Source of the DNA: Morinoia aosen
Taxonomy: Eukaryota; Arthropoda; Malacostraca; Amphipoda; Talitridae
DNA length: 64,000 nt
Assembly (NCBI GenBank): GCA_030386875.1
Contig: CM059563.1
Span: 36,866,139-36,930,138 of the forward strand
Reading direction: 5' to 3'
A program made the translations under genes and the position numbers. The notes under the pieces are model-generated. The model made no database searches and was not told the origin of the DNA. It worked only from the letters and a program-made list of their open reading frames with translations. Below are positions 1-64,000 of this stretch, piece by piece. Position 1 is the first letter of the stretch, and the number at the start of each line of letters is the position of its first letter.

Positions 1-3000
1 ACTTCTAAATTCCAAGCCTGCCAACAGACAGCGTCAGCGTTACTGGCAGTCACAGCAGCAGACACAATACCGCAAGGCTTCCTATGTAAAATAAAATCAA
101 ATTAACAAAACAAACGTTAATAGAAATTCCTGACTTACAACTAAGGAGAAAATTCACAGCTAGAATGACAACACCAATTTTCATCCATGAAATGGTTTCA
201 CTCTACTTCTAAATTCGAAACCTGCCAACAGACAGCGTCAGCGTTACATGCAGTCACAGCAGCAGATACAATACCGCAAGGCTTCCTATGTAAAATAAAA
301 TAAAATTAACAAAAGAAACGTTAATAAAAATTCATGACTTACAACTAAGGAGAAAATTCGCAGCTAGAATGACGACACCAATTTTTATCAGTGAAAGGGT
401 TTCACTCTACTTCTAAATTCCAATCCTGCCAACAGACAGCATCAGCGTTACTGGCAGTCAGAGCAGAAGACACAATACCGCAAGGCTTCCTATGTAAAAT
501 GAAATAAAATTAACAAAAGAAACGTTAATAAAATTCCTGACTCACAACTAAGGAGAAAATTCACAGCTAGAATGACGACACTAATTTTTATCAGTGATAG
601 GGTTTCACTCTACTTCTAAATTCGAAGCCTGCCAACAGACAGCGTCAGCGTTACTGACAGTCACCGCAACAGACACAATACCGCAAGGCTTCATATGTAA
701 AATAAAATAAAACTAATAAAAGAAACGTTTATACAAGTTCCTGACTTGCAACTAAGGAGAAAACTCACAGGTAGAATGACGACACCAATTTTTATCAGTG
801 ATAGGGCTTCACTCTACTTCTAAATTCGAAGCCTGTCAACAGACAGCGTCAGCGTTCCTGACATTCACAGCAGCAGACACAATACCGCAAGGCTTCCTAT
901 GTATAATAAAATAAAATTAATAAAATAAACGTTAATAAAAATTCCTGACTTACAACTAAGTAGAAAATTCACAGGTAGAATGAGGACACCAATTTTTATC
1001 AGTGATAGGGTTTCACTCTGCTTCTAAATTCGAAGCCTGCCAACAGTCAGCGTCAGCGTTACTGGCAGTCACAGCAGCAGACACAATACCGCAAGGCTTC
1101 CTATGTATAATAAAATAATATTAATAAAAGAAACGTTAATAAAAATTCCTGACTTACAACTAAAGAGAAAATTCACAGCTAGAATGACGACACTAATTTT
1201 TATCAGTGATTGGGTTTCACTCTACCTCTAAATTCGAAGCCTGGCAACAGACAGCGTCAGCGTTTATGGCAGTCACAGCAGCAGACACAATACCGCAAGG
1301 CTTCCCATGTAAAATAAAATAATATTAATAAAAGAAACGTTAATAGAAATTCCATCCCTAAAACTAAGAAGCAAATTCACAGCTAGAATGAGGACACCAA
1401 TTTTTATCAGTGATAGGGATTCACTCTACTTCTAAATTCGAAGCCAGCAAACAGACAGCGTCAGCGTTACTAGCAGTCACAGCAGCAGACACAATACCGC
1501 AAGGCTTCCAATGAAAAAAAAAATTAACATAAGAAACGTTAATAAAAATTCCTGACTTACCACTAATGAGAAAATTCAAAGTTAGAATGACGACACCAAT
1601 TTTTATCAGTGATAGGGTTTCACTCTACTTCTAAATTCGAAGCCTGCCAACAGTCAGCGTCAGCGTTTCTGGCAGTCACAGAAGGAGACACAATACCGCA
1701 AGGCTTCCAATGTAAAATAATATAAAATTAACAAGAGAAACGTTGATAAAAATTCCTGACTTACAGCTAAGTAGAAAATTCACGGGTAGAATGACGATAC
1801 CAATTTTTATCAGTGATAAGGTTTACTCTAATTCTAAATTCGACGCCTGCCAACAGACAGCGTCAGCGTTACTGGCATTCACAGCAGCAGACACAATACC
1901 CCAAGGCTTCCTATGTATAATAAAATAATATTAATAAAAGAAACGTTAATAAAGATTCCTGACTTAAAAATAAAGAGAAAATTCACAGCTAGAATGACGA
2001 CACCAATTTTTATCAGTGATAGGGTTTCACTCTACCTCTAAATTCGAAGCCTGGCAACAGACAGCGTCAGCGTTTATGGCAGTCACAGCAGCAGATACAA
2101 TACCGCAAGGCTTCCTATGTAAAATAAAATAATATTAACAAAAGAAACGTTAATAAAAATTCCTCACCTAAAACTAAGAAGCAAATTCACAGCTAGAATG
2201 ACGACACCAATTTTTATCAGTGATAAGGTTTCACTCTACTGCTAAATTCGAAGCCTGCAAACAGACAGCGTCAGCGTTACTAGCAGTCACAGCAGCAGAC
2301 ACAATACCGCAAGGCTTCCTATGTAAAATCAAACAAAATTAACAAAAGAAACGTTAATAAAAATTCCTGACTTACAACTAAGAAGAAAATTCACAGCTAG
2401 AATGACGACACCTATTTTAATCAGTGATTGGGTTTCACTCTACTCCAAAATTCGATGCCTGCCAACAGACAGCGTCAGCGTTACCGGCAGTCACAGCAGC
2501 AGACACAATACCGCAAGGCTTCCTGTGTAAAATAGAACAAAATTAACAAAAGAAACGTTAATAAAAATTCCTGACTTATAACTAAGAAGAAAATTCACAG
2601 CTAGAATGACGACACCTATTTTAATCAGTGATTGGGTTTCACTCTACTTCTAAATTCGAAGCCTGCCAACAGACAGCGTCAGCGTTACTGGCAGTCACAG
2701 CAGCAGACACAATACTGCAAGGCTTCCAATGTATAATAAAATAAAATTAATAAAAGAAACGTTAATAAAAATTCCTGACTTACAACTAAAGAGAAAATTC
2801 ACAGCTAGAATGACGACACCAATTTTTATCAGTGATAGGGTTTCACTCTACTTCTAAATTCGAAGCCTGCAAACAGACAGCGTCAGCGTTACTGGCAGTC
2901 ACAGCAGCAAACACAATACCGCAAGGCTTCCTGTGTAAAATAAAGCAAAATTAACAAAAGAAACGTTAATAAAAATTCCTGACTTATGACTAAGAAGAAA

Positions 3001-3249
3001 ATTCACAGCTAGAATGACGACACCTATTTTTCTCAGTGATTGGGTTTCACTCTACTTCTAAATTCGAAGCCTGCCAACAGACAGCGTCAGCGTTACCGGC
3101 TCACAGCAGCAGACACGATACCGCAAGGCTTCCAATGTAAAATAAAATAAAATTAACAGAAGAAACGTTAATAAAAATTCCTGACTTACAACTAAGGAGA
3201 AAATTCACAGTTAGAATGACGACACCAATTTTTATCAGTGATAGGGTTT

Positions 3250-6200
3250 CACTCTACTTCTAAATTCGAAGCCTGCCAACAGACAGCGTCAGCGTTACTG
3301 GCAGTCACAGCAGCAGACACAATACCGCAAGGCTTCCTATGTAAAATAAAATTAACAAAAGAAACGTTAATAAAAATTCCCGATTTACAACTAAGGAGAA
3401 AATTCACTGCTAGAATGACGACACCAATTTTTATCAGTGATAGGGTTTCACTCTACTTCTAAATTCGAAGCCTGCCAACAGACAGCGTCAGCGTTACTGG
3501 CAGTCACAGCAGCAGACACAATACCGCAAGGCTTACTATGTAAAATAAAATAAAATTTACAAAAAAAACGTTAATAAAAATTCCTGACCTACAACTAAGG
3601 AGAAAATTCACAGTTAGAATGACGACACCAATTTTTATCAGTGATAGGGTTTCACTCTACTTCTGTATTCGAAGCCTGCCAACAGACAGCGTCAGCGTTA
3701 CTAGCAGTCACAGAAGCAGACACAATACCGCAAGGCTTCCTATGTAAAATAAAATTAACAAAATAAAAGTTATTAAAAATTCCAAACTTACAACTAAGGA
3801 GAAAATTCACAGCTAGAATGACGACACCAATTTTTATCAGTGATAGGGTTTCACTCTACTTCTAAACTCGAAGCCTGCCAACAGACAGCGTCAGCGTTAC
3901 TGGCAGTCACAGCAGCCGACACAATACCGCAAGGCTTCCTATGTATAATAAAATATAATTAATAAAAGAAACGTTAATGAAAATTCCTGACTTACAACTA
4001 AAGAGAAAATTCACAGCTAGAATGACGACACAAATTTTTATCAGTGAAAGGGTTTCACTCTACTCATAAATTCGAACCCTGCCAACAGTCAGCGTCAGCG
4101 TTACTCGCAGTCACAGCAGCAGACACAATACCGCACGGCTTCATATGTAAAATAAAATAAATTTAACAAAAGAAACGTTAATAAAAATTCCTGACTCGCA
4201 ACCAAGGAGAAAATTCACAGCTAGAATGACGACACCAATTTTTATCAGTGATAGGGTTTCACATTACTTCTGAATTGGAAGCCTGCCAACAGACAGCGTC
4301 AGCGTAACTGGCAGTCACAGCAGCAGACACAATACCGCCAGTCTTCCTATGTAAAATAAAATAAATTTTACCAAAGAAACGTTAATAAACATTCCTGACT
4401 CACAACTTAGGAGAAAATTCACTGCTAGAATGACGACACCAATTTTTATCAGTGATAGGGTTTCAAATTACTTCTAAATTGGAAGCCTGCCAACAGACAG
4501 CGTCAGCGTTACTGGCAGTCACAGCAGCAGACACAATCCCGCAAGGCTTCCTATGTAAAATAAAATAAAATTAACACAAGAAACGTTAATTAAAATTCCT
4601 GACCTACAACTAAGGAGAAAATTCACAGCTAGAATGACGACACCAATTTTTATCAGTGATAGGGTTTCACATTACTTCTAAATTGGAAGCCTACCAACAG
4701 ACAGCGTCAGCGTTACTGGCAGTCACAGCAGCAGGCACAATACCGCAAGGCTTCCTATGTAAAAGCAACTAAAATTAACAAAAGAAACGTTAAGAAAAAA
4801 TCCTAACACACAACGAAGGAGAAAATTCACAGCTAGAATGACGACACCAATTTTTATCAGTAATAGAGTTTCACTCTACTTTTAAATTCGAAGCCTGCCA
4901 ACAGACAGCGTCAGCGTCACTGGCAGTCACAACGCAGACACAATACTGCAAGGCTTCCTTTGTAAAATAAAATGAAAGTAACAAAAGAAACGTCGATAAA
5001 AATTCCTGACTTAGCATTAAAGAGAAAATTCACAGCTAGAATGACGACACCAATTTTTATCAGTGATAGGGTTTCACTCAACTTCTTAATTCGAAGCCTG
5101 CCAACAGACAGCGTCAGCGTTACTGGCAGTCACAGCAGCAGACACAATACCGCAAGGCTTCCTATGTAAAACAAAATAATATTAACAAAAGAAACGTTAA
5201 TAAAAATTCCTCACCTAAAACTAAGAAGCAAATTCACAGCTAGAATGACGACACCAATTTTTATCAGTGATAAGGTTTCACTTTACTTCTAAATTCGAAG
5301 CCTGCAAACAGACAGCGTCAGCGTTACTAGCAGTCACAGCAGCAGACACAATACCGCAAGGCTTCCTATGTAAAATAAAACAAAATCAACAAAAGAAACG
5401 TTAATAAAAATTCCTGACTTACAACTAAGAAGAAAATTCACAGCTAGAATGACGACACCTATTTTAATCAGTGATTGGGTTTCACTCTACTTTAAAATTC
5501 GAAGCCTGACAACAGACAGCGTCAGCGTTACTGGCAGTCACAGCAGCAGACACAATACCGCAAGGCTTCCAATGAAAAAAAAATTACCATTAGAAACGTT
5601 AATAAAATTTCCTGACTTACCACTAATGAGAAAATTCAAAGATAGAATGACGACACCAATTTTTATCAGTGATAGGGTTTCACTCTACTTCTAAATTCGA
5701 AGCCTGCCAACAGTCAGCGTCAGCGTTTCTGGCAGTCACAGCAGCAGACACAATACCGCAAGGCTTCCAATGTAAAATAAAACAAAATTAACAAAAGAAA
5801 CGTAATAAAAATTCCTGACTTACAACTAAGTAGAAAATTCACTGGTGGAATGACGATACCAATTTTTATCAGTGATAAGGTTCACTCTAAGTCTAAATTC
5901 GAAGCCTGCCAACAGACAGCGTCAGCGTTACTGGCATTCAGAGCAGCAGACACAATACCGCAAGGCTTCCTATGTAAAATAGAATAAAATTAACAAAAAA
6001 AACGTTAATAAAAATTCCTGACTTACAAATAAGGAGAAAATTCACAGCTAGAATGACGACACCAATTTTTATCAGAGATAGGGTTTCACTCTACTTATAA
6101 ATTCGAAGCCTGCCAACAGACAGCGTCAGCGTAACTGGCAGTCACAGCAGCAAACACAATACCGCAAGGCTTCCTATGTAAAATAAAATAAAATCAACAA

Positions 6201-8571
6201 AAGAAACGTTAATAAAAGTTCCTGACTTACAACAACGAAGAAAATTCACAGCTAGAATGACGACACCAATTTTATTCAGTGATTGGATTTCACTCTGCTT
6301 CTAAATTCGAAGCCTGCCAACAGACAGCGTCAGCGTTACTGGCAGTCACAGCAGCAGACACAATACCGCAAGGCTTCCTATGTAAAATAAAATTAACAAA
6401 AGAAACGTTAATAAAAATTCCTGATTTACAACTAAGGAGAAAATTCACTGCTAGAATGACGACACCAATTTTTATCAGTGATAGGGTTTCACTCTACTTC
6501 TAAATTCCAAGCCTGCCAACAGACAGCGTCAGCGTTACTGGCAGTCACAGCAGCAGACACAATACAGCAAGGCTTACTATGTAAAATAAATTAAAATTGA
6601 CAAAAAAAAAACAGTAATAAAAATTCCTGACACAACTAAGGAGAAAATTCACAGCTAGAATGACGACACCAATTTTTATCAGTGATAGGGTTTCACTCTA
6701 CTTCTATATTCGAAGCCTGCCAACAGACAGCGTCAGCGTTACTAGCAGTCACAGAAGCAGACACAATACCGCAAGGCTTCCTATGTAAAATAAAATTAAC
6801 AAAATAAAAGTTATTAAAAATTCCTAACTTACAACTAAGGAGAAAATTCACAGCTAGAATGACGACACCAATTTATATCAGTGATAGGGTTTCACTCTAC
6901 TTCTAAACTCGAAGCCTGCCAACAGACAGCGTCAGCGTTACTGGCAGTCACAGCAGCAGACACAATACCGCAAGGCTTCCGATGTATAATTAAATATAAT
7001 TAATAAAAGAAACGTTAATGAAAATTCCTGACTTACAACTAAAGAGAAAATTCACAGCTAGAATGACGACACAAATTTTTATCAGTGAAAGGGTTTCACT
7101 CTACTTATAAATTCGAACCCTGCCAACAGTCAGCGTCAGCGTTACTCGCAGTCACAGCAGCAGCCACAATACCGCACGGCTTCATATGTAAAATAAAATA
7201 AATTTAACAAAAGAAACGTTAATAAAAATTCCTGACTCGCAACCAAGGAGAAAATTCACAGCTAGAATGACGACACCAATTTTTATCAGTGATAGGGTTT
7301 CACATTACTTCTAAATTGGAAGCCTGTCACCAGACAGCGTCAGCGTAACTGGCAGTCACAGCAGCAGACACAATACCGCCAGTCTTCCTATGTAAAATAA
7401 AATAAATTTTACCAAAGAAACGTTAATAAACATTCCTGACTCACAACTTAGGAGAAAATTCACTGCTAGAATGACGACACCAATTTTTATCAGTGATAGG
7501 GTTTCAAATTACTTCTAAATTGGAAGCCTGCCAACAGACAGCGTCAGCGTTACTGGCAGTCACAGCAGCAGACACAATCCCGCAAGGCTTCCTATGTAAA
7601 ATAAAATAAAATTAACACAAGAAACGTTAATTAAAATTCCTGACCTACAACTAAGGAGAAAATTCACAGCTAGAATGACGACACCAATTTTTATCAGTGA
7701 TAGGGTTTCACATTACTTCTAAATTGGAAGCCTACCAACAGACAGCGTCAGCGTTACTGGCAGTCACAGCAGCAGGCACAATACCGCAAGGCTTCCTATG
7801 TAAAAGCAACTAAAATTAACAAAAGAAACGTTAAGAAAAAATCCTAACACACAACGAAGGAGAAAATTCACAGCTAGAATGACGACACCAATTTTTATCA
7901 GTAATAGAGTTTCACTCTACTTTTAAATTCGAAGCCTGCCAACAGACAGCGTCAGCGTCACTGGCAGTCACAACGCAGACACAATACTGCAAGGCTTCCT
8001 TTGTAAAATAAAATGAAAGTAACAAAAGAAACGTCGATAAAAATTCCTGACTTAGCATTAAAGAGAAAATTCACAGCTAGAATGACGACACCAATTTTTA
8101 TCAGTGATAGGGTTTCACTCAACTTCTTAATTCGAAGCCTGCCAACAGACAGCGTCAGCGTTACTGGCAGTCACAGCAGCAGACACAATACCGCAAGGCT
8201 TCCTATGTAAAACAAAATAATATTAACAAAAGAAACGTTAATAAAAATTCCTCACCTAAAACTAAGAAGCAAATTCACAGCTAGAATGACGACACCAATT
8301 TTTATCAGTGATAAGGTTTCACTTTACTTCTAAATTCGAAGCCTGCAAACAGACAGCGTCAGCGTTACTAGCAGTCACAGCAGCAGACACAATACCGCAA
8401 GGCTTCCTATGTAAAATAAAACAAAATCAACAAAAGAAACGTTAATAAAAATTCCTGACTTACAACTAAGAAGAAAATTCACAGCTAGAATGACGACACC
8501 TATTTTAATCAGTGATTGGGTTTCACTCTACTTTAAAATTCGAAGCCTGACAACAGACAGCGTCAGCGTTA
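3250..8571. repeat. Higher-order repeat, 3041-bp offset (15 monomers)
   Basis: The segment of about 3250-5530 recurs almost base for base at about 6291-8571, a constant offset of 3041 bp, which is 15 monomers. Shared rare variants prove the relationship: the GTAAAAGCAACTAAAATTAAC spacer, the TAATAGAGTTTCACTC change and an ACAACGCAGAC deletion occur in the same order in both. Only scattered differences separate the copies. The intervening 5531-6290 belongs to the unit but is not repeated after 8571, so the second copy is partial. This is a recent segmental duplication within the array, as expected from unequal crossing-over. Confidence 0.9.
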
Positions 8572-11500
8572 CTAGCAGTCACAGCAGCAGACACAATACT
8601 GCAAGGCTTCCTATGTATAATAAAATAAAATGAATAAAAGAAACGTTAATAAAAATTCCTGACTTACAACTAAGGAGAAACTTCACATCTAGAATGACGA
8701 CACCAATTTTTTTTAGTGATAGGGATTCACTCTACTTCTAAATTCGAAGCCTGCCAACAGACAGCCTCAGCGTTAATGGCAGTCACAGCAGCAGACACAA
8801 TACCGCAAGGCTTCCTGTGTAAAATAAAGTTAACAAAGGAAACGTTAATAAAAATTCCTGACTTACAACTAAGGGGGAAATTCACAACTAGAATGACGAC
8901 ACCAATTTTTATCAGTGATAGGGTTTCACTCTACTTCTAAATTCGAAGCCTGCCAACAGACAGCGTCAGCGTTACTCGCAGTCACAACAGAAAACACAAT
9001 ACCGCATGGCTTCATATGTAAAATGAAATAAAATTAACAACAGAAACGTCAATAAAAATTCCTGACCTACAACTAAGGAGAAAATTCACAGTTAGAATGA
9101 CGACACCAACTTTTCTCAGTGATAGGGTTTCACTCTACTCCTAAATTCGAAGCATGCCAACAGATAGCGTCAGAGTTACTGGCAATCACAGCAGCAGACA
9201 AAATACCGCAAGGCTTCCTATGTAAAATAAAATAAAATTAACAAAAGAAACGTTAATAGAAATTCCTGACTTACAACTAAGGAGAAAATTCACAGCTAGA
9301 ATGACGACACCAATTTTCATCCGTGAAACGGTTTCACTCTACTTCTAAATTCGAAACCTGCCAACAGACAGCATCAGCGTTACATGCAATCACAGCAGCA
9401 GATACAATACCGCATGGCTTCCTATGTAAAAGAAAATAAAATTATCAAAAGAAACGTTAATTAAAATTCATGACTTACAACTAAGGAGAAAATTCAAAGC
9501 TAGAATGACGACACCAATTTTTATCAGTGAAAGGGTTTCACTCTACTTCTAAATTCCAATCCTGCCAACAGACAGCATCAGCGTTACTGGCAGTCACAGC
9601 AGAAGACACAATACCGCAAGGCTTCCTATGTAAAATGAATTAAAATTAACAAAAGAAACGTTAATAAAATTGCTGACCTACAACTAAGGAGAAAATTCAC
9701 AGCTAGAATGACGACACCAATTTTTATCAGTGATAGGGTTTCACTCTACTTCTAAATTCGAAGCCTGCCAACAGACAGCGTCAGCGTTACCGGCAGTCAC
9801 CGCAGCAGACACAATACCGCAAGGCTTCCTATGTAAAATAAAATAAAATTAACAAAATAAACTTTGATTAAAAATTCCTGACCTACAACTAAGGAGAAAA
9901 TTCACAGCAAGAATGACGACACCCATTTTAATCAGTGATAGGGTTTCACTCTACATCTGATTTCGAAGCCTGCCAACTGACAGCGTCAGCGCTACAGGCA
10001 GTTACAGCAGGAGAAAAAATACCGCAAGGCTTGCTATGTAAAATAAAATAAAAATAACAAAAGAAACGTAATAAAAATTCCTGACTTCCAACTAAGGAGA
10101 AAATTCACAGCTAGAAAGACGAAACCAATTTTTATCAGTGATAGGGTTTCACTCAACTTCTAAATTCGAAGCCTGCCAACAGACAGCGTCAGCGTTAATG
10201 GCAGTCTTAGCAGCAGACTGAATACCGCAATGCTTCCTATGTAAAATAAAGTAAAATTAACGAAAGAAACGTAATAAAAATTCCTGATGTACAACTAAGG
10301 AGAAAATTCACAGCTAGAATGACGACACCAATTTTTATCAGTGATAGGGTTTCACTCTACTTCTAAATTCGAAGCCTGCCAACACACAGCGTCAGCGTTA
10401 CTGGCAGTCACAGCAGGAGACACAATACCGCAAGGCTTCCTATGTAAAATAAAATATAACTAATAAAAGAAACTTTTATACAAATTCCTGTCTTACAACT
10501 TATGAGAAAATTCACTTGTAGAATGACGACACCAATTTTTATCAGTGATAGGGTTTCACTCTACTTCTAAATTCGAAGCCTGTCAACAGACAGCGTCAGC
10601 GTTCCTGACATTCACAGCAGCAGACACAATACCGCAAGGCTTCCTATGTATAATAAAATGAAATTAATAAAAGAAACGTTAATAAATATTCCTGACTCAC
10701 AACTAAAGAGTAAATTCTCATCTAGAATGAAGACACCAATTTTTATCAGTGATAGGGTTTCACTCTACTTCTAAATTAGAATTCTCCCAACAGTCAGCGT
10801 CAGCGTTACTGGCAGTCACCGCAGCAGACACAATACCGCAAGGCTTCCTATGTAAAATAAAATAAAATTAACAGAAGAAACGTTAATAAAAATTCCTGGC
10901 TTACAACTAAGGTGAAAATTCACAGCTAGAATTACGACACCAATTTATTATCAGTGATAGGGTTTCACTCTACTTCTAAATTCGAAACCTGCCAACAGAC
11001 AGCGTCAGCGTTACATGCAGTCACAGCAGCAGATACAATACCGCAAGGCTTCCTATGTAAAATAAAATAAAATGAACAAAAGAAACGTTAATAAAAATTC
11101 ATGACTTGCAACTAAGGAGAAAATTCACAGCTAGAATGACGACACCAATATTTATCAGTGAAAGGGTTTCACTCTTCTTCTAAATTCCAATCCTGCCAAC
11201 AGACAGCATCAGCGTTACTGGCAGTCACAGCAGAAGACACAATACCGCAAGGCTTCCTATGTAAAATGAAATAAAATTAACAAAAGAAACGTTAATAAAA
11301 TTCCTGACTTACAACTAAGGAGAAAATTCACACCTAGAGTGACGACACCAATTTTTATCAGTGATAGGGTTTCACTCTTCTTCTAAATTCGAAGCCTGCC
11401 AACAGACAGCGTCAGCGTTCCTGACATTCACAGCAGCAGACACAATACCGCAAGGCTTCCTATGTATAATATAATAAAATTAATAAAAGAAACGTTGATA

Positions 11501-14500
11501 AAAATTCCTGACTCACAACTAAAGAGAAAATTCACATCTAGAATGAAGACACCAATTTTTATCAGTGATAGGGTTTCACTCTACTTCTAAATTAGAATTC
11601 TGCCAACAGTCAGCGTCAGCGTTACTGGCAGTCACCGCAGCAGACACAATACCGCAAGGCTTCCTATGTAAAATAAAATAAAATTAACAGAAGAAACGTT
11701 AATAAAAATTCCTGACTTACAACTAAGGTGAAAATTCACAGCTAGAATTACGACACCAATTTTTATCAGTGATAGGGTTTCACTCTACTTCTAAATTCCA
11801 AGCCTGCCAACAGACAGCGTCAGCGTTACTGGCAGTCACAGCAGCAGACACAATACTGCAAGGCTTCCTATGTATAATAAAATCAAATTAATAAAAGAAA
11901 CGTTCATAAAAATTCCTGACTTACAACTAAGGTGAAAAATCACATCTAGAATGACGACACTAATTTTTATCATTGATAGGGTTTCACTCTACTTCTAAAT
12001 TCGAAGCCTGCCAACAGACAGCCTCAGCGTTAATGGCAGTCACAGCAGCAGACACAATACCGCAAGGCCTCCAATGTAAAATAAAATTAACAAAGGAAAC
12101 GTTCATAAAAATTCCTGACTTACAACTAAGGGGAAAATTCACAGCTAGAATGACGACACCAATTTTTATCAGTGATAGGGTTTCACTCTACTTCTAAATT
12201 CGAAGCCTACAAACAGACAGCGTCAGCGTTACTGGCAGTCACAGCAGCAGACACAATACCGCAAGGCTTCCAATGTAAAATAAAACAAAATTAACAAAAG
12301 AAACGTTAATAAAGATTCCTGACTTATAACTAAGAAGAAAATTCACAGCTAGAATGACGACACCTATTTTAATCAGTGATTGGGTTTCACTCTACTCCTA
12401 AATTCGAAGCCTGCCAACAGACAGCGTCAGCGTTACCGGCAGTCACAGCAGCAGACACGATACCGCAAGGCTTCCAATGTAAAATAAAATAAAATTAACA
12501 AAAGAAACGTTAATATAAATTCCTGACTTACAACTAAGTAGAAAATCCACAGGTAGAATGAGGACACAAATTTTTATGAGTGAAAAGGTTTACTCTAATT
12601 CTAAATTCGACGCCTGCCAACAGACAGCGTCAGCGTTACTGGCATTCACAGCAGCAGACACAATACCGCAAGGCTTCCTATGTAAAATAAAATAAAATTA
12701 ACAGAAGAAACGTTAATAAAAATTCCTGGCTTACAACTAAGGTGAAAATTCACAGCTAGAATTACGACACCAATTTTTATCAGTGATAGGGTTTCACTCT
12801 ACTTCTAAATTCCAAGCCTGCCAACAGACAGCGTCAGCGTTACTGGCAGTCACAGCAGCAGACACAATACCGCAAGGCTTCCTATGTAAAATAAAATAAA
12901 ATTAACAAAAGAAACGTTAATAGAAATTCCTGACTTACAACTGAGGAGAAAATTCACAGCTAGAATGACAACACCACTTTTCATCCGTGAAATGGTTTCA
13001 CTCTACTTCTAAATTCGAAACCTGCCAACAGACAGCGTCAGCGTTACATGCAGTCACAGCAGCAGATACAATACCGCAAGGCTTCCTATGTAAAATAAAA
13101 TAAAATTAACAAAAGAAACGTTAATAAAAATTCATGTTTCACAACTAAGGGACAAATTCACAGCTAGAATGACGACACTAATTTTTATCAGTGAAAGGGT
13201 TTCACTCTACTTCTAAATTCCAATCCTGCCAACAGACAGCATCAGCGTTACTGGCAGTCACAGCAGAAGACACAATACCACAAGGCTTCCTATGTAAAAT
13301 GAAATAAAATTAACAAAAGAAACGTTAATAAAATTCCTGACTTACAACTAAGGAGAAAATTCACAGCTAGAATGACGACACCAATTTTTATCAGTGATAG
13401 GGTTTCACTCTACTTCTAAATTCGAAGCCTGCCAACAGAGAGCGTCAGCGTTACTGGCAGTCACCGCAGCAGACACAATACCGCAAGGCTTCCTATGTAA
13501 AATAAAATAAAACTAATAAAAGAGACGTTTATACAAGTTCCTGACTTACAACTAAGGTGAAAATTCACAGCTAGAATTACGACACCAATTTTTATCAGTG
13601 ATATGGTTTCACTCTACTTCTAAATTCCAAGCCTGCCAACAGACAGCGTCAGCGTTACTGGCAGTCACAGCAGCAGACACAATACTGCAAGGCTTCCTAT
13701 GTATAATAAAATAAAAGAAAATTAATATAAGAAACGTTAATAAAAATTCCTGACTTACAACTAAGGAGGAAAATCACATCTAGAATGACGACACTAATTT
13801 TTATCATTGATAGGGTTTCACTCTACTTCTAAATTCGAAGCCTGCCAACAGACAGCCTCAGCGTTAATGGCAGTCACAGCAGCAGACACAATACCGCAAG
13901 GCTTCCTATGTAAAATAAAATTAACAAAGGAAACGTTAATAAAAATTCCTGACTTACAACTAAGGGGAAAATTCACAGCTAGAATGACGACCCCAATTTA
14001 TATCAGTGATAGGGTTTCAATCTACTTCTAAATTCGAAGCCTGCCAACAGACAGCGTCAGCGTTACTGGCAGTCACAGCAGCAGACACAATACTGCAAGG
14101 CTTCCTATGTATAATAAAATAAAATTAATAAAAGAAACGTTAATAAAAATTCCTGACCTACAACTAAAGAGAAAATTCACAGCTAGAATGACGACACCAA
14201 TTTTTATCAGTGATAGGGTTTCACTCTACTTCTAAATTCGAAGCCTGCAAACAGACAGCGTCAGCGTTACTGGCAGTCACAGCAGCAGACACAATACCGC
14301 AAGGCTTCCTATGTATAATAAAACAAAATTTACAAAAGAAACGTTAATAAAAATTCCTTACTTATAACTAAGAAGAAAATTCACAGCTAGAATGACGACA
14401 CCTATTTTAATCAGTGATTGGGTTTCACTCTACTTCTAAATTCGAAGCCTGCCAACAGACAGCGTCAGCGTTACCGGCAGTCACAGCAGCAGACACGATA

Positions 14501-16139
14501 CCGCAAGGCTTCCAGTGTAAAATAAAATAAAAATAACAAAAGAAACGTTAATAAAAATTCCTGACTTACAACTAAGTAGAAAATTCACAGGTAGAATGAG
14601 GACACCAATTTTTATCAGTGATAGGGTTTCACTCTACTTCTAAATTCGAAGCCTGCCAACAGACAGCGTCAGCGTAACTGGCAGTCACAGCAGCAAACAC
14701 AATACCGCAAGGCTTCCTATGTAAAATAAAATAAAATTAACAAAAGAAACGTTAATAAAAATTCCTGACTTACAACAACGAAGAAAATTCACAGCTAGAA
14801 TGACGACACCAATTTTAACCAGTGATTGGGTTTCATTCTACTTCTAAATTCGAAGCCTTCCAAAAGACAGCGTCAGCGTTACTGGCAGTCACAGCAGCAG
14901 ACACAATACCGCAAGGCTTCCTATGTATAATAAAATAAAATTAATTAAAGAAACGTTAATAAAAATTCCTGACTCACAACTAAAGAGAAAATTCACATCT
15001 AAAATGACGACACCAATTTTTATCAGTGATAGGGTTTCACACTACTTCTAAATTAGAATTCTGCCAACAGTCAGCGTAAGCGTTACTGGCAGTCACCGCA
15101 GCAGACACAATACCGCAAGGCTTCCTATGTAAAATAAAGCAAAATTAACAGAAGAAACATTAATAAAAATTCCTGACTTACAACTAAGGTGAAAATTCAC
15201 AGCTAGAATTACGACACCAATTTTTATCAGTGATAGGGTTTCACTCTACTTCTAAATTCGAAGCCTGCCAACAGACAGCGTCAGCGTTACTGGCAGTCAC
15301 AGCAGCAGACACAATACTGCAAGGCTTCCTATGTATAATAAAATAATATTAATAAAAGAGACGTTAATAAAAATTCCTGACTTACAACTAAGGAGAAAAT
15401 TCACATCTAGAATGACGACACAAATTTTTATCAGTGATAGGGTTTCACTTCACTTCTAAATTCGAAGCCTGCCAACAGACAGCCTCAGCGTTAATGGCAG
15501 TCACAGGAGCAGACACAATACCGCAAGGCTTCCTATGTAAAATAAAATTAACAAAGAAAACGTTAATAAAAATTCCTGACTTACAACTAAGGGGAGAATT
15601 CACAGCTAGAATGACGACACCAATTCTTATCAGTGATAGGTTTCACTCTACTTCTAAATTCGAAGCCTGCCAACAGACAGCGTCAGCGTTACCGGCAGTC
15701 ACAGCAGCAGACACGATACCGCAAGGCTTCCAATGTAAAATAAAATAAAATTAACATAAGAAACGTTAATAAAAATTCCTGACTTACAACTAAGTAGAAA
15801 ATTCACAGGTAGAATGAGGACACCAATTTTTATCAGTGATAGGGTTTCACTCTACTTCTAAATTCGAAGCCTGCCAACAGTCAGCGTCAGCGTTACTGGC
15901 AGTCACAGCAGCAGACACAATACCGCAAGGCTTCCTATGTATAATAAAATAATATTAATAAAAGAAAGCTTAATAAAGATTCCTGACTTAAAACTAAAGA
16001 GAAAATTCACAGCTAGAATGACGACACCAATTTTTATCAGTGATAGGGTTTCACTCTACCTCTAAATTCGAAGCCTGGCAACAGACAGCGTCAGCGTTTA
16101 TGGCAGTCACAGCAGCAGACACAATACCGCAAGGCTTCC

Positions 16140-17070
16140 TATGTAAAATAAAATAATATTAACAAAAGAAACGTTAATAAAAATTCCTCACCTAAAACTA
16201 AGAAGCAAATTCACAGCTAGAATGACGACACCAATTTTTATCAGTGATAAGGTTTCACTCTACTTCTAAATTCGAAGCCTGCAAACAGACAGCGTCAGCG
16301 TTACTAGCAGTCACAGCAGCAGACACAATACCGCAAGGCTTCCTATGTAAAATAAAACAAAATTAACAAAAGAAACGTTAATAAAAATTCCTGACTTACA
16401 ACTAAGAAGAAAATTCACAGCTAGAATGACGACACCTATTTTAATCAGTGATTGGGTTTCACTCTACTTCAAAATTCGAAGCCTGACAACAGACAGCGTC
16501 AGCGTTACTGGCAGTCACAGCAGCAGACACAATACCGCAAGGCTTCCAATGAAAAAAAAAATTAACATTAGAAACGTTAATAAAATTTCCTGACTTACCA
16601 CTAATGAGAAAATTCAAAGATAGAATGACGACACAAATTTTTATCAGTGATAGGGTTTCACTCTACTTCTAAATTCGAAGCCTGCCAACAGTCAGCGTCA
16701 GCGTTACTGGCATTCACAGCAGCAGACACAATACCGCAAGGCTTCCTATGTAAAATAGAATAAAATTAACAAAAAAAAAACGTTAATTAAAATTCCTGAC
16801 TTACAACTAAGGAGAAAATTCACAGCTAGAATGACGACACCAATTTTTATCAGAGATAGGGTTTCACTCTACTTATAAATTCGAAGCCTGCCAACAGACA
16901 GCGTCAGCGTAACTGGCAGTCACCGCAGCAAACACAATACCGCAAGGCTTCCTATGTAAAATAAAATAAAATCAACAAAAGAAACGTTAATAAAAGTTCC
17001 TGACTTACAACAACGAAAAAAATTCACAGCTAGAATGACGACACCAATTTTATTCAGTGATTGGATTTCA
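16140..17070. repeat. Third copy of the 5.16-6.29 kb satellite block, one monomer shorter
   Basis: This stretch follows the variant order of 5163-6290, including the CTAAGAAGCAAATTC monomer, the CCAATGAAAAAAAAAATTAAC monomer and the TTTATTCAGTGATTGGATTTC monomer. The offset falls from 10977 bp at the start to 10778 bp at the end. One monomer is therefore missing here relative to the 5-6 kb copy. The join lies near 16690, where a CAACAGTCAGCG start is fused to an ACTGGCATTCACAG continuation that belongs to two successive monomers in the other copy. This is a clear recombination junction. Confidence 0.8.
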
Positions 17071-17346
17071 CTCTACTTCAAAATTCGAAGCCTGACAACA
17101 GACAGCGTCAGCGTTACTGGCAGTCACAGCAGCAGACACAATACCGCAAGGCTTCCTATGTAAAATAAAATTAACAAAAGAAATGTTAATAAAAATTCCT
17201 GACTTACAACTAAGAAGAAAATTCACAGCTAGAATGACGACACCTATTTTAATCAGTGATTGGGTTTCACTCTACTTCAAAATTCGAAGCCTGACAACAG
17301 ACAGCGTCAGCGTTACTGGCAGTCACAGCAGCAGACACAATACCGC

Positions 17347-17374
17347 AAGAAAGAAAGAAAGAAAGAAAGAAAAC
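17347..17374 (-). repeat. (TTTC)n 3' tail of the LINE
   Basis: The plus strand reads AAGAAAGAAAGAAAGAAAGAA directly after the last satellite base. On the element's coding strand this is a run of about seven TTTC units at the extreme 3' end. Many L2/CR1-group LINEs end in a short tandem repeat rather than poly(A), and target-primed reverse transcription starts there. The position at the satellite junction supports this end being the true 3' terminus. Confidence 0.8.
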
Positions 17375-19113
17375 GGTTTATTTCCAATAGAGATGGTTCA
17401 AAAGTACCATCATTGGTTTTTAAAATATCTTAAAATTAATACACTTAGATGATACACACACACGAGTATTGAAAAACTCGTGTCACTAGTCAAAAGAAAT
17501 GATTGAGGGCAATGAACTCCCAATCTAGCTTAATCTACATTTGATAATACATGTAATGATAATTTTAAGAGATAACACAATTTCATGGACAATGCATTTT
17601 CATTGTGGGGTGAAAACACTTTTGACAGTTTACATGTACATGACATAAAACTTCGCAATTCTTGACGCCAGGAAATAATATATGAAATCGCTTGTTTCGG
17701 TCAATGTTCACAAGTGCCATTTTAAGGAAGCATGAAAAAAAGAAAAATATATATATATATAAATATATATCCATATACACACATATGTACACATTCGTAT
17801 GCATGTGTGTATATATCCATACACACACTCACACACACACACACATACACACACACACACACACATATATACATATGTGTACATATAAGCATGAGGACCA
17901 AGAAGATTATAGTTTTTGCTTTTCTGATTGAACAATTTTAACATAACGGTCATTAGTTAACAAGCATTTTATTTAAATATAAATGGATGATCGCACAACA
18001 AATGTATAGTTTTTACATGAATGCTTTACAATACTAAAGATATGACGAGTTAGGTAATGTTACAAGTTGAGAGTGCACAGAAAAAAGACCATTATCTCTA
18101 GTAAAATGCTAGTTGTCAGTCTAGTACACACATATGTGCACGTATACATGTAAATATTTACACATACACATGCACACATATACCCACGCACATATTTACA
18201 CCTAACTCGTAAGCATACACAAATGCATTTCTATGCATCGAGGCAATACATACGCATTCTACAGAGTGTCATACGCATAACGTGGACACGTACACATTTA
18301 CACAAGTAATCATGTGCGCAAATATCAGCGTAAACTAGTCAGTATAAACCAGAATTCCAATCGAGGGAAACGGAGAAAATATCTTTTATTATAGCATGAA
18401 TTTTATAAAATTTCGTACTAAAAATAGTGGCACAAAACAGTCTACTTAAGTCAGAAACATGAAAACGATTGTGGGACGTGAATAAGAAAGAAAACATTAA
18501 TGTCCTATAAAGGTTTCATATTAGAAAAAAAATCACATTATCTTTGAAATATTGCGCAAATTGTCGTCAATTGATAAACAAACATAGGTATCACATTATT
18601 ATAAGCATATAACTATAAGCCGAATAAGTATATTACTGCAGTATAAATGGATGATCACACAACGAATTTATTTTTTTTACATGGATGCTTTACAATTTCA
18701 TATTATAAAAAATACATTATCTTTGTAATATGGTGCAGAATGTCTGTAATTGATCAACACACACACACATAGGTACCATGACGGTCTAGTTTGATGCTTG
18801 CACAGAAACGGAGAGGAATGACATAAAATGCACCTTCGACTGGTTCATCTACTCTAGTGCACACAGTTGTACGTGCACATATACACACCCATATGCGCAC
18901 ACACACCTATATACGTACACACATATACAAGTAAGCTTGTCCGCAAATGACAACGTATAGGCGGTCAAATCATAATACCTACGCATACTTCAAAACTGTT
19001 GTTTGATGTCTTGAATTATAAAACAATGAGCGAGGGAGATTGTTCAGCAATGGAGATGCCAGGTAAATGAGATTCGTCAGTACTCATTCAGTATGTTCTG
19101 TAACTAAGGATTA
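17375..19113 (-). other. LINE 3' untranslated region
   Basis: About 1.74 kb between the ORF2 stop and the tetranucleotide tail. It is A/T-rich, has no credible reading frame and contains many ACACAT/TACACA runs. It carries internal duplications: the piece around 17981 (AAATGGATGATCGCACAAC) recurs near 18645, and TTCATATTA followed by ACATTATCTTTG-like sequence near 18516 recurs near 18696. A CTAG-plus-CACACATATG segment near 18120 resembles one near 18855. The UTR thus grew by tandem duplication of ~0.66-0.72-kb pieces that later diverged. Confidence 0.7.
17740..17890. repeat. TA/CA microsatellite in the LINE 3' UTR
   Basis: A low-complexity tract of (TA)n followed by interrupted (CA)n and TACACACA runs, with an AAAAATATATATATATA core near 17747 and CACACACACACACACATA near 17850. 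Short open frames rich in Tyr, Thr and His on both strands here are artefacts of the repeat. The alternating purine-pyrimidine tract could adopt non-B structure. Confidence 0.9.
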
Positions 19114-20442
19114 TTATTGAGACACAAGATGACGAGTTATTTTGGATTTAAATTCTCTCGGTCTTTGAGGGACTTTAATACTCAGGGGAAGTTTGTTCCA
19201 CAGTAAGGCGCCTGATATGGACAGAGCCTTCTGCCCTAAGTGAGATGAACGATAGTTGACTAAGACATTATTGTTTCTGTTCGGTTTTTGATTGGTTACA
19301 GTGGGTGGATGGAAACGCACTATCTCAGCATTGCTCTGAGGAAGATATAACGAGGAGAATACGTATTGGGCCTTCTGCATGAGGAGCCTTTCTTGGATAG
19401 GGATCCAGCCGAGTTTATTGAGGAGAGGGGTTACGTGATCACTTCTTTTGAAATTACCGTTGCATACCACCTTGGCTGCAAAATTCATGCATTTTTGTAA
19501 GTCCCTTTGAAGGTATTGAGGTAAGTCTCCCCATACTAGGCTGCAGTAGTCAATGCGCGATAACACAAGGGATTGAATGGCTAATAATCTGGATTTTTCG
19601 TCTAGCATACTTTTTATACGATGAAAAAACATTGAAGTTCCGTAGATTTTGTTGCAAGTAGTCTCAACGTGAGATTTGAAGGACATATTTCTATCGAACC
19701 AGATACCTAGATTTTTAACTTTTTCTGATGCATTAATTTTATCATTTCCAACTGCAAGAGTAAGATCTGAAGTTTTTTTAATTGCATCTTTGGATCCAAA
19801 AATAATGCATTGTGTTTTATGAGCATTTAATTTGAGACCATTTCGGTCGTACCATGATTTCAGGCTAGTCAGTAAAGTTTCGGCTTTAACTTGCGTCTGT
19901 GGTATTTCCGATACAGAACTTGTTATTGCAATTTGAACATCATCTGCATACATTGAGATCCGTGTGTTAGAAGGCATTGGAGGGAAATCATTAATGAAAA
20001 TAGAAAACAGTAGCGGACCTAGAATGGATCCTTGCGGAACACCAAAATTGTTTTGAATGAATGGGGACAATTTGTTTTCTATGCGGACTGCATGAGATCG
20101 ATTTGACAAGTAACTTTCAAACCATTGCGTGTCTATTCCCAAGTTTAGTATTTTACGTAGAAGTCTTTCATGTTGGACGCTATCGAACGCCTTAGAGAGA
20201 TCGAGTAGTAGCAAGAGTGTTACATTCTTTTGATTGATGTCACTGTATATTTTTTCAGATATATTGAGCAGAGCGTCTTGAGTGCTAGTATTTCTTCTAT
20301 AGGCATATTGAGTTTGGTGGAGTAAATTTGACTCGTCCAGGTGAAATGACAGTTGATTTGTCACCACTTTCTCCAATAGTTTGGACATGACAGGCAAAAG
20401 ACTGATGGGCCTGTAGTTTGATGCTGTATTTAGGTCACCACT
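19114..20442 (-). pseudogene. LINE ORF2 fragment: reverse transcriptase palm, thumb and C-terminal domain
   Basis: Open frame after the in-frame TAA at 20443-20445. Counting from the internal Met at 20397 (427 residues), the RT blocks are in order: NYRPISLLPVMSKLLEK just before and at the start, QYAYRRNTSTQDAL at about 30-43, motif A LDLSKAFD at 65-72, motif B GVPQGSILGPLL at 119-130, motif C YADD at 150-153, motif D WYDRNGLKLN at 182-191, then LGIWFD. The C-terminal GQKALSISGALLWNKLP block is typical of L2/CR1-type elements. The enzyme would copy the element RNA at the nicked target. All three catalytic Asp (one in motif A, two in YADD) are present, so decay is recent or limited. There is no RNase H domain. 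The frame is continuous with the two upstream fragments. Confidence 0.93.
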
Positions 20443-21078
20443 TTAGTGCAACGGTCTAATAATGGAGTGTTTCCATTGGTTTGGAAACGTATTGGTTACT
20501 ATTGATGTATTAATTATCAGACGAATCCATGGTGCTGTAACAGGGAAACTGTCTTTGATATATTGAAGACTGATAACATCATGTCCAACTGCCTTTGTGT
20601 TTTTTAGTGAGTATAAGATGTTTCGTAACTCTGATAAATCGACAGAGCGTGGTCTCCACTTGACATCAGTCCTCGAGGGTGCAGTGGGGCATGAATTTTT
20701 AATTGTCGTTTCATCTGGATTGGTACACACCTCACTGAAAACTTGAGCCCCTACTTTTGAAAAGAATGTGTTGAAATCCGTGGCTGTTGCCAAGGGATTT
20801 TCAAAATTACTTATGCGATCTAAATTTTTATATGGGGCTACCTCACTAATGATTTCCCAAGTTCGCTTCGGGTTATTTTTAGCCGTTATCAGTGCCTGGT
20901 GGAAGTGAGTTTGTTTCGCTTCAGTGATTTTCTTTCGAAGAATTTTTTCATGTTCTTTATATCTCTTGTATAAGGTACTGTTTGATCTATTGTTTTTGTA
21001 CTCTCGCAAGTTAGCTTTCTTTATTCTGCTCATCTCTCTAACTTCGTCAGTAATCCAAACAGTCCGTTTTGGCTTGGT
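20443..21078 (-). pseudogene. LINE ORF2 fragment: endonuclease-RT linker and RT N-terminal region
   Basis: Open frame between in-frame TAA codons at 21079-21081 and 20443-20445. It begins with a VWITDEVREM segment that matches the linker which follows the endonuclease in Jockey-group ORF2, then a Lys/Arg-rich stretch (residues 1-60 from the Met at 21033) and a WEIISEV block. It ends in HSIIRPLH, directly before the fingers sequence NYRPIS of the next fragment. The terminal TAA stands where related elements have a Lys-type codon before SGD and is one substitution from sense. It is part of one ORF2 and not a separate gene; the internal Met is unlikely to be a real start. Confidence 0.85.
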
Positions 21079-22086
21079 TTATTTTGGTGACGTAAGGTGC
21101 ACATTCGTCGAGAGCTGCTGTGAAGTTCTCTTTGAACTTCTTCTTTGAAGTTCTCTGTCAACATCGTCAGATTGCATCATTTTCTGGAATTCGGTAGACC
21201 TATCGAGCAGTTTTTCTTGAAATAGTTCTGCCGAATAGTGCCTTTTCGAGCGATAGGTCATTAAGTGGTATTTTTGTCTTTCCTTCGCAATATTAATTTC
21301 ACATTCTATAGAGTGGTGATCGGAAATAGAAGGTAATATTACTGTACTAAGTATTGCGGTGGGATTATTTGTGATTGCTAGATCGAGGAGAGTTGCAGAG
21401 ACTTTAGTGATGCGAGTCGGTTCTTTGACCATTTGTGATAAGCTTAGTTTATACAATAGTTTGCTTAGCTGATTGTTTTTGTCCGTTAGGTCAACATTGA
21501 AATCTCCGAAAGCAAAGAATGATTTTTTTGCCTGAAGGATTTCTTTGAAGGTTTCCTCAATGAAATCTAGTGTTAGATTTAGGGGAGACGATGGGTGCCG
21601 GTAAAGGCTGCCAATGATTATTGATTTGTGTTTATTTATTTGCACTTCTAACCAAACCATTTCAATGCCTTCGCAAACTCTATTAGCTAGTAGTGAAGAT
21701 GTTGAGTATATTTCTTTCACAAAAATACAAGATCCACTACCTCGGCTGGTTTTAGCGCCATCGTAGCGGTACAACACGTAATCAGGAATTTTAAAAAATG
21801 AACTTTGGGTTCGTGAATCAAACCATGTTTCTGAGACACACAAAATGTAAATTTTTTCAGTGACCAACATTACTCTGATTTCATCCAATTTACCATTCAG
21901 GCTTCGAGCATTTACATGCTTGATTTTGATTTTACCTATATTAGCACTCTTTTTAAAGGTAGCGAGGTTACTATCTCGATGGGATCGTTCAGGGGATTTA
22001 TCGATTTTGTCTAAGTTGCCCAGGGTGTTTGGCCCAGCATCTGCTATGTAAGAAAGTCTGCTATTTGGCTGGGCAGCGGCACTTTG
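21079..22086 (-). pseudogene. LINE ORF2 fragment: APE-type endonuclease domain
   Basis: Open frame after the in-frame TGA at 22087-22089. The endonuclease nicks the target DNA for target-primed reverse transcription. Motifs in order: VNARSLNGKLDEI (the conserved Asn, upstream of the internal Met at 21888), CVSETWFD (catalytic Glu), SLYRHPSS, FAFGDFNVDL (Asp/Asn pair), LLDLAITN and SISDHHSIE (terminal Asp-His). All catalytic residues expected of the APE fold are present. Near the C-terminus, between about 21150 and 21080, the expected NFKENF...LDECAPYVTKI sequence lies in another frame of the same strand. This suggests a frameshift and a compensating one, and it explains the TAA at 21079. A small GAACTTCAAAGAA duplication sits at the first shift. 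Confidence 0.92.
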
Positions 22087-22584
22087 TCAAGATGAGGTAA
22101 CCCCGGTCTGATTTTTGCCTTGTGTGACAAGAGCACTGTAGTGATCGTTTTTCCGATGGAGCAGTAGTGGAGGGTTATTATTTGATAACTCTGAAATGGG
22201 AACGACTGATATTTTCAAAACACAATGATCTCGTTCATCCAGGACGAGAAGTTTTTGGCCTGTCACATTTGAAATGATTAGTGGTATAAGGTCTACAGCA
22301 GCTTGGTCAAAATGTTTTTCGTCAATGTAATTATCTATGAGGTTTTGCATGTCGCCACTGTTCTTGTCAAAAAACTTAGCATATGTGCTGTAGTTTGCTT
22401 TACTCTCTGTTTTGATTGCAGCCTTTAGGGAATTGTAATTCCATTTTGATGCTGGTTGTTTTGTAAGTAGATGAGCTACTGCGTGGAGGAGGCAGTGTCC
22501 ATCGGCTTTGGTGGGAATCAGTTTTATGTTCCATGATCGTTGACGGTAGATAGATCCGGTTTTCTTAAATACGATTCCTTTTTC
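22087..22584 (-). pseudogene. LINE ORF2 N-terminal fragment: OTU-like cysteine protease domain
   Basis: In-frame open stretch from after a TAA at 22585-22587 to the TGA at 22087-22089, in the same frame as the endonuclease. It encodes ADGHCLLHAV, matching the OTU nucleophile block (Asp-Gly-x-Cys; Cys codon 22494-22492). 117 codons later comes PLLLHRKNDHYSAL, matching the OTU catalytic His block (His codon 22143-22141). The spacing and the intervening DLIPLIISN and LLVLDE strands fit the OTU fold. OTU enzymes cleave ubiquitin-type isopeptide bonds; a role in processing ORF2 or in removing host ubiquitin is inference. No Met codon precedes the Cys in this frame, so the true N-terminus is lost, frameshifted or non-AUG. 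The third catalytic residue cannot be assigned by eye. Confidence 0.83.
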
Positions 22585-23159
22585 TTAGTTTGTTTCTTGG
22601 TTCAATCGCTAGGCCGCTTCCAGTATTGCGCTGTCCTCCTGCCCCGTCATTAGTAAGTTTAAACTGTTGTCGATAACCTTAATTTACTTGCGCATACTTT
22701 GATTTATACTAATTGCCCTAGTCAAGTCACCGGTTTCAATTTTTGTTTTCTTATTTCATTACAGGTCTTACGAGCACCCATTTGCCCATGCCAGTATAGT
22801 ACAGCTCAGTGTCAGTTTATCGGTCTCAGTTTATGTATCAGTGTAATCTCTTAATTAGCATAATTCGAGTTCCTATTGTGTTCTTCCCACGTGTTCAGTA
22901 GAAGTTGCGATTATTTTATTCCTTAGTGTTATCCTTTTGTCTCGTATTTAACTTTTGCCTCATATTTAAGTTTGGCTTGCGTTCAAATTAAAATGTCATT
23001 TCCTTCTGAGATTGTTTATCCTGGTATTATAAATGTATTAAATCTTGTTCATGAAAGCCCTCAAATACGGATCTTCAACAAATCCTTCGCCCTAGTAGGC
23101 ATATCGAACTAATGGCTAGAGTTTGCCCTGACATCGTTTCAATTCATCCATTGTGGAAT
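22585..23159 (-). other. LINE inter-ORF region with a possible frameshifted ORF2 N-terminus
   Basis: 575 bp between the ORF1 stop and the OTU frame. Most shows no coding pattern on either strand. Between about 22678 and 22570 another minus-strand frame encodes a plausible basic stretch (NDGAGGQRNTGSG, then EPRNKLRKRNRI) that runs to a TAA just before the OTU frame opens. This could be the original ORF2 N-terminus displaced by a single-base indel near 22570. The plus strand has a pyrimidine tract ending in CATTACAG near 22763 that resembles a splice acceptor, but nothing else supports splicing. Confidence 0.45.
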
Positions 23160-25091
23160 TCATGCGTTCACAAAAGGGGCTGGAGACGTTTTTTTCGCAC
23201 TTTTTTCGTCATTAAGAGGTTCTGAGAGGTGAGGGGAATTTACGTTTTTCTGGCTCTGAATTCCCGTTCTGTGGTGATTTCTCGTATGGGGATTTGCAGA
23301 GAACTGAGAAATGCTCGTGTCAATTATATTTTTCTGGTGATGATTGTGCATACCGTTGGGTAGTGGATTTTCCATCGATTGTCGACTGCAATTTTGCAGC
23401 GATTTCTCTCTTCCTGTGGATTTTACTGCTTCCGAGTATGTGATTGGATGTTGATTTATACTCGTGTCTGAGAGGGGCTTTTCATCCTCTTCATCAGCAT
23501 TGGATAGCAACGAAAACCTATTTTTTGTAGGCACTCCGCAGTTGTTTGTGGCGGATGCAGGAGAGGGCTTGTTATATGAGGGCAAACATCGGGAGGAGAG
23601 GGGAGGAGAGGGTTTGTTATATGAAGGCAAACATCGGTTTAGGCTGCTGGAGGTTTCACGTGGATAGGCGGTCAACTTAGAACAATCATTCAACTCATTT
23701 TGCTGTTTTGAATAATCATTAGAGTATTCAATTTCTTCATTCAGATCATGGGAGTTTCTGACACAGGAGATAAAATTTGAAGTTAGTCTCAAAGGTGATT
23801 TTAGAGCAATTTGTTGAAGAAAATGATGCGTGTCTTCTCGCGTAACGGGCCAAGTGCGGACATTGTTGTAAGCTTCATCAACAGGACCGGTTTTTACATT
23901 TGCTCGCAGCGGAATCAGTTTAAGACCAATTTTTCTGCACAGGCTCGATGCCATGTACAATTGCTGCCCACTGCAGGCACTCACCACATAAATACGAGAA
24001 AGAAGATTCTTTGTCATGATCAGATTTTTTAACTTCGTGAGATTTTGGGACGAGAGGCTCAAACCTTTGAAACTAATTATATAGTTCCTGAAAGGAGGTG
24101 CGCGTTCAATCTCATCATAGAGATCATTTAGACGTTCCGAAGTTATGGTCTGAATCCTGCATGCACTATCAACGTCATCTCTGTTGATTTTTGTGAGACT
24201 ATTGTCTCCAACGAGAAAAGTGTCTAAAGGGGATTTCGCATAAGGATGGTTACTCGCAGCTACCACCGGCGTAAAATCATGAGCGCTGATACGATAATTT
24301 AAAGCAAAAAGCTGTTCTGTAATCACTTGAATATTTGATACAGTGGAAAAAATCGACGCTGGGCTTGGGGGATAATTTTGTCTCAAAGCTTTATTGAGAA
24401 ATGCAGCTGTAAGAGACAGCGTGTTATTTATTTCGTGAATAGTTTGGGAACTGGTCATTTGGAGAGGATGTAAGTACCCATCAAAAGCGGTAACAGGTCT
24501 GGTTGTATTTTTCTCCACTGAAAATCTTACGTTATCCTCGCAGTTTACGCTCTGAGGTATTTTACTGCCAGTATCAGCTGCTGCGTATGCATTTTCAAAC
24601 ATAACTTCGCCACCTGAAAGGTCTACACACAATTTATCATTAAAATTATAATTAAAATTACCCCTTTTACTTTCTGACTGATTGCACACATCCAAAATTT
24701 TATCGCGTTCTAACGATGACGTTGGTGTTTCCGTCGGCGGTGAACGATTTTGGGCTTTCTCAGTGACGCAGGGCAGGGGTGACGTCGCCATGACGCAATC
24801 GTTTAGGCGAGACGAAGGAGCTCGCAGTGCTGTGGCAGATTCCGCCAGTGACGCGGTATCTTCTTTACTAAAGATTCTCGGCTTTGTGGACGACGAGTCT
24901 TCTCGGACACAGTCCAAAGCGTGGGGTTGCGAGTCGAGTGCTGCTTGTACGTAATTTCTTGAACTCGCTTCGGGTGTGCCCGTAGCAGGTTTCAGAACTT
25001 GAGAAGATGAATTATTACTGGGAGCTGAATTATTACAAGCAGCGTCTGAGAGATTTTCGCACGTGTCAGATGACTCAGATTTTGCAGTCAT
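23160..25091 (-). CDS. LINE ORF1 protein, main part (643 aa)
   Basis: The longest intact frame in the window, from ATG at 25091 to TGA at 23162-23160. ORF1 proteins of LINEs normally bind and chaperone the element RNA. No zinc knuckle, RRM or clear coiled coil is visible. The first ~190 residues are Ser/Thr/Asn-rich and low complexity. Residues ~230-430 look globular; FLVGDNSLTKI near residue 290 and LSRIYVVSACSG near 370 resemble in order the strands of the SGNH esterase-like domain of some CR1/L2 ORF1 proteins, but the catalytic motifs are not convincing. Residues ~485-510 carry a tandem RCLPSYNKPSP repeat, visible in DNA as a duplicated piece at about 23566-23637. The start follows the upstream frame by a TAA-CTA-ATG junction in the same frame, so the protein may originally have begun at 25349. 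Confidence 0.78.
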   Translation of the reverse strand: MTAKSESSDTCENLSDAACNNSAPSNNSSSQVLKPATGTPEASSRNYVQAALDSQPHALDCVREDSSSTKPRIFSKEDTASLAESATALRAPSSRLNDCVMATSPLPCVTEKAQNRSPPTETPTSSLERDKILDVCNQSESKRGNFNYNFNDKLCVDLSGGEVMFENAYAAADTGSKIPQSVNCEDNVRFSVEKNTTRPVTAFDGYLHPLQMTSSQTIHEINNTLSLTAAFLNKALRQNYPPSPASIFSTVSNIQVITEQLFALNYRISAHDFTPVVAASNHPYAKSPLDTFLVGDNSLTKINRDDVDSACRIQTITSERLNDLYDEIERAPPFRNYIISFKGLSLSSQNLTKLKNLIMTKNLLSRIYVVSACSGQQLYMASSLCRKIGLKLIPLRANVKTGPVDEAYNNVRTWPVTREDTHHFLQQIALKSPLRLTSNFISCVRNSHDLNEEIEYSNDYSKQQNELNDCSKLTAYPRETSSSLNRCLPSYNKPSPPLSSRCLPSYNKPSPASATNNCGVPTKNRFSLLSNADEEDEKPLSDTSINQHPITYSEAVKSTGREKSLQNCSRQSMENPLPNGMHNHHQKNIIDTSISQFSANPHTRNHHRTGIQSQKNVNSPHLSEPLNDEKSAKKTSPAPFVNA

Positions 25092-25094
25092 TAG

Positions 25095-25349
25095 TTATGT
25101 TTTAGGGGCTGAGAAACACTTGCTTATATCAGACTTCACGAACGTCCGAGAAGCATTTTTCGGTTTGAGTGTTTGAGGACCTTGAACTGATGGATTTACA
25201 GGGGCGGATTTATTAGGTCTGCCTTTCTGCTTTATGGCTGGTGCTTTGCGCTTTTTACTGAGCTTTTCGTACGAAGCTGTACTGGAGGATGTTGTTTTTT
25301 CAGATGGGGCAACCTTCCGAGTAGTTGAACGAGTTCTATATTGATACAT
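25095..25349 (-). CDS. LINE ORF1 N-terminal segment, basic, ending at an in-frame TAA (84 aa)
   Basis: ATG at 25349 to TAA at 25097-25095, in the same frame as the 643-aa ORF1 that starts one sense codon later. It is strongly basic with Ser/Thr: KKRKAP resembles a nuclear localisation signal and KQKGRPNK resembles an AT-hook core (GRP flanked by basic residues), which would suit nucleic-acid binding. Either the TAA is a nonsense mutation that cut off the N-terminus of ORF1, or the two are read by reinitiation or readthrough at TAA-CTA-ATG. The sequence alone does not decide. Confidence 0.65.
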   Translation of the reverse strand: MYQYRTRSTTRKVAPSEKTTSSSTASYEKLSKKRKAPAIKQKGRPNKSAPVNPSVQGPQTLKPKNASRTFVKSDISKCFSAPKT

Positions 25350-27339
25350 TGTGACGTTGATAGAGAGGAAGAAAAATTAAATTTTGTTCATTGGGTTAAA
25401 GTAGAAGACCTCGCCTTTTAAAGGTAGATAAAAAGAGACTGCCAGTAGGAAAGGGGGGGGGGGCTTGGGGTGTAAGCCAGAGGAGGACAGAGTGTGAGCG
25501 GGAGGAGGGGGCAGGATGCTTGCGGTCGGCAGAGCAGAGCAGCGTTGCTTGCTGTCCTGCTTGGGGAAGAAAAGAGAAAAGAAAAAAAAAGAAAAGAAAG
25601 AAAAGAACTTCAACTTTTCCATAGAAGATTGCTCTGGTGAACTATTCGAGGAACGTCGTATTGTTCAAGTTTACTTCACATTGTGGAATTATGCTCTGTG
25701 TGTGAACACAGGCTCACTATATATGTTTAACATGGTAAATTATTTCCGAAGTTACTGGATCAAGTTTATTTAATTTTTATATTTAAAAGTTCCTTCAAAG
25801 AAGAAGAAGTGAATAAAAACGACAATGACGTTCAAACTTTTGCAGGTTGACACATTTTACTCATTCAGTTTCTCAACGTTTCATAATTACAAAATTTGTA
25901 AATTTGTAAATTTGTAATCCCTCATTCACTTTTTATGTCACTATTTACCAAAGTTAACTGGTGGGTCACTATTTGACCAAAAGAAAAGTTAAATTTTTTA
26001 ATTCAGAGGAAGTTGAAAAATTGGGTGACTAACTTTCAACAAGAAAAATAGCTATCATTAAAATGTTTGCGGATGAGGGATTGCGTTGCTCGTTCACATA
26101 TGAAGACGAAAATGACTGCCTCTTAATGCCAGATGAAGAGAAGCCGCCCGTAAGCAAGAGGGGGAGGGGTAGAGGAAAAGAGAAGGTAGAGTAGACAGAG
26201 ACGGGGGTGCGGGGGAGCAGGATGCTTGCGGTGATCCAGCTTGGCGTTGCTCGTTCGTCTGCTTGTGAAGAAAACAATACAATTTTTTCCGTGTGAAGAT
26301 TGCTATGGTGAGCTATCCACCAGACGTCATATTGCTGAAAATTCGCCTCACGTTGTGGAATTATGTTCTAGCAGTGAACACAGATTTCAGTGTCAGTGTC
26401 AGTGAACATAGACAGTAGACTCATTTTTTTGGTAGGATGCCCCAGAAGTCGCTGAACTTATTCGGGCCCACAGGTAGCTATATTCAAACTTGTCCATTGT
26501 ACTAGACTTAAGAAACATTCTACCTCTGTATCTCCTGTGGTAAATAAATTGTTTAAATTGTTAAAAAATTGTTTAAGTTAGCCACTATTACAGCGTGGCA
26601 ATTTTTCCAGGGATAGGGTAGGCTGGGGGGAGGAAGGGGTGCGGGCGCAGACTTGGGGTAGCTGGGCCCTCACAGAGGTCTAGTGTTTCAGGGTGTCGCA
26701 TTTTATTCACTCATTTTGAGACCTTCAACATTTACAGAATTTATTTTTCTCTAAATCACTTTTTACGTCACTGTTTCACAAAGAGTTCTCAATAAAAGGA
26801 CAGAGTTACTTACTGGTAAAGTAATTTGAGCACAATTTTGAGGATTAAAGGTCGAAATTGAGCGTCATAGACACTCAACATAATTTTTGTAATAACTGAT
26901 AAAAATTACAAAAAAATTATCACTGTGTTTTATGTTTGTCTTCACGAAATTCAAATTTGCTACTGCATCGGACCTTTTTTGTTTACATGGTGGTATTAGT
27001 GGTACGTTTTTTCTATATGCGGAAGAGGGAGGAGCCGGCGTTGCGGTTGACCAGGGAGGGAAGCTACACCGAGGGTTGCTACACAGACTTCGAGTGGAGA
27101 CAAAGTTTACAGAAAGCACCAGTCTGTTTTTGCACAATAAAATTGGTCACAACTGATTGTATTTAATAACTGTTTTTCATTTTCGCGATTCGATGAGGTA
27201 GAAAGCACATTCACAGATACTCAGTTCGAGTTTGGGGTTTGGGGAAAGTTTCGTTCCCTTACATTTTGAAATGTTTGACGCCGCGTTTATGCGGAGCGTC
27301 AGTTCACCTCCGCACCCGACGAGCCGCACCCGAGTCCAA
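25350..27339 (-). promoter_or_regulatory. LINE 5' leader / presumed internal promoter region
   Basis: About 2 kb upstream of ORF1 with no convincing reading frame. LINE promoters are internal and lie here by family knowledge. The extreme 5' end on the minus strand is G/C-rich and contains TCGGGTGCGG twice, 14 bp apart (27333-27324 and 27319-27310). The leader holds diverged internal duplications: GCAGGATGCTTGCGGT at 25511 and 26217; GAAGATTGCT(C/A)TGGTGA, followed by a TTGTGGAATTATG block, near 25624 and 26295; CACTTTTTA(T/C)GTCACT at 25927 and 26758. Also present are an 11-G run at 25453-25463, a polypurine run at about 25564-25607 and other G-rich stretches near 26160-26215 and 26620-26650. 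Confidence 0.6.
25885..25918. repeat. Short palindromic tandem repeat (AAATTTGTA)n
   Basis: Three copies of a 9-bp AAATTTGTA unit flanked by AATTAC on the left and GTAAT on the right. The unit is nearly self-complementary, so the tract can form a small A/T hairpin. It lies in the LINE leader and has no obvious role. Confidence 0.75.
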
Positions 27340-29805
27340 GCAAGGCTTCCAATGAAAAAAAAAATTAACATAAGAAACGTTAATAAAAATTCCTGACTTA
27401 CCACTAATGAGAAAATTCAAAGCTAGAATGACGACACCAATTTTTATCAGTGATAGGGTTTCACTCTACTTCTAAATTCGAAGCCTGCCAACAGTCAGCG
27501 TCAGCGTTTCTGGCAGTCACAGCAGCAGACACAATACCGCAAGGATTCCAATGTAAAATAAAAATGATTAACAAAAGAAACGTTAATAAAAATTCCTGAC
27601 TTACAACTAAGTGGAAAATTCACGGGTAGAATGACGATACCAATTTTTATCAGTGATAAGGTTCACTCTAATTCTAAATTCAAAGCCTGCCAACAGACAG
27701 CGTCAGCGTTACTGGCATTCACAGCAGCAGATACAATACCGCAAGGATTCCTATGTAAAATAGAATAAAATTACCAAGATAAACGTTCATAAAAGTTCCT
27801 GACTTACAACTAAGGAGAAAATTCACATTAGAATGACGACACCAATTTTTATCAGAGATAGGGTTTCACTCTACTTATAAATTCGAAGCCTGCCAACAGA
27901 CAGCGTCAGCGTAACTGGCAGTCACAGCAGCAAACACAATACCGCAAGGCTTCCTATGTAAAATAAAATGAAATCAACAGTAGAAACGTTAATAAAAATT
28001 CCTGACTTACAACAACGAAGAAAATTCACAGCTAGAATGACGACACCAATTTTAACCAGTGATTGGGTTTCACTCTACTTCTAAATTCGAAGCCTTCCAA
28101 CAGACAGCGTCAGCGTTACTGGCAGTCACAGCAGCAGACACAATACTGCAAGGCTTCCTATGTAAAATAAAATAAAATTAACACAAGAAACGTTGATAAA
28201 AATTCATGACCTACAACTAAGAAGAAAATTCACAGCTAGAATGACGACACCAATTTTAATCAGTGGTTGGGTTTCACTCTACTTCTGAATTCGATGCCTG
28301 CCAACAGACAGCGTCAGCGTTACTGACAGTCACAGCAGCAGACACAATACCGCAAGGCTTCCTATGTAAAAAAAAAATTAACAAAAGAAACGTTAATAAA
28401 AATTCCTGACTTACAACTAAGGAGAAAATTCACAGCTGGAATGACGACACCAATTTTTATCAGTGAAAGGGCTTCACTCTACTTCTAAATTCGAAGCATG
28501 CCAACAGACAGCGTCAGCGTTACTGGCAGTCACAGCAGCAGACACAATACCGCAAGGCTACCTATTTATAACAAAATAAAATTAATAAAAGAAACGTTAA
28601 TGAAAATTCCTGACTTACAACTAAAAAGAAAATTCACAGCTAGAATGACGACACCAATTTTTATCAGTGATAGGGTTTCACTCTACTTCTAAATTCGAAG
28701 CCTGCTAACAGACAGCGTCAGCGTTACTGTCAGTCAAAGCAGCAGACACAACACCGCACGGTTTCCTATGTAAAATAAAATATAATAAACAGAAGTAAAG
28801 TTAATTATAATTCCAGACTTAAAACTAAGGGGAAAATTCACAGCTAGAATGACGACACCAATTTTTATCAGTGATAGGGTTTCACTCTACTTCTTAATTC
28901 GAAGCCTGCCAACAGACAGCGTCAGCGTTACTGGCAGTCGCAGCAGCAAACACAATACCTCAAGGCCTCCTATGCAAAATAAAAAAAATTTACAAAAGAA
29001 ACGTTAATAAAAATTCCTTCCTCACAACTAAGGACAAAATTTACAGCTAGAATGACGACACCAATTTTTATCAGTAATAGGGTTTCACTCTACTTTTAAA
29101 TTCGAAGCCTGCCAACAGACAGCGTCAGCGTCACTGGCAGTCACAACGCAGACACAATACTGCAAGGCTTCCTTTGTAAAATAAAATGAAATTAACAAAA
29201 GAAACGTTAATAAAAATTTCTGACTTACAACTAAGGAGAAAATTCACAGCTTGAGTGACGACACCAATTTCAATCTGTGATTGGGTTTCACTCTACTTAT
29301 AAATTCGAAGCCTGCCAACAGACAACGTCAGCGTTACTGGCAGTCACAGCAGCAGACACAATACCGCATGGCTTCCTATGTAAAATAAAATAAAATTAAC
29401 AAAAGATACGTTGATAAAAATTCCTGACCTACAACTAAGAAGAAAATTCACAGCTAGAATGACGACACCAATTTTTATCAGTGAAAGGGTTTCACTCTAC
29501 TTATAAATTCGAAGCCTGCCAACAGACAGCGTCAGCGTTACTGGCAGTCACAGCAGCAAACACAATACCTCAAGGCCTCCCTTGCAAAATAATAAAAAAT
29601 TTACAAAAGAAACGTTAATTAAAAATCCTTTCTTACAACTAAGGACAAAGTTTACAGCTAGAATGACGACACCAATTTTTATCAGTAATAGGGTTTCACT
29701 CTACTTTTAAATTCGAAGCCTGCCAACAGACAGCGTCAGCGTCACTGGCAGTCACAACGCAGACACAATACTGCAAGGCTTCCTTTGTAAAATAAAATGA
29801 AATTA
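27340..29805. repeat. Satellite array, middle block between LINE and PLE
   Basis: About 12 monomers continuing the same array in the same orientation and phase. The first partial monomer (CAAGGCTTCCAATGAAAAAAA) completes the one truncated at 17349. Variants link it to both neighbours: the ATGAAAAAAAAA monomer also occurs near 5570 and 16550, and the ACAGAAGTAAAGTTAATTAT monomer near 28788 recurs near 41690 and 43525. The block ends at the PLE with the TSD ATAAAATGAAATTA. No gene was seen. Confidence 0.96.
28940..29805. repeat. Three-monomer local repeat (609-bp period)
   Basis: The monomer with CAAACACAATACCTCAAGGC near 28946 recurs near 29555, offset about 609 bp (three monomers), followed in both by GGACAAA(A/G)TTTACAGC and by an ACAACGCAGAC/TTCCTTTGTAAAATAAAATG monomer. 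The second copy of that last monomer is the one into which the PLE inserted; the first copy, around 29158-29310, preserves the uninterrupted target. Confidence 0.82.
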
Positions 29806-29834
29806 GGAATATTTATCTTAACGATTAGACTAAT

Positions 29835-30119
29835 TATAAAATTTAGGGCAAGAACCACACCACAAAGCATATTATTTTTTCAAAAATTAAAAAAACATAT
29901 TTGTGGTCATCTATAAGAACGTTTCGGGCCGAAACCCATCTTCAGCTAAGAAATCTGGAATGATAAAAAAGTCGTACGTAAAATAGAAAAACATGAGCCA
30001 GATATTTGAACAAAAAACATTTATAAAGCAAAAAAATTTTTTAAAACAGACACGAAAACTGCAACAGCTACGCATCACAAAGGAACAAAAGACAAAGCGC
30101 TTAAAAAATAAAATCGAAG
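29835..30119. repeat. PLE left inverted terminal repeat
   Basis: 285 bp that match 32336-32620 as a reverse complement with only a handful of differences. It begins TATAAAATTTAGGGCAAG and ends AATAAAATCGAAG. A 29-bp segment (29806-29834) lies outside it with no counterpart at the other end, so the left end is longer. The hairpin-like motif GTTTCGGGCCGAAAC at 29921-29935 is the antisense form of the motif in the right repeat. Confidence 0.92.
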
Positions 30120-31064
30120 TCATTTTTAGTCATTTTTAGATCTGTGCGTCTCTCAATTGGTGAATTTATAGCTGCCACGAAGGTCACTCATGTGAAGAAA
30201 CTCAAAGATCTGGGAATTCTCAACCATCTTCAGCCCTGCAACCCTGACAAGGTCATTTTCAACTTCAGCTCTATTCACCTAACTTCACGTCTTAGAACTC
30301 TACTGGCTTTTGGCTTGGATTTTGGTTTGCCCGTGTACAAACTTGATTATTTTAAATATTTTCTATGTTTCGAAAAGTTAGCGCTTGATCTTAAATCTCA
30401 AATAATTGCAGAAGATACTAGTTTTGATGAATTTTGCAACCGCTTGCGGTCAGTGACTCATAAATTCTTTTACAACTTCAGAAGTTCAAAAATATTTCCT
30501 GCTGTATTTTCGTATGCAGATGTAGCCTTGTTGAAAGAGCTAGGCCGTAATCCGAATCTGGTCGTGTGTAAGCCTGATAAGGGCCGGGGTGTGGTCCTTG
30601 TTGACAGACCGGTATATGTCGAAAAAATGACCGCTATTATTTCTGACCCCACAAAATTTGAAATAATAATTGAACCTATTCATCTCTACGCTACCAAAAT
30701 AGAGGATAAAATCAACAACTTTTCGCGCAAACTCAAGAAGATTTCGGTGCTCAGTGACGGAGTTTACAATAGCTTGTTTGTTTCCGGTTCTGGCCCAGGC
30801 ATACTATATGGCTTACCTAAGGTTCACAAGGCCGATTTCGCTAGGAAGTTTCAATTTAGACCCATATTTGCCGCTTATAATACGCCTAGCTTCAAAATTG
30901 CAAAGTATCTCGTTCCTGTTTTAAACCCACTTACCACTAGTAATTACACTGTTGATAATTCATTTGTATTTATAGATAGACTCTCCAAACTAAGCAGTTC
31001 AGCTAATTATTTTATGGCATCCTTTGACGTTGAAAGTCTGTTCACCAATGTACCTTTAAAATAA
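30105..31064 (+). pseudogene. PLE ORF fragment: N-terminal part and RT fingers/palm to motif A
   Basis: Open from just after a TAA at 30102 to a TAA at 31062-31064; the first usable start-like codon is GTG at 30144, and no ATG precedes the conserved region. Counting from 30144 there are 306 residues. CKPDKGRGVVLVDRPVY is the Penelope N-terminal RT block, LYGLPKVHK and RPIFAAYNTP are the fingers blocks, and SFDVESLFTNVPL at the end is RT motif A with its catalytic Asp. The stop falls immediately after motif A; the same frame then continues with MDICISQLF, so the TAA is a nonsense change and not the natural end. The RT copies the element RNA at the target. Confidence 0.92.
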
Positions 31065-31220
31065 ACCATGGATATTTGTATTTCGCAGCTTTTTAGAAAT
31101 GCTGCTTCCACTGTTTTAGGGTTATCGCGGGATCTGTTTAAAACCTTGCTTGAGCATAGTGTTCTTAATTCATTTTTTATTTTCGAGGGCAAATTATACA
31201 GGTAGCTTGATGGTCTGGGG
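31065..31220 (+). pseudogene. PLE ORF segment between the two nonsense codons
   Basis: Same frame as the flanking fragments. It encodes about 46 residues with Penelope-like sequence (MDICISQLF, FIFEGKLYR) and then a TAG at 31203-31205 just ahead of the motif B segment LDGLGMGLPLGP. Family members read through this region without stops, and the TAG stands where a Gln-type codon is usual. It joins the two larger fragments into one gene. Confidence 0.85.
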
Positions 31221-32267
31221 ATGGGACTTCCCCTGGGGCCAACGTTTGCCAATCTTTTTATGAGCCATCACGAAAAGGCTTGGTTGCGGGATTGTCCTCA
31301 AGAGTTTGCCCCAATATTTTATCAGAGATACATCGATGATGGTTTCGTTTTGTTTAAGGACCCTTCTCATCCCCATCTCTTCCTTGAATATCTTAATAGT
31401 AAACACGATTCAATTAATTTCACCATGGAATGCGAAAGCAACAACCAGTTAGCGTTTTTAGATACCATGGTCACCAGGCGCAATGGCACGCTGGAAACTT
31501 CTGTGTTTAGGAAACCCTCTTTTTCGGGCCTTGGTTCTAGTTTTTTTAGTTTTTGTTCTTTTAAATTTAAAATCAATGCAATTAAAACTCTGCTATCTAG
31601 AGCTTATATGATCTGCTCGACATATGAGGTTTTACATGCTGAACTTCAATTTTTACGTTCTTTTTTTACTGACAATGGTTTTCCTCTTAATTTAGTTGAA
31701 TCGAAAATTAGGTATTTTCTGGATAGCATACACAAAGCTGATCCTACGCCTTTGACCGCTGCGAAATTGGATATGTTTGTTTCAATGCCATACTTTGGTC
31801 AGCAATCTGAAAAATTGAAACGTGAATTATTGCAACTTGTGTCAACCTACTTTCCCCAAATTTCCCTCAAGCTCATCCCTGTCAATTCTTATACAATAGG
31901 TTCCTTGTTCCATTACAAAGACAAAATTCCAATGTGTCTCCGCTCTTGCTTAGTTTATCGTTTTCGTTGTGCACAGTGTGCATCTGCATATGTTGGTTCT
32001 ACGAACCGAACTTTGCGCGTTAGGCGAGCTGAGCACGTTGGAATCAGTCATAGAACAGGTGCACGTCTTTGCCACCCATCCCACTCTTCGATCCGTTCAC
32101 ACACTGATTTTCAATGTAACGTAAAAATCTCAGACTCTGACTTTTCTATCATTGGCTCCTCTAGTTCTTCCATAAAACTTAGAATATTAGAATCTCTGCA
32201 TATTCATAAATCCAAACCTGAGCTCAACGACATGCAAAGTGCGCATCCTCTACTTTTAGTTGGTTAG
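31221..32267 (+). pseudogene. PLE ORF fragment: RT motifs B-E, thumb and GIY-YIG endonuclease
   Basis: 348 residues from the Met within motif B. MGLPLGPTFANLFM at 1-14 is motif B, and RYIDDGFVLF at 36-45 is motif C with the catalytic Asp pair. LAFLDTMVTR (78-87) and TSVFRKPSFSG (93-103) are the downstream Penelope blocks, and SRAYMICS (126-133) lies in the thumb. The C-terminal domain from about 240 has the GIY-YIG layout: VYRFRC with a CAQC pair, YVGST at 257-261, LRVRRAEHVGISHRTG at 265-280, and ESLHIHKSKPELN at 324-336 with the likely catalytic Glu. This endonuclease would nick the target DNA. The whole frame from 30144 is ~707 codons, close to family length. All visible catalytic residues are intact. 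Confidence 0.94.
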
Positions 32268-32335
32268 TCAGTTACTCTCACCGAATTCTAGTGATCACTT
32301 GCCCTTCCGTCCCTTTGTGATCTTAGGATAGTTAG

Positions 32336-32620
32336 CTTCGATTTTATTTTTTAAGCGCTTTGTCTTTTGTTCCTTTGTGATGCGTAGCTGTTGCAGTTTT
32401 CGTGTCTGTTTTAAAAAATATTTTTGCTTTAAAAATGTTTTTTGTTCAAATATCTGGCTCATGTTTTTCTATTTTACGTACGACTTTTCTATCATTCCAG
32501 ATTTCTTAGCTGAAGATGGGTTTCGGCCCGAAACGTTCTTATAGATGACCACAAATATGTTTTTTTAATTTTTGAAAAAATACCATGCTTTGTGGTGTAG
32601 TTCTTGCCCTGAATTTTATA
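32336..32620. repeat. PLE right inverted terminal repeat
   Basis: 285-bp reverse complement of 29835-30119. Its last three bases (32618-32620) overlap the TSD, because the repeat end and the target share ATA. It follows the ORF stop (32267) after 68 bp. In sense orientation it carries CTGAAGA (32510-32516), GGG/CCC arms and CGAAAC (32529-32534). Confidence 0.92.
32510..32534 (+). ncRNA. Possible hammerhead-ribozyme-like core in the PLE terminal repeat
   Basis: The right terminal repeat contains CTGAAGA, then TGGGTTTCGGCCC, then GAAAC on the sense strand. This matches the order of the hammerhead catalytic core (CUGANGA, helix II, GAAA), and PLE pLTRs are known to encode hammerhead motifs. Helix II would be only GGG/CCC with an unpaired U, and I could not identify helices I and III or the cleavage site by eye. 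A simple hairpin (GTTTCGG-C-CCGAAAC) is the alternative. Confidence is low. Confidence 0.3.
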
Positions 32621-34379
32621 AAATGAAATTAACAAAAGAAACGTTAATAAAGATTTCTGACTTACAACTAAGGAGAAAATTCACAGCTAGCGTGACGACA
32701 CCAATTTTAATCTGTGATTGGGTTTCACTCTACTTATAAATTCGAAGCCTGCCAACAGACAACGTCAGCGTTACTGGCAGTCACAGCAGCAGACACAATA
32801 CCGCATGGCTTCCTATATAAAATAAAGTAAAATTAACAGAAACGTTAATAAAACTTCCTGACTTACAACTAAGGAGAAAATACACAGCTAGAATGACGAC
32901 ACCAATTTTTATCAGTGATAGGGTTTCACTCTACTTCTAAATTCGAAGCCTGCCAACAGACAGCTTCAACGTTACTGGCAGTCACAGCAGCAGACACAAT
33001 ACCGCAAGGCTTCATATGTATAATAAAATAAAAAAGAAACGTTAATAAAAATTCCTGACTTACAACTAAAGAGAAAATTCACAGCTAGAATGACGACACC
33101 AATTTCTATCAGTGATAGGGTTTCACTCTACTTCTAAATTGGAAGCCTGCCAACAGTCAGCGTCAGCGTTACTGGCAGTCACATCAGCAGACACAATACC
33201 GCATGGCTTCCTGTGTATAATAAAATAAAATTAATAAAAAAAAACGTAATAAAAATTCCTGACACACAACTAAAAAGAAAATTCAAAGCTAGAATGACGA
33301 CACCAATTTCTATCAGTGATAGGGTTTCACTCTACTTTTAAATTCGAAGCCTGCCAACAGTCAGCGTCAGCGTTACTGGCAGTCACAGCAGCAGTCACAA
33401 CACCGCAAGGCTTCCCATGTAAAATAAAATAAAATTAACAAAAGAAACGTTGATAAAAATTCCTGACCTACAACTAAGAAGAAAATTCACAGCTAGAATG
33501 ACGACACCAATTTTTATCAGTGATAGGGTTTCACTCCACTTATAAATTCGAAGCCTGCCAACAGACAACGTCAGCGTTACTGGCAGTTACAGCAGCAGAC
33601 ACAATACCGCAAGGCTTCCTATGTAAAATAAAGTAAAATTAACAAAAGAAACGTTAATAAAAATTAATGAACTACAACAAGGAAGAAAATTCACAGCTAG
33701 AATGACGACACCAATTTTAATCAGTGATTGGGTTTCACTCTACTTCTAAATTCGAAGCCTGCCAACAGTATGCGTCAGCGTTACTGGCAGTCACAGCAGC
33801 AGTCACAACACCGCAAGGCTTCCCATGTAAAATAAAATAAAATTAACAAAAGAAACGGTAATAAAAATTCCTGACCTACAACTAAGGAGAAAATTCACAG
33901 CTAGAATGACGACACCAATTTTTTTCAGTGATAGGGTTTCACTCTACTTCTGAATTCGAAGCCTGCCAACAGACAGCGTCAGCGTTAATGGCAGTCACAG
34001 CAGCAGACACAATACTGCAAGGCTTCCTATGTAAAATAAAATAGAATTAACACAAGAAGCGTTGATAAAAATTTATGACCTACAACTAAGAAGAAAATTC
34101 ACAGCTAGAATGACGATACCAATTTTAATCAGTGATTGGGTTTCACTCTACTTCTAAATTCGAAGCCTGCCAACAGTCAGCGTCAGCGTTACTGGCAGTC
34201 ACAGCAGCAGACACAATACCGCAAGGCTTCCTATGTAAAATAAAATAAAATTAACAAAAGAAAAGTTAATAAAAATTCCTGACTTACAACTAAGAAGAAA
34301 ATTCACAGCTAGAGTGACGACACCAATTTTAATCAGTTATTGGGTTTCACTCTACTTCTAAATTCGAAGCCTGCCAACA

Positions 34380-37300
34380 GACAGCTTCAGCGTTTCTGGC
34401 AGTCACAGCAGCAGACACAATACCGCAAGGCCTCCTATGTAAAAAAAATTAACAAAGAAACGTAAATAAAAATTCCTGACTTATAACTAAGGAGAAAATT
34501 CACAGCTAGAATGATGACACCAAGTTTTATCAGTGATTGGGTTTCGCTCTACTTCTAAATTCGAATCCTGCAAACAGACAGCGTCATCGTTACTGGCAGT
34601 CGAAGCAGCAGACACAATACCGCATGGCTTCCTATATAAAATAAAATTAAATTAACAGAAACGTTAATAAAACTTCCTGACTTACAACTAAGGAGAAAAT
34701 TCACAGCTAGAATGACGACACCAATTTTTATCAGTGATAGGGTTTCACTCTACTTCTATATTCGAAGCCTGCCAACAGACAGCTTCAGCGTTACTGGCAG
34801 TCACAGCAGCAGACACAATACCGCAAGGCTTCATATGTATAATAAAATAAAATTAATAAAAGAAACGTTAATAAAAATTCCTGACTTACAACCAAAGAGA
34901 AAATTCACAGCTAGAATGACGATACCAATTTCTATCAGTGATAGGGTTTCACTCTACTTCTAAATTCGAAGCCTGCAAACAGTCAGCGTCAGCGTTACTG
35001 GCAGTCACAGCAGCAGAGACATTACCGCAAGGCTTCCTATGTAAAATAAAATAAAATTAATAAAAGATACGTTAATAAAAATTCCTGACTTACAACTAAG
35101 AAGAAAATTTACAGCTAGAATGACGACATCAATTTTTATCAGTGATCGGGTTTCACTATACTTCTAAATTCGAAGCCTGCCAACAGACAGCGTCAGCGTT
35201 ACTGGCAGTCATAGCAGCAGACACAATACCGCAAAGCTTCCTATGTATAATAAAATAAAATTATTAAAAAAAAACGTTGATAGAAATTCCTGACTCACAA
35301 CTAAAGAGAGAATTAAAGCTAGAATGACGACACCAATGTTTATCAGTGATTGGGTTCTACTCAACTTCTAAATTCGAAGCCTGCCAACTGTCAGCGTTAG
35401 CGTTACTGGCAGTCACAGCAGCAGAGACAATACCGCATGGCTTCCTATGTAAAATAAAATAAAATTAACGAAAGATACGTTGATAAAAATTCCTGACCTA
35501 CAACTAAGAAGAAAATTCACAGCTAGAATGACGAAACCAATTTTTATCAGTGATTGGGTTTCACTCTACTTCTAAATTCGAAGCCTGCCAACAGTCAGCG
35601 TCAGCGTTACTGGCAGTCACAGCAGCAGACACAATACCGCGAGGCTTCCTTGTAATATAAAATAAAATTAACAAAAGAAACGTTAATAAAAATTCCTCAC
35701 CTACAACTAAGAAGAAAATTCACAGCTAGAATGACGACACCAATTTAATGAGTTATTGGGTTTCACTCTACTTCTAAATTCGATGCCTGCCAACAGACAG
35801 CGTCAGCGTTACTGGCAGTCACAGCAGCAGATACAATACCGCAAGGCTTCCTAAGTGAAAAAAATTAACAAAAGAAACGTTAATAAAAATTCCTTATTTA
35901 CTACTAATTAAAAAATTCAGAGCTAGAATGACGACACAAATTTTTATACGTGATAGGGTTTCACTCTACTTCTAAATTCGAATCCTGCAAACAGACAGCG
36001 TCAGCGTTACTGGCAGTCACAGCAGCAGACACAATACCGCAAGGCTTCCTATGTAAAATAAAGTAAAATTAACAGAAACGTTAATAAAACTTCCTGACTT
36101 ACAACTAAGGAGAAAATTCACACCTAGAATGGCGACACCAATTTTTATCAGTGATAAGGTTTCACTGTACTTCTAAATTCGAAGCCCGCCAACAGTCAGC
36201 GTCAGCGTTACTGGCTGTCACAGCAGCAGAGACAATACCGCAAGGCTTCCTATATAAAATAAAATAAAATTAACAAAAGATACGTTAATAAAAATAACTG
36301 ACTTACAACTAAGAAGAAAATTCACAGCTAGAATGACGACACCAATTTTTATCAGTGATAGGGTTTCACTCTACTTCTAAATTCGAAGCCTGCCAACAGA
36401 CAGCGTCAGCGTTACTGGCAGTCAGAGCAGCAGACACAATACCGCAAGGCTTACTATGAAAAATAAAATAAAATTAACAAAAGATACGTTGATAAAAATA
36501 CCTGACCTACAACTAAGAAGAAAATTCACAGCTAGAATGACGACACCAATTTTTATCAGTGATAGGGTTTCACTCTACTTATAAATTCGAAGCCTGCCAA
36601 CAGACAGCGTCAGCGTTACTGGCAGTCACAGCAGCAGACACAATACCGCAAGGCTTCCTATGTAAAATATAATAAAATTAACAAAAGAAACGTTAATAAA
36701 AATTCCTGACTTACAACAAAGAAGAAAATTCACAGCTAGAATGACGACACCAATTTTTATCAGTGATAGGGTTTCACTCTACTTCTAAATTCGAAGCCTG
36801 CCAACAGGCAGCGTCAGCGTTAATGGCAGTCACAGCAGCAGACACAATACCGCAAGGCTTCATATGTAAAATAAAATAAAATTAATAAAAGAAACGTTAA
36901 TAATAATTTCTGACTTACAACCAAAGAGAAAATTCACAGCTAGAATGACGATACCAATTTCTATCAGTGATAGGGTTTCACTCTACTTCTAAATTCGAAG
37001 CCTGCCAACAGACAGCTTCAGCGTTACTGGCAGTCACAGCAGCAGACACAATACCGCAAGGCCTCCTATGTGAAAAAAATTAACAAAGAAACGTTAATAA
37101 AAATTCCTGACTTATAACTAAGGAGAAAATTCACAGCTAGAATGATGACACCAATTTTTATCAGTGATTGGGTTTCGCTCTACTTCTGAATTCGAATCCT
37201 GCAAATAGGCAGCGTCATCGTCACTGGCAGTCACAGCAGCAGACACAATACCGCATGGCTTCCTATATAAAATAAAATTAAATTAACAGAAACGTTAATA

Positions 37301-38080
37301 AAACTTCCTGACTTACAACTAAGGAGAAAATTCACAGCTAGAATGACGACACCAATTTTTATCAGTGATAGGGTTCAACTCTACTTCTATATTCGAAGCC
37401 TGCCAACAGACAGCTTTAGCGTTACTGGCAGTCACAGCAGCAGACACAATACCGCAAGGCTTCATATGTATAATAAAATAAAATTAATAAAAGAAACGTT
37501 AATAAAAATTCCTGACTTACAACTAAAGAGAAAATTCACAGCTAGAATGACGATACCAATTTCTATCAGTGATAGGGTTTCACTCTACTTCTAAATTCGA
37601 AGCCTGCAAACAGTCAGCGTCAGCGTTACTGGCAGTCACAGCAGCAGAGACATTACCGCAAGGCTTCCTATGTAAAATAAAATAAAATTAACAAAAGATA
37701 CGTTGATAAAAATTCCTGACTTACATCTATGAAGAAAATTTACAGCTAGAATGATAACACCAATTTTTATCAGTGATCGGGTTTCACTCTACTTCTAAAT
37801 TTGAAGCCTGCCAACAGACAGCGTCAGCGTTACTGGCAGTCATAGCAGCAGACACAATACCGCAAAGCTTCCTATGTATAATAAAATAAAATTAATAAAA
37901 AAAACGTTAATAAAAATTCCTGACTTACAACTAAAGAGAAAATTAAAGCTAGAATGACGACACCAATGTTTATCAGTAATAGGGTTTTACTCAACTTCTA
38001 AATTCGAAGCCTGCCAACAGTCAGCGTTAGCGTTACTGGCAGTCACAGCAGCAGAGACAATACCGCATGGCTTCCTATGT
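34380..38080. repeat. Higher-order repeat, 2631-bp offset (13 monomers)
   Basis: A block of about five monomers at roughly 34380-35440 recurs at roughly 37010-38080. The offset is exactly 2631 bp where it can be read from the shared 83-codon frames at 34712 and 37343. Shared rare forms include the TTCTATATTCGAAGCC monomer, the GTCATAGCAGCAG variant and the AAATTAAAGCTAGAATG deletion. The same block occurs a third time near 45700-46740. Confidence 0.82.
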
Positions 38081-38128
38081 AAAATAAAATGTCGAAACCA
38101 ATTTTTATCAGTGATAGGGTTTCACTCT
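37994..38128. repeat. Truncated 135-bp satellite monomer (first copy)
   Basis: The distance between successive ACTTCT/ACTTAT landmarks is 135 bp (37994 to 38129) instead of ~203. The poly(A/T) spacer AAAATAAAAT is joined directly to GTCGAAACCAATTTTTATC, so ~68 bp including the AAACGTTAATAAAAATTCC segment is missing. An identical junction occurs at 46646-46780. Confidence 0.9.
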
Positions 38129-41100
38129 ACTTATAAATTCGAAGCCCGCCAACAGACAGCGTCAGCGTTACTGGCAGTCACAGCAGCAGACACAATACCG
38201 CAAGGCTTCCTATGTAAAATAAAATAAAATTAACAAAAGAAACGTTAATAAAAATTCCTGACTTACAACAAAGAATGAAATTCACAGCTAGAATGACGAC
38301 ACCAATTTTAATCAGTGTTTGGGTTTCACTCTACTTCTAAATTCGAAACCTGCCAACAGTCAGCGTCAGTGTTACTGGCAGTCACAGCAGCAGACACATC
38401 ACCGCAAGGCTTCCCATGTAAAATAAAATAAAATTAACAAAAGAAACGTTAATAAAAATTCCTGACCTACAACTAAGGAGAAAATTCACAGCTAGAATGA
38501 CGACACCAATTTTTATCAGTAATAGGGTTTCACTCTACTTCTAATTCGAAGCCTGCCAACAGACAGCGTCAGCGTTAATGGCAGTCACAGCAGCAAACAC
38601 AATACCGCAAGGCTTCCTACGTAAAATAAAATACAATTAATAAAAGAAACGTTAATAAAAATTCCTGACTCACAACTAAGGAGAATATTCACACCTAGAA
38701 TGGCGACACCAATTTTTATCAGTGATAGGGTTTCACTCTACTTCTAAATTCGAAGCCTGCCAACAGACAGCGTCAGCGTTACTGGCAGTCACAGCAGCAG
38801 ACGCAATACCGCAAGGCTTCCTATATATAATAAAATAAAATTATTGAAAGAAACATTAATAAAAATTCCTGACTTACAACTAAAGAGAAAATTCACAGCT
38901 AGATTGACGACACCAATTTTTAACAGTGATACTGTTTCACTCTACTTCTAAATTCGAAGCCCGCCAACAGTCAGCGTCAGCGTTACTGGCAGTCACAGCA
39001 GCAGAGACAATACCGCAAGGCTTCCTATGTAAAATAAAATGAAATTAACAAAAGATACGTTGATAAAAATTCCTGACTTACAACTAAGAAGAAAATTCAC
39101 AGCTAGAATGACGACACTAATTTTTATCAGTGATAGGGTTTCACTCTACTTCTAAATTCGAAGCCAGCCAACAGACAGCCTCAGCGTTACTGGCAGTCAC
39201 AGCAGCAGACACAATACCGCAAGGCTTCCTAAGTGAAATAAAATAAAATTATCAAAGGAAACGTTAAAAAAAATTCCTGACTTACAACTAAGGAGAAAAT
39301 CCACAGCAAGAATGACGACACCAATTTTTATCAGTGATAGGGTTTCACTTTAATTCTAAATTCGAAGCCTGCCAACAGACAGCGTCAGCGTTACTGGCAG
39401 TCACAGCAGCAGACACAATACCGCAAGGCTTCCCATGTAAAATAAAATAAAATTAACAAAAGAAACGTTAAAAAAAATTCCTGACTTACAACTAAGAAGA
39501 AAATTTACAGCTAGAATGACGACATCAATTTTAATCAGTGATTGGGTTTCACTCTACTTCTAAATTCGAAGCCTGCCAACAGTCAGCGTCAGCGTTACTG
39601 GCAGTCACAGCAGCAGTCACAACACCGCAAGGCTTCCCATGTGAAATAAAATAAAATTAACAAAAGAAACGTTAATAAAAATTCCTGACTTACAACTAAG
39701 AAGAAAATTTACTGCTAGAATGACGACACCAATTTTTATCAGTTATCGGGATTCACTCTACCTCTAAATTCGAAGCCGGCCAACAGACAGCGTCAGCGTT
39801 ACTGGCAGTCACAGCAGCAGACACAATACCGCAAGGCTTCCTATGTATAATAAAATAAAATTAATGAAAAAAAACGTTAATAAAAATTCATGACCTACAA
39901 CTAAAGAGAAAATTGAAGCTATAATGACGACACCAATTTTTATCAGTGATAGGGTTTTACTCAACTTCTAAATTCGAAGCCTGCCAACAGTCAGCGTTAG
40001 CGTTACTGGCAGTCACAGCAGCAGAGACAATACCGCAAGGCTTCCTATGTAAAATAAAATAAAATTAACAAAAGATACGTAGATGAAAATTCCTGACCTA
40101 CAACTAAGAAGAAAATTCACAGCTAGAATGACGACACCAGTTTTTATCAGTGATAGGGTTTCACTCTACTTATAAATTCGAAGCCTGCCAACAGACAGCG
40201 TCAGCGTTACTGGCAGTCAAAGCAGCAGACGCAATACCGCAAGGCTTCCTATGTATAATAAAATAAAATTAACAAAAGAAACGTTAATAAAAATTCCTGA
40301 CTTACAACAAAGAAGAAAATTCACAGCTAGAATGACGACATCAATTTTAATCAGTGATTGGATTTCACTCTACTTCTAAATTCGAAGCCTGCCAACAGTC
40401 AGCGTCAGCGTTACTGGCAGTCACAGCAGCAGTCACAACACCGCAAGGCTTCCCATGTGAAATAAAATAAAATTAACAAAAGAAACGTTAATAAAAATTC
40501 CTGACCTACAACTAAGGAGAAAATTCACAGCTACAATGACGACCACAATTTTTATCAGTGATAGGGTTTCACTCTACTTCTAAATTCGAAGGCTGCCAAC
40601 AGACAGCATCAGCGTTGATGGCAGTCACGGCAGCAGACACAATACCGCAAGGCTTCCTTTGTAATATAAAATAAAATTAACAAAAGAAACGTTAATAAAA
40701 ATTCCTCACCTACAACTAAGAAGAAAATTCACAGCTAGAATGACGACACCAATTTAATGAGTTATTGGGTTTCATTCTACTTCTAAATTCGTAGCCTGCC
40801 AACAGACAGCGTCAGCGTTACTGGCAGTCACAGCAGCAGATACAATACCGCAAGGCTTCCTAAGTAAAAAAAATTAACAAAAGAAACGTTAATAAAAATT
40901 CCTTACTTACTACTAATTAAAAAATTCAGAGCTAGAATGACGACACAAATTTTTATCAGTGATAGGGTTTCACTCTACTTCTAAATTCGAAGCCTGCAAA
41001 CAGACAGCGTCAGCGTTACCGGCAGTCACAGCAGCAGACACAATACCGCAAGGCTTCCTATGTAAAATAAAATAAAATTAACAAAAGATACGTTAATAAA

Positions 41101-44100
41101 AATTCCTGACTTACAACTAAGAAGAAAATTCACAGCTAGAATGACGACACCAATTTTTATCAGTGATAGGGTTGCACTCTACATCTAAATTCGAAGCCTG
41201 CCAACAGACAGCGCCAGCGTTACTGGCAGTCACAGCAGCAGACACAATACCGCAAGGCTTACTATGTATAATAAAATAAAATTAATAAAAAAACGTTAAT
41301 AAAAATTCCTGACTAACAACTAAAGAGAAAATTCAAAGCTAGAATGACGACACCAATTTTTATCAGTGATAGGGTTTCACTCAACTTCTAAATTCGAAGC
41401 CTGCCAACAGTCAGCGTCAGTGTTACTGGCAGTCACAGCAGCAGAGACAATACCGCAAGGCTTCCTATGTAAAATAAAATAAAATTAACAAAAGAAACGT
41501 TCATGAAAATTCCTGACTTACAACTAAAAAGAAAATTCACAGCTAGAATGACGACACCAATTTTTATCAGTGATAGGGTTTCACTCTACTTCTAAATTCG
41601 AAGCCTGCTAACAGACAGCGTCAGCGTTACTGTCAGTCACAGCAGCAGAAACAACACCGCACGGTTTCCTATGTACAATAAAATAAAAAAACAGAAGTAA
41701 AGTTAATTATAATTCCAGACTTAAAACTAAGGGGAAAATTCACAGCTAGAATGACGACACCAATTTTATCAGTGATAGGGTTTCACTCTACTTCTTAATT
41801 CGAAGCCTGCCAACAGACAGCGTCAGCGTTACTGGCAGTCACAGCAGCAAACACAATACCTCAAGGCCTCCTATGCAAAATAAGATAAATTTAACAAAAG
41901 AAACGTTGATAAAAATTCCTGACCTACAACTAAGAAGAAAATTCACAGCTAGAATGACGACACCAATTTTTATCAGTGATAGGGTTTCACTCTACTTATA
42001 AATTCGAAGCCTGCCAACAGACAACGTCAGCGTTACTGGCAGTCACAGCAGCATACACAAAACCGCATTGCTTCCTATATAAAATAAAAATAAAATTAAC
42101 AGAAACGTTAATAAAACTTCCTGACTTACAACTAAGGAGAAAATACACAGCTAGAATGACGACACCAATTTTTATCAGTGATAGGGTTTCACTCTACTTC
42201 TAAATTCGAAGCCTGCCAACAGTCAGCGTCAGCGTTACTGGCAGTCACAGCAGCAGAGACAATACCGCAAGGCTTCCTATGTAAAATAAAATAAAATTAA
42301 CAAAAGATACGTTGATAAAAATTCCTGTCCTACAACTAAGAAGAAAATTCACAGCTAGAATGACGACACCAATTTTTATCAGTGAAAGGGTCTCACTCTA
42401 CTTATAAATTCGAAGCCTGCCAACAGACAGCGTCAGCGTTACTGGCAGTCACAGCAGCAGACACAATACCGCAAGGCTTCCTATGTAAAATAAAATAAAA
42501 TTAACAAAAGAAACGTTAATAAAAATTCCTGACCTACAACAAAGAAGAAAATTCACAGCTAGAATGACGACACCAATTTTAATCAGTGATTGGGTTTCAC
42601 TCTACTTCTAAATTCGAAGCCTGCCAACAGTATGCGTCAGCGTTACTGGCAGTCACAGCAGCAGTCACAACACCGCAAGGCTTCCCATGTAAAATAAAAT
42701 AAAATTAACAAAAGAAACGGTGATAAAAATTCCTGACCTACAACTAAGGAGAAAATTCACAGCTAGAATGACGACACTAATTTTTTCAGTGATAGGGTTT
42801 CACTCTACTTCTAAATTCGAAGCCTGCCAACAGACAGCGTCAGCGTTAATGGCAGTCACAGCAGCAGACACAATACTGCAAGGCTTCCTATGTAAAATAA
42901 AATAAAATTAACACAAGAAACGTTAATAAAAATTCCTGACTTACAACAAAGAATGAAATTCACAGCTAGAATGACGACACCAATTTTAATCAGTGTTTGG
43001 GTTTCACCCTACTTCTAAATTCGAAGCCTGCCAACAGTCAGCGTCAGTGTTACTGGCAGTCACAGCAGCAGACACATCACCGCAAGGCTTCCCATGTAAA
43101 ATAAAATAAAATTAACAAAAAAAACGTTAATAAAAATTCCTGACCTACAACTAAGGAGAAAATTCACAGCTAGAATGACGACACCAATTTTTATCAGTAA
43201 TAGGGTTTCACTCTACTTCTAATTCGAAGCCTGCCAACAGACAGCGTCAGCGTTAATGGCAGTCACAGCAGCAAACACAATACCGCAAGGCTTCCTACGT
43301 AAAATAAAATACAATTAATAAAAGAAACGTTAATAAAAATTCCTGACTCACAACTAAGGAGAATATTCACACCTAGAATGGCGACACCAATTTTTATCAG
43401 TGATAGGGTTTCACTCTACTTCTAAATTCGAAGCCTGCCAACAGACAGCGTCAGCGTTACTGGCAGTCACAGCAGCAGACACAACACCGCACGGTTTCCT
43501 ATGTACCATAAAATAAAAAAACAGAAGTAAAGTTAATTATAATTCCAGACTTAAAACTAAGGGAAAAATTCACAGCTAGAATGACGACACCAATATTTAT
43601 CAGTGATAGGGTTTCACTCTACTTCTTAATTCGAAGCCTGCCAACAGACAGCGTCAGCGTTACTGGCAGTCACAGCAGCAAACACAATACCTCAAGGCCT
43701 CCTATGCAAAATAAAATAAATTTAACAAAAGAAACGTTGATAAAAATTCCTGACCTACAACTAAGAAGAAAATTCACAGCTAGAATGACGACACCAATTT
43801 TTATCAGTGATAGGGTTTCACTCTACTTATAAATTCGAAGCCTACCAACAGACAACGTCAGCGTTACTGGCAGTCACAGCAGCATACACAAAACCGCATG
43901 GCTTCCCATATAAAATAAAATAAAATTAACAGAAACGTTAATAAAACTTCCTGACTTACAACTAAGGAGAAAATACACAGCTAGAATGACGACACCAATT
44001 TTTATCAGTGATAGGGTTTCACTCTACTTCTAAATTCGAAGCCTGCCAACAGACAGCTTCAGCGTTACTGGCAGTCACAGCAGCTGACACAATACCACAA

Positions 44101-46645
44101 GGCTTCATATGTATAATAAAATAAAATTAATAAAAGAAACGTAATAAAAATTCCTGACTTACAACTAAAGAGAAAATTCACAGCTAGAAGACGACACCAA
44201 TTTCTATCAGTGATAGGGTTTCACTCTACTTCTAAATTCGAAGCCTGCCAACAGTCAGCGTCAGCGTTACTGGCAGTCACAGCAGCAGACACAATACCGC
44301 AAGGCTTCCTTGTAATATAAAATAAAATTAACAAAAGAAACGTTAATAAAAATTCCTCACCTACAACTAAGAAGAAAATTCACAGCTAGAATGACGACAC
44401 CAATTTAATGAGTTATTGGGTTTCACTCTACTTCTAAATTCGATGCCTGCCAACAGACAGCGTCAGCGTTACTGGCAGTCACAGCAGCAGATACAATACC
44501 GCAAGGCTTCCTAAGTGAAAAAAATTAACAAAAGAAACGTAATAAAAATTCCTTATTTACTACTAATTGAAAAATTCAGAGCTAGAATGACGACACAAAT
44601 TTTTATCAGTGATAGGGTTTCACTCTACTTCTAAATTCGAATCCTGCAAACAGACAGCGTCAGCGTTACTGGCAGTCACAGCAGCAGACACAATACCGCA
44701 AGGCTTCCGATGTAAAATAAAGTAAAATTAACAGAAACGTTAATAAAACTTCCTGACTTACAACTAAGGAGAAAATTCACACCTAGAATGGCGACACCAA
44801 TTTTTACCAGTGATAGGGTTTCACTCTACTTCTAAATTCGAAGCCTGCCTACAGACAGCGTCAGCGTTACTGGCAGTCACAGCAGCAGACGCAATACCGC
44901 AAGGCTTCCTATGCATAATAAAATCAAATTATTAAAAGAAACGTTAATGAAAATCCCTGACTTACAACTAAAGAGAAAATTCACAGCTAGAATGACGACA
45001 CCAATTTTTATCAGTGATAGTGTTTCACTGTACTTCTAAATTCGAAGCCCGCCAACAGTCAGCGTCAGCGTTACTGGCAGTCACAGCAGCAGAGACAATA
45101 CCGCAAGGCTTCCTATATAAAATAAAATAAAATCAACAAAAGATACGTTAATAAAAATAACTGACTTACAACTAAGAAGAAAATTCACAGCTAGAATGAC
45201 GACACCAATTTTTATCAGTGATAGAGTTTCACTCTACTTCTAAATTCGAAGCCTGCCAACAGGCAGCGTCAGCGTTAATGGCAGTCACAGCAGCAGACAC
45301 AATACCGCAAGGCTTCATATGTAAAATAAAATAAAATTAATAAAAGAAACGTCAATAATAATTTCTGACTTACAACCAAAGAGAAAATTCACAGCTAGAA
45401 TGACGATACCAATTTCTATCAGTGATAGGGTTTCACTCTACTTCTAAATTCGAAGCATGCCAACAGTCAGCGTCAGCGTTACTGGCAGTCACAGCAGCAG
45501 AGACAATACCGCAAGGCTTCCTATGTAAAATTGAATAAAATTAACAAAAGATACGTTAATAAAAATTCCTGACTTACAACTAAGAAGAAAATTTACAGCT
45601 AGAATGACGACACCAATTTTATCAGTGATCGGGTTTCACTCTACTTCTAAATTCGAAGCCTGCCAACAGACAGCGTCAGCGTTGCTGGCAGTCACAGCAG
45701 CAGACACAATACCGCAAGGCCTCCTATGTAAAAAAAATTAACAAAGAAACGTTAATAAAAATTCCTGACTTATAACTAAGGAGAAAATTCACAGCTAGAA
45801 TGATGACACCAATTTTTATCAGTGATTGGGTTTCGCTCTACTTCTAAATTCGAATCCTGCAAACAGGCAGCGTCATCGTCACTGGCAGTCACAGCAGCAG
45901 ACACAATACCGCATGGCTTCCTATATAAAATAAAATTAAATTAACAGAAACGTTAATAAAACTTCCTGACTTAGAACTAAGGAGAAAATTCACAGCTAGA
46001 ATGACGACACCAATTTTTATCAGTGATAGGGTTTCACTCTACTTCTATATTCGAAGCCTGCCAACAGACAGCTTCAGCGTTACTGGCAGTCACAGCAGCA
46101 GACACAATACCGCAAGGCTTCATATGTATAATAAAATAAAATTAACAAAAGAAACGTTAATAAAAATTCCTGACTTACAACTAAAGAGAAAATTCACAGC
46201 TAGAATGACGATACCAATTTCTATCAGTGATAGGGTTTCACTCTACTTCTAAATTCGAAGCCTGCAAACAGTCAGCGTCAGCGTTACTGGCAGTCACAGC
46301 AGCAGAGACATTACCGCAAGGCTTCCTATGTAAAATAAAATTAACAAAAGATACGTTAATAAAAATTCCTGACTTACAATTAAGAAGAAAATTTACAGCT
46401 AGAATGACGACACCAATTTTTATCAGTGATCGGGTTTCACTCTACTTCTAAATTTGAAGCCTGCCAACAGACAGCGTCAGCGTTACTGGCAGTCATAGCA
46501 GCAGACACAATACCGCAAAGCTTCCTATGTATAATAAAATAAAATTAATAAAAAAACGTTAATAAAAATTCCTGACTTACAACTAAAGAGAAAATTAAAG
46601 CTAGAATGACGACACCAATGTTTATCAGTAATAGGGTTTTACTCA

Positions 46646-46780
46646 ACTTCTAAATTCGAAGCCTGCCAACAGTCAGCGTTAGCGTTACTGGCAGTCACAG
46701 CAGCAGAGACAATACCGCATGGCTTCCTATGTAAAATAAAGTGTCGAAACCAATTTTTATCAGTGATAGGGTTTCACTCT
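46646..46780. repeat. Truncated 135-bp satellite monomer (second copy)
   Basis: Same 135-bp monomer and same deletion junction (AATAAAGTGTCGAAACC) as at 37994-38128. It is 8652 bp downstream, in the second copy of the ~8.65-kb block. Confidence 0.9.
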
Positions 46781-49700
46781 ACTTATAAATTCGAAGCCCG
46801 CCAACAGACAGCGTCAGCGTTACTGGCAGTCACAGCAGCAGACACATCACCGCAAGGCTTCACATGTAAAATAAAATAAAATTAACAAAAGAAACGTTAA
46901 TAAAAATTCCTGACCTACAACTAAGGAGAAAATTCACAGCTAGAATGACGACACCAATTTTTATCAGTAATAGGGTTTCACTCTACTTCTAATTCGAAGC
47001 CTGCCAACAGACAGCGTCAGCGTTAATGGCAGTCACAGCAGCAAACACAATACCGCAAGGCTTCCTACGTAAAATAAAATACAATTAATAAAAGAAACGT
47101 TAATAAAAATTCCTGACTCACAACTAAGGAGAAAATTCACAGCTAGATTGACGACACCAATTTTTAACAGTGATACTGTTTCACTCTACTTCTAAATTCG
47201 AAGCCCGCCAACAGTCAGCGTCAGCGTTACTGGCAGTCACAGCAGCAGAGACAATACCGCAAGGCTTCCTATGTAAAATAAAATGAAATTAACAAAAGAT
47301 ACGTTGATAAAAATTCCTGACTTACAACTAAGAAGAAAATTCACAGCAAGAATGACGACACCAATTTTTATCAGTGATAGGGTTTCACTTTAATTCTAAA
47401 TTCGAAGCCTGCCAACAGACAGCGTCAGCGTTACTGGCAGTCACAGCAGCAGACACAATACCGCAAGGCTTCCTATGTAAAATAAAATAAAATTAACAAA
47501 AGAAACGATAAAAAAAAATTCCTGACTTACAACTAAGAAGAAAATTTACAGCTAGAATGACGACACCAATTTTTATCAGTTATCGGGATTCACTCTTCCT
47601 CTAAATTCGAAGCCGGCCAACAGACAGCGTCAGCGTTACTGGCAGTCACAGCAGCAGACACAATACCGCAAGGCTTCCTATGTATAATAAAATAAAATAA
47701 ATGAAAAAAAACGTTAATAAAAATTCATGACCTACAACTAAAGAGAAAATTAAAGCTAGAATGACGACACCAATTTTTATCAGTGATAGGGTTTTACTCA
47801 ACTTCTAAATTCGAAGCCTGCCAACAGTCAGCGTTAGCGTTACTGGCAGTCACAGCAGCAGAGACAATACCGCAAGGCTTCCTATGTAAAATAAAATAAA
47901 ATTAACAAAAAATATGTTGATGAAAATTCCTGGCCTACAACTAAGAAGAAAATTCACAGCTAGAATGACGACACCAGTTTTTATCAGTGATAGGGTTTCA
48001 CTCTACTTATAAATTCGAAGCCTGCCAACAGACAGCGTCAGCGTTACTGGCAGTCACAGCAGCAGACACTATACCGCAAGGCTTCCTATGTAAAATAAAA
48101 TAAAATTAACAAAAGAAACGTTAATAAAAATTCCTGACTTACAACAAAGAAGAAAATTCACAGCTAGAATGACGACATCAATTTTAATCAGTGATTGGGT
48201 TTCACTCTACTTCTAAATTCGAAGCCTGCCAACAGTCAGCGTCAGCGTTACTGGCAGTCACAGCAGCAGTCACAACACCGCAAGGCTTCCCATGTGAAAT
48301 AAAATTAAATTAACAAAAGAAACTTTAATAAAAATTCCTGACCTACAACTAAGGAGAAAATTCACAGCTACAATGACGACAACAATTTTTATCAGTGATA
48401 GGGTTTCACTCTACTTCTAAATTCGAAGGCTGCCAACAGACAGCATCAGCGTTGATGGCAGTCACAGCAGCAGACACAATACCGCAAGGCTTCCTTTGTA
48501 ATATAAAATAAAATTAACAAAAGAAACGTTAATAAAAATTCTTCACCTACAACTAAGAAGAAAATTCACAGCTAGAATGACGACACCAATTTAATGAGTT
48601 ATTGGGTTTCATTCTACTTCTAAATTCGTAGCCTGCCAACAGACAGCGTCAGCGTTACTGGCAGTCACAGCAGCAGATTCAATACCGCAAGGCTTCCTAA
48701 GTAAAAAAAATTAACAAAAGAAACGTTAATAAAAATTCCTTCCTTACTACTAATTAAAAAATTCAGAGCTAGAATGACGACACAAATTTGTATCAGTGAT
48801 AGGGTTTCATTCTACTTCTAAATTCGAAGCCTGCAAACAGACAGCGTCAGCGTTACCGGCAGTCACAGCAGCAGACACAATACCGCAAGGCTTCCTATGT
48901 AAAATAAAATAAAATTAACAAAAGATACGTTAATAAAAATTCCTGACTTACAACTAAGAAGAAAATTCACAGCTAGAATGACGACACCAATTTTTATCAG
49001 TGATAGGGTTGCACTCTACTTCTAAATTCGAAGCCTGCCAACAGACAGCGCCAGCGTTACTGGCAGTCACAGCAGCAGACACAATACCGCAAGGCTTACC
49101 ATGTATAATAAAATAAAATTAATAAAAAAACGTTAATAAAAATTCCTGACTAACAACTAAAGAGAAAATTCAAAGCTAGAATGACGACACCAATTTTTAT
49201 CAGTGATAGGGTTTCACTCAACTTCTAAATTCGAAGCCTGCCAACAGTCAGCGTCAGCGGTACTGGCAGTCACAGCAGCAGAGACAATACCGCAAGGCTT
49301 CCTATGTAAAATAAAATAAAATTAACAAAAGATACGTTGATAAAAATTCCTGACCTACAACTAAGAAGAAAATTCACAGCTAGAATGACGACACCAATTT
49401 TTATCAGTGATAGAGTTTCACTCTACTTATAAATTCAAAGCCTGCCAACAGACAGCGTCAGCGTTACTGGCAGTCACAGCAGCAGACACAATACCGCAAG
49501 GCTTCCTATGTAAAATAAAATAAAATTAACAAAAGAAAGGTTAATAAAAATTCCTGACTTACAACAAAGAATAAAATTCACAGCTAGAATGACGACACCA
49601 ATTTTAATCACTGTTTGAGTTTCACTCTACTTCTAAATTCGAAGCCTGCCAACAGTCAGCGTCAGCGTTGCTGGCAGTCACAGCAGCAGACACAACACCG

Positions 49701-50049
49701 CAAGGCTTCCCATGTAAAATAAAATAAAATTAACAAAAGAAACGTTAATAAAAATTCCTGACCTACAACTAAGAAGAAAATTCACAGCTAGAATGACGAC
49801 ACCAAATTTTATCAGTGATAGGGTTTCACTCTACTTCTAATTCGAAGCCTGCCAACAGACAGCGTCAGCGTTGATGGCAGTCACAGCAGCAGACACAATA
49901 CCGCAAGGCTTCCTATGTATAATAAACTAGAATTAATAAAAAAAACGTCAATAAAAATTCCTGACCTACAACTATAGAGAAAATTAAAGCTAGAATGACG
50001 ACACCAATTTTTATCAGTGATAGGGTTTTACTCAACTTCTAAATTCGAA

Positions 50050-53000
50050 GCCTGCCAACAGTCAGCGTTAGCGTTACTGGCAGTCACAGCAGCAGAGACA
50101 ATACCGCAAGGCTTCCCATGTAAAATAAAATAAAATTACCAAAAGATACGGTAATAAAAATTCCTGACTTACAACTAAGAAGAAAATTTACAGCTAGAAT
50201 GACGACACCAATTTTTATCAGTGATCGGGTTTCACTCTACTTCTAAATTCGAAGCCTGCCAACAGACAGCGTCAGCGTTACTGGCAGTCACAGCAGCAGA
50301 CACAATACCGCAGGGCTTCCTATGTAAAATAAAATAAAATAAACAAAAGAAACGTTAATAAAAATTCCTGACTTACAACTAAGGAGAAAATTCACAGCTA
50401 GAATGACGACACCAATTTTTATCAGTGATAGAGTGTCACTCTACTTCTAAATTCGAAGCCCGCCAACAGTCAGCGTCAGCGTTACTGGCAGTCACAGCAG
50501 TAGAGACAATACCGCAAGTCTTCCTATGTAAAATATAATAAAATTAACAAAAGATACGTTAATACAAATTCCTGACTTACAACTAAGAAGAAAATTCACA
50601 GCTAGAATGACGACACCAATTTTTATCAGTGATAGGGTTTCACTCTACTTCTAAATTCGAAGCCTGCCAACAGACAGCGTCAGCGTTACTGGCAGTCACA
50701 GCAGCAGACACAATACCGCAAGGCTTCCTATGTAAAATACAATAAAATTAAGAAAAGAAACGTTAATACAAATTACTGACTTACAACTAAGGAGAAAATT
50801 CACAGCTAGAATGACGACACCAATTTTTATCAGTGACAGGGTTTCACACTACTTCTAAATTGGAAGCCTGCCAACAGACAGCGTCAGCGTTACTGGCAGT
50901 CACAGAAGCAGACACAATACCGCAAGGCTTCCTATGTAAAGTAAAATTTAATTAACAAAAGAAACGGTAATAAAAATTCCTGACTTACAACTAAGGAGTT
51001 AATTCACAGCCAGAATGACGACACCAATTTTTATCAGCGATAGGGTTTCACTCTACTTCTAAATTCGAAGCCTGCCAACAGACAGCATCAGCGTTACTGG
51101 CAGTCACAACGCAGACACAATACCGCAAGGCTTCCTATGTAAAAAAAATTAACAAAAGAAACGTTAATAAAAATTCCTGACTTACAACTAAGGAGAAAAT
51201 TCAAAGCTAGAATGACGAGACCAATTTTTATCAGTTATAGGGTTTCACTCTACTTCTAAATTCGAAGCCTGCCAACAGACAGCGTCAGCGTTACTGGCAG
51301 TCACAAGACACAATACCGAAAGGATTCCAATGTAAAATAAAATTAAATCAACAAAAGAAACATTAAAAAAAATTCCTGACTTACAACTAAGGAGAAAATT
51401 CACCGCTAAAATGACGACACCAATTTTTATCAGTGATTGGGTTTCACTCTACTTCTAAATTCGAAGCCTGCCAAAAGACAGCGCCAGCGTTACTGGCAGT
51501 CACAGCAGCAGACACAATACCGCAAGGCTTCCTATGTAAAATAAAATAAAATTACCATAAGAAGCGTTAAGAAAAATTCCTGACCTACAACTAAGAAGGA
51601 AATTCACAGCTAGAATGACGACACCAATTTAATGGGTGATTGGGTTTCACTCCACTTCTAAATTCGAAGCCTGCCAACAGACAGCGTCAGCGTTTCTGGC
51701 AGTCACAGCAGAAGATACAATACCGCAAGGCTTCCTATGTAAAAAAAATAAACAAGAGAAACGTTAATAAAAATTCTTGACTTACAACTAAGGAAAAAAT
51801 TCACAGCTAGAATGACGACACCAATTTTTATCAGTGATAGGGTTTCACTCTACTTTTAAATTCGAAGCCTGCCAGCAGACAGCGTCAGCGTTACTGGCAG
51901 TCACAGCAGCAGACACAATACCGCAAGGTTTCCTATATAAAATAAAATAAAATTACCAGAAGCGTTAATAAAACTTCCTGACTTACAACTAAGGAAAAAA
52001 TTCACAGCTAGAATGACGACACCAATTTTTATCAGTGATAGGGTTTCACTCTACTTCTAAATTCGAATCCTGCAAACAGACAGCGTCAGCGTTACTGGCA
52101 GTCACAGCAGCAGACACAATACCGCATGGCTTCCTATATAAAATAAAATAAAATTAACAGAAACGTTAATAAAACTTCCTGACTTACAACTAAGGAGAAA
52201 ATTCACAGCTAGAATGACGACACCAATTTTTATCATTGATAGGGTTTCACTCTATTTTTAAATTCGAAGCCTGCCAACAGACAGCTTCAGCGTTACTGGC
52301 AGTCACAGCAGCAGACACAATACCGCAAGGCTTCATATGTATAATAAAATGAAATTAATAAAAGAAACGTTAATAAAAATTCCTGACTTACAACTAAAGA
52401 GAAAATTCACAGCTAGAATGACGATACCAATTTCTATCAGTGATAGGGTTTCACTCTACTTCTAAATTCGAAGCCTGCCAACAGTCAGCCTCAGCGTTAC
52501 TGGCAGTCATAGCAGCAGAGACAATACCGCAATGCTTCCTATGTAAAATAAAATAAAATTACCAAAAGATACGTTAATAAAAATTCCTGACTTACAACTA
52601 AGAAGAAAATTTACAGCTAGAATGACGACAACAATTTTTATCAGTGATCGGGTTTCACTCTACTTCTAAATTCGAAGCCTGGCAACAGACAGCGTCAGCG
52701 TTACTGGCAGTCACAGCAGCAGACACAATACCGCAGGGCTTCCTATGTAAAATAAAATAAAATAAACAAAAGAAACGTTAATAAAAATTCTTGACTTACA
52801 ACTAAGGAGAAAATTCACAGCTAGAATGACGACACCAATTTTTATCAGTGATAGAGTGTCACTCTACTTCTAAATTCGAAGCCCGCCAACAGTCAGCGTC
52901 AGCGTTACTGGCAGTCACAGCAGTAGAGACAATACCGCAAGTCTTCCTATGTAAAATATAATAAAATTAACAAAAGATACGTTAATATAAATTCCTGACT

Positions 53001-54487
53001 TACAACTAAGAAGAAAATTCACAGCTAGAATGACGACACCAATTTTTATCAGTGATAGGGTTTCACTCTACTTCTAAATTCGAAGCCTGCCAACAGACAG
53101 CGTCAGCGTTACTGGCAGTCACAGCAGCAGACACAATACCGCAAGGCTTCCTATGTAAAATACAATAAAATTAAGAGAAGAAACGTTAATACAAATTACT
53201 GACTTACAACTAAGGAGAAAATTCACAGCTAGAATGACGACACCAATTTTTATCAGTGACAGGGTTTCACACTACTTCTAAATTGGAAGCCTGCCAACAG
53301 ACAGCGTCAGCGTTACTGGCAGTCACAGAAGCAGACACAATACCGCAAGGCTTCCTATGTAAAGTAAAATTTAATTAACAAAAGAAACGGTAATAAAAAT
53401 TCCTGACTTACAACTAAGGAGTTAATTCACAGCTAGAATGACGACACCAATTTCTATCAGCGATAGGGTTTCACTCTACTTCTAAATTCGAAGCCTGCCA
53501 ACAGACAGCATCAGCGTTACTGGCAGTCACAACGCAGACACAATACCGCAAGGCTTCCTATGTAAAAAAAATTAACAAAAGAAACGTTAATAAAAATTCC
53601 TGACTTACAACTAAGGAGAAAATTCAAAGCTAGAATGACGAGACCAATTTTTATCAGTTATAGGGTTTCACTCTACTTCTAAATTCGAAGCCTGCCAACA
53701 GACAGCGTCAGCGTTACTGGCAGTCACAAGACACAATACCGAAAGGATTCCAATGTAAAATAAAATTAAATCAACAAAAGAAACATTAAAAAAAATTCCT
53801 GACTTACAACTAAGGAGAAAATTCACCGCTAAAATGACGACACCAATTTTTATCAGTGATTGGGTTTCACTCTACTTCTAAATTCGAAGCCTGCCAAAAG
53901 ACAGCGCCAGCGTTACTGGCAGTCACAGCAGCAGACACAATACCGCAAGGCTTCCTATGTAAAATAAAATAAAATTACCATAAGAAGCGTTAAGAAAAAT
54001 TCCTGACCTACAACTAAGAAGAAAATTCACAGCTAGAATGACGACACCAATTTAATGGGTGATTGGGTTTCACTCCACTTCTAAATTCGAAGCCTGCCAA
54101 CAGACAGCGTCAGCGTTTCTGGCAGTCACAGCAGAAGATACAATACCGCAAGGCTTCCTATGTAAAAAAAATTAACAAGAGAAACGTCAATAAAAATTCC
54201 TGACTTACAACTAAGGAAAAAATTCACAGCTAGAATGACGACACCAATTTTTATCAGTGATAGGGTTTCACTCTACTTTTAAATTCGAAGCCTGCCAGCA
54301 GACAGCGTCAGCGTTACTGGCAGTCACAGCAGCAGACACAATACCGCAAGGTTTCCTATATAAAATAAAATAAAATAAACAGAAACGTTAATAAAACTTC
54401 CTGACTTACAACTAAGGAAAAAATTCACAGCTAGAATGACGACACCAATTTTTATCAGTGATAGGGTTTCACTCTACTTCTAAATTC
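50050..54487. repeat. Higher-order repeat, 2423-bp offset (12 monomers)
   Basis: About 50050-52064 recurs at about 52473-54487 with a constant 2423-bp offset, read at three places: the CGCAGGGCTTCC monomer (50310 and 52733), the GTCACAAGACACAATACCGAA deletion (51299 and 53722) and GCCAGCAGACAG (51871 and 54294). Two unrelated monomers lie between the copies. Only scattered single-base differences are visible over 2 kb, so this is one of the youngest duplications in the window. Confidence 0.92.
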
Positions 54488-57400
54488 CAAGCCTGCCAAC
54501 AGACAGCATCAGCGTTACTGGCAGTCACACCAGCAGACACAATACCGCAAGGCTTCTTATGTAAAATGAAATAAAATTAACAAAAGAAACGTTAATAAAA
54601 ATTCCTGACTTACAACTAAGGAGAAAATTCACAGCTAGAATGACGACACCAATTTTTATCAGTGATAGGGTTTCACTCTACTTCTAAATACGAAGCCTGC
54701 CAACAGACAGCGTCAGCGTTACTGGCAGTCACAGCAGCAGACACAATACCGCAAGGCTTCCTATGTAAAATAAAATAAAATTAACAAAAGAAACGTTAAT
54801 AAAAATTACTGACTTACAACTAAGGAGAAAATTCACCGCTAGAATGATGACACCAATTTTTATCAGTGATAGGGTTTCACACTACTACTAAATTGGAAGC
54901 CTGCCAACAGACAGCGTCAGCGTTACTGGCAGTCACAGCAGCAGACACAATACCGCAAGGCTTCCTATGTAAAATAAAATAAAATTAACAAAAGAAACGT
55001 TAATAAAAATTCCGGACTTAAAACCAAGGAGAAAATTCACAGCTAGAATGACGACACCAAGTTTTATCAGCGATAGGGTTTCACTCTACTTCTAAATTCG
55101 AAGCCTGCCAACAGACAGCGTCAGCGTTACTGGCAGTCACAACGCAGACACAATACCGCAAGGCTTCCTATGTAAAATAAAATAAAATTAACAAAAGAAA
55201 CGTTAATAAAAATTCCTGACATACAACTAAGGAGAAAATTCACAGCTAGAATGACGAAATCAATTTTTATCAGTTATAGGGCTTCACTCTACTTCTAAAT
55301 TCGAAGCCTGCCAACAGACAGCGTCAGCGTTACTGGCAGTCACAGCAGCAGACACAATAGCGCAGGGCTTCCTAAGTAAAAAAAAATTAACAAAAGAAGC
55401 GTTAATAAAAATTCCTGACCTACACCTAATGAGAAAATTCACAGCTAGAATGACGACACCAATTTTTTTCAGTGATAGGGTTTCACTCTAATTCTAAATT
55501 CGAAGCCTGCTAACAGACAACGTCAGCGTTACTGGCATTCACAGCAGCAGACACAATACCGCAAGGCTTCCTATGTAAAATCAAATAAAATTAACAAAAG
55601 AAACGTTAATAAAAATTCCTGACTTACAACTAAAAAGAAAATTCACAGCTGGAATGACGACACCAATGTTAATCAGTGATTGGGTTTCACTCTACTTCTA
55701 AATTCGAAGCCTGCCAACAGACAGCTTCAGCGTTACTGGCAGTCACAGCAGCAGACACAATACCGTAAGGCTTCCTATGTAAAAAAATTAACAAAATAAA
55801 CGTTTATAAAAATTCCTGACTTATAACTAAGGAGAAAATTCACAGCTAGAATGATGACACCAACTTTTATCAGTGATAGGGTTTCGCTCTACTTCTAAAT
55901 TCTAATGCTGCAAACAGACAGCGTCAGCGTTACTGGCAGTCACAGCAGCAGACACAATACCGCAAGGCTTCCTAAGTAAAATAAAATGAAATTAACGAAA
56001 GAAACGTTAATAAAAATTCCTAACTTACAACTAAGGAGAAAATTCACAGCTAGAATGACGACACCAATTTTTATCAGTGATAGGGTTTCACTCTACTTCT
56101 AAATTCGAAGCCTGCCATCAGACAGCGTCAGCGTTACTGGCAGTCACAGCAGCAGACACAATACCGCAAGGCTCCCTATGTAAAATAAAATTAATAAAAG
56201 AAACGTTAATAAATATTCCTGACTTACAACTAAAGAGAAAATTCACAGCTAGAATGACGACACCAATTTTTATCAGTGATAGGGTTTCACTCTACTTCTG
56301 AATTCGAAGCCTGCCAAAAGACAGCGTCAGCGTTACTGGCAGTCACAGCAGCAGACACAATACCGCAAGGCTTCCTATGTAAAATAAATAAAATTAACAA
56401 AAGAAACGTGAATAAAAATTATTGATTTACAACTAAGAAGAAAATTCACAGCTAGAATGACGACACCAATTTTAAACAGTGATTGGGTTTCACTCTACTT
56501 CTAAATTCGAAGCCTGCCAACAGACAGCGTCAGCGTTACTGGCAGTCACAGCAGCAGACACAATACCGCAAGGCTTCCTAAGTAAAAAAAAATTAACAAA
56601 AGAAACGTTAATAAAAATTCCTGACTTTACACCTAATGAGAAAATTCACAGCTAGAATGACGACACCAATTTTTATCAGTGATAGGGTTTCACTCTACTT
56701 CTAAATTCGAAGCCTGGCAACTGTCAGTGTCAGCGTTACTGGCGGTCACAGCAGCAGACACAATACCGCAAGGCTTCCTATGTAAAATAAAATAAAATTA
56801 CCAAAAGAAACGTTAATAAAAAATCCTGACTTACAACTAAGTACAAAATTTACAGGTAGAATGACGACACCAACTTTTTTCAGTGATAGGGTTTCACTCT
56901 AATTCTAAATTCGAAGCCTGCCAAGAGACAACGTCAGCGTTACTGGTATTCACAGCAGCAGACACAATACCGCAAGGCTTCCTATGTAAAATAAAATAAA
57001 ATTAACAAAAGAAACGTTAATAAAAAATCCTGACTTACAACTAAGTACAAAATTCACAGGTAGAATGACGACACCAATTTTTTCAGTGATAGGGTTTCAC
57101 TCTAATTCTAAATTCGAAGCCGGCCAACAGACAACGTCAGCGTTACTGGCATTCACAGCAGCAGACACAATAACGCAAGGCTTCCTATGTTAAATCAAAT
57201 AAAATTAACAAAAGAAACGTTAATAAAAATTCCTGACTTACAACTAAGAAGAAAATTCACAGCTAGAATGACGACACCAATTTTAATCAGTGATTGGGTT
57301 TCACTCTACTTCTAAATTCGAAGCCTGCCAACAGACAGCTTCAGCGTTACTGGCAGTCACAGCAGCAGACACAATACCGCAAGGCTTCCTATGTAAAAAA

Positions 57401-60400
57401 AATTAACAAAAGAAACGCTAATTAAAATTCCTGACTTACAACTAAGGAGAAAATTCACAGCTAGAATGATGACACCAATTTTTATCAGTGATAGGGTTTC
57501 GCTCTACTTCTAAATTCGAATCCTGCAAACAGACAGCGTCAGCGTTACTGGCAGTCACAGCAGCAGACACAATACCGCAAGGCTTCCTAAGTAAAATAAA
57601 ATAAAATTAACAAAAGAAACGTTAATAAAAATTCCTGACTTACAGCTAAGGAGAAAATTCACAGCTAGAATGATGACACCAATTTTTATCAGTGATAGGG
57701 TTTCGCTCTACTTCTAAATTCGAATCCTGCAAACAGACAGCGTCAGCGCTACTTGCAGTCACAGCAGCAGACACAATACCGCAAGGCTTCCTACGTAAAA
57801 AGAATTCACAAAAGAAACGTTAATAAAAATTCCTGACTTATAACTAAGGAGAAAATTCACAGCTAGAATGATAACACCAATTTTTATCAGTGATAGGGTT
57901 TCGCTCTACTTCTAAATTCGAATCCTGCAAACAGACAGCGTCAGCGTTACTGGCAGTCACAGCAGCAGACACAATACCGCAAAGCTTCCTATGTAAAAAA
58001 TATTAACAAAAGAAACGTTAATAAAACTTCCTGACTTACAACTAAGGAGAAAATTCACAGTTAGAATGACGACACGAATTTTTATCGGTGATAGGGTTTC
58101 ACTCTACTTCTAAATTCGAAGCCTGCCAACAGACAGCGTCAGCGTAACTGGCAGTCACAGCAGCAGACACAATACCACAAGGCTTCCTATGTAAAATAAA
58201 ATAAAATTACCAAAAGAAACGTTAATAAAAGTTCTTGACTTAGAACTAAGGAGAACATTCACAGGAAGAATGAAGACACCCATGTTTATCAGTGATAGGG
58301 TTTCACTCTACTTCTAAATTCGTATCCTGCAAACAGACAGCGTCAGCGTTACTGGCAGTCACAGCAGCAGACACAATACCGCAAGGCTTCCTAAGTAAAA
58401 AAAAATTAACAAAAGAAACGTTAATAAAAATTCCTGACTTACACCTAATGAGAAAATTCACAGCTAGAATAACGACACCAATTTTTATCAGTGATAGGTT
58501 TTCACTCTACTTCTATATTCGTAGCCTGCCAACAGACAGCGTCAGCGTTACTGGCAGTCACAGCAGCAGACACAATACCGCAAGGCTTTCTATGTAAAAT
58601 GAAATAAAATTAACAAAAGAAACGTTAATAAAAATTACTGACTTACAACTGAGGAGAAAATTCACAGCTAGAATGACGACACCAATTTTTATCAGTGATA
58701 GGGTTTCACTCTACTTCTAAATTCCAAGCCTGCCAACAGACAGCATCAGCGTTACTGACAGTCACACCAGCAGACACAATACCGCAAGGCTTCTTATGTA
58801 AAATAAAATAAAAATAGCAAAAGAAACGTTAATAAAAATTCCTGACTTACAACTAAGGAGAAAATTCACAGCTAGAATGACGACACCAATTTTTATCAGT
58901 GATAGGGTTTCACTCTACTTCTAAATACGAAGCCAGCCAACAGACAGCATCAGCGTTACTGGCAGTCACAGCAGCAGACACAATACCGCAAGGCTTCCTA
59001 TGTAAAATAAAAAAAAATTAACAAAAGAAACGTTAATAAAAATTACTGACTTACAACTAAGCAGAAAATTCACAGCTAGAATGATGACACCAATTTTTAT
59101 CAGTGATAGGGTTTCACACGACTACTAAATTGGAAGCCTGCCAACAGACAGCGTCAGCGTTACTGGCAGTCACAGCAGCAGACACAATACCGCAAGGCTT
59201 CCTATGTAAAATAAAATAAAATTAACAAAAGAAACGTTAATAAAAATTCCGGAATTACAACTAAGGAGAAAATTCACAGCTAGAATGACGACACCAATTT
59301 TTATCAGCGATAGGGTTTCACTCTACTTCTAAATTCGAAGCCTGCCAACAGACAGCGTCAGCGTTACTGGCAGTCACAACGCAGACACAATACCGCAAGG
59401 CTTCCTATGTAAAATAAAATAAAATTAACAAAAGAAACGTTAATAAAAATTCCTGACATACAACTAAGGAGAAAATTCACAGCTAGAATGACGAAATCAA
59501 TTTTTTTTTTCAGTTATAGGGTTTCACTCTACTTCTAAATTCGAAGCCTGCCAACAGACAGCGTCAGCGTTACTGGCAGTCACAGCAGCAGACACAATAG
59601 CGCAGGGCTTCCTAAGTAAAAAAAAATTAACAAAAGAAACGTTAATAAAAATTCCTGACTTACACCTAATGAGAAAATTCACAGCTAGAATGACGACACC
59701 AATTTTTTTTCAGTGATAGGGTTTCACTCTAATTCTAAATTCGAAGCCTGCTAACAGACAACGTCAGCGTTACTGGCATTCACAGCAGCAGACACAATAC
59801 CGCAAGGCTTCCTATGTAAAATCAAATAAAATTAACAAAAGAAACGTTAATAAAAATTCCTGACTTACAACTAAGAAGAAAATTCACAGCTGGAATGACG
59901 ACACCAATTTTAATCAGTGATTGGGTTTCACTCTACTTCTAAATTCGAAGCCTGCCAACAGACAGCTTCAGCGTTACTGGCAGTCACAGCAGCAGACACA
60001 ATACCGTAAGGCTTCCTATGTAAAAAAATTAAGAAAAGAAACGTTAATAAAAATTCCTGACTTATAACTAAGGAGAAAATTCACAGCTAGAATGATGACA
60101 CCAACTTTTATCAGTGATAGGGTTTCGCTCTACTTCTAAATTCTAATGCTGCAAACAGACAGCGTCAGCGTTACTGGCAGTCACAGCAGCAGACACAATA
60201 CCGCAAGGCTTCCTAAGTAAAATAAAAAAATTAACAAAAGAAACGTTAATAAAAATACCTGACTTACGGCTAAGGAGAAAATTCACAGCTAGAATGATGA
60301 CACCAATTTTTATCAGTGATATGGTTTCGCTCTACTTCTAAATTCGAACCCTGCAAACAGACAGCGTCAGCGTTACTGGCAGTCACAGCAGCAGACACAA

Positions 60401-61609
60401 TACCGCAAGGCTTCCTATGTAGAAAAAATTAACAAAAGAAACGTTAATAAAAATTCCTTACTTATAACTGAGGAGAAAATTCACAGCTAGAATGATGACA
60501 CCAATTTTTATCAGTGATAGGGTTTCGCTCTACTTCTAAATTTGAATCCTGCAAACAGACAGCTTCAGCGTTACTGGCAGTCACAGCAGCAGACACAATA
60601 CCGCAAGGCTTCCTAAGTAAAATAAAATGAAATTAACGAAAGAAACGTTAAAAAAATTCCTGACTTACAACTAAGGAGAAAATTCACAGCTAGAATGACG
60701 ACACCAATTTTTATCAGTGATAGGGTTTCATTCTACTTCTAAATTCGAAGCCTGCCATCAGACAGCGACAGCGTTACTGGCAGTCACAGCAGCAGACACA
60801 ATACCGCAAGGCTCCCTATGTAAAATAAAATTAATAAAAGAAACGTTAATAAATATTCCTGACTTACAACTAAAGAGGAAATTCACAGCTAGAATGACGA
60901 CACCAATTTTTATCAGTGATAGGGTTTCACTCTACTTCTGAATTCGAAGCCTGCCAAAAGACAGCGTCAGCGTTACTGGCAGTCACAGCAGCAGACACAA
61001 TACCGCAAGGCTTCCTATGTAAAATAAATAAAATTAACAAAAGAAACGTGAATAAAAATTACTGATTTACAACTAAGAAGAAAATTCACAGCTAGAATGA
61101 CGACACCAATTTTAAACAGTGATTGGGTTTCACTCTACTTCTAAATTCGAAGCCTGCCAACAGACAGCGTCAGCGTTACTGGCAGTCACAGCAGCAGACA
61201 CAATACCGCGAGGCTTCCTAAGTAAAAAAAAATTAACAAAAGAAACGTTAATAAAAATTCCTGACTTACACCTAATGAGAAAATTCACAGCTAGAATGAC
61301 GACACCAATTTTTATCAGTGATAGGGTTTCACTCTACTTCTAAATTCGAAGCCTGGCAACTGTCAGCGTCAGCGTTACTGGCGGTCACAGCAGCAGACAC
61401 AATACCGCAAGGCTTCCTATGTAAAATAAAATAAAATTAACAAAAGAAAAGTTAATAAAAAATCCTGACTTACAACTAAGTACAAAATTCACAGGTAGAA
61501 TGACGACACCAACTTTTTCCAGTGATAGGGTTTCACTCTAATTCTAAATTCGAAGCCTGCCAAGAGACAACGTCAGCGTTACTGGTATTCACAGCAGCAG
61601 ACACAATAC
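54484..61609. repeat. Duplicated block, 4237-4640-bp offset with two extra monomers
   Basis: About 54484-56970 recurs at about 58721-61609. The offset is 4237-4240 bp up to 55361/59601 and 4639-4640 bp from 56077/60717 onward, so the second copy gained two monomers near 60220-60620. The extra monomers are of the TTCGCTCTAC...CGAATCCTGCAAACAG subfamily that is expanding toward the right edge. Confidence 0.85.
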
Positions 61610-64000
61610 CGCAAGGCTTCCTATGTAAAATCAAATAAAATTAACAAAAGAAACGGTAATAAAAATTCCTGATTTACAACTAAGAAGAAAATTCACAGCT
61701 AGAATGACGACACCAATTTTAATCAGTGATTGGGTTTCACTCTACTTCTAAATTCGAAGCCTGCCAACAGACAGCTTCAGCGTTACTGGCAGTCAAAGCA
61801 GCAGACACAATACCGCAAGGCTTCCTATGTAAAAAAAATTAACAAAAGAAACGTAATAAAAATTCCTGACTTATAACTAAGGAGAAAATCCACAGCTAGA
61901 ATGATGACACCAATTTTTATCAGTGATAGGGTTTCGCTCTACTTCTAAATTCGAATCCTGCTAACAGACAGCGTCAGCGTTACTGGCAGTCATAGCAGCA
62001 GACACAATACCGCAAGGCTTCCTAAGTAAAATAAAATAAAATTAACAAAAAAAACGTTAATAAAAATTCCTGACTTACAGAGAAGGAGAAAATTCACAGC
62101 TAGAATGGTGACACCAATTTTTATCAGTGATAGGGTTTCGCTGTACTTCTAAATTCGACTCCTGCAAACAGACAGCGTCAGCGTTACTGGCAGTCACAAC
62201 AGCATACACAATACCGCAAGGCTTCCTATGTAAAAAAATTAACAAAAGAAATGTTAATGAAAATTCCTGACTTATAACTAAGGAGAAAATTCACAGCTAG
62301 AATGATGACACCAATTTTTATCAGTGATAGGGTTTCGCTCTACTTCTAAATTCGAATCCTGCAAACAGCTAGCGTCAGCGTTTCTGGCAGTCACAGCAGC
62401 AGACACAATACCGCAAGGCTTCCTATGTAAAATAAAATAAAATAAGCAAAAGAAACGTGAATAAATATTATTGATTTACAACTAAGAAGAAAATTCACAG
62501 CTAGAATGACGACACCAATTTTAATCAGTGATTGGGTTTCACCCTACTTCTAAATTCGAATCCTGCCAACAGACAGCGTCAGCGTTACTGGCAGTCACAG
62601 CAGCAGACACAATACCGTAAGGCTTCCTATGTAAAATAAAATAAAATTAACAAAAGAAACGTTAATAAAAAATCATGACTTACAACTAAGTACAAAATTC
62701 ACAGGTAGAATGACGACACCAATTTTTCCAGTGATAGGGTTTCACTCTAATTCTAAATTCGAAGCCGGCCAACAGACAACATCAGCGTTACTGGCATTCA
62801 CAGCAGCAGACACAATAACGCAAGGCTTCCTATGTTAAATCAAATAAAATTAACAAAAGAAACGTTAATAAAAATTCCTGACTTACAACTAAGAAGAAAA
62901 TTCACAGCTAGAATGACGACACCAATTTTAATCAGTGATTGGGTTTCACTCTACTTCTAAATTCGAATCCTGCAAACAGACAGCGTCAGCGTTACTGGCA
63001 GTCACAGCAGCAGACACAATACCGCAAGGCTTCCTAAGTAAAATAAAATAAAATTAACAAAAGAAACGTTAATAAAAATTCCTGACTTACAGCTAAGGAG
63101 AAAATTCACAGCTAGAATGATGACACCAATTTTTATCAGTGATAGGGTTTCGCTCTACTTCTAAATTCGAATCCTGCAAACAGACAGCGTCAGCGTTACT
63201 GGCAGTCACAGCAGCAGACACAGTACCGCAAGGCTTCCTATGTAAAAAAAATTAACAAAAGAAACGTTAATAAAAATTCCTGACTTATAACTAAGGAGAA
63301 AATTCACAGCTAGAATGTCGACACCAATTTTTATCAGTGATAGGGTTTCACACTACTTCTGAATTCGGAGCCGGCCAACAGACAGCTTCAGCGTTACTGG
63401 CAGTCACAGCAGCAGACACAATACCGCAAGGCTTCCTAAGCAAAATAAAATAAAATTAACAAAAGAAACGTTAATAAAAATTCCTGACTTACAACTAAGG
63501 AGAAAATTCACAGCTAGAATGACGACACCAATTTTTATCAGTGATAGGGTTTCACACTACTTCTAAATTCGAAGCCTGCCAACAGACAGCTTCAGCGTTA
63601 CTGGCAGTCACAGCAGCAGACACAATACCGCAAGGCTCCTATGTAAAAAAAATTAACAAAAGAAACGCTAATAAAAATTCCTGACTTATAACTAAGGAGA
63701 AAATTCACAGCTAGAATGATGACACCAATTTTTATCAGTGATAGGGTTTCGCTCTACTTCTAAATTCGAATCCTGCAAACAGACAGCGTCAGCGTTACTG
63801 GCAGTCACAGCAGCAGACACAATACCGCAAGGCTTCCTAAGTAAAATAAAATAAAATTAACAAAAGAAACGTTAATAAAAATTCCTGACTTACAGCTAAG
63901 GAGAAAATTCACAGCTAGAATGATGACACCAATTTTTATCAGTGATAGGGTTTCGCTCTACTTCTAAATTCGAATCCTGCAAACAGACAGCGTCAGCGTT

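Follow-up and report, generated by a model that had tools for sequence, protein, structure and literature searches.

Does a LINE of the L2/CR1 type carry an OTU-type cysteine protease at the head of its endonuclease–reverse transcriptase (RT) protein? The question arises from a minus-strand reading frame at 22087–22584 of a 64,000-nucleotide stretch of contig CM059563.1 from the amphipod Morinoia aosen (hereafter, the window). The window consists mostly of 204-bp satellite repeats in tandem (1–17349, 27356–29805 and 32618–64000), interrupted by two retroelements, one a minus-strand LINE and the other an apparent Penelope-like element on the plus strand (30105–32267). The entire LINE insertion occupies 17349–27339 (minus strand; 5′ end at 27339, 3′ end at 17349; approximately 9,991 bp), the satellite stopping at 17349 and restarting at 27356. 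Its junctions, read in the sequence, are ...AAGCCTTGC on the left and TTGCGGTATT... on the right, and in a second quotation ...GGAAGCCTTGC and TTGCGGTATTG.... Comparison of these flanks with the intact satellite word GGAAGCCTTGCGGTATTGTG, which occurs 114 times in the window, reveals a target site duplication of 4 bp, TTGC, at 27340–27343 on the 5′ side and, by reading of the junction, at 17345–17348 on the 3′ side (both minus strand; 5 bp, CTTGC, when the final base of the 3′ repeat is included). Because the insertion is bounded by satellite and flanked by a target duplication, the OTU-like segment lies within a single insertion; one or more nested insertions inside the LINE are possible.

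The Penelope-like element in the same satellite matches RVT_1 at an E of 1.3e-4 and GIY-YIG at an E of 0.046, each below its family cut-off, and lies between 286-nt inverted arms (29834–30119 and 32336–32621) that are 98% complementary. A hammerhead-like core CTGAAGA...GAAA, which we take to be the hammerhead core motif, occurs at this element once per strand, and no hammerhead is found there in Rfam up to E 10.

Within the LINE, the OTU, endonuclease, middle and RT frames share one register, which is interrupted by three stops, the TGA after the OTU frame followed by two TAA codons. This copy is therefore dead; it is apparently full-length and retains its domains. The frame of 21079–22086 (minus strand, ending in TAA) comprises a linker and an APE endonuclease (Pfam Exo_endo_phos_2, E 2.7e-8), in which a motif scan finds NARS, SETW, GDFN and SDH retained; by eye, the reading is apparently frame-shifted near its 3′ end, at about 21150–21070. 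The middle stretch (20443–21078, minus strand, same register, ending in TAA) matches no Pfam family and is matched by tblastn to the equivalent stretch of other LINEs. The RT and C-terminal part follows at 19114–20442 (minus strand, same register), with a Pfam RVT_1 match at E 2.8e-38, a match to LINE-1 ORF2p in the PDB at E 1.3e-12, and the motifs DLSKAFD, PQGS, YADD, DYC and LWNKLP in the motif scan. Downstream of these frames, the 3′ region holds just two short sense-strand frames of 81–82 amino acids.

Searching GTDB with a generic LINE RT pattern yields 19 contigs (L001–L019) in bacterial and archaeal species genomes, which we take for eukaryotic contamination of metagenome-assembled genomes (MAGs) and which serve for comparison. 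The RT tree has 17 rows, the window and 16 of these 19 loci, with L001 and L013 (no 600-residue open frame) and L012 (RT segment shorter than 200 residues) left out; two contigs from separate MAGs, L002 and L011, are identical in their RT rows. In this tree, which contains no named reference RTs, the RT of the window clusters with those of L003, L014 and L017 at 86/95, which falls short of what the tool treats as a firm branch. The motifs DYC[NS], LWNxLP and YADD of the window RT recur in L003 and L014, and L017 has YADD alone; we take DYC, LWNxLP and YADD to be hallmarks of L2/CR1 RTs. The APE endonuclease lies upstream of the RT, as in the L2/CR1 group. L2/CR1 LINEs also end in a microsatellite instead of poly(A) and lack RNase H. 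In agreement with the first of these features, the element ends in a (TTTC)6 3′-terminal microsatellite (17349–17372, minus strand), and no RNase H is matched by Pfam in the RT frame. Across the four ORF2 frames, Pfam finds only OTU, APE and RT, with neither a restriction-like endonuclease nor RNase H, although a diverged endonuclease may escape Pfam. Taken together, motifs and tree grouping support the earlier assignment by sequence alone: the RT looks L2/CR1-like, and the clade name is a strong lead that falls short of a test, since no named reference RT enters the comparison.

The OTU-like domain frame extends over 22087–22584 (minus strand) and comprises 165 codons followed by the TGA at 22089–22087. 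Catalysis in the OTU family relies on the Asp of a D-G-x-C motif, the Cys of the same motif and a His, the last located in an H-[YWF] block more than 100 residues downstream of the Cys. The sequence-only reading had pointed to two such blocks in this frame, and both are present: the Cys block ADGHCLLHAV (22477–22506; residues 27–36, with Asp28 and Cys31) and the His block PLLLHRKNDHYSAL (22129–22170; residues 139–152, with His148), both on the minus strand. The spacing from Cys31 to His148 is 117 residues, comparable to the 112 residues measured in a Helentron OTU (L020), so that Asp28, Cys31 and His148 place all three OTU positions at OTU-like spacing. The frame is also unusually long. Specifically, it is the longest sense-strand open frame in 22087–23159, where dinucleotide shuffles average 72 codons, and its length is reached by 2 of 5000 shuffles. 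Its codon usage is weakly like that of the rest of the element, being the best of the six frames and equalled by 89 of 5000 shuffles. No ATG precedes Cys31, the first being codon 79.

The profile search that the earlier reading had put forward as a check returns OTU (PF02338) as the only Pfam family, with an E value of 4.5e-4 against the whole library and residues 26–86 aligned to positions 1–57 of the 128-position profile. The score of 21.1 bits falls 2.2 bits short of the curated cut-off of 23.3, and the alignment covers just the N-terminal half of the profile, so the OTU identity claimed earlier gains support at a level slightly below the family threshold. The trimmed domain performs similarly (E 3.7e-4, 21.4 bits), and no second family appears at E ≤ 10. 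In a PDB sequence search, the sole chain listed at E ≤ 10 is EschOTU, an OTU protein, at a non-significant E of 0.38. Of eight control sequences (one reversed, seven shuffled), none matches OTU at E ≤ 1, and other families are matched by two of them at E 0.05–0.08. Searched alone, the last 87 residues, which include the His block, match no family at E ≤ 10, and the His block therefore rests on motif and spacing. Single-sequence AlphaFold models of the segment have low mean pLDDT values of 36 and 42. An NCBIfam match to YccE (E 0.0077) and PHROG matches (E 0.057 and 0.14) are too weak to use.

That the likeness to OTU is spurious, or that the domain derives from OTU and has lost its activity, would fit the score below the Pfam cut-off and the His half without an independent match. 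Against this stand the absence of any competitor, as OTU is both the only Pfam family and the only PDB match while the controls find none, and the position of the His block at a plausible spacing beyond the part that the profile matches. We regard such a spurious or inactive domain as highly improbable, and on this sequence evidence the domain is very probably of OTU ancestry.

If the domain is an OTU, is it part of the endonuclease–RT protein? The frame at 22584–22087 passes straight into the APE frame at 22086–21079 without a change of register. After the TGA, an inter-domain linker (21922–22086, minus strand) leads to the endonuclease start through 55 open codons that contain no ATG. In the hydrophilic 68-codon stretch between the two domains, this frame holds one stop, versus three and eight in the other sense frames and two, two and five in the antisense frames; that the single TGA is the only interruption from OTU to endonuclease, as stated earlier, is thus borne out in the frame reading. 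The chance of at most one stop in 68 codons is 0.017 at the stop rate of the spacer upstream of the OTU frame and 0.13 at the composition of the stretch itself. Codon usage of the linker is unlike the rest of the element, with 692 of 5000 shuffles equalling it and another frame scoring best. We also considered the missing ATG as proof of fusion and dropped it, because 5 of 11 comparison LINEs (L004, L012, L016, L018 and L019) likewise have no ATG upstream of theirs, so that the point is weak; the 11 are drawn from 17 LINE proteins by an endonuclease match at E ≤ 1e-3, and the rows of L002 and L011 among them are identical. Of the earlier proposal of an OTU–APE fusion, the part that stands is that the OTU lies directly ahead of the endonuclease, in the same register and inside one LINE; the fusion itself is unproven, with one TGA in between.

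These observations bear on a second reading, in which the OTU is a separate small protein encoded by its own ORF between ORF1 and the endonuclease–RT ORF, the TGA being a true stop that is perhaps followed by reinitiation or passed by readthrough. The TGA falls exactly between the domains, an endonuclease start without ATG is tolerated in those 5 of 11 comparison LINEs, and the sections consulted of a study of Helentrons report that these elements encode OTU in additional ORFs (PMC4067079). Conversely, the endonuclease frame stays open for 55 codons upstream without offering an ATG, and the OTU and endonuclease frames are in register. Moreover, the TGA is unremarkable because the copy has two further in-frame stops. 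A separate OTU protein is accordingly an unlikely reading, and, given that the domain is an OTU, its fusion to the endonuclease is probable from the arrangement of the frames.

The region upstream of the OTU frame informs a third reading, in which the OTU is a processing protease that cuts itself off the endonuclease–RT protein. The LINE has a 5′ region of about 2 kb before its ORF1 candidates, and no ribozyme at the 5′ end appears in the Rfam listing up to E 5 (17000–32700). Rfam microRNA matches in 17000–32700 lie in TG/TA repeats, far under the gathering scores, and were set aside. A possible N-terminal part of ORF1 (25095–25376, minus strand) is a 93-codon open frame that ends in TAA and matches no Pfam family at E ≤ 10. 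The ORF1 candidate itself (23160–25094, minus strand; 644 codons) has no recognised domain: Pfam gives a single match at E 0.21, far below the family cut-off, NCBIfam gives nothing at E ≤ 1, and a motif scan finds no CCHC knuckle. The two parts share one register with a single TAA between them, and their junction at 25089–25097 (minus strand) reads TAACTAATG, a stop followed by an in-frame ATG start. This stop-start at TAACTAATG might signal reinitiation instead of reflecting decay.

Between the ORF1 candidate and the OTU frame lies an apparently noncoding spacer of 575 nt (22585–23159, minus strand), with 49 stops in 573 codons summed over the three sense frames and stops in every frame. No second copy of it occurs within the window. 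An intron in the spacer is unlikely by eye, since the sequence is A-rich and the OTU frame is not preceded by a pyrimidine tract. Self-processing is carried out by OTU-like proteases in some RNA viruses, and the 68-codon hydrophilic linker between OTU and endonuclease would offer a place for such a cut. ORF1, however, is cut off from the OTU frame by 575 nt in which every frame has stops, and most OTU enzymes act on ubiquitin. Because no ORF1–ORF2 polyprotein is visible, self-processing is the less likely role; we consider it improbable, and the polyprotein-processing function suggested earlier finds no support here.

Is an OTU at this position without precedent? Domain databases list proteins that combine OTU with RVT_1. 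According to the parts consulted of a survey of the Jockey superfamily, which covers 448 elements from CR1, L2 and their relatives, the domains found ahead of the endonuclease are RRM, CCHC, Tnp22, CTD, coiled coil, PHD, esterase and zinc finger/leucine zipper (PMC4120745). In the same survey, PHD probably lies at the start of ORF2 in L2 subgroup 5 and CR1 subgroup 4, and at the start of a single ORF in L2 subgroup 4 and CR1 subgroup 6 (PMC4120745); the terms OTU, protease, ubiquitin and peptidase are absent from its main text. The PHD-bearing L2/CR1 LINEs therefore resemble the window LINE in placing an accessory domain ahead of APE and an L2/CR1-type RT, yet differ in that this domain is PHD rather than OTU. 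Among the literature matches listed (mostly titles and abstracts, with few subscription journals and without Repbase), none places an OTU in a CR1/L2 LINE. An accessory slot ahead of APE is thus already known in CR1/L2, and an OTU in this slot is new as far as we found. A related side observation is a LINE ORF (L008:35–3160) that combines PHD, APE and RT in a single frame; it lies on a contig of a Bathymodiolus gill symbiont, which is probably DNA of the host mussel.

OTU and similar proteases are known from other mobile elements. In the sections consulted, Ginger1 DNA transposons are described with a C-terminal OTU or Ulp1 (PMC2836005); like the window LINE they carry OTU, but with a DDE transposase and at the C-terminus. 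OTU is likewise reported in Helentrons, which are Helitron-like elements (PMC4067079, PMC6431247; both consulted in part). One Helentron turned up in our own searches: contig 11 of a Poribacteria MAG (G013) contains, at L021:5798–13138, a 2447-residue frame with Helitron_like_N, PIF1 helicase, APE and OTU, most likely as eukaryotic (host) contamination of the MAG. Both this Helentron and the window LINE combine OTU with APE; L021, however, is a rolling-circle DNA transposon with the order Rep-Helicase-APE-OTU, and the five LINE frames match no Helitron or PIF1 family (Rep/Helicase) in Pfam at E ≤ 1. The L021 APE is 20% identical to that of the window (E 8e-4), weaker than 14 of 17 LINE proteins in the same search, and the two OTUs have no significant match to each other. 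A joint derivation of the Helentron APE and OTU from an OTU-bearing LINE was therefore dropped, and we claim no common origin because neither L021 domain is close to its counterpart in the window.

Among LINEs, those of the nematode NeSL/Utopia group have an N-terminal Ulp1-like protease, as described in the parts of the source consulted (PMC4640811). Both they and the window LINE thus place a cysteine protease of the ubiquitin world at the N-terminus of an RT protein; the NeSL/Utopia protease, in contrast, is of the Ulp1 type and accompanies a restriction-like endonuclease and another RT lineage. Dualen/RandI LINEs of algae are said to carry an OTU-like protease. Dualen has two endonucleases and RNase H, according to the portion consulted of PMC4640811, in which the term OTU is absent. 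Dualen/RandI elements accordingly combine APE, a restriction-like endonuclease and RNase H, whereas the window LINE displays APE only.

Searches for relatives of the element cover viral and prokaryotic collections. In IMG/VR, the OTU and RT proteins produce 3 and 5 pattern matches, respectively, without a confirmed relative among them, and the generic LINE RT pattern and the OTU pattern give none; a strict RT pattern finds nothing in GTDB contigs, and tblastn against phages gives no match. DGxC is absent from open frames of at least 80 residues in all 19 LINE contigs, only some of which reach upstream of the endonuclease. Genome searches with PF02338 comprise batches of 15, 84, 101, 398, 156 and 42 (796 in total, a few centres counted twice) at E limits from 0.01 to 1e-6, and their sole match is one place in G013, the Helentron L020/L021. 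The batches of 101, 398, 156 and 42 genomes are no proof of absence because no control genome matched in them either.

With no second copy found, a further reading is that the segment is confined to this copy, as a piece of a host gene or of another transposon that was captured and landed ahead of the endonuclease. Other transposons, such as Helentrons and Ginger1, carry OTU, and both the spacer and the lack of a start codon would be consistent with a disturbed 5′ part of ORF2. Capture of this kind fits poorly with an OTU that shares the endonuclease register across a largely open linker, and a repeat scan of 15000–26000 (minimum length 30) finds no repeats at the segment edges. Taken together, a private capture appears rather improbable. 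These explanations overlap, as a privately captured segment may also be fused, and their likelihoods need not total one.

We therefore lean, with restrained confidence, towards a LINE whose ORF2 protein carried an N-terminal OTU cysteine protease in the order OTU–linker–APE–RT and used it as a deubiquitinase in cis, the element being L2/CR1-like and the present copy dead. In living copies of this LINE, the TGA would be absent or passed. What is known of the OTU family suggests that the domain would act as a deubiquitinase on the assembly to which it belongs. One option is that it trims ubiquitin off the ORF2 protein or its ribonucleoprotein, which could thereby escape the proteasome. Alternatively, it may trim ubiquitin off chromatin or repair proteins at the nick, allowing target-primed reverse transcription to be completed. 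By analogy, the occurrence of OTU beside APE in Helentrons suggests that independent elements may gain from the same activity. The element is known here from one copy, in which Asp28-x-x-Cys31 and His148 are kept. A broader proposal, which we hold tentatively and with slightly less than even expectation, is that a lineage of L2/CR1-type animal LINEs gained an OTU deubiquitinase as the integral N-terminus of ORF2, by which the RT would shield itself from ubiquitin-based host defence.

Host cells restrict LINEs partly via ubiquitin and the proteasome. If our reading is true, a LINE that carries a deubiquitinase on the protein of its endonuclease and RT would provide direct evidence of elements countering restriction at the level of ubiquitin. 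It would also add an L2/CR1-type LINE to the Helentrons, Ginger1 transposons and nematode NeSL/Utopia LINEs that carry OTU or Ulp1 in the accounts consulted, and would thereby point to a repeated, probably independent gain of such proteases by unrelated mobile elements.
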